From a virus, in the IMG/VR virus record IMGVR_UViG_3300031951_017642, positions 1 to 50,670 of that record: 50,670 nt of DNA, one strand, 5' to 3'. Position 1 is the first letter of the stretch; every line of letters starts with the position of its first letter. Shown here piece after piece: positions 1 through 50,670 of this stretch. A model generated the notes under the pieces. That model worked only from the letters and a program-made list of their open reading frames with translations. It was not told the origin of the DNA and did no database searches. A program made the position numbers and the translations under genes.

Positions 1-3000
1 TTAATTGTAAATTAATATTCAATGAAGGAATATAAATTTTGTGAGGTAAAGAAATATAATTGTTTGTGATTGAATTTATTGTTATTCCTGTACCGTTATT
101 TGAACAAGTTCCCGTGACTTGGAAAGTTTTACAATTACCACTAATTGATTTAACCTCACAGTTACCAGAAACTTGTGTTTTACCACTAAATAATTTTAAT
201 CCTTGTAAGAACACATTAAAGTCATCAATTAGTTGGGGGTAGAACCCTGTTGTCATATCTGTGAATGGAGGTGTTCCTGTAGTATTTTGTAATACAAGAT
301 TTTTTTGATCACCATCAATCAACAATGAGTATGTCTTTGTTGATGAAGAAAATCCTGGATCCCAATTTTCTAAGTAGTTAAAGTTTTTCCATACGTCATC
401 TAAAAAGTCTTTTCCTGTTTTGTCGTAGATTTTATATCTATGCCAAATAGAACCGTATTTTAAAATCCAAGCATACGGTAATTTATGAACCGCCCCAAAT
501 TTTTTCATTGTTGCTAAAATGTAGTTCAAATCAGTTGTGGCTTGACCATCGAAAGTTTTATATTTTTCTCTTAGTGTCCCTAATGGTAAACTATTCAAAA
601 ACAAATACGCGGCACTTTTGTATGGGTATGGATCGTTTTGTTTGTATCTAAAATTAAAAACCCCTTGTTGTATTGCGTTTATAAAGTAAGGTGTATTCAA
701 CATAGATGTTGTCTGTTCAGAAAACACATTTCCTGAATAATTGGAGTATGATATATTACCTTCAGTGACTAGTTGGTCTTTGTATTCTCTGTCTTTATAA
801 AAATTTTTAAGAATTAAAAGATTAGGGGTTACATTTAGGTCTACAAAATTGAAGTGTGTAAAAGGTCTCCTTTGATTTTCGTTTGTATTATCTAAGAAAT
901 TAGTTATTGTTAATTGTATAGGGTTGTAGTTTAAAACATCTTTTGTATCAAATGCTTCGTTTGCATTGTTTAATGATTTACCATCGGCCAAATTCTTTTT
1001 ATCCCAATCTAAATCAGTGAGTGGGTATGTATCACCAAACTCAAACACATTAGAAACTGAAGTTCCTGCAAGGTATTTATTTAAATTTGTTAAATTTTTT
1101 GGGTTACTTAAAGAAACGTTAGGTTGAGATTTAGTAGAAACAATAATATCCTCATTATATAACACATTTGGGTTCCTTACATCATTTTTGATATAGTTAG
1201 TAACAAACTCACCTCTTATGTATGATTGCCAACTTTCACCTTGACCTTGATTTGATATATGTCTTAAGAATGGTAAATAATTATTACTATCTAAGAGATA
1301 TTCTTTAATTGTTTTAGATAAGAATGGATTATCTTGACCAAGACTTTTTAATATGTTTACAGCTTCATCATCAGCTTCAGCTTCATAAATAGATAGATTA
1401 TAACCTGATTGTCTGTTTAGTCTACTGTAATATGAATTCAAAAGAAGTCTTTCATATATCTCAAAGAAGTATTTAGACTCTTCTTTATTCTGAAATACTT
1501 CATTTGAAACAGGAAAATCAATTCCGTTCAAAGAGATTCGAGATGGTTGTAGATCTATTTCATTAAATTCAGCACCTCTTTTATCAGCGTCGTTTTGTCT
1601 TTGAGTGTACCCTTTAATAAATTGTTCAACAAATTCAACCTCGGGCCATATTTCAGGATCGTAAGCTCTATATGAGTTTGCAACATTTTGAGCACCAGGA
1701 TAAATTACTTGAAACTTTTCTTGATTGTCGTCCCCAACGGTTTCTTGGATCACTTGTGGCCAAGGATAAATTGGTTCGTTATTTTGTGTCGAGTCTTTAA
1801 TGTCAACACTTGGGGCCGTTGTTTGATTTCCAAAAATAGCAGCCCTTCTATATGGGTTTTCTCTTTGGTCCCAAGCTTTTTTATGAACCTCATCTAACAA
1901 TCTTAAAAATGCCTCACCTTGACAATAAAAAATTGCCAATATGTTTCTTATGGATGGAATAAATCCTAAACTATTTTCACCCTGACTATTAAATTTAGAT
2001 GCTAAACTTTCTGTAATTTGTTGTTCAATTTGAGTTCTAAACTTTTGTGCAGATTTACCAGCCGTATCTGTAATACTCATAAAGGTATTGGGTCCGTCAA
2101 AAATAAAAAATTGTCCATTCGTTTCTTTAAATTTAGTTTCCAAGTTGGTTTTAAATGTTGCAAATGCCAAATCTGTAGCGGTCAATCCGGTCTGTGGTGT
2201 ATTTAAAGGTGACAATGTTCCTTTAGGTGCGTTTGGTGATGCTCTGAAAGTTTTTTCTAAATCTACATTAGTTATTAACTCACCTTTCGCAAATGTCTTC
2301 ATTTCTATTGGGACAGATATTTTAGACTGAACTGTTTTGTTTCCAACAGTATACGATCCGTTTGTTCCAAAAATACTATTTTCGTTTAATTTTGCATTAT
2401 TGTCTTTAATAATACCATCAAGTTCCGTTAAAGCGGTTTCTTGTTTTTGAGCGTCCAAGTCAGGTTTGAAGTCATATATATTTTGCCCATTTTTTAAAAC
2501 TATGGGTGATTTTACATTCATATAATTATTGAACCATGAAGACCCATACAAATAAACTTTTTGTTGGTACAAAGTTAATGCGTTTGTATAATTTGTCATC
2601 TCGGTTAGAACACCAAGATTTTCTTTTGCAAACTCACTTAATACATCGTCAATAAATTTTTGTAATCTAAAATTAAGTTGGTTCAAAGTTATTTCTGGAA
2701 AATCATCAGGAATTAATCCTTTTGATTTATAATCAGAATAAATTTCTTTCATTTTTTGATAACCTCTACTAACAATTGTTGGTGTTTGTGCAGATTGTTC
2801 ATTTGTGTTACTTCCTTGCGTCTTTGATACGGTAGCCTGATTAACAACGTTATTATACATGTGTGGAACCGCCATCAGTGATCCATAATTCACGTAAGAT
2901 AATAGAGTATACTTGTATCCGTAGAACTTTAATGATATTTCAAAATTATGGGAAGATGGATTGAATTTGGAACTGAATGATTGTAACATAATAGGGAACT

Positions 3001-3613
3001 TAACCGCCTTTCCATAATAACCCTTCATTGTTAGTGTAAACTGTGGATATGGTAACTGAAAAAATGCTGAGTATGGTGAACTATTACCCCCTTCGAATAA
3101 AGCTCTACCCTTAACGTCCTCTAATTCAATATCAATCACAGGTAAGAAATCTGTACCTATTGAAAATCTAATACTTTTAATACCTAAAAATCCATTATCA
3201 ACTGCGCCAGGTGTTCCATTTGACCAAAGGTTTTGAGTTATATAAAAATCGTCGGATTTGTTTGGGTTTTTAACTGCGGTTAATTTAGGTTGGTTAACAC
3301 CTTTACCTTCCAAAGTACCCTTACCTGTTAGTTCATCTGACCAAGCAGTATCCAAAAATGTTTTATGACCAGGATTTAAAAAATTAATCTTACCAACAGA
3401 GATTGTTCTTTGTTGATCGTTCATCGCAGACCCTACCGCTAATTTTGTTCTTGGTAAAACATTACATTCCAAATTTGCATAGAAAACTAAGTCCTCTTGT
3501 TTTACAAGTCGGTCCTTAACATTACCTTGTTCGTCAATTAATTTATTTGGGTCAATTAAAGTAATATTATCGTAGTCAAATTCTACTAATATATTTTCGC
3601 CGTTATCTGCCAT
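1..3613 (-). CDS. Large baseplate/tail structural protein, C-terminus cut by window edge
   Basis: An open frame of 1204 codons starts at ATG 3611-3613 and reaches base 2 without a stop, so only the N-terminal part is visible. It is the last gene of the minus-strand tail block and overlaps the stop of the gp53-like gene by 11 bases. A segment around residues 186-240 (FTLTMKGYYGKAVKFP, then a stretch ending FYGYKYTLLS) resembles a conserved stretch I associate with large baseplate proteins of T4-related phages. The rest is Asn/Tyr/Lys-rich with no signal peptide, membrane segment or catalytic motif that I recognise. A baseplate role is inferred from position and size; I cannot match it to one T4 gene product. 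Confidence 0.75.
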   Translation of the reverse strand, partial: MADNGENILVEFDYDNITLIDPNKLIDEQGNVKDRLVKQEDLVFYANLECNVLPRTKLAVGSAMNDQQRTISVGKINFLNPGHKTFLDTAWSDELTGKGTLEGKGVNQPKLTAVKNPNKSDDFYITQNLWSNGTPGAVDNGFLGIKSIRFSIGTDFLPVIDIELEDVKGRALFEGGNSSPYSAFFQLPYPQFTLTMKGYYGKAVKFPIMLQSFSSKFNPSSHNFEISLKFYGYKYTLLSYVNYGSLMAVPHMYNNVVNQATVSKTQGSNTNEQSAQTPTIVSRGYQKMKEIYSDYKSKGLIPDDFPEITLNQLNFRLQKFIDDVLSEFAKENLGVLTEMTNYTNALTLYQQKVYLYGSSWFNNYMNVKSPIVLKNGQNIYDFKPDLDAQKQETALTELDGIIKDNNAKLNENSIFGTNGSYTVGNKTVQSKISVPIEMKTFAKGELITNVDLEKTFRASPNAPKGTLSPLNTPQTGLTATDLAFATFKTNLETKFKETNGQFFIFDGPNTFMSITDTAGKSAQKFRTQIEQQITESLASKFNSQGENSLGFIPSIRNILAIFYCQGEAFLRLLDEVHKKAWDQRENPYRRAAIFGNQTTAPSVDIKDSTQNNEPIYPWPQVIQETVGDDNQEKFQVIYPGAQNVANSYRAYDPEIWPEVEFVEQFIKGYTQRQNDADKRGAEFNEIDLQPSRISLNGIDFPVSNEVFQNKEESKYFFEIYERLLLNSYYSRLNRQSGYNLSIYEAEADDEAVNILKSLGQDNPFLSKTIKEYLLDSNNYLPFLRHISNQGQGESWQSYIRGEFVTNYIKNDVRNPNVLYNEDIIVSTKSQPNVSLSNPKNLTNLNKYLAGTSVSNVFEFGDTYPLTDLDWDKKNLADGKSLNNANEAFDTKDVLNYNPIQLTITNFLDNTNENQRRPFTHFNFVDLNVTPNLLILKNFYKDREYKDQLVTEGNISYSNYSGNVFSEQTTSMLNTPYFINAIQQGVFNFRYKQNDPYPYKSAAYLFLNSLPLGTLREKYKTFDGQATTDLNYILATMKKFGAVHKLPYAWILKYGSIWHRYKIYDKTGKDFLDDVWKNFNYLENWDPGFSSSTKTYSLLIDGDQKNLVLQNTTGTPPFTDMTTGFYPQLIDDFNVFLQGLKLFSGKTQVSGNCEVKSISGNCKTFQVTGTCSNNGTGITINSITNNYISLPHKIYIPSLNINLQL

Positions 3614-3926
3614 AGTAGAAGAAGTAATTTTCTAATGCGTTTTTATAGTCTTGTAAAGAAGCTACTAACGGAAATGGAATTGTCAATACAGCACCATCAG
3701 GTATTGAGTACTCATTTCCTGAATATTGGGGATTCGCCGCCATTATTAACCATCCAAAGTAGGGTGATCCATAAAATTGTTGTGATGCTTTATCCAATCT
3801 TGATTGACCAATTATAAAAATATAATTTTTATCTGAGGTTTTTGCTGGTACTGGTACAAAGGGGACAACAGTTTGTTCTCCGTTGATTAAAAAATTCGTA
3901 TATCTATTCCAATATTGAAAAGGCAT
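3603..3926 (-). CDS. gp53-like baseplate wedge protein
   Basis: This 107-residue protein carries the pattern SRLDKASQQFYGSPYFGWLI followed by MAANPQYSGNEY and PDGAVLTIPFP. That combination (initial basic/Asp segment, YG, W-I, N, then a hydrophobic exit) is seen in the T4 gp53 family and in LysM-like phage baseplate proteins. T4 gp53 joins neighbouring wedges around the baseplate hub. The gene sits one base after the giant baseplate protein and overlaps the next gene, so the three are probably translated from one message. T4 gp53 is about twice as long, so this is a minimal version. Family assignment is from motif resemblance only. Confidence 0.6.
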   Translation of the reverse strand: MPFQYWNRYTNFLINGEQTVVPFVPVPAKTSDKNYIFIIGQSRLDKASQQFYGSPYFGWLIMAANPQYSGNEYSIPDGAVLTIPFPLVASLQDYKNALENYFFYYGR

Positions 3927-3927
3927 T

Positions 3928-6900
3928 TTAATTGAATGTTACTTTACCATTGAAGGTCTTTTTATTGTCGTTCAAGTTAACACTTGAGTACAGGTCTTTT
4001 AATTTTTTGTTTTTTTGATTTGTGTTGTCGGTTATTGGTGTTTTATAGTTACACACCTTCACTTGTCCGTCGGGTAATTTAAATGTTGTAACTGTAACAT
4101 AATCTTGTGATTTTTCTATATCAGTAAAAACTTTTGTCCATATTTCTTGGAATGGAATGTAATCTTCTTTTACATTGTTACACGCCCTTTTTACTAAGTC
4201 GATAATAGTTGGGTTATTTTTTATTTCAGGTCCACTTACCAAATCATTTACAAATTCAGTATATGATTGTTCTTTAGTAAATAAAGGGGACATTGCGATA
4301 TAAAATCTATTCCAAGGACAATCACCATTCAAACCAAAATATCCTTGATTATTTACCACAAATTTACAACCACTCCCATTTTCAATAGTTGATGTTCTCT
4401 TTTTAAAGAATCCATCTTTCGATATTATTTTATAACTTTCCAAAAGTTTTTCAAACTTGGTTATCGTTTCAGGTACTTTTTTGGTATATAAATTAGCTAA
4501 TGTTCCATCTGTAGTTGCTGGCCCAAAGAAAGTATCTCCACTTAGATCATATCCAATTGGTTCGTTATTGGATCCTAAATAACCATCTAATTTATCAGAT
4601 ACAACATCTAATTGTCTAAACAAATAATTTAAATCAGTTTCAACTTTTGTTATGTTTGATGTGTTGTTTGTTATAACATCTAAAATTGGTTGTTGTCTTT
4701 GTGTTGCATACGCTTGTAATTTATCTTCTAATTCTCTTTTAATTTTATTTGTCATTTGGTTTTCTCCCTTCAAATAAGAAAGAATTGGGTCATCATTTTG
4801 TTCAATGTCTTTTTTAACTTCTTTGATTAAGTTCTCAACATATTCTTGATAATTATTACTTTTACCATAAAGTGTGGTTTTAACTTTATCATTTGTATAT
4901 TCTGAAAGTTCTCCTTCAGTATATGATTTATCTTGTAATGCAATTTGTAAAACTCCAAAATTATAATCCGTATTAATTTTACTAATCGCATCATAATAGG
5001 CTTTAAAATATCCTTGTAGTCCGTCTTGTAATGAAGTTAATAGAGTTGTATAGTCAATATCGGTATCACTTGCAATTACACCCATAGTACTTCCACCTTT
5101 TTTAGGTTGTACGTTATTAACTATGTTTGCCGCTTCCTGTGAACTTACAGTTGGGAATGCAGAAGTTATTTTTTGAACAACGTATTGATCCATCTTACTC
5201 GTATCTTCAGTTGCGGTTGCTCTTTCATCATAAATTTCTGTATTAGCATAATAATTGAAAGAAAGTGCGTTTTGTAATTCTTGGACTGGTTCTTTAAGAC
5301 CCATACCTCCAATTATATTAAAAGACAATGATATGTTAGCCAACATTGGTTGTACTCCAATCCCTTCAGGATTTATATCTAAATGAAGTGGGTCGTAACT
5401 AATACCAAGATTTGTCGGCACTATTTTGGTATGATAAAAGTCACCAAATCTTAAAATCAGAATTGGTGGTGCACCAAATGTAGTATTTAATGCGTCATTA
5501 TATTTTGGTCTACCGTCGGCACCTATAACAGGAATTGTTTGACCAGGTCTCATACATTGTTGTAAGAAAGTCAAACGAGCATTTAAACCTTCAGGTGTCA
5601 TCGAGTGGAAAGCAGGACTAAAATATTTAATTCTATCTTTTATAGAATCGTATATCATAGGATCACTTTCTTTTATGATTTGGAAATAATCACACTCAGT
5701 AAAAAGATTTCTTAATATTTTTTTAGAAATACCTTCTTTAATTTTTTGTTCAATAGTAATTTTAGGTTCAGGTTTAATACTTTGAGTCTGACCTGTAAGA
5801 ATGTTCGGGACAGGTGTTGGTACCGGTTTTGGCGGTACAGGACTTGGTTGCGGAGTTTCATCTTTTGGAATTTCCGCTTTAATCCTTTGGATCGCAACTC
5901 TACGACAAGCCATTGCAGGAATACTATACCATTGAGCTTTACTTGATTCTTGAATATCTCCTGAAGTTGGGTTCTCTGTCGCAACTAACGTTATATTTTT
6001 AGTACAGTTAACACTAGCATTTAGAACATTACCCCCTTGAGCATTTGTTACACTAATATCGGTTGTATCTCCTGTTGTGGCTGCGGCTTCTTCTTTGGTT
6101 TTTGGGATCACAAGTTGTTCTCCATTAGCGTTTAATGTCATCTTAAAAAATCCAGCAGATTGATATTCTTGTAAAGTTTTTCCATCTTTAAGTTTTTGCG
6201 CTAAAAACCATTTTTTAACTGAATCATTTCTTCTTTCTGATAATTTTTTGTTGTAAGAAACTTTTTGTGGTGCAGATGCCGACCCAACGAGTTCTATTTC
6301 AACCTTACCTTTTTTATCAACTAAAATTTCATTCAATTGTTTTTGAATCAAGTCGGTTTGAATTATGTTAAAGTTTCCTGTAACCACTGTTGAGAAGAAG
6401 TTTGGGATACCTTCTTTTGTAAATTGGTCCGTACCAACATAAACAGTTTGAGGTGCTTGTTGCAAATAAGTTGGTTCTAAACCTATATATTGATTATAAT
6501 AGTAATCGTAATTGTAAGCAGAAGTACCACCTTCTTTGTTTTCTCCAGGTTTTGTCCCATTAGGTCCTCCAGGAACATCATTCTCAAAATAAAAACCATA
6601 CCCAACGTAATTACTTAAATCAGCATCCACATATTGGATGTTTTGGGCTTGTTGATTACCAGTACCTGTAGTTCCTTCAGTACCATCGGCACCTGAAGCA
6701 TCATTAGCATTTGTAGTTTCTTGATTTGTAGGTATACTTTGTAAAACTTCTACTTGTTCTTCAGTGGTTAGTCTTGGGTTGTTTAAAATTTGTTGATAAG
6801 TGTATAAATCTTTTGTTGGTATAGTATTAAATTTAATACCTAATTCATATATATCATATTTAGTACAACCAGCATAGAATGAATCAATTATACTTTGAAT

Positions 6901-9042
6901 TCTGTCTTTTGATGCACCTTTCATTTGTTTTTCAATAATAGTGTTCATCATGGATGGATTATCCACAATGATGGTCCAACTGATCTGTCCACTTCTGGAT
7001 GTATTCTTATAAGTGTAAATTGGTTCGGGTCTGCCTATGAAGCTTGTTGCATTAAAATCGGGTTTGGTGTCATCACTAAACTTAACATTATATGGTGGGA
7101 ACCACATAATTCTTCCTCCATTTGGTCCTTTCTCACAAACAGGTAAATCATCGTAAGTGTAACCCGGTCTGTCTGAAGTTCTCCAAGCCAAGTTTTCAAT
7201 TGAGAACATATACTTTTTAACTTTACCGTCAACAATATTTGTTGAGCCCGGATTTCTTAAAGGTGCAATGTTTAAGTTGTATGTATTATCAAATATTGAA
7301 TAGTCGAATCTTCTACCTGAAGTTGTTATACCGTCAACTTTTTGTAAGTCAGCATATGTGTAATATGGAGTATCTTTTTGGAACACTCTACAATATTCTA
7401 ATCCTGCTTGAGTTCCGTCCGCTTGATTAACATAAGATAAAACTCTAGAACCTTTCGTTAATTCTTTATAACCATCATTAAAAACTTTTGAGACTTGATT
7501 GATTGCCGTCCCAACATGTTTTAACCTTGCTTGTCCTTGTACTTGATCCGCCGAATCTACTAATCTTTGTGTCTCATAAAGAATAGAACCAGGTCTGAAA
7601 GGAACATCTATTGATTGATATCTTAAATAATCACCTGAAATCTGATTAAACTCGTCATCTAAACTTCCTGCACCACCACCCACAGTCGCATGGAAACCAG
7701 CATCCCCTTTATACTTTGGTGAAGTCCAAACCATTTGACCTGATGTTCCACCTCCATCAGTATAAGATTTACCTTTCAATCCGAAATTAAGTTGGTTTTC
7801 ATTACCTTCATATAAAATACCTAACTCTTGTGGTCCATAAACTATAGTTTGTTGTTGAACTCCAAATTGATTAACAGGTAATTGATTAGGGGGTCCATCA
7901 ATTTGTGATGGTTCAGCATTTTCACTACCAACATAATATCCCGAAGATTGAGCTTTGTCTTGGTCAAATAATCTATTTACTGCTGCCGATGCACCCGCAA
8001 TCAGACCACCAACTATACCTCTATTATAGGCCGGTCTATAAAGGTTATAATCTAATGCCGAAAATAATGCAGATCTTTGACCATTACCTGTATTTGCAAC
8101 AAATACTTCAGATGGACTTCTATACTTATTCAATATCGGTGCTAACAAACCACCTGTTAGATTATTCGCAACACCTAAGGCCGCAGCATTTTGTGGTCCA
8201 TTAATAGGATTATCATCATCAAAATAATCACCAGGGATAAATGAAACAGGGAAATAAGTACCTGTTAATCTATTAGCTAAAGATACCGCAGCCAAAGCGG
8301 GATTTTCAGGAACTGTAATTTTCCAATTTCGTATAAAGAATGGTTGTTGTCCTGTTGCTAATAAACTCGCAGAGAAAGGATCAGATATTGTATCTAAGTT
8401 AATAGCACCAATTGTTGCCTGTTCTAATTCTTGTGCAATTCTTTCATTGAAGGCAAACTTTAATTGTTCTGCACCAATTTTTGCCAAATAACTATCGGCA
8501 GATAAAGGTCCATTTGACCCCAACGGATCGTCCGAAAAAACTATTCCGTATGTTGAGTAACTAGAATAACTATAATAACCAGGGTACCAATATGGTTGGT
8601 ATATAAGTCCTGATTGTTGAACATCTGTTATAATGACTAAATCTTTATATCCTCCTGATGGTCCCCATCTGTTAGTTACGTATGCGGATTCTATAAAGAA
8701 TTCATTTACAAGTACCAATCCTTGACTTTGTTCTCCATTAATTGGGTAGTATGGTCCTTGATTTGGTTCTAAAACCGGTGTAAGATTAACACCAATTGGG
8801 TTTCCAAAACCACCTTCAGGTCCATATTCATTTAAAGGATAAAGGTCAGAAGCAAATATATTTGTTGAAACGTAATTATTAGGCGAATCTACCACATTAG
8901 AAACTGTTAAATTTGTTTCATAATTTACAGGGTTACCAGGTGATGTATAAGCACCTGGTACTCCATAGGGTTGTAAATTTCTAACTAATAACTGTTTTCT
9001 AAACAATTCTGAGTTACCAAAAGATAAAAAACTCTCAGCCAT
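3928..9042 (-). CDS. Giant baseplate/hub protein with OmpA-like segment
   Basis: A 1704-residue virion protein immediately downstream of the tape measure, where T4-like phages encode baseplate hub and tube-initiator proteins. Three regions stand out. Around residues 665-695, RPEPIYTYKNTSRSGQISW resembles a virion-protein strand. Around 890-1000, VEIELVGSASAPQKVSYNKK then LSERRNDSVKKWFLAQK matches the core of OmpA/MotB peptidoglycan-binding domains (beta strand, then N-x2-LSxRR-x2-VxxW/L). Around 1190-1245, ILILRFGDFYHTKIVPTNLG then ISYDPLHLDINPEG resembles contractile-injection tube or hub proteins such as gp48/gp54. A Pro-rich linker (PQPSPVPPKPVPTPVP) separates the second and third regions. 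The size suggests a fusion of several smaller baseplate functions. The exact T4 counterpart is uncertain. Confidence 0.7.
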   Translation of the reverse strand: MAESFLSFGNSELFRKQLLVRNLQPYGVPGAYTSPGNPVNYETNLTVSNVVDSPNNYVSTNIFASDLYPLNEYGPEGGFGNPIGVNLTPVLEPNQGPYYPINGEQSQGLVLVNEFFIESAYVTNRWGPSGGYKDLVIITDVQQSGLIYQPYWYPGYYSYSSYSTYGIVFSDDPLGSNGPLSADSYLAKIGAEQLKFAFNERIAQELEQATIGAINLDTISDPFSASLLATGQQPFFIRNWKITVPENPALAAVSLANRLTGTYFPVSFIPGDYFDDDNPINGPQNAAALGVANNLTGGLLAPILNKYRSPSEVFVANTGNGQRSALFSALDYNLYRPAYNRGIVGGLIAGASAAVNRLFDQDKAQSSGYYVGSENAEPSQIDGPPNQLPVNQFGVQQQTIVYGPQELGILYEGNENQLNFGLKGKSYTDGGGTSGQMVWTSPKYKGDAGFHATVGGGAGSLDDEFNQISGDYLRYQSIDVPFRPGSILYETQRLVDSADQVQGQARLKHVGTAINQVSKVFNDGYKELTKGSRVLSYVNQADGTQAGLEYCRVFQKDTPYYTYADLQKVDGITTSGRRFDYSIFDNTYNLNIAPLRNPGSTNIVDGKVKKYMFSIENLAWRTSDRPGYTYDDLPVCEKGPNGGRIMWFPPYNVKFSDDTKPDFNATSFIGRPEPIYTYKNTSRSGQISWTIIVDNPSMMNTIIEKQMKGASKDRIQSIIDSFYAGCTKYDIYELGIKFNTIPTKDLYTYQQILNNPRLTTEEQVEVLQSIPTNQETTNANDASGADGTEGTTGTGNQQAQNIQYVDADLSNYVGYGFYFENDVPGGPNGTKPGENKEGGTSAYNYDYYYNQYIGLEPTYLQQAPQTVYVGTDQFTKEGIPNFFSTVVTGNFNIIQTDLIQKQLNEILVDKKGKVEIELVGSASAPQKVSYNKKLSERRNDSVKKWFLAQKLKDGKTLQEYQSAGFFKMTLNANGEQLVIPKTKEEAAATTGDTTDISVTNAQGGNVLNASVNCTKNITLVATENPTSGDIQESSKAQWYSIPAMACRRVAIQRIKAEIPKDETPQPSPVPPKPVPTPVPNILTGQTQSIKPEPKITIEQKIKEGISKKILRNLFTECDYFQIIKESDPMIYDSIKDRIKYFSPAFHSMTPEGLNARLTFLQQCMRPGQTIPVIGADGRPKYNDALNTTFGAPPILILRFGDFYHTKIVPTNLGISYDPLHLDINPEGIGVQPMLANISLSFNIIGGMGLKEPVQELQNALSFNYYANTEIYDERATATEDTSKMDQYVVQKITSAFPTVSSQEAANIVNNVQPKKGGSTMGVIASDTDIDYTTLLTSLQDGLQGYFKAYYDAISKINTDYNFGVLQIALQDKSYTEGELSEYTNDKVKTTLYGKSNNYQEYVENLIKEVKKDIEQNDDPILSYLKGENQMTNKIKRELEDKLQAYATQRQQPILDVITNNTSNITKVETDLNYLFRQLDVVSDKLDGYLGSNNEPIGYDLSGDTFFGPATTDGTLANLYTKKVPETITKFEKLLESYKIISKDGFFKKRTSTIENGSGCKFVVNNQGYFGLNGDCPWNRFYIAMSPLFTKEQSYTEFVNDLVSGPEIKNNPTIIDLVKRACNNVKEDYIPFQEIWTKVFTDIEKSQDYVTVTTFKLPDGQVKVCNYKTPITDNTNQKNKKLKDLYSSVNLNDNKKTFNGKVTFN

Positions 9043-9053
9043 ACTTTTATTTT

Positions 9054-9060
9054 ATAAATA
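9054..9060 (-). promoter_or_regulatory. TATTTAT promoter-like motif before giant baseplate gene
   Basis: Coding strand reads CTATTTATAAAAT, ending 11 bases before the ATG at 9042. It lies in the 47-base gap after the tape measure gene. Confidence 0.45.
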
Positions 9061-9089
9061 GATTATAGTCTATTTTTTTGAATAGTATA

Positions 9090-10934
9090 TTAAGGTTGAT
9101 TTTTTCCTCCTGTCATAGCTGATGGTGCGTTTTTAGAATTTAAATTACTATTTAAATTGACTTTAACCTCAGGAGTGTCCGATCCTTTGATCATCATTTT
9201 ATTGACGGTTTCTTGATCAACGTTTTTAGTAATATTAGGATCACCTGAAATATTCCAATTAACGGTTATTACTTGTCCCTCTGCAGGTTTTTGTGGATTA
9301 TACGCTTTATTAAATGTATCCTGAATACTTTTTAAAGTTGCATCAAATGAAGCTTGAATTTTAACTTTTGATTCTTCTTCTATTTTAGCGGCGTTTGTTA
9401 AAAAATTAGTTAATGCTAAATTCGCACCTTCTTTATCTTCTTTCAATAATGAGGTTATTGCATCTTCAATTGGTTGGGTTAGTTGTGTTAATGGTTCTCT
9501 AATAGATTTTGTCGTTACACCTCTATTCATGCCCACGGCAACATCTTTATTGATACCCATCATAGTTGTGAAGAGTTTTTCGATTGGTTCTGAAGTAGCT
9601 TTCCCAAACCCAACTGCAGCCTTTGTTCCCGATATACTATAATTAATCTGTTGTAACTCTGTTAATTGATCATAAGCTAACTCTTCAACGGTTTGAGCCT
9701 GAGTTGTTTGAGACTCTTTTAGTTTTTCAATATCCTCGGGTGTTAATTGATCAACTTGTTTTAATAATACTTCACCTGTTTTTTCATCTTTTACATTAAC
9801 CGTGGCAACACCATCCTTCATCTGTGCCATACTAGCAATGAGTTCTTTAGTTTCTTCATTACCCTCAGCAAAACTTGGTAATTTGATTTGTGACATTTTT
9901 TTGTCGAACTCAGAAGCTTTTATTGACATACCTGCTAACTCTTCAGCAGTCATACCCATAGCTTCGGCAACCTCTCTTAATCTTCGTTTTGACCCTGGCA
10001 TAATTTCAAATTTACCTGTTTGTTCATTGAACTTGGTAAATTCTTTTGACATATTGACTATTTCTTTTTGTAAGGCTTCAGGATCGTTTTGAGCCATGTC
10101 CATCGCTCTTAATGGATCTAACAACCCACTTGATGTAACACCTAATCTTTGTAATGATGCTGATAACTCAATCGCTTTTTCAGGTGAGAATAAATCATCG
10201 GCAATTTTGAATACTTTACCCATATCAACACCAAGTCTAGATGCCTGTATAGACATTTTTGTTAGACCGTTAATACCACCTTCAAAATTATATACGTTTA
10301 ATTTTCCTATGTTTGTGGCAACAGCTGAAGATACCGCACCGACTGAAACACCAGCAGCTCTTGCAGAATTTGCAACTTCTAACATTTTTTCACCGACATC
10401 ATAAACCGATATACCGACTTCTCTGAATTTTCCAGTTAAAACACCAACATCTTGTCCAGTTGCTTTAGAAGCGGCGGATAGTTCAATTATAGCCTCACTT
10501 CCTAAACTTGCCGCGGATCCCAATGCCTCACCCATTTTACCTATGTTCTTGATTGCAGTTTCTTGGTCTATACCCATTCTTATAAGAGCAGGAGACACAT
10601 CTGCGATAGATTGACGGAATTCCTCCATCCTACCCTTTCCAACACCAAATTGTGCAGAAAGTTCAGTAGCTTGTTGATCTAATAATTTAATAAAAGTATT
10701 TTCACCTAAACTTTGATCAACAAAAGAATCGGCAACTGCTTTCATTGTTTCTTGAGTAATATCTTTAATATCCTTTAGACCAATTTGCCAACTTTTTACA
10801 TAATCTTTTTCAAAATTAAGTAGATCGGGTTTTTCGTCTCCATCATCATCACCAGATTCTTTCCTACCTTTTTTGTAGGCTTCCTTGACTAACTTATCAA
10901 TTTCTTCTTTACTATATGTCTTTTCATCACTCAT
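9090..10934 (-). CDS. Tail tape measure protein
   Basis: This 614-residue protein sits directly after the tube and chaperone genes, the usual tape-measure position. The N-terminus is highly charged (MSDEKTYSKEEIDKLVKEAY). The long helical middle, roughly residues 80-380, has the alternating Ala/Gly-rich pattern of phage tape measures (FREVGISVYDVGEKMLEVAN; SARAAGVSVGAVSSAVATNI; EAMGMTAEELAGMS). Tape measures fill the tube lumen, fix tail length and leave the tube at infection. At about 0.15 nm per residue the helical length would be near 90 nm, close to T4 (gp29, about 590 residues). No lysozyme or peptidase domain is visible. The ATG at 10934 is preceded by a TATTTAT motif. Confidence 0.8.
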   Translation of the reverse strand: MSDEKTYSKEEIDKLVKEAYKKGRKESGDDDGDEKPDLLNFEKDYVKSWQIGLKDIKDITQETMKAVADSFVDQSLGENTFIKLLDQQATELSAQFGVGKGRMEEFRQSIADVSPALIRMGIDQETAIKNIGKMGEALGSAASLGSEAIIELSAASKATGQDVGVLTGKFREVGISVYDVGEKMLEVANSARAAGVSVGAVSSAVATNIGKLNVYNFEGGINGLTKMSIQASRLGVDMGKVFKIADDLFSPEKAIELSASLQRLGVTSSGLLDPLRAMDMAQNDPEALQKEIVNMSKEFTKFNEQTGKFEIMPGSKRRLREVAEAMGMTAEELAGMSIKASEFDKKMSQIKLPSFAEGNEETKELIASMAQMKDGVATVNVKDEKTGEVLLKQVDQLTPEDIEKLKESQTTQAQTVEELAYDQLTELQQINYSISGTKAAVGFGKATSEPIEKLFTTMMGINKDVAVGMNRGVTTKSIREPLTQLTQPIEDAITSLLKEDKEGANLALTNFLTNAAKIEEESKVKIQASFDATLKSIQDTFNKAYNPQKPAEGQVITVNWNISGDPNITKNVDQETVNKMMIKGSDTPEVKVNLNSNLNSKNAPSAMTGGKNQP

Positions 10935-10953
10935 TCTAATTACCTATTTACTC

Positions 10954-10960
10954 ATAAATA
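10954..10960 (-). promoter_or_regulatory. TATTTAT motif before tape measure gene
   Basis: Coding strand TGATATTTATGAG, 19 bases before the ATG at 10934. It lies just after the stop codon of the predicted chaperone frameshift extension. Confidence 0.45.
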
Positions 10961-10965
10961 TCATT

Positions 10966-11118
10966 TTATTTATTTTCAATTTCTTCAACATATTTGTTAA
11001 TTAAATATTTTCTTATGTATGTAGGCATAGACATAAACTCAGAATATTGTGTTCTAAAAATTTTAGAGAAATAATAAAACTCATCTAATATGGTTATCTT
11101 ATATTGCGAAGAAAGGCC
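10966..11118 (-). CDS. Frameshift extension of tail assembly chaperone
   Basis: A 50-codon open frame with no ATG near its beginning, in the +1 frame relative to the chaperone gene and entered before that gene's stop. It reads GLSSQYKITILDEFYYF, SKIFRTQYSEFMSMPTYIRK and YLINKYVEEIENK. The segment around MSMPTYIRKYLINKYVEE resembles the short helper protein (gp51-type) that accompanies gp26 in T4-like phages and the T part of lambda-like G/GT chaperones. A +1 slip at TTT TTT CGG (11117-11125) would give a 300-residue fusion (250 + 50). Its place between the tube and tape measure genes is exactly where tail chaperone frameshifts occur. Alternatives are independent initiation at ATG MSMPTYIRK (22 residues) or non-coding sequence. 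Confidence 0.6.
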   Translation of the reverse strand, partial: GLSSQYKITILDEFYYFSKIFRTQYSEFMSMPTYIRKYLINKYVEEIENK

Positions 11119-11869
11119 GAAAAAACTCCACCCCAAAAGCAATGTTGACCATTACTCTTTCTCCTGACGGGGCTATTACTTCTTTTCTTAAATCTAATCT
11201 TGGTTCGTTATCAACTAGAAATCTTCTAATAAATTTAGAATCAGCAATTGGCATACTTTCAACAAATGTTGAAATTTTAATTCTGTCCGTATCACCATTT
11301 AAACTTACAATGTGCTTGTTCAACTTAGTTGTGATTGTCGGTGCAGTTCTGTCAGAAGGATACGATTTTAAAATTGCGTTAATTTCTAACGTATCATATA
11401 TTGATAATAATTTTAAAGTTACTTTGTTTTTTGACATAGGTAATGTCACATTGAAAAGTCCGTTTTCATCAGGTTCTACCTCTGTCTTTTTGAAATTAAG
11501 TTCATCTAACTTAATTGTTGAAGTAAATTTTTGTTCGGTTACGGGATCTGTGACTGTCACTTTGTATTCAGGTCCAAAAGCTGTGTTTCTTAAGAACAAC
11601 AAGATTGCTTCAACATCTCCATCTAAAAGTTCTTCAGGTCTGATTTCTCTTTCATATACTTTGTTCCTTAACAATGGTAGAATAATTGACTCAGTAACAT
11701 TTCTTGTTCCATCGTAATCTGAAAGTATGTTTTCATCAACCGCAGTCAAATAACCCACTTTAACTGATTTCTTTTTTGATTTATAAAAAATCCCCTGTGT
11801 TGGTAGAGTTATAACGTCATGAGGTAAATTCAAATTACCGTGACCTACTGTATATTCATTTTGTTCCAT
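11099..11869 (-). CDS. gp26-type tail assembly chaperone / T4 baseplate family protein
   Basis: The 256-residue protein starts with NLNLPHDVITLPTQGIFY, then VKVGYLTAVDENILSDYDGT, then EELLDGDVEAILLFLRNTAFGPEY. This is the layout of the T4_baseplate/gp26 family: LPSxGxxY, a T-x-x-DE-x-IL motif, then LxxGDxxxLLxxLRxxxFGxxY. Family members act before the tape measure in tail assembly and are thought to be chaperones. It ends with FGVEFFRPFFAI. The codons for FF lie on a T-run that is a likely +1 frameshift site into the downstream 50-codon frame. The gene follows the tube-gene terminator and lacks its own TATTTAT motif; an AT-rich ATTATATATAAT lies just before its ATG. Confidence 0.7.
   Translation of the reverse strand: MEQNEYTVGHGNLNLPHDVITLPTQGIFYKSKKKSVKVGYLTAVDENILSDYDGTRNVTESIILPLLRNKVYEREIRPEELLDGDVEAILLFLRNTAFGPEYKVTVTDPVTEQKFTSTIKLDELNFKKTEVEPDENGLFNVTLPMSKNKVTLKLLSIYDTLEINAILKSYPSDRTAPTITTKLNKHIVSLNGDTDRIKISTFVESMPIADSKFIRRFLVDNEPRLDLRKEVIAPSGERVMVNIAFGVEFFRPFFAI
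11117..11128 (-). other. Candidate +1 programmed frameshift site
   Basis: Coding strand GAG TTT TTT CGG CCT. A Phe-tRNA on the second TTT can slip forward one base onto TTC, a better match for the GAA anticodon. The next in-frame codon, CGG, is probably rare in this AT-rich genome and would stall the ribosome. The shift enters the 50-codon extension. No direct evidence of slippage is available from sequence. Confidence 0.5.
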
Positions 11870-11896
11870 ATTATATATAATTTCAACTTAAATGAT

Positions 11897-11929
11897 AAAA
11901 AAAAACCGTAAACTGTAAAGTCTACGGTT
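11897..11929 (-). terminator. Intrinsic terminator after tube gene
   Basis: On the minus strand AACCGTAGACT and AGTTTACGGTT pair over 11 bp (one G-U) around the loop TTAC, followed by an uninterrupted T run. It lies 23 bases past the tube stop codon and before the chaperone gene. Confidence 0.85.
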
Positions 11930-11951
11930 ATATGTTTTAGTATTATTTAGA

Positions 11952-12440
11952 TTAGTATACTAAGATACATCTATCCATTTGCATTTGACATGTGATACCT
12001 GCGATATTATCAGAGTTGTAAGCTAAAGAACCTCCATCATACCCTAAAAGAAATGCTCCTTCTAATATCCATTTTTCAACAACTACCCCTGTTGGATCCA
12101 ACATTTCAAGGTCAACATTTTTTTTGTAACCTGCTGCATAACCCATACGTCCCGTTACCGACTCAGCACATAAACGAATCCACTCCATAATAGCTTGTGA
12201 TGCTGAAGGTCCAATAGGGTCACGGAATTTAACTGAAATTGCATCCCATTTAAATCTACCAGCAACAAACGTTGAAGTATTTAAAAATTCGATCTCTTTT
12301 GAGTTGATCGTAAGTTTTGGTCTTGACGCACTTTCCACATACCACTCGTTAATTCCAAGTGATGAAGGGAATCTTAAGATCCATCGGTTCTCCCTTTTCG
12401 GTTCGTAAGGGATCGGCATTTTCATTAATAAATCAGCCAT
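11952..12440 (-). CDS. 19: Tail tube protein (T4 gp19-like)
   Basis: The product has 162 residues, almost exactly the length of T4 gp19. It begins MADLLMKMPIPYEPKRENRW, then ILRFPSSLGINEWYVESASR and PKLTINSKEIEFLNT, the strand pattern of myovirus tube subunits. It then has FVAGRFKWDAISVKFRDPIG and ends GITCQMQMDRCILVY. Tube subunits stack as hexamers inside the sheath and form the channel for DNA. The gene is expressed as its own unit, with a TATTTAT motif 33 bases upstream and a strong terminator downstream, as expected for one of the most abundant tail proteins. Confidence 0.88.
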   Translation of the reverse strand: MADLLMKMPIPYEPKRENRWILRFPSSLGINEWYVESASRPKLTINSKEIEFLNTSTFVAGRFKWDAISVKFRDPIGPSASQAIMEWIRLCAESVTGRMGYAAGYKKNVDLEMLDPTGVVVEKWILEGAFLLGYDGGSLAYNSDNIAGITCQMQMDRCILVY

Positions 12441-12473
12441 ATCTTATTGTTTAAATTTTGTTTTATTTTTATT

Positions 12474-12480
12474 ATAAATA
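12474..12480 (-). promoter_or_regulatory. TATTTAT motif before tube gene
   Basis: Coding strand TAGTATTTATAAT, 33 bases before the ATG at 12440, within the 108-base gap after the phosphatase gene. The rest of that gap is AT-rich with no other signal seen. Confidence 0.5.
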
Positions 12481-12548
12481 CTATGAAATAAAAATTTTTC
12501 TATTTACTTCAATTATTTTTCAAATTATATCTTAACTAGTCCCAGTTA

Positions 12549-13379
12549 TTATTCAAATTTAGTTTTTTTACCTCCTCCTGTATGATAAATATCTAATCCA
12601 GATTCATCATCAAAATGTTTCTTCATTGCTTGAACGTTTCTTAAATCATCATCTGAAAACCCAATATAAGGTACAAAATAATTACTTATTTTATTTTTCA
12701 TAAAAGCTTTTTCTTGTAGTTTCCTTGAAAGTTCTTGAACGTATCTCATAAACTCACTCATTGCTTTTACTTTAAGTTCTTCAGGATTCGCAGCAGAACC
12801 TTCACCGAAACTTACAGGATGATATTTGTTCATATCTAAATATACTCTTACCAATTCATCATCCGACAATTCTTCTTCATCTGCCAAATCTCTATATTTT
12901 TTAAGATTTTTAACAAGTTCTTTTTCACTTAATCCGTGTTTGTTTTTCTTAATTAGATTATAAATCGCATTTTTAAGAACCGAAGGGGTGTGTCCTCTTG
13001 CTGTGATGATTGCAAAAATAGACCCATTATTAACCGCCTCAACAAAGTCACTCCATGCAGGACCTGTTTCTGCTTTCATAGCATCACTAATGAAAGCCTT
13101 GTCACCTGGTACTTTAAAGTCTCTGAAGGCATCCTTATCAAAATCTACAATAGTGTGACCCTCATATTTGAACGGTTCTTTACCAATATCAGTTCTATAC
13201 TCCGCAAAATCTTCCGTAGACATACCAACAGTTTTACCTTTATCATCTACAAGATAAATTTTTGTTGGCATATACATAAGGTTATCATCCCAGTCAAAAG
13301 CATAATACTTCATTGTGGGTTTCATCTGATCGTGAATGATTTCAGATAAAATTTCTTTAACAAATTTTTTGTAATTCAT
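12549..13379 (-). CDS. HAD-superfamily phosphatase
   Basis: This 276-residue protein has HAD hydrolase motifs: motif I YYAFDWDDNL (nucleophile Asp29, acid Asp31), motif II IITARGHT around residues 123-130, and a late acidic motif GFSDDDLRN near residue 245. HAD enzymes remove phosphates from sugars, nucleotides or nucleic-acid ends through an aspartyl-phosphate. Phage members include polynucleotide 3'-phosphatases, but there is no kinase P-loop here. The first 20 residues (MNYKKFVKEILSEIIHDQ) form a separate helix. The insertion between sheath and tube genes, with its own TATTTAT motif, suggests an acquired gene. The substrate is unknown. Confidence 0.7.
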   Translation of the reverse strand: MNYKKFVKEILSEIIHDQMKPTMKYYAFDWDDNLMYMPTKIYLVDDKGKTVGMSTEDFAEYRTDIGKEPFKYEGHTIVDFDKDAFRDFKVPGDKAFISDAMKAETGPAWSDFVEAVNNGSIFAIITARGHTPSVLKNAIYNLIKKNKHGLSEKELVKNLKKYRDLADEEELSDDELVRVYLDMNKYHPVSFGEGSAANPEELKVKAMSEFMRYVQELSRKLQEKAFMKNKISNYFVPYIGFSDDDLRNVQAMKKHFDDESGLDIYHTGGGKKTKFE

Positions 13380-13383
13380 ATTA

Positions 13384-13390
13384 ATAAATA
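13384..13390 (-). promoter_or_regulatory. TATTTAT motif before phosphatase gene
   Basis: Coding strand GAGATATTTATTAAT, only 4 bases before the ATG at 13379. If this is a -10-type element the transcript would be essentially leaderless. Confidence 0.4.
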
Positions 13391-13400
13391 TCTCTTAAAT

Positions 13401-13427
13401 AAAAAAGGGGAACTTTCGTCCCCCTTT
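13401..13427 (-). terminator. Intrinsic terminator after sheath gene
   Basis: On the minus strand AAAGGGGGAC pairs with GTTCCCCTTT (one G-U) around a GAAA tetraloop and runs into further T residues. It starts 20 bases past the sheath stop codon. This is a textbook GC-rich hairpin with a T tail. Confidence 0.9.
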
Positions 13428-13446
13428 GTATGAATAATAAACCAAC

Positions 13447-16400
13447 TTATATATTCTCAAACGATGCTCCTGTTGGAGTGATATAGAATGTAATGTCGAT
13501 AAATTCAAGTGATCTTGTTGGTTTGATATAAATCTTACCTGTCATTTGGTTTCTATCTAAATCCTCAGGATCTGAAGAAACTGTAACTCGGAAGTCATAT
13601 AAACCACGATCTCTTCTGATTGCATCTAAGATTGGGTTAACAGCATTTAAGAAGTCTTGTCTTACTTGTGAGTCGTTTTGTTCAAACAATAGTCTTACAG
13701 AAACTGCTGAAATCAATTTACGAGCTTGTAACAACAATCTTCTAACGTTGATTCTGTCAAGAGCCGATTCTCTTACTTGTAGAGTTTTGTTACCCCAAAT
13801 TACGGTACCGACATCAGAGAAGGTTGCGATTGGGTTAAGTCTACCTACGTAAAGGATGTCTCTATCTTCTTGAGTTAACTTCTTACGAGCTTTAATACAG
13901 TTAACAATACCACGAGTGTAACCCGCCGCAGCGAACCAAGGGAACGCGATGTTATCTGTCAACGCTAAGTTTCTTGTTACTTCAGCTGTTGGTGGGATAT
14001 AGATTTGAGTGTTATTTACACTATCTCTTGTCAATACCCACGGATAGTAAGTAGCCGTGTAGTTAGAGTCAATTCCTGTATTCTCTAAGTTGTCAACTGC
14101 TTCTGTTGGGTAGATAAATACATCAATCCCTGTTGTAGTTGCAACATACATATCAACGTCAGGAGTTGTACAAATGTATAATGAGTCCGCTCTGTTGAAT
14201 TCAATCATATTAACCGCATCTTCTACAAGGTTACTGTTATTTACATAATCAATACCCGGTGTTACAAACACGTTAATGTTAACCGCCTCAGGGTTTGCAA
14301 ATGTTTGTTGACCTAACAAGTATGCATAGTAGTCGGTATTTGCCCAATTCTGAGTTCCGTCACCTAAAGAAATTTCTTTAAACGCTCCCCAACCTGTTGC
14401 TTGTGGGTATCTTGTAGATGGACAAGCTCCGAATAGGAATCCTGTTCTACCGATTTGGAATCTATCTTCGTTAGTTCTCCATTCTCTGTAGATATCCCAT
14501 CCGTCAAATCCACCTTGTACTAAGAATGTGAATTTACGTGCGAACAATCTATAGTATGCGTTTGTTGGAAGTTCAGGTTCAGTGATGAATGGTGAGTTAC
14601 CACAGATAAATCTTGGGTCACCACTCGTCGAGAACTCAGGCCCGATTGTTAAACCACTTGCATTTACGTCCATGTGGAAACCTGCAGATCTGTAGTTGAA
14701 TGGTAAACCATCAATATCACAAGTATTATTAGGATTTCTCTTACCAACGTATTCGAAGTAAGCGGCATCCCATCCTAAATTGTTAGATATACCTAAGTAT
14801 GTTCTTCTAACATTATCTCCCGGACTTACCAACGCATCATCATTACCTGAAGACAAACCAAATGGTGGGTTATAAATTACTTCGCCAGGGAAATCATATT
14901 TACCTTTAATAATTGGGAATGGTGATTGAGCTCCTGCATAATTTCTGAAGTTAAATCCGTTGAATCCACAAGGAAGTGCGTCAATTGGGGCATCCTCGTT
15001 CATTTCAACCATTACGTATTTAGAATTCAGTGCGTATTCTCCATCCAATGTACCAATTTTATTTGCAATAAAGTTGTTTTGTCCTGGATCCATTGTACAG
15101 TTTGTAAATTTCTCAAGAACTACAGGGTTTGCATCAGTATCAAAATAGTCACGAATCAATACATCAAACGTTAAGTTGTTATAAGTTTGATTGATAAGTG
15201 AAACTTTAATTAACGTGTTAGCGGCATCACCATCAGAAATTGTGTAGAACCTGAATAGGTCATAAACTTTATTACCTCTTAATTCTGATACAACCCAAGG
15301 AGAATTAGGCGTTTGATATCTGTCCAAATACCATCCAATTGAGTTAGGGTCACCACTTTGAGCAGAGTCTAATTCAATAAAGTTTGGATTTAAACCTCTA
15401 ACGTATCCTTTTTTCCAAGAGTAGTTTAACCAAGATTGGAATACTTCCTCATTAAATAATGGAACTTCAATTCTTGGTTTTTGGAAGTTTGCAATCCCAA
15501 ACACTTTACTAATATACTCAGGATCATTTTGAGTTAAAGAAGTTTCAAACGTAAAGTTTTGACCAAATTTATCAGTACAATTAACCGCAAATGTCAAGTA
15601 TGGGTTTTTAAGAACTCCAGCATATTTTCCTGTCATATCTAAACTAGCATCTGTTGTTGCCGTTACTGAGTATGCTGGGTTAGTTGAGTTTGTATAAGTT
15701 GCAATACCTCTTGATCTTAAAGTTGCAACAACTACATTATCGTAATCAACATATGATGTCCCTGTGTAGTAATAAATTTTACCAACAATAGTTCCTGAAT
15801 AACAATCAATATTAACAGGTGTAGGAGTAGGTGTAGGTGACACAAAAGGTGACGGTGTAATACAAGGATTAGCTGCCGATGGTGTAGGTGTTGGTGATGA
15901 TGATGCTTGTGGTGTAGGAGTTGGGTTTGGATAATAAGCCGTTAAACCTGACACCAAAGTAGAGAATGAATATCCTGAGTAATTTGTATTACCTGTATTT
16001 GTAAATAACGCATAGTACCAAGAATCATTCAAAGGAGAAGTTAAATCAGTGGCATCAAACGATACAGATGGAACATTAAATACATTAGTTCCCGCTGTCC
16101 AACCAGCACCATTTAATGTGTTATAGTCGTCAGTAGCAATAGAACCAAAGTAAGCAATTTGTTCATCTTCCGCAAGATAAGGATTGTTACTTGTGATAAC
16201 ATCAAAAATTAAATTATTAATTTGAGTTTCTAATGTAGAAGTATCTCCGTTAAACTCTTCATATTGTTCTGTAATTATGTCTTGAATAATTGAAGGGAAG
16301 CTTCCTTGGAAACCTATTGTTGTTGTTGAATTAGTACAAGCAGTAAACGGAACTGTAAATGTGAGTTCTTTTGGAACTACACATGTTGTAACACAAGTTG

Positions 16401-16797
16401 CCGAATTAGTTACTGAACTTAGACACCAAACACCAATTGTTGATGGATCTACGTTAGCAACCGTAGTTATTGACCAAGATGGTCCTGCATCGTAACCTGA
16501 TAATCCTAAGATTCTTGTTACGAATAATTGATTGGATTGTTGTAGATATGCTTTTGCAATGTAAGCCGCTTCATACTTTGGAATTTGGGTATTAACAAAT
16601 TTTTCTGGTGAAGTACCTCCAAATACTGTTTGGAATTCATCAAAATTTGTAATAAAAATCGGTTCAAAAGCTGGACCTATCAAAGTTTCACCTACGATAC
16701 CTAATGTTGTTACCCCGACGCTTTGAGCAACAAAGCTCAAATCTACTTCAGAAGTATAAACACCAGGTGAAACGAAAACTTTACTGTTTGTTGCCAT
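13447..16797 (-). CDS. 18: Tail sheath protein (T4 gp18-like) with Thr/Pro-rich insertion
   Basis: The N-terminus (FVSPGVYTSEVDLSFVAQSV then GVTTLGIVGETLIGPAFEP) and C-terminus (VIWGNKTLQVRESALDRINV then RRLLLQARKLISAVSVRLLF, QMTGKIYIKPTRSLEFID) are typical of myovirus sheath proteins. The sheath contracts to drive the tube through the host envelope. At 1116 residues it is far longer than T4 gp18 (about 660). Much of the excess lies after residue 100 and includes a mucin-like linker at about 288-332 (NPTPTP, SSPTPTPS, SPTPTPTP) bracketed by Cys, before a CYSGTIVGKIYYYTGTSYVD domain. Such a linker probably displays an extra domain on the outer surface and could be O-glycosylated. A strong terminator follows. 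Confidence 0.9.
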   Translation of the reverse strand: MATNSKVFVSPGVYTSEVDLSFVAQSVGVTTLGIVGETLIGPAFEPIFITNFDEFQTVFGGTSPEKFVNTQIPKYEAAYIAKAYLQQSNQLFVTRILGLSGYDAGPSWSITTVANVDPSTIGVWCLSSVTNSATCVTTCVVPKELTFTVPFTACTNSTTTIGFQGSFPSIIQDIITEQYEEFNGDTSTLETQINNLIFDVITSNNPYLAEDEQIAYFGSIATDDYNTLNGAGWTAGTNVFNVPSVSFDATDLTSPLNDSWYYALFTNTGNTNYSGYSFSTLVSGLTAYYPNPTPTPQASSSPTPTPSAANPCITPSPFVSPTPTPTPVNIDCYSGTIVGKIYYYTGTSYVDYDNVVVATLRSRGIATYTNSTNPAYSVTATTDASLDMTGKYAGVLKNPYLTFAVNCTDKFGQNFTFETSLTQNDPEYISKVFGIANFQKPRIEVPLFNEEVFQSWLNYSWKKGYVRGLNPNFIELDSAQSGDPNSIGWYLDRYQTPNSPWVVSELRGNKVYDLFRFYTISDGDAANTLIKVSLINQTYNNLTFDVLIRDYFDTDANPVVLEKFTNCTMDPGQNNFIANKIGTLDGEYALNSKYVMVEMNEDAPIDALPCGFNGFNFRNYAGAQSPFPIIKGKYDFPGEVIYNPPFGLSSGNDDALVSPGDNVRRTYLGISNNLGWDAAYFEYVGKRNPNNTCDIDGLPFNYRSAGFHMDVNASGLTIGPEFSTSGDPRFICGNSPFITEPELPTNAYYRLFARKFTFLVQGGFDGWDIYREWRTNEDRFQIGRTGFLFGACPSTRYPQATGWGAFKEISLGDGTQNWANTDYYAYLLGQQTFANPEAVNINVFVTPGIDYVNNSNLVEDAVNMIEFNRADSLYICTTPDVDMYVATTTGIDVFIYPTEAVDNLENTGIDSNYTATYYPWVLTRDSVNNTQIYIPPTAEVTRNLALTDNIAFPWFAAAGYTRGIVNCIKARKKLTQEDRDILYVGRLNPIATFSDVGTVIWGNKTLQVRESALDRINVRRLLLQARKLISAVSVRLLFEQNDSQVRQDFLNAVNPILDAIRRDRGLYDFRVTVSSDPEDLDRNQMTGKIYIKPTRSLEFIDITFYITPTGASFENI

Positions 16798-16829
16798 GTT
16801 TAAAATGTCTTTACTTATTTATTTTACCT

Positions 16830-16836
16830 ATAAATA
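16830..16836 (-). promoter_or_regulatory. TATTTAT motif before sheath gene
   Basis: Coding strand GAATATTTATAGG, 32 bases before the ATG at 16797. It is one of a divergent pair with the motif at 16873-16879. Confidence 0.5.
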
Positions 16837-16872
16837 TTCGAGTTTTTAGTAAAAACTTTACATTGTGCAAAC

Positions 16873-16879
16873 TATTTAT
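16873..16879 (+). promoter_or_regulatory. TATTTAT motif before small plus-strand gene
   Basis: Plus strand AACTATTTATATT, 42 bases before the chosen ATG at 16922. In this divergent region each copy of the motif reads in the direction of its own gene. Confidence 0.45.
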
Positions 16880-16921
16880 ATTTTGGTAAGATTTTATTCT
16901 GCCTTTTTTCTACCTACCGTT

Positions 16922-17083
16922 ATGAAAGAACCTAAGAAGATAAAAAACTTAAAAATTGATGTTGAAGTACACGATGTCCTGAAAAAATATTGCGATAAGA
17001 GAGGTATTAAAATGTATAAATTTTTAGAAAACCTTATAGTTGAAAAATGTAAGGAAAAGAAAGATATATACGGGGAAAGTTAA
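16922..17083 (+). CDS. Small ribbon-helix-helix-like protein
   Basis: The 53-residue protein reads MKEPKKIKNLKIDVEVHDVL, KKYCDKRGIKMYKFLENLIV and EKCKEKKDIYGES. A short basic beta-strand region (KIKNLKID) followed by two amphipathic helices (EVHDVLKKYCDKRG; MYKFLENLIVEKCKEK) is the layout of Arc/MetJ-type ribbon-helix-helix regulators. An upstream in-frame ATG at 16865 would add 19 hydrophobic residues lacking family character and would run through the promoter-like motif, so I chose 16922. It is alone on the plus strand inside the tail block and overlaps the stop of the converging gene by 4 bases. A regulatory role is inference. Confidence 0.55.
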   Translation: MKEPKKIKNLKIDVEVHDVLKKYCDKRGIKMYKFLENLIVEKCKEKKDIYGES

Positions 17084-18123
17084 ACTAAGAATTGTGTGAA
17101 CGCTAATGAAGATTCGGCGGCACTTACTTGTTTGACAACATCAATTCTCAATGTGTCGTTAGTATTGATTTGAATTCTATCAACATTATCACCATAATAT
17201 TGGTCATTTATGTATACAGAATAACTTTCTAAATTATCTGAGATATCAAAATTCAAATCACACGTGTATTCAAAAAAGTATTCTTGAGACAAATTATCTA
17301 CAGGATATATCAAACGTATTGTTTCTGGTTGTACTGGTGTTTGTTTTTTCTGATGTCTCTTAACAGGTCTTTGATCAACCTCATACATTTGAAATGTTCT
17401 TGATAATGCAGGAAAAACTTCAAATTCATCCTCATCAATTAAGAACCCCATCATTGTAAATTCGTATTTTTGAATGTAGTATTTTCTTTTTTCTAAATCT
17501 AAAACTGATTCATCGGTCATACTATCATTTATAATTGGAATGTAATGTCCTTTAATAACTTGATATGCTTGTCTTGATGCGAAAGTCTCTAAAACTTTTT
17601 TATTAAATGAGTTTAATTCTCTCATTCTATTACACACAATCGCCACTGTATATTTAAAATCTGCAGGTACAGGTTGTGGTATTTTATAAATGTCAGCACC
17701 AACTCTATTTCCATCCCAAGTAGGAACCTCCATATAATAATACATTCTCCTGTTTGGTATATTGTACATTACCGCAGGATTATTTCCGTATTTTACTTCA
17801 GGATTTCTAATTACCGTAATGAATGGAGGTTCAATGTTCTTATCAATATTTTGAAAGTCCCATGTTTCAACAAACTGTGACCAGTTTTGTGTTGTTATTA
17901 GAATATCGGCAACAGGAACTGTTTTTCCTTCTGATGAAATTTTTAAAGTATTTTTAACAAATTCTAAAAAACCACCATCTAAATCGGCATGTAATAATGA
18001 CTTAGGAAGGTATGTACCATCCTTAGTGATCATGTCTTTTATCTCTTCTCTTCTTGGTAAAAGAGTTTTAGGATACGTTAAAGGTATTGCCGGTTTTATT
18101 GGGTGTTTTTTTGGTAAAGCCAT
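17080..18123 (-). CDS. Neck/tail terminator protein, possibly gp15-like
   Basis: A 347-residue protein encoded directly upstream of the sheath in transcription order. The middle (FKYTVAIVCNRMRELNSFNK, ETFASRQAYQVIKGHYIPII, then YYIQKYEFTMMGFLIDEDEF) has the general form of the T4 gp15/tail-terminator family: a strand, a long helix ending in a Y-x-I-KG-HYxPI segment, then strands ending in a membrane-like but soluble MMGFLI. T4 gp15 caps the tail and joins it to the neck. The C-terminal 90 residues look like a small beta domain. It shares one base with the next gene's start. Assignment rests on position and weak resemblance. Confidence 0.45.
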   Translation of the reverse strand: MALPKKHPIKPAIPLTYPKTLLPRREEIKDMITKDGTYLPKSLLHADLDGGFLEFVKNTLKISSEGKTVPVADILITTQNWSQFVETWDFQNIDKNIEPPFITVIRNPEVKYGNNPAVMYNIPNRRMYYYMEVPTWDGNRVGADIYKIPQPVPADFKYTVAIVCNRMRELNSFNKKVLETFASRQAYQVIKGHYIPIINDSMTDESVLDLEKRKYYIQKYEFTMMGFLIDEDEFEVFPALSRTFQMYEVDQRPVKRHQKKQTPVQPETIRLIYPVDNLSQEYFFEYTCDLNFDISDNLESYSVYINDQYYGDNVDRIQINTNDTLRIDVVKQVSAAESSLAFTQFLV

Positions 18124-18635
18124 TATAGTCCTCTGAATTCATTTGGTCCAACAGGAGCCGCAATTATTGTTCTATAAAAGGGCTTGAACCCCTTATAGGT
18201 ATGTTTTATATCTGAAGTCACACGACCATCGTTAACAACAGTATAGTATCTTACAAAATTTTCACTATCGTAGTATCCCACATAATCACCAAAATCTATT
18301 TCAATATCTAAATCTTCAAGAGTTTTCATGTAAACGGACATTGTTATATTACCTGGTTCAAATTGATCCATACGAGTAGAACCAATCATTTTGTTTTCAG
18401 GGGCTGCAATACCAACATAAGCATTAAACTCCACAGGTGGTAAAAATTTAATTCCGTCAGTTACCGCTTCACCATATACGTCATCAGTTTTTATTTTGTT
18501 TTTGTCTACTCTATATAGTACACAAGTGAAGTTCATGTCACCAATTAACCATTCTTGACCCATACCAATTTCTAGTTCGAAATCACGATCTCCAAAGAAT
18601 TTACCGAATCTTGTAATAGGAACATTACTTCTCAT
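18123..18635 (-). CDS. Putative head-closure/neck protein
   Basis: A 170-residue, beta-rich acidic protein starting MRSNVPITRFGKFFGDRDFE and ending FKPFYRTIIAAPVGPNEFRG. The stretch DYVGYYDSENFVRYYTVVND is the kind of strand pair seen in small neck or head-completion proteins (T4 gp14-like or stopper proteins). It is the first gene of the minus-strand tail operon and its stop overlaps the next gene by one base, so they are probably translationally coupled. No enzymatic motif is present. The function is inferred from position. Confidence 0.4.
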   Translation of the reverse strand: MRSNVPITRFGKFFGDRDFELEIGMGQEWLIGDMNFTCVLYRVDKNKIKTDDVYGEAVTDGIKFLPPVEFNAYVGIAAPENKMIGSTRMDQFEPGNITMSVYMKTLEDLDIEIDFGDYVGYYDSENFVRYYTVVNDGRVTSDIKHTYKGFKPFYRTIIAAPVGPNEFRGL

Positions 18636-18650
18636 AATACGATTTTATTG

Positions 18651-18657
18651 ATAAATA
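18651..18657 (-). promoter_or_regulatory. TATTTAT motif before neck gene pair
   Basis: Coding strand AGATATTTATCAA, 15 bases before the ATG at 18635, in a 56-base divergent intergenic region. Confidence 0.5.
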
Positions 18658-18691
18658 TCTTTTTTATTAGTATTTTTTTAAAAAAGATTAA

Positions 18692-20458
18692 TTGGAAACA
18701 AAAACACTGATAGAACATAAAGCATTAGAGTTGCTCGAAAGTTATAGTGGTGCGAATAATTATATACTATATCTAAAACATAAAAAAGAAGTTTCTAGTA
18801 AATTTTATCCCACTAGAAGTCAATCCGAATATATTACAACATATTACGACTCAACGCCTAAGATTGCTCGTAAATGGGTCGAGTTAGACAACTACTTTGC
18901 CAAAAAGTTTGCTGAAGAAAAATATCTTATTGAGGTACCAAAGGAAATTTTTATTGAAAAGCTTTTGGTTGAGAAGGAAAAGTCTTATCACGTTTGGGGT
19001 AAGTTTTTTGAGAAGGATAAACTATCCGAATTTTGGATTCCAAAATCGGCTTTAATTAAAACACATAATGTACAGTCTGTTAGTATTGATTATTCGAAAT
19101 ATTCCCATCGTCCTCCGCTTGATCATCAAAAAATTGCAATCGAAAAATTAGCAGGATCAAAAAGATTTATTCTTGCTGATGATATGGGTCTTGGTAAAAC
19201 AACCTCAACTATTATTGCAGCATTAGAGACAGGTGCAAAAAAAATATTAATTGTTTGTCCCGCATCTTTAAAAATAAATTGGCAAAGAGAAATTGCAAAT
19301 TATTCAGATAGACCTGTTTTTATTGCGGAAGGTAAAAAATTTTCAACTGAAGATGATTTTGTCATTGTTAATTATGACATTCTTAAAAATTTTCACGACT
19401 CAGATCCGAAAAAAAAGGATGAGTCTCTATTATTAAAAAGTGGATTTGATTTGGTAATCTTAGATGAAGCTCACATGATATCAAATGTTCAGGCACAAAG
19501 AACAAAGATTATTAATAGTTTTGCAAAAAAAATAGATAGAGTTTGGTTGTTAACAGGAACACCAATGACTTCTCGACCAATGAATTATTATAATTTGTTA
19601 AATCTAATTGAAAGTTCTGTTGCTCAGAATTGGAAGGCTTATGCGATTAGGTATTGTCAAGGGTTTCAATTTACAGCAGGTAAAAGAAAAGTGTGGAATG
19701 TTTCAGGTGCATCTAATCTTGAAGAATTAAGAGATAGGACATCAAAACAAATTCTTCGTAGATTAAAAGAAGATGTTTTAGACTTACCAGATAAAATTAT
19801 CACTCCTGTTTACCTAAGATTAAAATCAAAAGAGTATGAGGATTTAATGGGTGAATATTTTGATTGGTATGATAAAAACCCCGATGAGTCTTCATCTTTA
19901 ACGGTTCAGTTTTCTAAACTAATGAAAGTTAGAAAAGTAATTGCGAATGAAAAAACAAAACAAACAATTGAGTTTGCTGAAAATATCATTGATCAAGGTA
20001 AGAAAGTTATAATATTCACAAACTTTACAGACACACTCCAAACCATATACCAACATTTTGAAAAACAAGCGGTTTATCTCGATGGTAGTTGTTCTAATGC
20101 AATTCGTCAACAAGCTGTCGACCAATTTCAAAATGACGATAAAGTCAAAGTTTTTGTTGGTAACCTAAAAGCGGCAGGAGTTGGTTTAACTTTAACATCT
20201 GCAGAAGCTGTGATTATGAACGATTTATCTTTTGTTCCTGCAGAACACGCCCAAGCTGAAGATAGAGCTTATCGATATGGTCAGAAATCAAACGTATTGG
20301 TTTATTATCCACTGTTTGAAAATACGATTGAAGGTGCAATTTATGACATCCTTAATCGTAAAAAAGAAATCATTAGAACCGTAATGGGTGATGGTATTGT
20401 AGAAAACACAGGTGACATTGTTGAAGAAATATTAAACCTAATTAACAATAGACGATAA
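18692..20458 (+). CDS. SNF2-family DNA helicase/translocase
   Basis: This 588-residue ATPase has the full SNF2 motif set: Walker A LADDMGLGKT (161-170), Ia VCPASLKINWQRE, II DEAH (258-261), III WLLTGTPM, then C-terminal VIIFTNF, GVGLTLTSAEAV and AEDRAYRYGQ (motif VI). The closest style is the compact SMARCAL1/HepA type, which remodels forks or anneals strands. In a phage it would help replication, recombination or repair, a role filled by UvsW and Dda in T4. The start is TTG, directly after an in-frame TAA, and no ATG follows nearby. It heads a plus-strand block with the SOD fusion and neck genes. A degenerate TATTTTTTTA precedes it. Confidence 0.88.
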   Translation: METKTLIEHKALELLESYSGANNYILYLKHKKEVSSKFYPTRSQSEYITTYYDSTPKIARKWVELDNYFAKKFAEEKYLIEVPKEIFIEKLLVEKEKSYHVWGKFFEKDKLSEFWIPKSALIKTHNVQSVSIDYSKYSHRPPLDHQKIAIEKLAGSKRFILADDMGLGKTTSTIIAALETGAKKILIVCPASLKINWQREIANYSDRPVFIAEGKKFSTEDDFVIVNYDILKNFHDSDPKKKDESLLLKSGFDLVILDEAHMISNVQAQRTKIINSFAKKIDRVWLLTGTPMTSRPMNYYNLLNLIESSVAQNWKAYAIRYCQGFQFTAGKRKVWNVSGASNLEELRDRTSKQILRRLKEDVLDLPDKIITPVYLRLKSKEYEDLMGEYFDWYDKNPDESSSLTVQFSKLMKVRKVIANEKTKQTIEFAENIIDQGKKVIIFTNFTDTLQTIYQHFEKQAVYLDGSCSNAIRQQAVDQFQNDDKVKVFVGNLKAAGVGLTLTSAEAVIMNDLSFVPAEHAQAEDRAYRYGQKSNVLVYYPLFENTIEGAIYDILNRKKEIIRTVMGDGIVENTGDIVEEILNLINNRR

Positions 20459-20475
20459 TCTTTTGATCAGTATAA

Positions 20476-20482
20476 TATTTAT
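20476..20482 (+). promoter_or_regulatory. TATTTAT motif before SOD-fusion gene
   Basis: Plus strand TAATATTTATCAAAG, 5 bases before the ATG at 20488. This is another near-leaderless arrangement. Confidence 0.4.
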
Positions 20483-20487
20483 CAAAG

Positions 20488-22683
20488 ATGAAAGTTTCTA
20501 TCAAATACGAAAATCCCGATATTAAAAATCGAAAAGACTTTGTTAAAAAGTTTATTTCTTTACTACAAGAAGAATACCCACTTAAAAATGATTTAAAAAT
20601 TATGTTTTTAAATGGTAGAAAAGGTGAGATGTCTACAGGTAGTAGAAGAGGTGATCACCTAATTAAAGTTCTTGCTAAAGGAAGATTAAATCGTGACATC
20701 ATGAGAACATTAGCCCATGAATGGGTTCATGAATATCAAATGACAATTCTTGGTAGAGAACACGGACCTAACATTGGTGGTATTAATGAAGACGAAGCAA
20801 ATGCATTTGCGGGACAGATTGTTAAAAAATTTGAAAAAAAATATCCTGAACTTGAAGAACTGATGTATGAACATAAAGGAATCGAAGGAAAAGTTAGTCT
20901 TCTATCTGAACAAATTTTATTAAACGAAAAACAATTAATCAAAAAAAATTTGATTTCTGAAATGAAATCAATTGGTATTGAAAAGTTACCTTACTCATAT
21001 TCTTCTTTGAATAGATTTATAGATTCAAAAACTATGAATATTCATTACAATAAACACTACAAAGGATATGTTGATAAATTGAATAAAGCAATCAAAGACA
21101 TTGATGGTGATTTGGAGTTAGAGGATATTGTAAGAACTATAAGTAAATTTGACAATAAGGTTAGAAATAATGCTGGTGGAGCATTTAATCATGCATTATT
21201 TTGGAAGATGTTGTCCCCAAAAAAACAACTCCCAAGAGGAGAAATTTTGAAAAAAATTAAAAAAGATTTTGGTAACATAAAAAAAATGAAGGATGAGTTT
21301 AACAAAGCCGCTCAGGATCGTTTTGGTTCAGGATGGGCTTGGTTGTATCTTAACAGTGAAGGTAATTTGAAGATTATGTCTACACCAAATCAAGATAATC
21401 CATTGATGAACATAGTTAAAAAAGGTGGGTATCCTCTGTTAGGTTTGGACGTTTGGGAACACGCTTACTATTTGAAATATCAAAACAAACGTGATGAATA
21501 TATTAAAAAGTTTTGGGATGTTGTTAATTGGGAATTTGTTAATGATTTATTTGTGAGTAGAACATCAAAAAAAAAACTTAATGAATCTGAAGAAATAAAT
21601 GAAATTGCTCTTAGAAGAAGTTCTAAAATAGATTATTTATGTGTACAATCAAAATCTGAAAAATCACCATATTGTCAATTAAAAAATTTTAGAGATGGTT
21701 TAGAAGATCAATATTTGATTCATGAATTAGAAAGATCAATTTTTATACTAGACCAATTTTTTGGCAAAAAAAATGTCGGTACATTTCCTGTGATAATTCA
21801 ATTGGCTCTCCAAGACACAAATAGAACTGTAAACTTTTTAGAATTAGTATCGGACTTCATTGTTGATAAAGAATTTGAGGATGACCAAGTTAAAAAAATA
21901 CTAAATAAACAAAGGTACGTAACAACAATACCAAATGATATTGAAGGATTGTTAGCATATGCAAGACAAAAAGAACACAGTAAATATGAAGATAGATTTG
22001 TTGGTGATTATTTTGAAAAAAACCAAACAAAACTACAATTGAATTATAAGTGTTCTGATGATGCAAAAGAAACATTAATTGACCTTTTGAAAAAAATCCA
22101 TTCAGGTACTGAAAGTTTAAACTATACTTTTTTTCAAATAACTTCTTGTTTATCTAAGTCATTCAAAAGTGGTAGTTATTATATCAAAGCGGATTTAATA
22201 ACTAAACAAGAACTAAAAGATGAGGATGGTAATACAATATTTCCTACTAATTCACTTTTTGAGGTTAAAAAAATGGACCCATTCATTGATAGTTATTTGT
22301 CTGAGTTCTTTTCTATATTTAAACAATCTTCATTATCAAGTGAAAAACCAATATACATAAAATTATATAATGAATTGATAGATAAATTATACACTTGGTT
22401 AAATAGTAAACCTTCAGCTGAGGAGTACTTAAATAAGGTTAAAAGCAAAATGTCAGGTATAATTTATGAAGGTGACTTAATTGTTCCTATTGAATATATA
22501 GATTTATATTGGTCCAACAAAGGTCAACGAGGTTGTGATGAAAAAAGATTATCAATAAGATTTAGAATAAAACCTGAATACGACAAAATTAATGGATTCT
22601 TTTTCAAAGACAAAAACACCTTAGAGTCTACCACTTTGACTGTCAAATCTAAAGATAGAGAAAAGATCATTTGCCCCATCTAA
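20488..22683 (+). CDS. HExxH metallopeptidase-like domain fused to Mn-type superoxide dismutase
   Basis: A 731-residue, three-part protein. Residues 1-125 hold LAHEWVHEYQ (His77, Glu78, His81) and a downstream INEDEANAFAG that could supply the third ligand, as in zinc peptidases. Residues 165-355 are a complete Fe/Mn superoxide dismutase. All four metal ligands are present: His186 in TMNIHYNKHY, His235 in NNAGGAFNHALFW, and Asp321 and His325 in GLDVWEHAYYLKYQ. GSGWAWL is also present. Gly at the NNAGG position and Gln302 in TPNQDNPL favour manganese. The last 360 residues are Lys-rich and unrecognised. SOD turns superoxide into peroxide and oxygen. Placement beside a neck gene raises the possibility of a virion-carried enzyme, but this is not shown. 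The three-way fusion is unlike any SOD I know. Confidence 0.85.
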   Translation: MKVSIKYENPDIKNRKDFVKKFISLLQEEYPLKNDLKIMFLNGRKGEMSTGSRRGDHLIKVLAKGRLNRDIMRTLAHEWVHEYQMTILGREHGPNIGGINEDEANAFAGQIVKKFEKKYPELEELMYEHKGIEGKVSLLSEQILLNEKQLIKKNLISEMKSIGIEKLPYSYSSLNRFIDSKTMNIHYNKHYKGYVDKLNKAIKDIDGDLELEDIVRTISKFDNKVRNNAGGAFNHALFWKMLSPKKQLPRGEILKKIKKDFGNIKKMKDEFNKAAQDRFGSGWAWLYLNSEGNLKIMSTPNQDNPLMNIVKKGGYPLLGLDVWEHAYYLKYQNKRDEYIKKFWDVVNWEFVNDLFVSRTSKKKLNESEEINEIALRRSSKIDYLCVQSKSEKSPYCQLKNFRDGLEDQYLIHELERSIFILDQFFGKKNVGTFPVIIQLALQDTNRTVNFLELVSDFIVDKEFEDDQVKKILNKQRYVTTIPNDIEGLLAYARQKEHSKYEDRFVGDYFEKNQTKLQLNYKCSDDAKETLIDLLKKIHSGTESLNYTFFQITSCLSKSFKSGSYYIKADLITKQELKDEDGNTIFPTNSLFEVKKMDPFIDSYLSEFFSIFKQSSLSSEKPIYIKLYNELIDKLYTWLNSKPSAEEYLNKVKSKMSGIIYEGDLIVPIEYIDLYWSNKGQRGCDEKRLSIRFRIKPEYDKINGFFFKDKNTLESTTLTVKSKDREKIICPI

Positions 22684-22703
22684 CACAAATTAATTATTAA
22701 AGA

Positions 22704-22710
22704 TATTTAT
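22704..22710 (+). promoter_or_regulatory. TATTTAT motif before gp13-like neck gene
   Basis: Plus strand AAGATATTTATAGAG, 13 bases before the ATG at 22724. Confidence 0.5.
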
Positions 22711-22723
22711 AGAGAAAAACTCT

Positions 22724-23851
22724 ATGGCAATAATCGACGAACCAGAAAGAAGTCAATTCTATCAAAAAGTTAGACACTTATTAGGTGCACCTTTAAGATC
22801 TGTGGAATTGGAAGACGAAATGATGGACACATTATTAGAATATTCAATTGACGATTATTCTCAATATGTCCAAGATTGGTTAATTGAATCTCAATGGACC
22901 ACATTAAATAATTTGAATTTAGATACCCAATCTTTATCAAGAGCTTTCATAACTAAAAGTTTAGACTTTGAAACTCGTTATACCTATGCGTATTCAAAAA
23001 TAGTTGGATTACAAGCAGGTGGTGATTGGGAAATCAAAAAAGATTATATTCAGTTAGTACCCAACCAACAGATTTATGAAATACCTGCAGGTCGTGAGAT
23101 AAATGAAGTATTATGGTTTACCCCATCAACATTAAACAACTTAATGTTTGGTTTGGGTGGTTTTGCGGGTGTTGGTAATGGAACTGGACTTGGTGGTGGT
23201 GGAGGGCTTGCACAAATTGGTAATATGGCAGGAAGTTATTATTTAACACCAGCATTTGATACATTATTAAGAATGCAAGAAGTTAATATCCAAAGAAGAA
23301 TATTTGCGGGTGATTTGACTTATTATATCACTGCACTTCCTGGTGGTAAAAAAGCACTACACCTTTTAAACACACCAGGTGGTAAATTTGACTTTGGTAA
23401 TGCGGAGTTGGCAAAAGGTCAAGTTTGGTATTGGTATTATGATACTTCACAAGGTGATAGAGACAAATGTTTGGCGGATAATCCTGATATTGTTCTTTTA
23501 CCTTCAGATGTACCATTCAATAAGATAAGTTGGTACAAACTAAATAATCCTGCACAAGTTTGGGTTCGTAGATGGTTTATAGCATACTGTAAAGAAACTT
23601 TAGCAAGAGTTCGTGGTAAATTTAGTGGTAACTTAAAGACTCCTGATGGTGACTTAACTATGGATTATGCAACATTAGGTACTGAAGGAAAAGATGAAAA
23701 GGCTAAACTAATAGAAGAATTGATCGGAGCTGAAGGAAGATTAACAAGACTTCGTCCTGAAAAAGTTATGGAAAGAGAAGCTTTACTAGCAGAAAACTTA
23801 AACAAAACTCTTAAGTTTAGAGCTATGCCTCGTCAGATATATGTAATTTAA
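22724..23851 (+). CDS. Neck protein, probably gp13-like
   Basis: A 375-residue protein that opens with an acidic helical segment (RSVELEDEMMDTLLEYSIDD), continues through IQLVPNQQIYEIPAG, and ends with AQVWVRRWFIAYCKETLARV, RGKFSGNLKTPDGDLTMDY and EKAKLIEELIGAEGRL. The W-x-R-x-W helix leading to RGKFSG and L-x-EG fits what I recall of T4 gp13-type neck proteins, which complete the head and bind the tail with gp14. T4 gp13 is about 310 residues. The excess is largely a Gly-rich loop at about 140-170 (GLGGFAGVGNGTGLGGGGG). Encoding it on the opposite strand from the other neck genes is unusual. Confidence 0.6.
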   Translation: MAIIDEPERSQFYQKVRHLLGAPLRSVELEDEMMDTLLEYSIDDYSQYVQDWLIESQWTTLNNLNLDTQSLSRAFITKSLDFETRYTYAYSKIVGLQAGGDWEIKKDYIQLVPNQQIYEIPAGREINEVLWFTPSTLNNLMFGLGGFAGVGNGTGLGGGGGLAQIGNMAGSYYLTPAFDTLLRMQEVNIQRRIFAGDLTYYITALPGGKKALHLLNTPGGKFDFGNAELAKGQVWYWYYDTSQGDRDKCLADNPDIVLLPSDVPFNKISWYKLNNPAQVWVRRWFIAYCKETLARVRGKFSGNLKTPDGDLTMDYATLGTEGKDEKAKLIEELIGAEGRLTRLRPEKVMEREALLAENLNKTLKFRAMPRQIYVI

Positions 23852-23855
23852 TTTT

Positions 23856-24203
23856 ATGTCAATTATAAAAAACAAACCAGTTAGAAAAACCGTAATAAAA
23901 GGAAATCAATCATATAGTTTTGAATCGTTTGATATTGTAATAAACAGTAATGAAACTTACATAACTAATGGTGAAACCCTTTTAATCGTAAGGGATGTTG
24001 TACAATCAAAAATAAAACTTGACTCAACAACAACAGAACGAATTAAAATAAAAACACTTACCAACTGTATAATCATTCCCGACATAGGTCGAATAGACGA
24101 AGATTGGGATGAAATATCAGTTGGTAGGGGTGCTTGTGTTGAGTTACAAAATGTCAACGGTGTTTGGTACATCCTTTCCTCCGACGGAATTAAAATGGAC
24201 TAA
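23856..24203 (+). CDS. Small beta-rich protein of unknown function
   Basis: The 115-residue protein starts 4 bases after the gp13-like gene, so the two are probably co-translated. It has regular Val/Ile/Thr strands (YSFESFDIVINSNETYIT, TERIKIKTLTNCIIIPDIGR, CVELQNVNGVWYILSSDG), like small head-decoration or fibre-associated phage proteins. I do not recognise the family. Its last 60 bases overlap the 3' end of the converging DNA polymerase gene, so both C-termini are encoded by the same DNA. Confidence 0.65.
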   Translation: MSIIKNKPVRKTVIKGNQSYSFESFDIVINSNETYITNGETLLIVRDVVQSKIKLDSTTTERIKIKTLTNCIIIPDIGRIDEDWDEISVGRGACVELQNVNGVWYILSSDGIKMD

Positions 24204-27005
24204 CTCTTTTTCAGGTACATATCTCCACATAGTTTGATCCGCATCTTTATACATGTGATAAGGCGTTTCACCAACACGATTCCAAAAAGACATTTCCTCA
24301 TCAGAGATTTCCATTACATCTTCTAATTTGTCTTGGTCTCCCTCTTCAAAAGGTTGTCCATTGATTAATTCACATTGGACTTTAGTAAAGAATGGTCTCT
24401 CTTCAGGGTTTTTAACCAACAACCCATTACGAACTTCTTGTTTGAAAACTACTAACAGAGGTTCAACACGTTTGTTAAATGTTGCAATTGCTCTTTGAAT
24501 ATTATATTCTCCTGTCATAGTGGGGTTACTTTCAAGATCTAACGGGTCAATTCTATAACAATTTAATTGAATTATTGAATCGACATCCTCAGGTATTGTA
24601 GTTCCCCAATCTCTCATGTAATTGTCAATATGTTCTTGTGACCAACCTTTCTTTGGTTTATTAACTTTCTGAACATCACCGTGAGATGCCTTTGTACCGT
24701 TGTTTACATAGAAGATAACTTCACCAAGATTAGCATTTAGTTTGTCTTTGATTGCCAACTCCATGTGTGCTTGACGAGACATTAATGCTCCTGATTTAGT
24801 TGTTTGTTTACTACGAACTATATAATCCTCAATTGTTTGTTTGATCTTTGCTTTATTTGCAATATCCATCAATGGAATTTTCTGATCAAATATCTTTTGT
24901 ACATATTCGTAATACCACTCAACAAACTCTTGTCCTTTACCATCAAGTAATAACTTAATCCCTTTATCCAAAAACTTTTCAATATATATCGGCATTTTTT
25001 TAGATTTGATTGAGTTACCCGTAAGTTTAATCTTACCTTTTGCAGTAATCAGAGCATAGTTCTTACGAGCTAAGTTAATACAAGCTGGCCATTGTCCATC
25101 AGTATCAAGTGCCATTTCACCTCTCATTGCAAGATCATTGAACTCCATTACATCAGCTTCTTCACCGATGTATTCTTTACCCTCTTTTACTTTCCAATTT
25201 AAACCTTTACCAACATATTTTCTTGTCTCCACACCTTCAGGAACCGAGAAGTTAATACCGTCCGTGTCCATCACTAAAGGTGTATAACCACGATCCATAA
25301 AAAAGTTAATCATCATTCTAAGATACTGACGACCTGTACAAGTAATCATCTCACCCTTGTCCATATCACCCCAATGGAATACTTGAGGGGCAGATAACGC
25401 ACCGAACATCGAATTAATAAAGATCTTAATCGGTAATTGTTTACGGTCGTAAGATGTAGATTTTTTCTTATCAATACTTGCATATTCCTCAGCGAGTTGT
25501 TTGTATTTGATACGAGTGTTACGGAAATAAGATAATAACCCTTTCATTGCACCTGTAACATCACACTCGGGAAATACATCGTGTACCAACTGAATAGATG
25601 GATATAGAGACGAGTAGTCAAGTTTTAACACATTCTTTGAGTATCCTGTTCGGATCAATCGAGAAAGTCCACCTACGAAGTTCCCTTTGTCATTCTTAGC
25701 AGGAATTGCCAAGTTATGTTTGTAAGACCAAGCCAACATCAACATTTTCCATAATGTAGCAGTACCCATTGTTGAAACTCTTTCATACGTTGTTGGAAGT
25801 AATGATGCCAACAAGAATGAACCTTGATTAAATTCTTCATCGACCAAAAGAGTTTCTTCCAAGTCATCGTCGAGATAACGCTCAATGATGTCGTCCCCCG
25901 TTGTTTTGATATATACTTTAGAATGTCTTCCACATACATCATCAACTTTTGGATCGTTACCTACTTTCTTATACTTACCATTTTCAATGTTTAACCAATA
26001 TTCTTCTTTGTCTCGATACATAGATCCAATCTTATCATGGTCAACATATACACGATCAGGAGCTTCAGCTTCGATATACTTGGTAATGTACTTCAAACCT
26101 GCCTCTTTGATGTTCGAGTTAATCGCCTGAGCCCTACGAACTGAATGTAGAATATCAATAATATTATAACCCCACATTTGAGTTTGATTAAACTTCTCAA
26201 CTTCATTCGCCAATTTCAACATTGATTCCTTCATTGAAATTGATTTATCAGGATTTAGTGATTTTGCAACTTTTTTTATGTCAAGGTTTAGTGCCTTACA
26301 TCTTTCATAGATCCAATACCAGTCAAAGTTAAATGAATTGTAACCTGAAAGGATTGAAGGTTTGATATCATCAATGATGTTGAAGAACTCAACAAGTCCT
26401 CTTCTTTCATCATCAGGTGTTGCACATTCGATAACTTTTTTATAACCTTTGTTTGTTTTGATTCCAATCATGAAGATACGACCATCCTTGGGTTCAAGTG
26501 AGGTCGTCTCCAAGTCGAATACCATCCTCGTGATGTCGTTGTATTCTTCAAATCCTTTAAACAATCTTTTCTCTTTTGAGATTAGATATTGTTCAACAGG
26601 AGGGAGTATCATGATGAGGTCTTTTGTTTTTTCACCCCAAGGATCAACACCACCTTCTCTAAAAAATTGTATAAGATTTCGATAACCTTTCATAGACTTA
26701 ACCATAAAAGTGAGCCCTCGTTCTAAGCGATCATTACCTTCAGTTTTAAGTTTCTCAATCATAATACCATGTTTGGTCATGGCTTCTTTTTGTAAACCTT
26801 TTGATGATGAGTAAAAGTTTTGACCACGTAGATCACCAACCCAAGCAAATGAGATCAATGTGTCTCGTTGGATCTGTTTACCTTTACCAGGAACTTCTTT
26901 GATTTTGTAGATTTTGTCAGATACGTAATCGTACTCTACCGATACGATATATTCCTCGGGGTCATTACCCACAAGGAAGTTTTCAATTTCTTCTTGTGAT
27001 ATCAT
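24144..27005 (-). CDS. 43: Family B DNA polymerase (T4 gp43-like)
   Basis: A 953-residue replicative polymerase. The 3'-5' exonuclease is marked by MVFDLETTSL (Asp164, Glu166) and SGYNSFNFDWYW. The polymerase active site is marked by motif A LKLDYSSLYPSIQL (about 456-469), motif B KIFINSMFGALSAP and motif C LVMDTDGINF (Asp at about 578 and 580). It is slightly longer than T4 gp43 (898). It stands alone on the minus strand between two structural blocks instead of in a replication cluster; no clamp, clamp loader or primase is visible here. The 3' end overlaps the converging 115-residue gene by 60 bases, and a small hairpin lies upstream of the start. Confidence 0.93.
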   Translation of the reverse strand: MISQEEIENFLVGNDPEEYIVSVEYDYVSDKIYKIKEVPGKGKQIQRDTLISFAWVGDLRGQNFYSSSKGLQKEAMTKHGIMIEKLKTEGNDRLERGLTFMVKSMKGYRNLIQFFREGGVDPWGEKTKDLIMILPPVEQYLISKEKRLFKGFEEYNDITRMVFDLETTSLEPKDGRIFMIGIKTNKGYKKVIECATPDDERRGLVEFFNIIDDIKPSILSGYNSFNFDWYWIYERCKALNLDIKKVAKSLNPDKSISMKESMLKLANEVEKFNQTQMWGYNIIDILHSVRRAQAINSNIKEAGLKYITKYIEAEAPDRVYVDHDKIGSMYRDKEEYWLNIENGKYKKVGNDPKVDDVCGRHSKVYIKTTGDDIIERYLDDDLEETLLVDEEFNQGSFLLASLLPTTYERVSTMGTATLWKMLMLAWSYKHNLAIPAKNDKGNFVGGLSRLIRTGYSKNVLKLDYSSLYPSIQLVHDVFPECDVTGAMKGLLSYFRNTRIKYKQLAEEYASIDKKKSTSYDRKQLPIKIFINSMFGALSAPQVFHWGDMDKGEMITCTGRQYLRMMINFFMDRGYTPLVMDTDGINFSVPEGVETRKYVGKGLNWKVKEGKEYIGEEADVMEFNDLAMRGEMALDTDGQWPACINLARKNYALITAKGKIKLTGNSIKSKKMPIYIEKFLDKGIKLLLDGKGQEFVEWYYEYVQKIFDQKIPLMDIANKAKIKQTIEDYIVRSKQTTKSGALMSRQAHMELAIKDKLNANLGEVIFYVNNGTKASHGDVQKVNKPKKGWSQEHIDNYMRDWGTTIPEDVDSIIQLNCYRIDPLDLESNPTMTGEYNIQRAIATFNKRVEPLLVVFKQEVRNGLLVKNPEERPFFTKVQCELINGQPFEEGDQDKLEDVMEISDEEMSFWNRVGETPYHMYKDADQTMWRYVPEKELVHFNSVGGKDVPNTVDIL

Positions 27006-27033
27006 ATATTTTTTACTTTTGGTGTATTAGCTA

Positions 27034-27047
27034 CCGAATTAGGTCGG
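27034..27047 (-). promoter_or_regulatory. Short hairpin upstream of polymerase start
   Basis: CCGA and TCGG pair over 4 bp around a 6-base loop (CCTAAT on the coding strand), 28 bases before the polymerase ATG. T4 gp43 represses its own translation through a hairpin in a comparable place. The stem here is short and the resemblance may be chance. Confidence 0.2.
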
Positions 27048-27062
27048 CATTTACCTTCGTAA

Positions 27063-27069
27063 ATAAATA
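27063..27069 (-). promoter_or_regulatory. TATTTAT motif upstream of DNA polymerase
   Basis: Coding strand TTATATTTATTTACG, 57 bases before the ATG at 27005. This is the most distant of the set and would give a leader that includes the hairpin at 27034-27047. Confidence 0.35.
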
Positions 27070-27100
27070 TAAATGATTAATTTATTATCGTCAATAAGTA

Positions 27101-27952
27101 TTAAACATCACATTCACAATCAACAACGTCAGTGATGACACCATTGTCAATATAATATACAGTATACCCACCGGCATACCATGAAATAAAATATCCTGTA
27201 TCATTTGTTTTATAACACGAAATTTCTGTATCAAAAACTAATGAACCAACATTAGGTCCCCCAATGTTGAAATATCTGGTCAAGTAATCTGAAGTAGAAC
27301 ATGACCCCAAAGTAAAACAAAAATATGCCTCACAAGCCTTACCTTGACTGTCACCAAATGGACCATGTTGATCTGTACCATAAACTAAAGTTCTTCTTAT
27401 TGGGTGAGGACAAACAGGTTTATTTGATGTTGTGGTTGGTGTTGGTGTTAATGTTGGTGTAGGTGTGACTGTAGTTGTTGGTGTAGGACTAATAACAGGT
27501 TCTTTTGTTGGTGTAGGAGTCGGTGATGGAAATGGTGTTGTACAACATTTATATTCTAAAACATAACAAGGATCATAAGTTAAATCATTGGCAATAAAAC
27601 TTTCAATAATATTAATATATAAACTTTCTCTTATTGGTAAAACTAAAGTACCTTCCTCGTTTATGAATAAAAACTGACCTTCATATCTCCCAACTTTTGA
27701 AGTGTCCTGAGTTGTAAATCTGTAGTAAACATAATACTCAGGTGAAGCATTTGGGTCCATCTCTAACTTTTCAACAAACCCCGCGCTTTTTGTTAATATT
27801 TTTGGAATTCCATTTTCTGTTCTAATCATTGAAAAAAACACAGATGAGGTCTCAATAAACTTCATCATTGAGTCAAAATTTTGGGTACCATCATTCACTA
27901 CTTGTAGTTTAAGTAATGGTAAGGTTGAATTTTGTCCTATTGTGAATTCCAT
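27101..27952 (-). CDS. Virion adaptor with Thr/Pro linker, paralogue A
   Basis: This 283-residue protein has an N-terminal domain of about 138 residues (MEFTIGQNSTLPLLKLQVVN ... YYVYYRFTTQDTSKVGRYEG ... YINIIESFIAND) that is clearly homologous to the 231-residue protein at 30036-30731. A mucin-like linker follows at about 141-181 (SPTPTPTKEP, TPTPTLTPTPTTT), then a small Cys-containing tip domain (HPIRRTLVYGTDQHGPFGDS; CFTLGSCSTSDYL). The shared domain probably docks on the tail or baseplate and the linker projects the variable tip. Thr in the linker are candidate O-glycosylation sites. The ATG is preceded by TATTTAA, a variant of the promoter-like motif. Confidence 0.6.
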   Translation of the reverse strand: MEFTIGQNSTLPLLKLQVVNDGTQNFDSMMKFIETSSVFFSMIRTENGIPKILTKSAGFVEKLEMDPNASPEYYVYYRFTTQDTSKVGRYEGQFLFINEEGTLVLPIRESLYINIIESFIANDLTYDPCYVLEYKCCTTPFPSPTPTPTKEPVISPTPTTTVTPTPTLTPTPTTTSNKPVCPHPIRRTLVYGTDQHGPFGDSQGKACEAYFCFTLGSCSTSDYLTRYFNIGGPNVGSLVFDTEISCYKTNDTGYFISWYAGGYTVYYIDNGVITDVVDCECDV

Positions 27953-27972
27953 TTGTTATTATTAAATATCCA

Positions 27973-30012
27973 TTAAATTATTACCGTTTGTGACGAAGCA
28001 GTACCACCACTTAAGAAAGTCACATAAATTGTTGCATTCACATCTCTAACAATATTACAACTAACATCAGTATAAAGGTATGGATTACCACCAGTACCAC
28101 CAGAAAGTGTTAAGTTTGCGGAGTAATAACCAAATGTTAGGACATTATTTTGAAAGCTTCCTGAATTGTCAAAATCTCCTGTTATTAGGGTAGCTCCGTG
28201 TGAAATTTTATTATTCACAAAATTATCGTTTAAAACATTACTTGTACAATTATCACCAAAAGTGTTATCATAACAATATTCACCAACTACATTATTTGAA
28301 AATTGATTTCCAATAACATTACCTCTTGTTATTCCTCCACCAAAACCAAAATCATTTGCAATTGTGTTTGATTGGAAATTACTACCAATTTGGTTATAGG
28401 AAAAGTTTGTGTCAATGTTGTTACTTTGACAGGCATCACCTATAATATTACTGAAAGTTGCTCCCGAAAAATAATTATTCGTCATATCACTACCAATTTG
28501 GTTATTTTGGAAATTATAAACGCCTACATTATTTAGGTCACCAAAAGTATTTCCAAATGAGTTATTACCGAAAACATTACCATTAACATTACTGTAGAAA
28601 ATGTTGTTATAAAATGTGCTACCTATTTTATTATTGAAGAAAGGTGCTCTAACAGTATTACTATAGAACGCCACCCCAATTTCATTTTCGTCAAAATTAT
28701 TCCTAAGAATATTATTATTAAAATTATTACCAATTAGATTATTTGAAAAACCATAATGAATCAAGTTTGAATTGAAATTAGGACCAATCGTATTGTAAAT
28801 AAAATCATCATCATACATTGTTAAAAAGTTATTTCGGAAACCCCAACCTACTTGATTAAAATCAAAATCAAATCCGTCATTATCCCCAAGCATGTTATAG
28901 TCAAAATTACCAACGACAGTATTACCTTGCATATCACACTCTATAAAATTGAATGTAAAATCAGGACCAATAGTATTTCTATCAAAATTATTTGTTATGA
29001 TGTTAAATTGGAAAAATGGCCCACAGGTACTACTAGTCATAAAATTGTCAAACGTGTTACCAACAACATTACCACCAAATACCATATCTTGATAACTACC
29101 ATTCAAAAACACGTTGTTGGATAGAATAAATGTATCATAATTTTGATTATCCCCCAAATATGTGTTTACGTTATCATTTTCATTAAAGGTATAATATTCT
29201 GAGGACCCTGTGTATGACGGTGTAGGTACGTTACATTTGAATGGAGACCTTATACCTCCTCCAGTACCTCGTGAATAAAATTTGTTACTTTCAGTATAGA
29301 AAGTTGTTCCTGTTACTGTCATATTTGTTGCATCCGTGATGGTTAAAATTTCATAATACGCAAAACCACCAATAAGGTTTCCATAGTTAGGGCTATGTAT
29401 ACCCAAAATTTGCCCAACACTAAAATCAGTATCAAATGTTGTACCGACACCAACAACATTACCTGAACCATCTATTGACACAGTGCCGTTATAATAGTTT
29501 TCAGATAAAAATGCCTGATATCTAATAAACTGAACGGCTCTGAAATCGTAGTCAGCTCTGTTATTAAACCTATCAATTCTTTCGGTTATTCTACCTTTTG
29601 CCGGTGAAATTGTTACTTCAGTAGTATCCCAAGTGAAATCATATGTTATTTTATCATTTATATATATTGTAGAATATACCGTTGGTGAAAACTCTGTTGT
29701 TGATATTGCCAATAACAAGATTGGTTCGGTACTACCTGTCTTATAATTTCCTGTTGTTATTGCAACACCCTCATTAGTGTAATTTGGTTGGTCATAACAA
29801 GTTTGGAAATCCGTCATTAGGTAAAACCTTCCTGGTGTTAATATGCCAGCGATTGATTCTGAAACAAATTGTGCGTATGTCCCTTCGTTATAAGTTATCG
29901 AAGAAAATGAAATATGAAAAGTATCCCCAATATATTGTACGGGGAGTAATGTATCATTAGTTGGGAATTGTAGGTATTCTAATTCTCCGATTGTTTTTCC
30001 TGTTAGTGCCAT
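27973..30012 (-). CDS. Beta-helix-like tail fibre/receptor-binding protein
   Basis: A 679-residue protein. Residues 1-270 form a non-repetitive attachment part. Residues 290-620 are made of degenerate repeats built on N-x-IG-x-NF-x-x-N (NTIGPDFTFN, NTIGPNFNSN, NLIGNNFNNN, NQIGSNFQSN), spaced about 11-12 residues apart and rich in Asn, Phe, Ile and Gly. Such periodic Asn and aliphatic residues suggest a right-handed beta-helix with Asn ladders, the fold of phage tailspikes and adhesins. A C-terminal beta domain (YSANLTLSGGTGGNPYLYTD ... NATIYVTFLSGG) may be the tip or trimerisation part. It is flanked by the two linker-protein paralogues. No catalytic motif is recognised, so a binding role is more likely than depolymerase activity. 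Confidence 0.65.
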   Translation of the reverse strand: MALTGKTIGELEYLQFPTNDTLLPVQYIGDTFHISFSSITYNEGTYAQFVSESIAGILTPGRFYLMTDFQTCYDQPNYTNEGVAITTGNYKTGSTEPILLLAISTTEFSPTVYSTIYINDKITYDFTWDTTEVTISPAKGRITERIDRFNNRADYDFRAVQFIRYQAFLSENYYNGTVSIDGSGNVVGVGTTFDTDFSVGQILGIHSPNYGNLIGGFAYYEILTITDATNMTVTGTTFYTESNKFYSRGTGGGIRSPFKCNVPTPSYTGSSEYYTFNENDNVNTYLGDNQNYDTFILSNNVFLNGSYQDMVFGGNVVGNTFDNFMTSSTCGPFFQFNIITNNFDRNTIGPDFTFNFIECDMQGNTVVGNFDYNMLGDNDGFDFDFNQVGWGFRNNFLTMYDDDFIYNTIGPNFNSNLIHYGFSNNLIGNNFNNNILRNNFDENEIGVAFYSNTVRAPFFNNKIGSTFYNNIFYSNVNGNVFGNNSFGNTFGDLNNVGVYNFQNNQIGSDMTNNYFSGATFSNIIGDACQSNNIDTNFSYNQIGSNFQSNTIANDFGFGGGITRGNVIGNQFSNNVVGEYCYDNTFGDNCTSNVLNDNFVNNKISHGATLITGDFDNSGSFQNNVLTFGYYSANLTLSGGTGGNPYLYTDVSCNIVRDVNATIYVTFLSGGTASSQTVII

Positions 30013-30025
30013 AGTTTTTTATTTT

Positions 30026-30032
30026 ATAAATA
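30026..30032 (-). promoter_or_regulatory. TATTTAT motif before beta-helix fibre gene
   Basis: Coding strand AACTATTTATAAAAT, 13 bases before the ATG at 30012. Confidence 0.5.
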
Positions 30033-30035
30033 GTT

Positions 30036-30731
30036 TTAATATTTTAGGTATTCGTTATTACCAATATTAATATACTCATTATTTTCAGTAATAATTGGAT
30101 CTATAAGTTCCTCAACCGGTTGAGATGATGTTGGTGTTGGTGTAGGGGTGTTAGTTGGTGTTACCGTAGGGGTTGGTGTAACCGTATTAGTCGGCGTAAC
30201 CGTAGGGGTCGGTGATACAAATATCGTAGTAGTTGTGGTAGTTGGTATTATAGTCGTTGTAGTAGTTGTTGATGGTCCTGGTGGAATAGGTCCAGGTGGT
30301 TTTGGTGGTACAGGTCCGAAACAACAAGGATAATCAACTACGTAACAACTTTGAAACTCGAAGTCATCAATTATAAAACTTTCTATTACGTTTATATATA
30401 TTTCTTCACTTAATGGTAATGTTAATATTCCAGTTTCATTTCTGAATAAAAACTGACCTTTATATCTTGCAACTTTTTTTGTGTCAAATGGTGTAAATTG
30501 ATAATAAACATAATACTCGGCATCAGTACTAATATCTAATGGGTCTTTTTTCATCAAACCCGCAGGTCGAGAAGTAATTCTTGGGATGTTTGTTTCTGTG
30601 TCCACCATAGAAAAAAAGATGTCGGTATCCTCAATAAATCTCATAGATCTATTGTAGTCACTTCTTCCGTCTTTAATAGCATTAATCTTCAACACAGGGA
30701 GTGTTGCATTTTTTCTGATAAAAAACTCCAT
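30036..30731 (-). CDS. Virion adaptor with Thr/Pro linker, paralogue B
   Basis: The 231-residue protein shares its N-terminal domain with paralogue A (MEFFIRKNATLPVLKINAIK, YYVYYQFTPFDTKKVARYKG, QFLFRNETGILTLPL, YINVIESFIIDD, then VDYPCC). The linker at about 140-204 is longer and more mucin-like: PPKPPGPIPPGPS, eight or more consecutive Thr blocks, then repeating VTPTNTVTPTPT units. Only a short tip remains (ITENNEYINIGNNEYLKY). It could carry a separately encoded tip or expose the linker itself. The high density of Thr makes it one of the best candidate acceptors for the O-glycosyltransferases encoded a few kb away. Confidence 0.6.
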   Translation of the reverse strand: MEFFIRKNATLPVLKINAIKDGRSDYNRSMRFIEDTDIFFSMVDTETNIPRITSRPAGLMKKDPLDISTDAEYYVYYQFTPFDTKKVARYKGQFLFRNETGILTLPLSEEIYINVIESFIIDDFEFQSCYVVDYPCCFGPVPPKPPGPIPPGPSTTTTTTIIPTTTTTTIFVSPTPTVTPTNTVTPTPTVTPTNTPTPTPTSSQPVEELIDPIITENNEYINIGNNEYLKY

Positions 30732-30745
30732 CTAATCTTTTATCT

Positions 30746-30752
30746 ATAAATA
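30746..30752 (-). promoter_or_regulatory. TATTTAT motif before paralogue B
   Basis: Coding strand AAGTATTTATAGATAAAAG, 14 bases before the ATG at 30731. It has the same spacing and 3' flank as the copy at 38272-38278. Confidence 0.5.
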
Positions 30753-30758
30753 CTTCGA

Positions 30759-32426
30759 TTAGAATTCTTTTCTCAATTTACCATCATAGAAGTCAAACCT
30801 GTTGTGTTCAGTTGGGGTTAAAAGTAACAAACCTGCATGTATTCTACCTTTAATTGTTTCTTTGAAACAGTGAGACATTAAAGTTTGTTCGTAAGGATGA
30901 TCAAACTTAGTTTCAATATAACATTTGTAATTTCCCTCTCTTGATAAAATAATTGGCCAATTAGATAAATAAATCTCACCTGTTGCGTATGGTAAGCCAT
31001 CAACAGATTTTATATTTTTAAATTCTAAAAAAGGAGAATTAGGATCTTGACCGTGTGTCGGTAGTTTTTGATTATTTGGCCAATGTTTTGATCTAAATTC
31101 TTGATCCACATTATACCAAGACCATTGTCTTTCATGACTACCATAAAATTCAGTATAATTTAATTTTAAAAAATCAAAATTTTCTTTTCTCATAATTTGT
31201 AAAACTTTTCTATATAAGTGTCTTACATTCCTGTTAAATCCGTTTTTACATAAATCGTCCGCACCCATGTTGAAAAACATATCGTCTTCAAAAAACAAAT
31301 AGTACTCCATGTCTGAATTTTCAAAATGTTCAGCAACAAACACTCTACCACCTGTAATCCCTATATTATCTTTTTTGATATGTTCAAATCCATATTGCTC
31401 ACACAACTTAATATATTCAGGCGTTGTTGATAGATCAGTTGAGTTGTTTAATAAAAATTTATTAGTTTTTTCTAAAAATTCAGAGTCATATAATAACATA
31501 GAATTAATAAGAGTCTCGAATTGTTTTGGACTATTAAATGTTATGACGTATAAACCAACTTGACCATTGTTTTTATTTTTTATAACTCTTTCTTTTTTTA
31601 ATGATTTGATGACTAAATTATTGTTTTTTACATCTTCAAAAAATTTATAAATCAAACCGTTGGACTCAATTTCTACATAATCTATTATTGTTGGGTTGTT
31701 ATATAATAAAATTGAAAATAGACTTTCTTCCGTCCCCATTAATCCTCTTTCTAATGTTGATTTCATCAGATTATAATAGAGGGTGTTCATTTGTCTAATT
31801 AAATTTACAGGACCGCCAAAGAATCCTCCTCGACATACTTTATCAACTCTTGTTCCTGTAATGATATCCATTTTATTAATATCAAAACCATGTATTTCTT
31901 TATCGGCAACATACGGGAAACAAATGAATGTAAAATTACTAAAAAGATTATCAATTCTTGGTAATACTTTATCATGAGTTAGATAACCCATGTGGACAGT
32001 ATTTGCTAAACCAGCATCAATCCAATATAGTTTTTCAGAACTAAATTTATCTAATAAGACCGCATCATGTAATAAAAACATTTTTGACATGACTAATGGG
32101 TTGTACATTTCTAATCTCGCTTGTGTTGAGTCCTTTAACCAACCAGCAAGATTACACCATTTCGGATTTGTTCTTATTGACTGAATTTGATTGAAGAATT
32201 CATTATTTCTAAACCAACTTAAATCTCTCAATACAAATTGTGTGTTAGTTACACTTCTTCTTTCATTAACAAATTTTTCTAATTCACTATCACCAAAAAT
32301 TATCATATTACAATCTACCTGTAATAGTTGTTCGAATTTACTTAAATAATGATCAAAAGACCTTGACCATCCTTCTGATAGATCTCCTCTACCAATATCC
32401 CACAATCCTGTAACTAATGTTATCAT
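30759..32426 (-). CDS. Two-domain glycosyltransferase: HtrL/YibB-like plus GT-A-like
   Basis: 555 residues. The N-terminal half opens with ITLVTGLWDIGRGDLSEGW and carries LYWIDAGLANT (about 133-143) and CRGGFFGGPV (about 198-207), hallmarks of the HtrL/YibB (WlaTC-like) family, whose members occur in surface-polysaccharide clusters. The C-terminal half has a second GT-A-like signature: VGLYVITFNSPKQFETLINS at its start and YYLFFEDDMFF with the acidic EDD that would hold the metal and nucleotide sugar (about 378). Two active sites in one chain suggest addition of two sugars in succession. It lies one base downstream of a second HtrL/YibB gene. Donor and acceptor are unknown. Confidence 0.72.
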   Translation of the reverse strand: MITLVTGLWDIGRGDLSEGWSRSFDHYLSKFEQLLQVDCNMIIFGDSELEKFVNERRSVTNTQFVLRDLSWFRNNEFFNQIQSIRTNPKWCNLAGWLKDSTQARLEMYNPLVMSKMFLLHDAVLLDKFSSEKLYWIDAGLANTVHMGYLTHDKVLPRIDNLFSNFTFICFPYVADKEIHGFDINKMDIITGTRVDKVCRGGFFGGPVNLIRQMNTLYYNLMKSTLERGLMGTEESLFSILLYNNPTIIDYVEIESNGLIYKFFEDVKNNNLVIKSLKKERVIKNKNNGQVGLYVITFNSPKQFETLINSMLLYDSEFLEKTNKFLLNNSTDLSTTPEYIKLCEQYGFEHIKKDNIGITGGRVFVAEHFENSDMEYYLFFEDDMFFNMGADDLCKNGFNRNVRHLYRKVLQIMRKENFDFLKLNYTEFYGSHERQWSWYNVDQEFRSKHWPNNQKLPTHGQDPNSPFLEFKNIKSVDGLPYATGEIYLSNWPIILSREGNYKCYIETKFDHPYEQTLMSHCFKETIKGRIHAGLLLLTPTEHNRFDFYDGKLRKEF

Positions 32427-32427
32427 C

Positions 32428-33315
32428 TTATATATTATTTAGATTTTCTATAATTTTATAAAAACTTTTTTCTTTTAACGTCAATTCTTTCAAATCAACG
32501 CCAGGTATGTAATCTTCTTCGTGCCACCAAATATCAAATAGAAGTGGGTTGAATAACTCTTTATTATTAGAAAATATTAAACTCATTATATTTTCTTCTA
32601 AATAAAGATCAACTTCATTATTTAAAACCTTTTTGATTTCTTTATTAAATAAATCACAGAAGTATTTTAATTTCTCTCTTTTACCTCCGAACAAACCTCC
32701 GATGATATGTCTATCAAAACTATAATTGTTATAATATTTTTTTGGTAAGGTTTTTGACCAATAATTTCTTTGGTTTTCTTTTGCACATACCACAATCTTT
32801 TCTTCAGTATGTTTAATCAAATTATTTAAAAATGTGTTGTTAAATAATTCAGACTCAAAATATTTTTCCCAATACCCCTTTGTTTGGTCTAAATATTTTG
32901 GTGGTATTAATCCACTATGAGACAATCCGGCATCAATCCAATAAACATAATCAAAATCTGAATTGTTACAATTTTCTAAACACCAAAAGAATTTAGAGTA
33001 TTGTATTTCGTAACATCTGTCTTGTAGTAAATTACTTTGTGTTTTTCTTAATTCAGAAATTTGTTGATGGTATTCACAATTTTTTAAATTAAATATTTTA
33101 AATTGAATTTGATCCTCATTAAATTTGTTTTGTTTATAAAAGAAAGTTTTTAAATCCTCTAACTGATTTTCTGATGTGTAACAAATAAATTTGGCATCAG
33201 ACATTTTTAAAAGACTTTTTAATGAATTTTTATAATGTCCGTCTCTACTATCTCTACCACCAAATTCAGATCCAAAAAGTTTAGAATATAAACAAGTTAC
33301 AAATAGTGTTTTCAT
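32428..33315 (-). CDS. HtrL/YibB-like glycosyltransferase
   Basis: The 295-residue protein begins KTLFVTCLYSKLFGSEFGGR and contains YVYWIDAGLSHSGL (about 124-137) and IIGGLFGGKREKL, matching the YWIDAGL and GG-x-FGG motifs of the neighbouring two-domain enzyme. They are therefore diverged paralogues of one family. It overlaps the start of the next upstream gene by 4 bases (ATGA-type overlap), which implies coupled translation of the three glycosyltransferases at 30.8-34.6 kb. There are no membrane segments, so it would act in the cytoplasm, where virion proteins are made and modified. Confidence 0.7.
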   Translation of the reverse strand: MKTLFVTCLYSKLFGSEFGGRDSRDGHYKNSLKSLLKMSDAKFICYTSENQLEDLKTFFYKQNKFNEDQIQFKIFNLKNCEYHQQISELRKTQSNLLQDRCYEIQYSKFFWCLENCNNSDFDYVYWIDAGLSHSGLIPPKYLDQTKGYWEKYFESELFNNTFLNNLIKHTEEKIVVCAKENQRNYWSKTLPKKYYNNYSFDRHIIGGLFGGKREKLKYFCDLFNKEIKKVLNNEVDLYLEENIMSLIFSNNKELFNPLLFDIWWHEEDYIPGVDLKELTLKEKSFYKIIENLNNI

Positions 33316-34556
33316 AAATTACCGACAATTCTATCACACCAATCTTTTGAAATTGAGTGAGGCCACACTACCCAATAAGATGGTATCTTTGTTGTGTTGA
33401 ACTCTCTCCATATTTTACCGTATCCTTCAGGGTCTGACTTTATTCTTATAATCTCGTTTGCGTCGACATCTTGTCTAAAAATTGTTTGATGTTCTTGATC
33501 GTGGAAGGCAACAACCCAAAAATCATAATCCGTTTCAGGAACTTGATTTAAATCTAAATCAATGCAGTGTTTGAATATTGTGGAAAAACTTTTTTTCCAT
33601 TCGTTCTCATTTTCAAAATTGTACTCGTTTGGTGGATATTTTTTATCTATAGTGTCTTGTTGTACTGCTCTTGTCTCAAATAGCAACCCCGCATATTTTT
33701 CATAATCTCTTATTGTTCTTTCTTTACCAAACCACTCATAATAATCTCCTTCATATTTTTCACCATCTATACCAAGAAGTTGTCTATTTTTTTTATGACA
33801 GGCAGTATTTTTCAAATACCATTCCTTATCATCATCCCACTGTTTAGTTCTACCCTTTCTAGTGTATTCGTGCCAAATAATAACTTTGTTTGGGTGAAAT
33901 AAATCATATCCATGTGTATAAGCTCTAACCGTAATTGAAATTTCTTCTCCGTGAAAATAAAATTCAGGATCGTGTTGTACTTCAGTTGAGAATTGACCTA
34001 AAGTGAAACAAAAGTGTGCCGAGTAAAATCTTGCGGGAATTGGATCTTTAATTTTTTTCCAATCAGGAATCACTTCAGGTAAGAAAAATACAACGCCTTC
34101 AGGTGTAAATCTATCAAATGCCATTCTCCAAGGTTCATTAACCCTACCTTCAGGATCATTATCAGGATCAAAAGATGAAACATAACCCGTTAACAAAGGT
34201 TTTTTATGACCAAGTTTTTGTAATTTTTTAATCATTTTAATTAAAGTATCGTCCCAATCTTTTTCAAACCTCATATGAGAATCGATTTGAAGTGTGTATT
34301 CTTCACCCCCATATAATTGTTGTACTTGATGTCTTGCCCAACACACTCCTTTTGATTCGGTGTATGGGATATTTAAAATACGGAAACGATCATCATTTTC
34401 ATATTCAGTTAAATCATCAAAACCATCTTCAGGATTAAATTGTCTTGCGATACCAATAATAATGTTTTTTGGTTTTTTTGCATTCTCCAACATAGATTTG
34501 ATTGTTGGTATAAGTTGGGGGTCACGATAAGCAGCAATCTGTACAAATATTCTCAT
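33312..34556 (-). CDS. GT60-like polypeptide GlcNAc-transferase
   Basis: A 414-residue protein. The N-terminal 300 residues match the GlcNAc (GT60) family: RIFVQIAAYRDPQLIPTIKS, GVCWARHQVQQLYGGEEYTL, then LQIDSHMRFEKDWD with the Asp92-x-His94 metal motif, and FYFHGEEISITVRAYTHGYD and a Trp-His segment (VIIWHEYTRKGR) further on. Characterised family members attach GlcNAc to hydroxyproline of Skp1 in Dictyostelium or to Thr of trypanosome mucins, so the family modifies proteins directly. The last 80 residues are extra (DYDFWVVAFHDQEH). The gene lies 48 bases after a Gly-Thr-Ser/Asn collagen-like fibre gene, an obvious possible acceptor. The acceptor is inference. Confidence 0.72.
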   Translation of the reverse strand: MRIFVQIAAYRDPQLIPTIKSMLENAKKPKNIIIGIARQFNPEDGFDDLTEYENDDRFRILNIPYTESKGVCWARHQVQQLYGGEEYTLQIDSHMRFEKDWDDTLIKMIKKLQKLGHKKPLLTGYVSSFDPDNDPEGRVNEPWRMAFDRFTPEGVVFFLPEVIPDWKKIKDPIPARFYSAHFCFTLGQFSTEVQHDPEFYFHGEEISITVRAYTHGYDLFHPNKVIIWHEYTRKGRTKQWDDDKEWYLKNTACHKKNRQLLGIDGEKYEGDYYEWFGKERTIRDYEKYAGLLFETRAVQQDTIDKKYPPNEYNFENENEWKKSFSTIFKHCIDLDLNQVPETDYDFWVVAFHDQEHQTIFRQDVDANEIIRIKSDPEGYGKIWREFNTTKIPSYWVVWPHSISKDWCDRIVGNL

Positions 34557-34604
34557 ACAGAAAAAATAAAAAAATAATGATTAAAATAAATGAAAAACTG
34601 AAAG

Positions 34605-35939
34605 TTAAATTGACCTACTTCCTGTGATATATTTAATTTTACCGAACCAATTAATAGTAGTTGAGGCAACTCCTGTAACTTGTAAAATAATATTACTACC
34701 CGACCCAAGAAGTGTAAATGTTGGTGACCCTATAATGTTTTCTTGAACTGACCCTTGAACTGCCCCAATAAGATTAACAGTTCCTCCGTTATTTAAAAAA
34801 GTTGCACTTATAATTCCACCAATACCAACAGTCCCTGATGTTGTTGCACCAGCAACAAACGCCTCTACCGTATAAACATTATCGTTTGATGTTGCCAAAG
34901 TTATTAATGTTGTTGGAGTTGCGTTAGATGTTTGGACGTACCCACCTAAAGGAATTATGAAGTTTGATCCATTAGATTCATTCCCGTTACCAACATATAA
35001 AGTACCACTACTATCAACACTCATTCGTCTTACACCGCCAGTGGCAACACCGATATTATCGGTACCTATCCTATAAATTCCCGTATTTGGGTCTGAAGTA
35101 AAACTATGTGATGGTGCGGATACTGTTCCGTCACCACTTTGGTATGCGGAAGAAACTTCAAGAATATCAGTACTTGGATTAAAGCTAATACCTGCATTTG
35201 TGTATAAACTTTCTGCTAGCGCAACGGTATTGTTTGAATCAACAAATGTTACATAAAATTTAGTATTTCCTGTGTTTTCTATAGTACTGACTGTAGTTGC
35301 TGAAGTTGGCGATGTACCTGAAGTACCATTAGTTCCATTAGTCCCTGATGTTCCGTTGGTACCTGATGTCCCATTTGTACCTGAAGTACCATTAGTTCCG
35401 TTTGTACCATTAGTTGCAGATGTTCCGTTTGTACCATTAGTACCATTAGTACCTGATGTAAAACCCGGTGGAGTTGTTCCACTTGTACCATTAGTACCTG
35501 ACGTACCGTTAGTTGCCGATGTGCCATGGGTACCTGATGTTCCATTAGTACCATTTGTGCCATTAGTTCCGCTTGTACCATTTGTACCATTTGTACCATT
35601 AGTTCCGCTTGTACCATTTGTACCGTTAGTCCCACTAGTACCATTAGTACCATTTGTACCGTTAGTCCCACTAGTACCATTAGTACCACTTGTGCCATTT
35701 GTACCTGAAGTACCAAAAGTCCCGCTAGTCCCATTAGTACCACTTGTGCCATTTGTACCTGAAGTACCTGCCGAACCACTAGCACCACTTAATATTGGTT
35801 GTAAAAAACTAATTGGGGCAAAATATGAAGAACCTTGTGGGCTCTGACTTGTATCACCTGTAACTACAACGTGAAAAATATCGTTAACTGTGACGGCTGA
35901 AACTTGAGATCTATCTGTGAGTCTATTATAAACTGGCAT
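34605..35939 (-). CDS. Collagen-like tail fibre with Gly-Thr-Ser/Asn repeats
   Basis: This 444-residue fibre has a short N-terminal docking segment (MPVYNRLTDRSQVSAVTVND, about 55 residues). A rod at about 57-225 follows, made of Gly-Thr-Ser and Gly-Thr-Asn triplets with a few breaks (TTPPGF, SATNG, GTH). The C-terminal domain contains FTSDPNTGIYRIGTDNIGVA and GGVRRMSVDSSGTLYVGNG, common in phage tail-fibre ends. Gly every third residue is the collagen rule, yet the rod has almost no Pro. Thr occupies the X position throughout, so stability might depend on Thr glycosylation. Each Asn sits in an N-G-T sequon. The downstream gene is a GT60-like protein glycosyltransferase. Confidence 0.82.
   Translation of the reverse strand: MPVYNRLTDRSQVSAVTVNDIFHVVVTGDTSQSPQGSSYFAPISFLQPILSGASGSAGTSGTNGTSGTNGTSGTFGTSGTNGTSGTNGTSGTNGTNGTNGTSGTNGTNGTSGTNGTNGTNGTSGTNGTNGTNGTSGTHGTSATNGTSGTNGTSGTTPPGFTSGTNGTNGTNGTSATNGTNGTNGTSGTNGTSGTNGTSGTNGTNGTSGTSPTSATTVSTIENTGNTKFYVTFVDSNNTVALAESLYTNAGISFNPSTDILEVSSAYQSGDGTVSAPSHSFTSDPNTGIYRIGTDNIGVATGGVRRMSVDSSGTLYVGNGNESNGSNFIIPLGGYVQTSNATPTTLITLATSNDNVYTVEAFVAGATTSGTVGIGGIISATFLNNGGTVNLIGAVQGSVQENIIGSPTFTLLGSGSNIILQVTGVASTTINWFGKIKYITGSRSI
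35330..35780 (-). repeat. Gly-Thr-Ser/Asn coding repeat (first copy)
   Basis: About 50 nine-base triplet-of-codon units encode GTS or GTN. Synonymous codons are mixed, so the DNA is less uniform than the protein. It encodes the same protein pattern as the much longer tract at 48.3-50.7 kb. Confidence 0.85.
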
Positions 35940-35943
35940 ACTA

Positions 35944-35950
35944 ATAAATA
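35944..35950 (-). promoter_or_regulatory. TATTTAT motif before collagen-like fibre
   Basis: Coding strand GTAATATTTATTAGT, 4 bases before the ATG at 35939. Confidence 0.4.
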
Positions 35951-36253
35951 TTACTGACCTTCAAATAAATATATATTTGTGTCCTGAAACAAAAATATTG
36001 CAAAATCTTCGAATTCCTTTCCGTAGTAAGTCCCACAAGATAGTGGATACCAAGTATCACATCCGTTACTATCAATTATTTTAACAATAATGTCTGTCAC
36101 ATTAGTTAATGGTGGTGGTACCATAAAAGTATATGGTGTAGATATTGGAATTGGTCCTGCAGCCAAAAAACAAGAAGTAAAAGTCTGATCACATACAAAT
36201 ATTGTGTATGGAGGTGTTCCTACGATTGAATTTATATTTACGTAATTTGGCAT
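35951..36253 (-). CDS. Small Cys-containing virion-like protein
   Basis: A 100-residue protein with GTPPYTIFVCDQTFTSC, ISTPYTFMVPPP and VKIIDSNGCDTWYPLSCG. The pattern PPYT, CD, PYTF-VP, IIDSNGC resembles single repeats of Bacteroidota surface adhesins (SprB/gliding-motility type beta-sandwiches). The tail FEDFAIFLFQDTNIYLFEGQ ends the protein. It lies between a GT9-like gene and the collagen-like fibre, so a fibre tip or chaperone role is plausible. I cannot assign a family with confidence. Confidence 0.5.
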   Translation of the reverse strand: MPNYVNINSIVGTPPYTIFVCDQTFTSCFLAAGPIPISTPYTFMVPPPLTNVTDIIVKIIDSNGCDTWYPLSCGTYYGKEFEDFAIFLFQDTNIYLFEGQ

Positions 36254-36260
36254 ATATAAT

Positions 36261-36267
36261 ATAAATA
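36261..36267 (-). promoter_or_regulatory. TATTTAT motif before small virion-like gene
   Basis: Coding strand TAGGTATTTATATTAT, 7 bases before the ATG at 36253. Confidence 0.45.
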
Positions 36268-36272
36268 CCTAA

Positions 36273-37211
36273 CTACACTATTTCCAAAATTTTTTGGTAT
36301 ACCTGTAAAACAGATGGGTGGCACTCAAAAGTTTTTTTTCTTTCTAAACACCCAACTAAAGATGGTATTCCTTGAATTGTCCCCCATTCTCTAACACCAT
36401 ATTTCATATCTGAAGCACAATTTAATCCACAACCACCTCTAACATAGTGGTATTTATAATTCTGAGAACCTTGTCTATAGGGCGATCTGAACTCAGGATC
36501 AATGGAACTTCCCAACTGAATTATGTTAACATCTGTTGTTCCTGCTAAATGTAAAAGACCTGAATCCATAGTTACAAAACAAGAGCTATTGTTAATCAAA
36601 TGCCAAGTTTGATCTAAGGTCGTTTGATTCATTAAGTTGTACCCAAGCTTTATTGGAAAATTAAATACGGGTTTATCAACATTAGAACCTCCCATTTCTG
36701 AAGAATCTTTACCCACAGAAATTACTGAAATACCTTTTTCATTTAAAAGTTGTGTTAACATTTGCCAACTTTTTGCCGGCCAAGTTCTTGAATCCCAATT
36801 TTGAACTGGATGAATTAAAACATATTTTAATGGTAAATCAGGTAAGATGACATTGTCATCAGTGATATAATCCATTTCCATTTCTTTTTTTGTTAACATA
36901 AAACCTAAACTAATGGCATGAAGTTGTCTGATGTCCATTGTATTATGTTTGTTACAAATACCACTTTCCTTATAAAAAACGTCGAAAGTTTGAAACATTT
37001 CATACTCGTCTTTTATTTTATCAAACGTTTCGGGGGAATATTGATAATTATTTTCTACATAAGGTAAATTTGAAAATATTTCTGAATGATGGGAGATTAC
37101 AGAAACTTTTTGATTATATGTTTTACTAATTTTTCTAACTACAGGTGTGGCACATAAAGTATCTCCTAAAGCTCGGCATTGTGTAATATCAATACAAATG
37201 TTTTTCATCAA
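36273..37211 (-). CDS. GT9-like (heptosyltransferase-family) glycosyltransferase
   Basis: The 312-residue protein has the two-domain GT-B features of family 9: N-terminal QCRALGDTLCATPVVRKISK, then the interdomain VLIHPVQNWDSRTWPAKSWQ (from about residue 137), ISVISVGKDSSE, and the C-terminal donor-binding CFVTMDSGLLHLAGTTDVNI. This family includes the LPS heptosyltransferases, which use ADP-heptose. A Cys-rich end (YVRGGCGLNCASDMKYG) recalls the metal-binding Cys of the TibC-type relative encoded at 38.3 kb. Like the other enzymes here it sits between fibre genes. The sugar used is uncertain. Confidence 0.75.
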   Translation of the reverse strand: MMKNICIDITQCRALGDTLCATPVVRKISKTYNQKVSVISHHSEIFSNLPYVENNYQYSPETFDKIKDEYEMFQTFDVFYKESGICNKHNTMDIRQLHAISLGFMLTKKEMEMDYITDDNVILPDLPLKYVLIHPVQNWDSRTWPAKSWQMLTQLLNEKGISVISVGKDSSEMGGSNVDKPVFNFPIKLGYNLMNQTTLDQTWHLINNSSCFVTMDSGLLHLAGTTDVNIIQLGSSIDPEFRSPYRQGSQNYKYHYVRGGCGLNCASDMKYGVREWGTIQGIPSLVGCLERKKTFECHPSVLQVYQKILEIV

Positions 37212-37251
37212 GAAAAATATACACCAAAAAAAATGAAAATATATAAATTAA

Positions 37252-38250
37252 TTATAGACCAAACCTTGTTTTGGTATCATTATAATATTGTAATATATCT
37301 GAATCGGATAATGCGATATCATAAATTAACACTTCACCAACATTTCCATTTAAATACTCATTAGTATATGTTTTTGCAATTTGTAATTCGCTTGTGCTAA
37401 CGTAATGACCTACAGGAGTGTCAGAACCTAAAAGTACACCATTAACTAATATACTTCTTGTTGTTCCATCAAATTTAGCAACAGCGTTAAACCAAGAGGT
37501 GGTTGAAGGTAGTGACCCTACTACGGCTAAATCATTAGCCCACCAATAGTTTATAAATTGATTTTCTATACCAGTCCTAAATGCATTTGATTGATTAGCA
37601 ATACCAAATGGACCAATACTCATGAAACCGTTAGCATTCCAACCTGATTCTATTTGAGCCCATATAATGAAAGTATAAGGTGTGTTACCTGTTGGCAAAT
37701 CTATTCCTGAAGGGTTTGAAAACCAACCATTAGATCCTGTGGAAAAATATGTAGCACCCGTATTAACCCAATTAATACTTCCTGAGTTGTTCATTTGTAC
37801 ATCATTACCACTACTACTCAAATCATACCATGTTGTACCTACCCCTGAATAACTATTTGGGTCTGATGCATCTAAGTGTAATTTTAAATTTGAATTAGGA
37901 ACATAAGATGTCCAATACCCATTAGAAGTTAACCCTATAGCGGCATTTGACGCATTAGTATAGTTCGCATTTGACACTAAATTTGCCAAAGTTACAAATT
38001 CATTATCATCAAATCCGTTAGTTCTGAAGAATCCCACAGATGCTGTAACCCCAACAACTGGTGTTGGTTGACTATCATCAGGAACTTGTTGTGCAATAAC
38101 GTAACCCAAATCTTCATCAGGACCATTCCACCATTCAAGACCTGTTGACGCAAATCCTGCAGTCGGGTAACCAACTGCCAAGTTACCAACTTGTATGGTT
38201 CCCGAAATTGTCGATCCTGTGTTGTACGCAAAAGGTCTTGCAGTTGCCAT
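37252..38250 (-). CDS. Tail fibre with LamG/concanavalin-like lectin domain
   Basis: 332 residues. The first 115 residues contain a segment (GLEWWNGPDEDLGYVIAQQV ... VGFFRTNGFDDNEFVTLANL) that is probably an attachment domain. From LKLHLDASDPNSYSGVG through WYDLSSSGNDVQM, YTFIIWAQIES, FNAVAKFDGTTRSILVNGVL and ELQIAKTYTNEYLNGNVGEV to LIYDIALSDSDILQYYND, the sequence follows the LamG_3/concanavalin jelly roll common in Bacteroidota surface proteins. Such domains bind glycans, so this fibre probably recognises the host capsule or LPS. It has its own TATTTAT motif and is divergent from the glycosyltransferase fusion. Confidence 0.75.
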   Translation of the reverse strand: MATARPFAYNTGSTISGTIQVGNLAVGYPTAGFASTGLEWWNGPDEDLGYVIAQQVPDDSQPTPVVGVTASVGFFRTNGFDDNEFVTLANLVSNANYTNASNAAIGLTSNGYWTSYVPNSNLKLHLDASDPNSYSGVGTTWYDLSSSGNDVQMNNSGSINWVNTGATYFSTGSNGWFSNPSGIDLPTGNTPYTFIIWAQIESGWNANGFMSIGPFGIANQSNAFRTGIENQFINYWWANDLAVVGSLPSTTSWFNAVAKFDGTTRSILVNGVLLGSDTPVGHYVSTSELQIAKTYTNEYLNGNVGEVLIYDIALSDSDILQYYNDTKTRFGL

Positions 38251-38271
38251 TGTAAAATATATCTTTATTCT

Positions 38272-38278
38272 ATAAATA
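38272..38278 (-). promoter_or_regulatory. TATTTAT motif before lectin fibre
   Basis: Coding strand AAAGTATTTATAGAATAAAG, 21 bases before the ATG at 38250. Confidence 0.5.
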
Positions 38279-38314
38279 CTTTAGTTTGTAAACTCTAAAC
38301 TTATTTTTTATGCT

Positions 38315-41224
38315 ATGGAAAAAATTAAATTATTATATCTTACACCACACCTTTCAACAGGGGGTATGCCACAATTTGTTTTGAAAAGAATTCAGTCCCT
38401 TCAAAAATACAAAAATCAAATTGAAATTTTTTTAGTTGAGTATTCTCAGTTTAGTGACACTTATGTTGTGCAAAGAAATAAAATTATTGATTTATTGGAA
38501 ACTGGTCATTTTTGGACTCTTGGTGGAACAACAGAAAAAGAAAAAAAATATGAATTGATTCGTATTATAAAAGAAAACAAAATAGATATAGTACATGCTG
38601 AAGAAATTCCTGAAGCATTTGAAAGTTTTAATAAAATGCCATTAGATTTATTAAACGAATTATATGATAATAATAGAACTTGGAGAGTAGTAGAAACTTG
38701 TCATAACATTTGGTTTGATCCTAATAATAAAAAATTACATCCTGATTACTATTGTCTTGTAACTCCATACCATAATCAAGTTTCTTTTAAAGACACACCA
38801 TCTAAAAAAGAACTCATAATGTATCCATATGAAAATAAAGTAAAACCAATTTTAGATGAATTAGAAATATATTATGATGATCATAGAGTACCTCTTCTTA
38901 AAAAAATTGAGGTAAGAGATAAAATAGGTTTAGATCATATGAAGACTCATGTTTTAAACGTTGGTCTGTGGACATCGGGTAAAAATCAAAAAGAGGGTGT
39001 TGAAGTTGCAAGATTATTTGAGGAATCTCATCCCAACGTTCATTTTCATTTTATTGGAAACCAAGCACCAAATTTTGAGGATTATTGGGGTCCAATTATG
39101 AATAACTTACCAAGTAATGTGACGGTTTGGGGTGAAAGAGACGATGTCGATGATTTCATGATAGCATCTGATGTTTTAATGTTTAACTCAACTTGGGAAT
39201 GTAATCCATTAGTTATTAGAGAATCTATTAATTATGGATTAAAAATATTGACAAGAAATTTACCTCAGTATGTAGGTATGTTTGACAAATACATTTATCC
39301 TATATCAAGTGACGATTATAATGAAATAAAAAATAACTTAATCGATTTAATAGATAAGGACTCAAATTATACGATTGAATATCAAAATGATTTTGGGGAC
39401 AGCTTATATTATTTTTATAAAAATGTAATGCATACACCTAAACAAAAAAATGAAAAAATTAAAAACGATTACATTGTTAATCAACATTTCGTTATAAATC
39501 CTTTTGTTGAAATTTTAGGTCAGAGTGAAAATCCATTTAATATAAAAATATTTGATGATAATGATAATTTAATTTACGAAAATACTCTACCTATAAACCA
39601 TTGGGTAAAAATTAACACAGAATATTACGTAAAATGGAAAACAGAAATAAGAGAAAATGACGAATTAATTTACACAAATACATTGGATCTGACAAACAAA
39701 AGAGTTTACATTTCTTTCGGGTCAAAATCATTAGGTGATACAATGGCTTGGGTTCCATACTGTGAGGTTTTTAGACAAAAACACAATTGCAAATTAATCG
39801 TTTCAACTTTCATGAACGACTTGTTTATTGACCAATACCCTGAAATTGAGTTTGTTGATCCAGGTAAAGTTGTTGAAAACATATATGCACAATACAGGCT
39901 TGGTTGGTATTATACATCAGAAGGTTTATACGATAAAAATAATCATAAAAATGATTTCAGAAGACAACCACTTCAAAAAACAGCAACAGATATTTTAGGG
40001 TTAGATTATTCTGAAATTAGACCAAAATTAAAACTACCAAAAGTAGAAAAAGTTAAAAAAGTTGGTATTGGGATCCATTCAACAGCACAAGCAAAATATT
40101 GGAATAATCAAAGTGGTTGGCAAGAGGTTGTTGATTATCTTATAGGTTTAGGATATGAGTGTATGGTTTATTCAAAAGAAGGAGACGGATATATGAATAA
40201 TTTTTACCCAAAAGGAGTTACAATATATAAAGGTGGGAACATACAAGAAGTTATAGATGATTTATCAACATGTGAATTTTTTATTGGTTTAGGATCAGGT
40301 TTATCTTGGTTGGCTTGGGCATGTAAACTTCCTGTTATTTTAATTTCAGGTTTTAGTGCAAAGTGGGCAGAAACAACTTTAGATACCTATAGAGTTATAA
40401 ATCAAAATGTTTGTCACGGATGTTTTAATTCAGAAAGATTAGATGCTGGTGATTGGAATTGGTGTCCTCACCATAAAGGAACTGATCGTCAATTTGAATG
40501 TACAAAACAAATTACTTCTGAAATGGTTATTTCAGAAATTAATAAAATCACAAATAAGGAAATAACTCAAGAAATTAATTTTGATTGGGGTGGAAGAAGT
40601 GAATGGTATGTAAAACAAGCTGAGGAAGAAATATTTGAAGGTAATACTTATGAAAGATTTTTTGAGGTTGAGGAGGGTGACATTGTTGTAGATTTAGGTG
40701 CATCTTTAGGTCCATTTACTTATAAAATATTACCGAAAAAACCAAAACAATGTTATGTTGTCGAACCATTAAGTCACCAAATCAAAATTTTAAAAAACAA
40801 TGTAGGTCAAGAAAATGTAAAAATTATTCAGGGAGCAATAACTGATAAAAAGAAAATTGAAATCACTTGGGATAATATGACAGAAAACGTCCCGACATTT
40901 AGTTTCAAAGAATTTTTAGATGAATATAAAATTGATAAAATTGATTTTTTGAAGTGTGATTGTGAAGGTGGGGAATACGATGTTTTTCAAGAAAGTAACA
41001 TTGAATTTTTAAAATCAATTCCAAAAATTGTAACAGAGTTTCATCTCAGAAACGACTCAAATTACCACGAATGTAAGTTTAGATGGTTTAGAGATAATAT
41101 TTTATCCCAATTCAATAATATTCAAGTTTATTCAGTCGATGGTCTTGATATTAAATGGAATCTATGGAATGACGAATTCATAGAATATTATAATGAAGTG
41201 ATAATATATATGGACAATAGGTAA
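38315..41224 (+). CDS. GT4-like / TibC-type O-heptosyltransferase / FkbM methyltransferase fusion
   Basis: A 969-residue fusion of three modules. Residues 1-385: GT4-like GT-B (LLYLTPHLSTGGMPQFVLKR; LNVGLWTSGKNQKEGVEVAR; LMFNSTWECNPLVIRES). Residues 390-755: the bacterial autotransporter heptosyltransferase (BAHT/TibC) family, with the small beta domain (NPFVEILGQSENPFNIKIFD; NHWVKINTEYYVKWK), GSKSLGDTMAWVPYCEVFRQ, LQKTATDILGLDYSEIRPKL and the four-Cys metal finger CHGC-x13-C-x11-C (about 699-727; DWNWCPHHK, RQFECTK). Residues 760-969: FkbM methyltransferase (VVDLGASLGPFTY; IDFLKCDCEGGEYDVF). TibC enzymes put heptose on Ser of autotransporter repeats. A single chain could thus attach, extend and O-methylate a glycan. 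It is the only plus-strand gene in the 27-50 kb block. Confidence 0.85.
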   Translation: MEKIKLLYLTPHLSTGGMPQFVLKRIQSLQKYKNQIEIFLVEYSQFSDTYVVQRNKIIDLLETGHFWTLGGTTEKEKKYELIRIIKENKIDIVHAEEIPEAFESFNKMPLDLLNELYDNNRTWRVVETCHNIWFDPNNKKLHPDYYCLVTPYHNQVSFKDTPSKKELIMYPYENKVKPILDELEIYYDDHRVPLLKKIEVRDKIGLDHMKTHVLNVGLWTSGKNQKEGVEVARLFEESHPNVHFHFIGNQAPNFEDYWGPIMNNLPSNVTVWGERDDVDDFMIASDVLMFNSTWECNPLVIRESINYGLKILTRNLPQYVGMFDKYIYPISSDDYNEIKNNLIDLIDKDSNYTIEYQNDFGDSLYYFYKNVMHTPKQKNEKIKNDYIVNQHFVINPFVEILGQSENPFNIKIFDDNDNLIYENTLPINHWVKINTEYYVKWKTEIRENDELIYTNTLDLTNKRVYISFGSKSLGDTMAWVPYCEVFRQKHNCKLIVSTFMNDLFIDQYPEIEFVDPGKVVENIYAQYRLGWYYTSEGLYDKNNHKNDFRRQPLQKTATDILGLDYSEIRPKLKLPKVEKVKKVGIGIHSTAQAKYWNNQSGWQEVVDYLIGLGYECMVYSKEGDGYMNNFYPKGVTIYKGGNIQEVIDDLSTCEFFIGLGSGLSWLAWACKLPVILISGFSAKWAETTLDTYRVINQNVCHGCFNSERLDAGDWNWCPHHKGTDRQFECTKQITSEMVISEINKITNKEITQEINFDWGGRSEWYVKQAEEEIFEGNTYERFFEVEEGDIVVDLGASLGPFTYKILPKKPKQCYVVEPLSHQIKILKNNVGQENVKIIQGAITDKKKIEITWDNMTENVPTFSFKEFLDEYKIDKIDFLKCDCEGGEYDVFQESNIEFLKSIPKIVTEFHLRNDSNYHECKFRWFRDNILSQFNNIQVYSVDGLDIKWNLWNDEFIEYYNEVIIYMDNR

Positions 41225-41240
41225 TTACTTTTTACCTATT
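41216..41240. terminator. Bidirectional hairpin across abutting stop codons
   Basis: AATAGGTAA (41216-41224) and TTACCTATT (41232-41240) form a perfect 9-bp inverted repeat around TTACTTT. The stop of the plus gene ends at 41224 and that of the minus gene begins at 41225, so the hairpin lies exactly at the collision point. It is AT-rich, with a T run in the loop and no long T tail. Confidence 0.5.
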
Positions 41241-41668
41241 CTTACAAATTTATACCAAATTCTTTCGTGAAAAAAATACATAACAGGTTTTATCATAAGT
41301 TCACCAACACCTAATAAAGATGATAACTCTAAAGAAACTCCTAATGAATATGCGGTCACAATTGTTGTAAAAGTACCTAAAAAACGATAGGATATTGTTT
41401 TTAATATGTGTCTGAGCATGGCAGCATCTTCTTTCACGGTTACAACATAAGCAACATTATTAGTTATTGTCACATAACCTTCACAACTGACATGCCATTT
41501 ATATTGATTAATATCCTCCATCCAGTCCATAGAAGTATATGTATGACCATCAATAATAATATCTTTTACCAATTTTTCATCACCATCTGTAATTAATCTC
41601 CATCGATCAATTTCAGATGTACTGTTAACATTGAATCTGATTTGGAATTTTTTTATTTTTTCTTTCAT
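41225..41668 (-). CDS. DUF2061 membrane protein
   Basis: 147 residues. The last 60 residues (LKTISYRFLGTFTTIVTAYS, LGVSLELSSLLGVGELMIKP, VMYFFHERIWYKF) match the DUF2061 family, with two hydrophobic helices and the signature K-x-x-YRxxGT ... E-x-x-K-x-x-xYxxHERxW. In Bacteroidota and other Gram-negatives I associate this family with sulfate-activation genes (cysC/cysD/cysN). The N-terminal part (EIDRWRLITDGDEKLVKDII) is a separate soluble domain I do not recognise. It overlaps the nucleotidyltransferase gene by 4 bases, which supports a shared sulfation role. Confidence 0.75.
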   Translation of the reverse strand: MKEKIKKFQIRFNVNSTSEIDRWRLITDGDEKLVKDIIIDGHTYTSMDWMEDINQYKWHVSCEGYVTITNNVAYVVTVKEDAAMLRHILKTISYRFLGTFTTIVTAYSLGVSLELSSLLGVGELMIKPVMYFFHERIWYKFVRIGKK

Positions 41669-42063
41669 ATCTTACCTTCTTTCTTCATTTGTTCTCTTAC
41701 TTTAGTCGCAGAAATGTCGTGAATATTTTGTGGTGGTACATGCTCAATTACGTCGTATCCAACACCTCTACCGTAGTTAATTGATTCTATATCGGGAATA
41801 ATAATTACCTTAACACGCTCTTCAGTGATTAAGTTACCATAGTGGTCCTCAATATTCTTTTTAACCTCATCAGGAGTAAAAGGATTTTTATCGTCAGGTT
41901 TTACATCTCTAATACAAATCAAAACGTTTTTACCTTCCTCTAACGCTTGATTAAATAACCATTGATGACCTTCATGCAATGGTTGCCATCTCCCAACAAA
42001 CATTGAGTATTGTCTGTCTGTTGATGAGGTTTTCTTATCTGCTTTTGCTATGTAGTTTTTCAT
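41665..42063 (-). CDS. HxGH nucleotidyltransferase
   Basis: 132 residues with FVGRWQPLHEGHQWLFNQAL (HxGH at about 30-33) and the late ISATKVREQM, the two nucleotide-binding motifs of the cytidylyl/adenylyltransferase superfamily (NadM, CTP:glycerol-phosphate, phosphopantetheine enzymes; ATP sulfurylase is a distant member). It overlaps the APS kinase gene by 29 bases and precedes DUF2061. Given these neighbours, it may activate sulfate or a sugar precursor. Motifs alone read closest to archaeal-type NMN adenylyltransferase, so its reaction is open. Confidence 0.7.
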   Translation of the reverse strand: MKNYIAKADKKTSSTDRQYSMFVGRWQPLHEGHQWLFNQALEEGKNVLICIRDVKPDDKNPFTPDEVKKNIEDHYGNLITEERVKVIIIPDIESINYGRGVGYDVIEHVPPQNIHDISATKVREQMKKEGKI

Positions 42064-42487
42064 ATCCTAAAATTTGATTAACACAAGTTTCAATTATTAC
42101 ATCTGAAGTATCCATGTCTAAAAAGTTTTCTAATGGTTCTTCGTAGTTCTTAACGTGAAAGTCTTCACGTCCTCTTAAATTTTCGGTATGAACATATATC
42201 TCGATAATGTCATTACCCAACTTTGATTTAAATTCTTCTCTCTGATCTCTGTAAGGAGAAACTAAACTTACAATAACATCATTACCTTTGTTATGTAGAA
42301 AATGTGTAATGTGTTGAGCAAGTTCAATATTCTTTCTTCTTCCCAATTCACTATAATCTTTGTTATTAAAGATTTCTCTTAGATCATCACCATCAACGTG
42401 AAAGGTGTTATTTGGTAGTTTTGTAATTAGTACTTCAGCAATTGAGGTCTTACCCGCACCAGGTTGACCTGTAAACCAATAAATCAT
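42035..42487 (-). CDS. cysC: Adenylylsulfate (APS) kinase
   Basis: A 150-residue P-loop kinase. It has FTGQPGAGKTSIAEVL (Walker A, about 7-15), VDGDDLREIF (31-40), the LGRRKNIELAQHI helix and VSLVSPYRDQREEFKSKLG, the ordered motifs of APS kinase. Typical CysC is about 200 residues, so this is slightly trimmed at the lid and C-terminus. The enzyme phosphorylates adenosine 5'-phosphosulfate to PAPS, the universal sulfuryl donor for sulfotransferases. A sulfotransferase is encoded in the same strand block at 44.2-45.0 kb. It lies 2 bases after a GT9-like gene and overlaps the nucleotidyltransferase. Confidence 0.82.
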   Translation of the reverse strand: MIYWFTGQPGAGKTSIAEVLITKLPNNTFHVDGDDLREIFNNKDYSELGRRKNIELAQHITHFLHNKGNDVIVSLVSPYRDQREEFKSKLGNDIIEIYVHTENLRGREDFHVKNYEEPLENFLDMDTSDVIIETCVNQILGYEKLHSKSR

Positions 42488-42489
42488 AT

Positions 42490-43368
42490 TTATATTTTTT
42501 CTAAAAGTTTATCAACATCAAACATTTCGTTTATTGAATAATAAGGACATTCAAAGGCCAAACCTTCAAATGAATAATCAAACAGATATGAATTTGGATG
42601 TTTAATATTACCCGTAGGTGGGTTAGCAACTATATTATTATGAATTGTATAACCAAATACTTTTGGTGAAGTACCAATCCATAAAACAGACGATTCTAAA
42701 TTAAAAGCCGCAGCAACATGTTGTAAACAAGAATCAATAAGAATTCTTTTACTACTATAAGTTAGTAATGTGAATAAATCTATATTTGACATTTCTTGAT
42801 CAATCACTTCAGCTTCAGGAATTTTTCTTGAGGATGGTTTACAAACTTGTATGATATGGTACTCCTCTTTATATTTTTCTACAATTTGTAGGGATAGATC
42901 AAAAGGTATGTCTCTTGTCCAAGAATAAGGTAGATCAGATGTAATTAGACCACCATTGGTTTGAATGAGTAATATAGGTTTTTCTCGTCTCCACTTTAAA
43001 CCAATTCTTTCTTGAACTAAATTAAATTGTATATCTGGAGTTTGATTTTCGTAATCTAAATTTAATAATTCACACCAATTTTCTATTAAATGTTTTCTTT
43101 TATGAAAATGATTTGTTTGATAATATGGTTCATGTCTAAACACTATAGTGTCTTTATCTTTTATAAAATCATCATAAAAGTATTGAGTATTACCTACTCT
43201 ATAAACTCTGTAGATATTTGGGTTATTAATAAAAATGTCAGGATAAGAAGCAACAACAATTATTTTTCTATCGACATATTTTTCTTTAATGGATTTTAGT
43301 AAAGATGTTGCAGCAACGTTTTTTCCTAAACCACCCTCAATATGCCAAACAATATATTTTTCTTCCAT
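42490..43368 (-). CDS. GT9-like glycosyltransferase
   Basis: The 292-residue protein starts YIVWHIEGGLGKNVAATSLL, like the GxGDxxxxTPxLxxL opening of GT9 enzymes but with GGLGK in place of GDxL. The interdomain part reads PILLIQTNGGLITSDLPYSW, and the donor half has YSSKRILIDSCLQHVAAAFN then LESSVLWIGTSPKVFGYTI, as in family 9 (xxDS-x-x-x-H-x-A). It is placed 2 bases before APS kinase, so the sugar it adds may be the one that is later sulfated. It is diverged from the GT9-like protein at 36.3 kb, so the two probably use different substrates. Confidence 0.65.
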   Translation of the reverse strand: MEEKYIVWHIEGGLGKNVAATSLLKSIKEKYVDRKIIVVASYPDIFINNPNIYRVYRVGNTQYFYDDFIKDKDTIVFRHEPYYQTNHFHKRKHLIENWCELLNLDYENQTPDIQFNLVQERIGLKWRREKPILLIQTNGGLITSDLPYSWTRDIPFDLSLQIVEKYKEEYHIIQVCKPSSRKIPEAEVIDQEMSNIDLFTLLTYSSKRILIDSCLQHVAAAFNLESSVLWIGTSPKVFGYTIHNNIVANPPTGNIKHPNSYLFDYSFEGLAFECPYYSINEMFDVDKLLEKI

Positions 43369-43425
43369 ATTTTTTATAAAAAAATAAGAAAAATAAATTT
43401 TAAATAAATCTTTTAGTAAGATATA

Positions 43426-43920
43426 TTAGAACTTGTCAATACATTGCTGACAAAATTCAAAGTACGTTACTATTGACGGACTTTTATAAATTGGTGGTGT
43501 TTTTTTTGGTGTAGATGTTACTTGACCACAACCTCGATATCCTTTGGCGTCTAAACCATATGTGTCACCAATTTTTAAATTTGGGTATTCGGGAGAAAAA
43601 TTGACCCCAAATTCAAACCCTAACTTACAATCTTGGAAAAAAACAACGTATGGTGAAACTCCTCCTCCACCGTTATTAGGATTGTTTTCTATGAAAGTTG
43701 TAGCCTCAGAAATTTTATTTTCAATCAATGTAAGTTCAGTCTCACTAAAACCACCTTTATCTTTTTCAATCATTAAATGTTTTTTATTAAATTCAATAAT
43801 CTCATTTATATTTGGTGGATCTAAATTTCCTGAAGGCGTGCTTGTATTCTCAATCAATTTATTGATCATTGTAATTGAGTCTAATGCAACCTTTACCCTA
43901 TCAAAAGAATTATCCGCCAT
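43426..43920 (-). CDS. Small unknown protein, paralogue 1
   Basis: 164 residues. The first 85 (FDRVKVALDSITMINKLIEN, IIEFNKKHLMIEKDKGGFSE, ENKISEATTFIENN) are helical and homologous to the 86-residue protein at 43910-44170. A Gly-rich hinge (NNGGGGVS) leads to a second part with YVVFFQDCKLGFEFGVNFSP, DAKGYRGCGQVTSTP and four Cys. I do not recognise either family. The adjacent, overlapping paralogue looks like the helical half alone, suggesting duplication of a coiled adaptor with a tip domain added or lost. Position beside sulfation and fibre genes suggests a virion or fibre-associated role. Confidence 0.6.
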   Translation of the reverse strand: MADNSFDRVKVALDSITMINKLIENTSTPSGNLDPPNINEIIEFNKKHLMIEKDKGGFSETELTLIENKISEATTFIENNPNNGGGGVSPYVVFFQDCKLGFEFGVNFSPEYPNLKIGDTYGLDAKGYRGCGQVTSTPKKTPPIYKSPSIVTYFEFCQQCIDKF

Positions 43921-44170
43921 TAGAGTCTAAGAAATTTTGAGCATTTACAATACAGGTTTGTATTTGATTGCCTTCGTCATTTATTAAAGCTTCTGTAAAC
44001 CAACTTTTACCCATCATAATTTCTAAATGGTCTTTGTTGCGTTTCACAATGTCTATTTTTTCATCTATAGTTTTTCCTGTAGATGGTATTGTGTTATTGA
44101 TTAAGTTTACCGAATCAAAGGCTGCCGATACAGAATTTCTTGGGTTTGGTGGTGTGTCTTGTGTTTCCAT
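43910..44170 (-). CDS. Small helical protein, paralogue 2
   Basis: 86 residues: VSAAFDSVNLINNTIPSTGK, IDIVKRNKDHLEIMMGKSWF, QIQTCIVNAQNFLDSNGG. It aligns with the N-terminal half of the next gene: F-D-x-V/S..A-x-DS-x-x-x-IN, then NKxHLxIMxxK, then I-x-xA-x-xFI/L. It overlaps that gene by 11 bases and is likely co-translated. No known domain is recognised; the pattern suggests a two- or three-helix oligomerising unit. Confidence 0.6.
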   Translation of the reverse strand: METQDTPPNPRNSVSAAFDSVNLINNTIPSTGKTIDEKIDIVKRNKDHLEIMMGKSWFTEALINDEGNQIQTCIVNAQNFLDSNGG

Positions 44171-44172
44171 AA

Positions 44173-44991
44173 TTATAAATAGTTAAATCTTTTATAAAAC
44201 CAATCATAGTGAGATCTAATTCTATCTGATTGTTCTTTACTTAAAACTTCAATAAAGTCTTCTTTATATGGCTCAATATTTGGTTTAATTGTATGGTCGC
44301 CAAAAATTCCATGAATTACATCATTCTCGTGTGTTAGTTGTTCCATGTTTGTAAAGTGGTGAGGATAATAATCAAATCCTAAATAGTTATATAGTTTTTT
44401 CATTTCTTTTTCAGGATTTACAGTCAAATCTTCAAAACGTATAAAATGAATTTTTTTATCATATCCTTGGTGTATTGCTTCAAATAACCATTCAATTGAC
44501 GGACCAACAGGTGGAGTTGTTGAGAAGTGATCAATTCTTGCAACTGTTGTCATATTTTTCAATTCAACTCCATTGACAATCATAGGATCTTTGTGTTGAT
44601 TTTTTCTAAAGTTTTTTTCCATTGATGAAAAAATAGAACGTAAGTCTCTAACCATACAAACCATTTTGATATCTTCTTCAAAAAACTCCAAAAATCCATA
44701 ATTACCGATCCAAGCCCTACTTTTTTCAAAAACATACGGTCTATTTGTAATTGCATTATAAAACCCATACAAACCTTGTTTATAGAAATTTTTCATTCCA
44801 TTTTTCATTTCCTCAGGATCTTGAGCTCTAAATGCGTCTCCTGTTGAATAAACACTCCTTGCAGTCATCAATAAATCAGCAAGGCCAGAAGTTGGTGTTG
44901 AATAAAATTCAGGATTTTGCATCAAAATGTTTTGAAGTAATGTAGACCCTGCTCTTGGGAGTGATGTGTTATAAAATATTTTTTGTACCAT
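44173..44991 (-). CDS. Sulfotransferase
   Basis: 272 residues with the PAPS-binding signatures of the sulfotransferase superfamily: IFYNTSLPRAGSTLLQNIL (5'-phosphosulfate loop, about 5-23) and KMVCMVRDLRSIFSSM (3'-phosphate segment, about 109-124), followed by HFIRFEDLTVNPEKEMKKLY, the usual R-x-EDL-x-x-P near the end of the fold. These enzymes transfer sulfate from PAPS to sugars, proteins or lipids. There is no signal peptide or membrane anchor, so it would act in the host cytoplasm. APS kinase, the PAPS source, lies 1.7 kb downstream on the same strand, and the giant fibre gene ends 46 bases upstream. Virion glycans are the most economical substrate, by inference. Confidence 0.8.
   Translation of the reverse strand: MVQKIFYNTSLPRAGSTLLQNILMQNPEFYSTPTSGLADLLMTARSVYSTGDAFRAQDPEEMKNGMKNFYKQGLYGFYNAITNRPYVFEKSRAWIGNYGFLEFFEEDIKMVCMVRDLRSIFSSMEKNFRKNQHKDPMIVNGVELKNMTTVARIDHFSTTPPVGPSIEWLFEAIHQGYDKKIHFIRFEDLTVNPEKEMKKLYNYLGFDYYPHHFTNMEQLTHENDVIHGIFGDHTIKPNIEPYKEDFIEVLSKEQSDRIRSHYDWFYKRFNYL
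44175..44181 (-). promoter_or_regulatory. TATTTAT motif before helical paralogue 2
   Basis: Coding strand TAACTATTTATAATT, 4 bases before the ATG at 44170. It overlaps the end of the sulfotransferase gene. Confidence 0.4.
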
Positions 44992-45037
44992 TTTTTATTT
45001 TAAAAAATACTATAGTTAATAAAAATGTCTATGTTTT

Positions 45038-48000
45038 TTAACAAGATAACATTATTTTTCTCAACACTCCATTGATATAAACAGGCCAAATATCACTAAC
45101 CGTACATCCAATACCTGAACTAACAACCCCCAAATTGAATCCTCCTACTGCAGAACCAAAGTGTATATAATTACTAGCTTGTATGTCTGTATAACCACCT
45201 ATCGCAACTGAAGCGGTGTAGTTACCAGTCGGCATACCAGTTCTGTAACCCAAAAATATATTATTATCACCTTGATAAGTTGTTGCACAGTTTGCTTCTC
45301 TACCTATGGCAATATTATTCTTAGATGTTGTTGGTTGATTATAAGATGCACATCTACCGATTGCAATATTATCATAACCTGTAGTTAATTTAGACCCCGC
45401 CCAAGCACCTACACCAATACTATATCTAGTTGTGGTTGCATAATACATGGCTCGCGAACCAACACTTACGTTTCTTTGACCTGTAGTTAAATTTCTTTGA
45501 GATCTTTCCCCTATTGCAACGTTTACACCACCCGAAGTATTACCATATAATGTTTCAGTACCAATAGCAACGTTTTCTGAAGTTGCAACACTTGAGAATA
45601 AAGCTTGAAATCCTATTGCAACATTAGCATTAGTACAATAACAAGAATGATTACAACCTGCTTTAGTACCTATAAACACATTAAAACACGACTGATAACC
45701 ATTATAATTTGCTCTATAACCTAAAACAACATTACAAGATCCTGATTTGTTATATGCCATTGTTCGAATACCAATTGAAACGTTTCCTACACCAGTTGTA
45801 TTTTCATATAGTGCAGTTCTACCCATTGCAATGTTGTAATTTCCTGTTGAGTTACAGATAAGTGCGTTTCTACCTAAAGCGATGTTTTGAGTACCTGTAG
45901 TGTTTGAGAATAAAGGTTTTCTACCGATAGCAATGTTTTCATTTGCGGTTGTATTATTTTCAAGTACACATCTACCAATTGCAACGTTAAAACATCCATA
46001 CGTGTTATTATACATGGCTCTATATCCTTGAGCAATATTAAATTGACCGTATGTATTATTTAGTAAACTACAAGTACCTATTGCAATGTTTTGATATCCT
46101 GTGTTATTGTTATATAGAGATTGATAACCAATTCCAATATTATTATGACCATAAGTATTATTTTCTATTGAACGAGAACCTAAACCAGTATTTTTAAAAC
46201 CAGTCAAATTTTTTGCTAATGCTCTATATCCCATAGCAACATTATGAAAACCTGCTATGTTGGACTCTAATGTTTTACTTCCTAAGGAACTATTTGCATA
46301 TGCAGTTCCTCCATTATTTTGAGTATTGTAACCCACTCCAGTATTGTCATTTCCAGTATTATATATTAATGCGAAATGACCAACTGCGGTATTTCTAATA
46401 CCAGTTGAATTTGATTGTAAAGCTCTCGTACCTACTGCAGTATTATTATAACCTGTTGTTTGGGTACATAAGGCTAAAAAACCTACCGCTACGGATGGAT
46501 TGTAAGCTGTTGTATTTCTAAGTGCATTTGCACCAATAGCAACATTTTGCCGTCCAGTTTTATTTAAAGTTAATGTGTTACTACCTATACCTATATTGTA
46601 ATGTCCTGTAGAGTTATATCTTTGAGAACAACCGCCAATTGCAATGTTTCCATATCCACATTGTTTATACGTATAGTTACACCCCCTTAGGGCGAACAGA
46701 CCAATAGCAATATTTGCAGGTCCAGGTAAATTGAAAGGGGCTCTATATCTCATAGCTTCCGAACCAATTGCAATTTCGTGACTTAGTGTATTACTACAAT
46801 ATAAACTAAAGTGACCTATTGCAATATTATAACAACCCCCAACATTTGAAAATAATGCTCTGTACCCAATTGAAAGGTTTCGTGATCCAGTTGTATTGGC
46901 AAGTGAAGCGGACGCACCTATGGAGATATTCTGATAACCTGTCGTATTATTATCTAAATTAGATATTCCTATTCCAATATTTTGACAACCCGTTGTATTT
47001 TGAAATAATACTCCCGATCCAATAGAAACATTATTATTACCAGTTGTATTATTATATGATGCTCGTCTACCAATTGCTATATTACAACATCCTGTTGTTA
47101 CGCATTTTAAAGATCGATACCCTATCGCAACGTTGTCATATTTAGCCCCAAATGCGTATAGAGTTTCTCTACCAATTCCAATATTATTACTGCCTGTTGT
47201 AGAGAAACGTAATGCGTCTCGTCCAAACGAAACATTATCACACCCTGTTGTATTATAACGTAAGGATTGACAACCAATTGCTATGTTATGAAGACCCGAC
47301 GTATTATTTCTTAAAGCATATTGACCAATTGCGGTATTAAAGTTACCTGTATTGTTATTTAACAATGAATACCTACCAATTGCCGTATTATGACAACCTA
47401 ATGTGTTATTACGTAATGAAGATAATCCTATCGCGTTATTATAGGTTCCCTGTGTGTTAGATTGTAAAGAGTATCTACCAATTGCGGTATTATTACCCCC
47501 ATTTATGTTTGAAGACATAGATCGATACCCAACTGCTAAATTACCACTACCAATTGTATTATTAAATAAAGTACCATCACCAATTGCGACGTTATTGACA
47601 CCACTAACATTGCTTCGTAAAGCATTACGCCCAAATGCATTATTTTGTGAACCTGTAGTGTTACTTCTCAATGCGTATTGACCCATTGCATTATTTTGTG
47701 AACCTGTAGTATTACTACGTAATGAACAAAATCCAAATGCCGTGTTGTGACAACCAGTTGTGTTACAATATAATGATAATCGACCAATACCAATATTACA
47801 ACTTCCCGTTGTATTACAATTTAATACTCTACTACCAATCGCAAAGTTGTAATTTCCTGTTGTTGTATATCTCAAAGCGTAGCTACCAATACCAACATTA
47901 TTACTTCCCGAGGTATTTGAAGATAAAGTAGATTGTCCCCCTATTGCGACGTTTTCTGCACCATTCGAGTTCAACAGTAAAGACCTATATCCAATACCAA

Positions 48001-50670
48001 TATTTCTATTTCCTGAAGTATTCGTGTAAAGGCTGTTCGGTCCAATACCAACATTCCTACATCCTGTAGTATTACATTTTAAAGAAAATCCACCAATTGC
48101 AATGTTTAATGGTCCCGTTGCGGTATTAGCAAATGCAACCGTACATCCAATTGAAATGTTAGTTGCAACATTGTTATTCCCTCTACCTACCTTTACTGAA
48201 TTAATATTCAAGTAAGGTGATGTGATTGTACCATCAAAAGTTAAAAGTGATTCAGCAACTATGCCGCCCGCACCATCTGAAGTTAGTACTTCATTATTAG
48301 CTCCAGGTACTGTAGGAGAAACCCCACTTGTACCATTGGTTCCATTAGTTCCTGATGTTCCGTTGGTTCCACTTGTACCATTAGTTCCTGATGTTCCGTT
48401 TGTTCCACTTGAACCGTTTGTTCCATTTGTACCGCTCGATCCATTTGTTCCGTTAGTACCACTAGTTCCGTTGGTACCACTTGAACCATTTGTTCCATTA
48501 GTACCGGATGTTCCGTTAGTTCCTGAAGTTCCGTTGGTACCGCTTGAACCATTTGTCCCGTTAGTACCTGAAGATCCATTAGTCCCATTTGTACCGCTAG
48601 TTCCATTTGTTCCCGAACTACCGTTTGTTCCGTTTGTACCTGAAGTTCCATTAGTTCCTGACGTTCCATTTGTACCTGAAGACCCGTTAGTACCATTTGT
48701 CCCACTAGTTCCGTTAGTACCCGATGTTCCGTTGGTTCCTGAAGTACCGTTTGTTCCGTTGGTTCCTGAAGTTCCATTTGTTCCTGAAGAGCCATTAGTC
48801 CCATTTGTACCGCTAGTTCCATTTGTTCCCGAACTACCGTTTGTTCCGTTTGTACCTGAAGTTCCATTAGTTCCTGACGTTCCATTTGTACCTGAAGATC
48901 CATTAGTTCCGTTAGTACCTGATGTTCCATTTGTACCTGAAGATCCATTAGTTCCGTTAGTACCTGATGTTCCATTTGTACCTGAAGATCCATTAGTTCC
49001 GTTAGTACCGCTAGTACCATTAGTTCCCGAAGATCCATTCGTACCATTAGTTCCTGAAGTACCATTCGTACCGCTAGAACCATTAGTTCCCGATGTTCCG
49101 TTGGTTCCACTTGTACCGTTTGTTCCGTTTGTACCACTTGACCCATTTGTACCGTTGGTTCCATTTGTTCCCGAAGTCCCATTAGTACCTGACGTTCCGT
49201 TTGTACCACTTGACCCATTTGTACCGTTAGTCCCTGACGTTCCATTTGTACCTGATGTTCCATTAGTCCCGTTGGTTCCTGAAGTTCCGTTTGTTCCGCT
49301 AGTACCATTCGTTCCTGATGTTCCGTTAGTACCGCTAGTACCATTAGTTCCCGAAGATCCATTAGTTCCTGATGTTCCATTAGTACCACTTGTACCATTT
49401 GTTCCATTAGTTCCTGAAGTTCCATTGGTCCCGCTAGTTCCGTTGGTACCACTCGAACCATTTGTTCCGTTTGTACCTGAAGAACCATTTGTTCCACTAG
49501 TTCCATTTGTTCCGTTTGTTCCACTAGTACCGTTGGTTCCTGAAGTACCATTTGTTCCGCTAGTTCCGTTGGTTCCATTAGTACCAGATGTACCATTAGT
49601 ACCTGAAGATCCATTAGTTCCGTTAGTTCCTGAAGTACCATTAGTACCGCTTGAACCATTTGTTCCGCTAGTACCATTAGTTCCGTTAGTTCCTGAAGTA
49701 CCATTAGTACCGCTTGAACCATTTGTTCCGCTAGTACCGTTGGTACCATTCGTACCATTTGTTCCGCTAGTTCCGTTGGTACCACTTGAACCATTTGTAC
49801 CATTTGTTCCTGATGTTCCATTGGTCCCGCTCGTACCATTTGTCCCATTAGTACCGCTAGTTCCATTAGTACCGCTAGTTCCATTTGTTCCACTTGTACC
49901 GTTCGTACCATTAGTTCCGCTAGTTCCATTGGTTCCCGATGTTCCATTAGTCCCGCTCGTACCATTTGTCCCATTAGTACCGCTAGTTCCATTAGTACCG
50001 CTAGTACCATTGGTACCGCTTGTACCGTTCGTACCATTAGTTCCGCTAGTTCCATTGGTTCCCGATGTTCCATTAGTACCATTCGTTCCTGAGGTTCCAT
50101 TTGTTCCATTAGTACCGCTAGTTCCATTAGTACCGCTAGTACCATTGGTACCGCTTGTACCGTTCGTACCATTAGTTCCGCTAGTTCCATTGGTTCCCGA
50201 TGTTCCATTAGTACCATTCGTTCCTGAGGTTCCATTTGTTCCACTAGTACCGTTTGTTCCATTTGTACCGCTAGTACCATTGGTACCGCTTGAACCATTT
50301 GTCCCATTCGTACCTGAAGTTCCGTTTGTACCACTAGTTCCGTTAGTACCTGATGTTCCGTTTGTACCATTAGTTCCGTTAGTACCCGATGTTCCATTTG
50401 TTCCATTCGTACCTGAGGTCCCGTTTGTACCATTTGTTCCGCTAGTTCCATTAGTTCCTGATGTTCCATTAGTACCATTTGTTCCGCTAGTTCCATTAGT
50501 CCCGTTGGTTCCTGAAGTTCCGTTTGTTCCATTAGTCCCCGAAGTCCCGTTTGTACCATTTGTTCCGCTAGTTCCATTAGTTCCTGATGTTCCATTAGTA
50601 CCATTTGTTCCGCTAGTTCCATTAGTCCCGTTGGTTCCTGAAGTTCCGTTTGTTCCATTAGTCCCCGAAG
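45038..50670 (-). CDS. Giant collagen-like and NxAIG-repeat fibre/adhesin, N-terminus beyond window
   Basis: At least 1877 residues in one frame from the right edge to the stop at 45038; the true start lies outside. The visible N-terminal 780 residues are an almost pure Gly-Thr-Ser/Gly-Thr-Asn rod of about 260 triplets. A linker (SPTVPGANNEVLTSDGAGG; FDGTITSPYLNINSVKVGRG) joins it to about 57 repeats of 17 residues with the core N-x-A/G-IG-x-x-x-L-x-x-N-T-x-G. These resemble YadA/TMF-type adhesin heads, which wind as beta-rolls. Many repeats carry Cys. The end (SDIWPVYINGVLRKIMLSC) may be the tip. A TTG codon at 48209-48211 is not the start, because the frame is open and meaningful upstream. 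It is probably a long side or tail fibre for host binding. Confidence 0.8.
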   Translation of the reverse strand, partial: SGTNGTNGTSGTNGTNGTSGTNGTNGTSGTNGTSGTNGTNGTSGTNGTNGTSGTNGTNGTSGTNGTNGTSGTNGTSGTNGTNGTSGTNGTNGTSGTNGTNGTNGTSGTNGTSGTNGTSGTNGTNGSSGTNGTSGTNGTNGTSGTNGTSGTNGTNGTSGTNGTSGTNGTNGTSGTNGTSGTNGTSGTNGTNGTSGTNGTNGTSGTNGTSGTNGTNGTSGTNGTSGTNGTSGTNGTNGTSGTNGTSGTNGTSGTNGTNGTSGTNGTSGTNGTSGTNGTNGTSGTNGTSGTNGTNGSSGTNGTSGTNGTNGTNGTSGTNGSSGTNGTSGTNGTNGTSGTNGSSGTNGTSGTNGTNGSSGTNGTSGTNGTNGTSGTNGTSGTNGTSGTNGTNGTSGTNGSSGTNGTNGSSGTNGTSGTNGTSGTNGTNGTSGTNGTSGTNGSSGTNGTSGTNGTSGTNGTSGTNGTSGTNGTNGTSGTNGTSGTNGTNGSSGTNGTSGTNGTSGTNGTNGTNGSSGTNGTNGTSGTNGTSGTNGSSGTNGTSGTNGTNGSSGTNGTSGTNGTNGSSGTNGTSGTNGTNGSSGTNGTSGTNGTNGSSGTNGTSGTNGTSGTNGTNGSSGTNGTSGTNGTNGSSGTNGTSGTNGTNGTSGTNGTSGTNGTSGTNGTNGSSGTNGTSGTNGTSGTNGTNGSSGTNGTSGTNGTNGSSGTNGTNGSSGTNGTSGTNGTSGTNGTNGSSGTNGTSGTNGTNGSSGTNGTNGSSGTNGTSGTNGTSGTNGTSGTNGTNGTSGVSPTVPGANNEVLTSDGAGGIVAESLLTFDGTITSPYLNINSVKVGRGNNNVATNISIGCTVAFANTATGPLNIAIGGFSLKCNTTGCRNVGIGPNSLYTNTSGNRNIGIGYRSLLLNSNGAENVAIGGQSTLSSNTSGSNNVGIGSYALRYTTTGNYNFAIGSRVLNCNTTGSCNIGIGRLSLYCNTTGCHNTAFGFCSLRSNTTGSQNNAMGQYALRSNTTGSQNNAFGRNALRSNVSGVNNVAIGDGTLFNNTIGSGNLAVGYRSMSSNINGGNNTAIGRYSLQSNTQGTYNNAIGLSSLRNNTLGCHNTAIGRYSLLNNNTGNFNTAIGQYALRNNTSGLHNIAIGCQSLRYNTTGCDNVSFGRDALRFSTTGSNNIGIGRETLYAFGAKYDNVAIGYRSLKCVTTGCCNIAIGRRASYNNTTGNNNVSIGSGVLFQNTTGCQNIGIGISNLDNNTTGYQNISIGASASLANTTGSRNLSIGYRALFSNVGGCYNIAIGHFSLYCSNTLSHEIAIGSEAMRYRAPFNLPGPANIAIGLFALRGCNYTYKQCGYGNIAIGGCSQRYNSTGHYNIGIGSNTLTLNKTGRQNVAIGANALRNTTAYNPSVAVGFLALCTQTTGYNNTAVGTRALQSNSTGIRNTAVGHFALIYNTGNDNTGVGYNTQNNGGTAYANSSLGSKTLESNIAGFHNVAMGYRALAKNLTGFKNTGLGSRSIENNTYGHNNIGIGYQSLYNNNTGYQNIAIGTCSLLNNTYGQFNIAQGYRAMYNNTYGCFNVAIGRCVLENNTTANENIAIGRKPLFSNTTGTQNIALGRNALICNSTGNYNIAMGRTALYENTTGVGNVSIGIRTMAYNKSGSCNVVLGYRANYNGYQSCFNVFIGTKAGCNHSCYCTNANVAIGFQALFSSVATSENVAIGTETLYGNTSGGVNVAIGERSQRNLTTGQRNVSVGSRAMYYATTTRYSIGVGAWAGSKLTTGYDNIAIGRCASYNQPTTSKNNIAIGREANCATTYQGDNNIFLGYRTGMPTGNYTASVAIGGYTDIQASNYIHFGSAVGGFNLGVVSSGIGCTVSDIWPVYINGVLRKIMLSC
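45200..48190 (-). repeat. 51-bp coding repeats (17-residue NxAIG units)
   Basis: Roughly 57 diverged tandem units such as NTAIGRYSLLNNNTGNF and NIAIGCQSLRYNTTGCD. Period is 17 residues with occasional 18 or longer units, for example around the YKQCGYGN interruption. Confidence 0.85.
48576..48898 (-). repeat. 107-bp direct repeat pair
   Basis: Copies at 48576-48682 and 48792-48898, 216 bases apart, are identical by eye. This shows recent duplication within the collagen-like tract. Confidence 0.75.
48878..49009 (-). repeat. 45-bp tandem repeat, about 2.9 copies
   Basis: Copies begin at 48878, 48923 and 48968 with one mismatch at the first base of the first copy. Each encodes 15 residues. Confidence 0.8.
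49971..50240 (-). repeat. 135-bp tandem duplication
   Basis: 49971-50105 matches 50106-50240 base for base by eye, encoding 45 residues per copy. Confidence 0.8.
50418..50669 (-). repeat. 126-bp tandem duplication at window edge
   Basis: 50418-50543 is identical to 50544-50669 by eye, encoding 42 residues per copy. More copies may follow outside the window. Confidence 0.8.

Follow-up and report, generated by a model that had tools for sequence, protein, structure and literature searches.

The window analysed here is a whole 50,670-nucleotide stretch, IMG/VR record IMGVR_UViG_3300031951_017642, and its source is a virus of bacteria. On the minus strand a long fibre gene heads a run of genes lying nearly head to tail, in the order fibre, ST, hypB, hypA, GTx, APSK, NT and DUF2061, with several glycan-related genes nearby:

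45038..50670, minus strand: long fibre-type protein, an open reading frame cut by the window end
44173..44991, minus strand: ST, sulfotransferase, 272 aa (Sulfotransfer_3 E 6.4e-16, Sulfotransfer_1 9.2e-11, phrog_27463 2.9e-36)
43910..44170, minus strand: hypB, small protein, 86 aa (relatives in 31/164 fetched loci, repeats included)
43426..43920, minus strand: hypA, small protein, 164 aa (relatives in 11/164 fetched loci, repeats included)
42490..43368, minus strand: GTx, glycosyltransferase-like protein, 292 aa (phrog_8954 4.2e-6, annotated as of unknown function)
42035..42487, minus strand: APSK, kinase of the APS kinase family, 150 aa, with a shortened lid (Pfam APS_kinase E 3.1e-17)
41665..42063, minus strand: NT, HxGH nucleotidyltransferase, 132 aa (CTP_transf_like E 2.9e-6, over cut-off)
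41225..41668, minus strand: DUF2061 membrane protein (PF09834 E 1.6e-13, 51.3 bits, cut-off 23.1)
38315..41224, plus strand: neighbouring multi-domain glycan enzyme (Pfam GT4-like, GT9-like under cut-off, FkbM methyltransferase)
36273..37211, minus strand: neighbouring GT9 glycosyltransferase (Pfam Glyco_transf_9 1.4e-15)
34605..35939, minus strand: neighbouring second collagen-like fibre protein (Pfam Collagen 3.9e-20)
33312..34556, minus strand: neighbouring GlcNAc-type glycosyltransferase (PF11397 1.2e-70)

The initial annotation had placed APSK, NT, DUF2061 and ST together on one strand, and all four were recovered there above their Pfam cut-offs. The NT gene shares 29 bp with APSK and 4 bp with DUF2061, and the window DUF2061 carries an additional N-terminal part of ~85 residues. 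Neither hypA nor hypB matched a Pfam or PHROG family. GTx had been called GT9-like, which is not established: it had no Pfam match, and its profile aligned with the GT9 protein of the window over 47 columns only, at 29% probability, a weak N-terminal likeness. GTx often accompanies the cassette and ST; counting repeats, its relatives occur at 75 of the 164 loci fetched. The plus-strand glycan enzyme lies outside the conserved unit, and 48 bp separate the second collagen-like gene from the GlcNAc-type glycosyltransferase gene that follows it.

The fibre protein consists of a collagen-like GTNGTSG shaft followed by NTTG..NIAIG beta-roll repeats. Its tail part (45038-48211) matched no Pfam family; the part of the gene present in L007, whose DNA is identical to the window, matched Pfam Collagen (E 2.8e-81). 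One relative (L016) matched Mtd_N, YadA_head and UspA1 repeats in Pfam, and another (L136) had no Pfam match.

A conserved kinase-nucleotidyltransferase unit

Searches of IMG/VR confirmed 185 NT and 366 APSK relatives. APSK was found at 78 of the best 80 NT loci and NT at 79 of the best 80 APSK loci, and because the genes stay together in both sets, APSK-NT-DUF2061 is a conserved unit rather than a chance array. APSK and NT are at most 60 bp apart in 84 of the 100 pairs measured, with overlap in 69, and among the 103 phage representatives 74 of 86 measured pairs have DUF2061 no more than 60 bp from NT.

APSK belongs to the APS kinase family (PF01583, 63.5 bits, cut-off 21.1) and matched solved APS kinases at E 1.7e-11. 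Its AlphaFold2 model (pLDDT 92.7) superimposed on the APS kinase 7yq1 with VIA Z 21.7 and rmsd 1.7 over 148 of 150 residues, so that the structural comparison proposed earlier came out in favour of an APS kinase. Ranks 1-30 of the matches were all APS kinases or such domains of bifunctional enzymes, with Z from 21.7 down to at least 16 (17.1 at rank 30); the first other match was a gluconate kinase at Z 16.0. The P-loop, DGDxxR, aromatic-S..xR..N and SPxR-type stretches are all present. The motifs quoted initially for both kinase and sulfotransferase proved widely kept: G-Q-P, G-K-T and D-G-D with its following R occur in at least 90% of 101 APSKs. Eleven residues of the APS kinase stretches (G7, G12, K13, D32, D34, R37, Y45, R50, N53, P78 and R83) are invariant in 21 aligned sequences. 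Counting against PAPS production by the cassette, APSK scored 67 bits with the apsK equivalog TIGR00455, below its cut-off of 138.7. Its lid is ~14 residues shorter, judged by eye, than the stretch RDPKGLYKKARxGEIxxFTG, most of the usual lid being missing. Overall, sequence and model strongly support a kinase that would phosphorylate APS to PAPS.

The same gene arrangement could be read as nucleic-acid end repair by a kinase, a PNKP-like HAD phosphatase and a nucleotidyltransferase. HAD genes are present in 15 of 103 phage representatives, in 10 directly between APSK and NT and in one (L043) fused to APSK; at E 0.001, 5 of 132 neighbour proteins matched Pfam HAD_PNKP, under cut-off in the one case displayed in full, and there was a match to the polynucleotide kinase family phrog_505 at E 1e-5. 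We nevertheless consider end repair extremely improbable, as the kinase fold and the presumed APS-site residues are of the APS kinase type, the unit has no ligase and most loci lack the HAD gene. A 3'-phosphatase would also suit removal of the by-product PAP, which we guess to be the role of the HAD protein in those phages.

ST is a member of Sulfotransfer_3 (PF13469, 59.7 bits, cut-off 27) with both PAPS-binding motifs, LPRAGSTLLQ and VRDLRSIFSSM. SxPRxGSTL and MxRDxR are kept in at least 95% of 46 STs, and phmmer found no solved-structure relative at E 0.01. PAPS-dependent sulfo transfer to an acceptor is thus the strongly supported predicted function of ST.

Lineage and partners of the nucleotidyltransferase

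NT scored 18.5 bits (E 0.0014) with the Pfam ATP-sulfurylase family PF01747, below the cut-off of 24.3, and GRWQ stands where Sat has QxRN, the motif of Sat-type ATP sulfurylase. Both sequence and fold (Foldseek) place it closest to NadM, the archaeal NMN adenylyltransferase (2qjo, 1ej2), with which it shares the HxGH core GRxQPxHxGH, an NPFT stretch and a C-terminal xSxTxIR. NT nevertheless falls below the NadM equivalog scores (PRK01153, 35.1 of 127 bits; TIGR01527, 27.4 of 181.2), and the two form separate clades with an SH-aLRT of 100. In contrast to NadM, NT lacks the stretches RNSxWVSH and YSNNPLV and carries invariant, family-specific arginines, R52 (in IRD) and R99 (in GRxVGY) of the window protein, which we propose bind sulfate. 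The NT model is poor at the key motif, with pLDDT <50 for residues 94-111. The most probable assignment of NT is to a third kind of ATP sulfurylase, as a shortened member of the NadM lineage.

The partners of NT in cells bear on this assignment. We surveyed 145 haloarchaeal genomes, of the class of the Natrialba asiatica genome, with a threshold of E 1e-12 for apsK and CysD. Only 8 of the 145 contained apsK; exactly three of these have Sat beside it and exactly the other five have an NT-APSK fusion. Sat occurred in no other of the genomes searched and CysD in none of the 145, so that beside the APS kinase of these five NT takes the place of Sat or CysDN. The five genomes with the fusion also keep a normal, separate NadM. 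A role of NT in NAD synthesis was rejected on this ground and because the NT and NadM clades lie apart. All 12 haloarchaeal loci have a gene of the ST family upstream of the fusion, with nothing listed between the two in 8; the representative of this gene family matched Sulfotransfer_3 at E 2.4e-8, and the same family was found in 4 of 4 further loci.

APSK lay within 1.8 kb of NT or was fused to it at 69 of 77 cellular loci, in 25 as one reading frame, and the fused domains occur in either order (L217, L222, L224 and L226 versus L233 and L234). Eight of the 77 had no APSK, and one of these (L241) is probably an ordinary NadM. In the 50 NT-bearing genomes from these loci we found APS kinase in 49 and Sat in 3; CysD matched strongly in 3, once over cut-off. 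The six genomes with Sat or a strong CysD match are exceptions that count against replacement, and many of the genomes are MAGs or SAGs, in which absences are weak. An inositol-phosphatase gene accompanies 10 cellular loci (best match CysQ, 223.4 bits with a cut-off of 228.8, for one representative), and a Sulfotransfer_1 family gene accompanies 8. In Nitrospirales (L187-L189) the gene order sulfite reductase/TusA - CysH - NT ties NT to inorganic sulfate; the same genomes encode a Sat-APS kinase fusion elsewhere, which counts against replacement.

Gene context, fusions in both orders, the Sat/NT swap and the CysH/sulfite reductase and CysQ-like neighbours strongly support the earlier suggestion that NT would replace ATP sulfurylase. 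Fusions, swap and neighbours lend equally strong support to a PAPS-making cassette with a sulfotransferase.

Alternatively, NT may activate another molecule and the kinase phosphorylate the product, with no sulfation. Campylobacter provides a parallel in O-methyl phosphoramidate capsule synthesis, in which the substrate of a CysC relative is a CDP-linked donor. The short lid and sub-cut-off equivalog score of the phage kinase would fit such a role, as would its score of 63.4 bits with PRK05541, presumably a capsule-type kinase group, which nearly equals that for the apsK equivalog; the NT substrate is itself assigned from context. However, ST-family genes adjoin NT/APSK in phages, haloarchaea and Flavobacteriales (in a Chitinophagaceae group the match, at 26.9 bits, narrowly misses the cut-off of 27). 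NT is also partnered by full-lid canonical APS kinases in Flavobacteriales and haloarchaea, those of haloarchaea and one Flavobacteriales exceeding the TIGR00455 cut-off. Together with the swap and the CysH and sulfite reductase context, this makes activation of another molecule improbable in our judgement.

Should NT prove to be an ATP sulfurylase, sulfur metabolism would have a third solution, missed by annotation, for one of its basic reactions. This would explain how organisms with APS kinase and neither Sat nor CysDN make PAPS. Of nine plasmid records with the haloarchaeal fusion, eight are labelled only 'adenylyl-sulfate kinase' and one is unannotated.

Proposed pathway and its acceptor

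We consider it likely that the cassette encodes a self-contained sulfation pathway. NT would adenylylate inorganic sulfate with ATP to give APS, which is the new point; APSK would phosphorylate APS to PAPS; and ST would hand the sulfo group of PAPS on to an acceptor. The acceptor may be the collagen/YadA-like fibre encoded directly upstream or, alternatively, a putative glycan added to the fibre by the neighbouring transferases. Some bacteria have DUF2061 and APSK in one fused protein (5 of 77 cellular loci), which leads us to guess that DUF2061 keeps the PAPS-making enzymes at the membrane. Chemistry and gene logic would be those of PAPS synthesis by Sat or CysDN with CysC and of PAPS synthetase fusions: a sulfate-activating enzyme adjoins APS kinase or is fused with it, and CysQ-like, ST or CysH genes are neighbours. 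In contrast to those systems, the first enzyme is neither Sat nor CysD; it is a 132-residue protein of the NadM lineage, found in a phage.

Phage sulfotransferases and phage cysC are not new. Sulfotransferases occur in OM43 phage genomes (PMC10580990), and phage cysC (K00860) is known as an auxiliary metabolic gene in freshwater (PMC10914622) and hadal phages (PMC9529941), where viral CysC is distinct from cellular CysC (109-135 residues modelled; PMC9529941). These published genes probably encode the same kinases as the cassette. Both papers assign them to assimilatory sulfate reduction; the word sulfotransferase is absent from both main texts and nucleotidyltransferase from that of PMC10914622. 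NT following CysH in Nitrospirales would agree with assimilation. We disfavour it as highly improbable for the cassette, since PF01507, the CysH/CysD family, exceeded its cut-off in 0 of 50 cassette phage records, many of them fragments, and fell under it in 1, whereas the family was detected in 14 of 14 control genomes. If NT is an ATP sulfurylase, phage 'cysC sulfur-cycling genes' of this type could be recast as sulfation genes. Our literature search found no account of a virion sulfation pathway, in line with the initial annotation, or of a third ATP sulfurylase; the individual phage genes, ST and cysC, were already known.

Sulfation of the phage's own fibres, put forward initially with putative fibre glycans as the target, is suggested by gene neighbourhood. 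The cassette was found beside fibres in other phages: among loci with enough flank, 34 of the 38 with ST had a fibre gene no more than 4 kb away, compared with 0 of the 36 without ST, and the pairing persists after rearrangement (L050, L061 and L066). ST thus tracks fibre genes, which favours fibre sulfation. On the tree this comparison comprises 6 independent pairs only, 5.3 in the same direction and 0 in the opposite (median p 0.0625). On the other side, a relative of the window ST is absent from the fetched stretch in 57 of 103 phage representatives. Sulfotransfer_3 was over cut-off in 1 and under cut-off in 2 more of 50 records of ST-less representatives, which means that a divergent ST, or something other than ST, must operate in many phages.

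PAPS might instead serve to sulfate a small molecule or the glycans of the host surface, and not the virion fibre, thereby excluding, for instance, other phages. Cellular relatives of the cassette often lie near polysaccharide genes (epimerases, UDP-sugar dehydrogenase, flippase with ST), the window has several glycosyltransferase genes, some ST-less cassettes adjoin a GT2 gene or one that resembles GT10 below cut-off, and the ST of Synechococcus phage S-SRM01 adjoins glycosyltransferase and epimerase genes. The association of fibre genes with ST, even after rearrangement, and the start of the window ST 46 bp after the end of the fibre gene on the same strand argue against a host acceptor, which we regard as rather unlikely. 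If NT is an ATP sulfurylase, virion sulfation becomes a testable idea: negative charge on fibres could alter receptor binding, stability or recognition. The broader proposal, to which we give slightly less than even weight, is that tailed phages build their own sulfated virion fibres through a complete pathway from sulfate to sulfoconjugate, whose first enzyme belongs to a NadM-derived third ATP sulfurylase family that they share with haloarchaea, marine Bacteroidota, Marinimicrobia and DPANN archaea.

Counting against the pathway, ST also occurs without the cassette, in 7 of 7 loci of marine and Synechococcus phages and in L251. The homologous STs of Synechococcus phages S-SRM01, S-SCSM1 and S-SKS1 (26-30% identity over 92-99%) have around them, in the 6 kb scanned or as far as the record extends, neither an APSK nor an NT profile match, and these phages presumably use host PAPS. 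Stenotrophomonas phage DLP_6 and Clavibacter phage 33 carry an APSK-like and an NT domain in one protein, as does PHROG 10255; their kinase is more diverged than the cassette APSK, and the two loci scanned gave no ST or DUF2061 profile match. In favour of the pathway, among 50 records of sister phages ST was present in 3, all with NT, and in 0 of 44 without NT; against it, two records (G211 and G212) had weak NT matches and no ST, and in a further one (G244) NT lies at the contig end.

Organization and conservation of the cassette

The window is a virus record of 50,670 bases with a T4-type contractile-tail gene set. It encodes a tail sheath, a gp19-like tail tube protein (under cut-off), a family B DNA polymerase, two collagen-like fibre proteins and several glycosyltransferases. 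The initial annotation had rightly recognized a sulfation cassette, the genes of which form a minus-strand run from 50670 down to 41225:

45038-50670, minus strand: long fibre gene, cut by the window end
44173-44991, minus strand: sulfotransferase (ST), starting 46 bp past the fibre gene
between ST and the GT-like gene, minus strand: two small proteins, hypB followed by hypA
42490-43368, minus strand: GT-like gene
42035-42487, minus strand: APS-kinase-family kinase (APSK)
41665-42063, minus strand: HxGH nucleotidyltransferase (NT)
41225-41668, minus strand: DUF2061 membrane protein

The overlap is 29 bp between APSK and NT and 4 bp between NT and DUF2061. A profile comparison of the GT-like gene with the window's GT9 protein aligned 47 columns at 29% probability. 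An NT protein identical to that of the window was present in five IMG/VR records, four of which carried the whole cassette with identical DNA.

For IMG/VR we analysed the best 80 of 185 confirmed NT loci and the best 80 of 366 confirmed APSK loci, two sets that overlap in records and yielded 103 representatives once repeats were removed. The NT loci were accompanied by APSK in 78/80 cases, DUF2061 in 67/80 and ST in 36/80; the APSK loci by NT in 79/80, DUF2061 in 72/80 and ST in 38/80. Among the representatives, spacing was at most 60 bp in 84 of 100 APSK-NT pairs (69 of them overlapping), in 74 of 86 NT-DUF2061 pairs (71 overlapping) and in 19 of 46 ST-APSK pairs. DUF2061 had no relative in the 'phages' collection, and the papers found on it did not appear relevant to the cassette.

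PNKP-related HAD proteins occurred in 15 of the 103 loci. In ten of these the HAD gene separates APSK from NT with no other gene between, and in L043 it is fused to APSK. PNKP-type repair was raised on account of these genes and judged weak. It is possible that the PNKP-like HAD phosphatase within the unit (L024:7649-7996, L043:2356-3114 and others) is a PAP 3'-phosphatase. Separately, a fused, much diverged APSK-like/NT protein was seen in the isolated phages Stenotrophomonas DLP_6 and Clavibacter phage 33 (L002:7590-8321, L003:5584-6321).

Folds of the kinase and the nucleotidyltransferase

APSK matched solved APS kinases by sequence, and structure prediction bore out the proposed kinase fold. 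The 30 best matches to the model (pLDDT 92.7) were all APS kinases or APS kinase domains of bifunctional enzymes. They ran from the AMP-PNP- and APS-bound enzyme of A. fulgidus (Z 21.7, rmsd 1.7, 148 residues) to Z 17.1 at rank 30, and a gluconate kinase came next at Z 16.0. Across 21 sequences the P-loop, DGDxxR and APS-side stretch contained the invariant residues G7, G12, K13, D32, D34, R37, Y45, R50, N53, P78 and R83. Fold and motifs thus match, but the lid is ∼14 residues shorter than usual and the score of 67 bits against the apsK equivalog does not reach the cut-off of 138.7; we therefore regard APSK as an APS-kinase-family protein and not as a proven CysC.

PMC10914622 assigns 62 phage cysC genes to assimilatory sulfate reduction and reports phage cysC transcribed above non-phage cysC in some samples. 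PMC9529941 describes viral CysC as distinct from cellular CysC. A role in assimilatory sulfate reduction was unsupported in our phages: across 50 cassette records the PAPS reductase/CysD family gave no match over cut-off and one under it.

The nearest solved relative of NT was the NMN adenylyltransferase NadM, both by sequence and by Foldseek (E 7.7e-4). The NT model (pLDDT 73.4, with residues 94-111 under 50) gave VIA Z scores of 8.7 for PPAT, 7.1 for NMNAT and 6.6 for ATP sulfurylase (1v47, Sat). Because the model is mediocre, these scores place NT in the superfamily only; Sat ranks under PPAT and NMNAT, and its Z of 6.6 is too low to settle whether NT is an ATP sulfurylase. The modelled key loop is likewise too weak to position sulfate.

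The NT family formed a clade apart from NadM (SH-aLRT 100; 28 NT and 7 NadM rows). It is devoid of the RNSxWVSH and YSNNPLV stretches of NadM, which we take to be nicotinamide-side elements. The arginines of IRD (R52 in the window protein) and GRxVGY (R99) are invariant across the family.

Distribution of NT among cellular genomes

To place NT relative to known ATP sulfurylases we compared 145 haloarchaeal genomes, a sample drawn from the class to which Natrialba asiatica belongs. The NT profile scored 141-148 bits in five genomes and did not exceed 52 bits in any of the remaining 140. These weaker hits, like the second hits in the five NT genomes, were NadM-like, and all seven that were read had NadM motifs. 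With up to 21 scored candidates per genome, apsK (E 1e-12) was found in eight of the 145: the five NT genomes, where it shares one reading frame with NT, and three others. Sat was present in exactly these three, beside apsK, and CysD was found in none of the 145 at E 1e-12. From these distributions it follows that all eight apsK genomes possess Sat or NT, never both, and the remaining genomes have neither. NAD synthesis by NT was rejected, since a separate NadM-like match existed in 145/145 genomes, including the five with NT (seven matches read), and the NT motifs differ.

A non-exhaustive pattern scan of a species-genome collection returned at least 77 cellular NT loci. Among these, L241 probably represents an ordinary NadM; two others, L165 and L193, have the phage-type APSK-NT-DUF2061 order and may be phage DNA. 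APSK lay within 1.8 kb of NT or was fused to it in 69/77 loci, 25 of which formed one reading frame. Among the proteins read, the fusion order was APSK-NT in four haloarchaeal proteins and NT-APSK in one from Woesearchaeota and one from OCS116; five Chitinophagaceae/Bacteroidia loci had an APSK-DUF2061 fusion with NT adjoining.

Of 50 NT-bearing genomes from among the 77 loci, many of them MAGs or SAGs, 49 encoded APS kinase, three Sat and one CysD over cut-off. Two more had strong split CysD matches, and 12 haloarchaea had weak ones (E 1e-6 to 1e-8).

Sulfation-related genes recurred around NT. One gene family stood upstream of the fusion in 12/12 haloarchaeal loci (with another reading frame listed between in four), and its one scanned representative matched Sulfotransfer_3 with a whole-protein E of 2.4e-8. 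A profile of this family found it in 4/4 further loci. An inositol-phosphatase gene (in the one scanned, nearest CysQ and slightly under its cut-off) was present in 10 cellular loci and a Sulfotransfer_1 family in eight, mostly in Flavobacteriales. Four Chitinophagaceae-group loci had a sulfotransferase-like gene after NT (26.9 bits in one representative, cut-off 27). In three Nitrospirales loci (L187-L189; NT at L188:7893-8429) the order was sulfite reductase/TusA - CysH - NT, with one representative scanned per family. Both Nitrospirales genomes searched (L188, L189) encode a Sat-APS kinase fusion elsewhere, which counts against simple replacement of Sat by NT there.

The suggestion that NT replaces ATP sulfurylase thus gained broad independent support. 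Taken together, the haloarchaeal exchange, the enzyme inventory and the gene context make sulfate the most likely NT substrate, and we propose the NT family as a new enzyme family within known PAPS synthesis and sulfation. The accessible literature, with preprints and most subscription papers outside it, yielded no description of NT or of virion sulfation (including PMC13079714, PMC12713726 and PMC11641403).

Two other gene associations were observed. A YqcI/YcgG-family gene followed the haloarchaeal APSK-NT fusion in 8/12 loci (L217, L220, L221, L222, L224, L225, L229 and L231; one representative scanned). In marine Bacteroidota and in archaea of marine group III, APSK-NT had S-adenosylmethionine synthetase and SAH hydrolase genes as neighbours (L184, L185, L194, L203, L204, L207, L209, L212 and L214; one representative per family scanned).

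Sulfotransferase and fibre genes

A relative of the window ST was present in 46 of the 103 representatives and absent from 57. Where at least 2.5 kb of upstream sequence was available, 34/38 ST-bearing loci had a gene from a single fibre-type BLAST cluster within 4 kb of ST. The corresponding count for ST-less loci was 0/36; there distance was taken from APSK and fibre proteins were classed by BLAST clusters only. Four cluster members were scanned: one had a Collagen domain, one YadA-head, UspA1 and Mtd_N, and two none.

ST changes at least eight times on the tree. In six independent pairs fibre followed ST 5.3 times on average and did the opposite in none (median p 0.0625). In 50 sister-phage records picked by DNA polymerase, NT was strong in four (one at a contig end) and weak in two; ST was found in three, all with NT and two seemingly close relatives, and in 0/44 records without NT. 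Of 11 loci retrieved by ST, eight had APSK and NT, five of these in records that contain the cassette of the window itself; the remaining three were one cut at ST, one short contig and L251, which has ST and the GT-like gene with no cassette within 6 kb. Seven loci of marine and Synechococcus phages gave no APSK or NT match near ST. On balance the fibre is the favoured candidate for sulfate acceptor, and its sulfation is a good hypothesis.

In the 57 cassette loci with no relative of the window ST, PAPS has to be used by an unrecognised enzyme or in some other way. Records of 50 of the 57, many of them fragments, held one Sulfotransfer_3 protein over cut-off and two under. Ten cluster representatives of cassette neighbours (two from ST-bearing loci) included no other ST; they comprised a DNA methylase, an epimerase, GT2, GT10-like (under cut-off), baseplate, sheath and DUF932 proteins and three without match. 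The matches listed for 132 neighbour proteins are those to the 25 most frequent among 122 Pfam families, and a rare ST could therefore have escaped notice. PMC10580990 places Sulfotransfer_3 in two OM43 phage genomes, with a function that 'remains unclear'. One locus counted as ST-less (L068) may be a missed ST-bearing case, since a fibre-cluster gene lies ∼5 kb from APSK and its record has a Sulfotransfer_3 match under cut-off.

Three further window genes were noted. Positions 38315-41224 form a single 969-aa reading frame with GT4-like, GT9-like (under cut-off) and FkbM methyltransferase domains. A 731-aa phage protein (20488-22683) contains, within residues 165-353, an Fe/Mn superoxide dismutase with both of its Pfam domains. 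Just past a collagen-like fibre gene, 33312-34556 encodes a GlcNAc-type glycosyltransferase (PF11397, the Skp1-modifying type), which may hint at protein glycosylation of that fibre.
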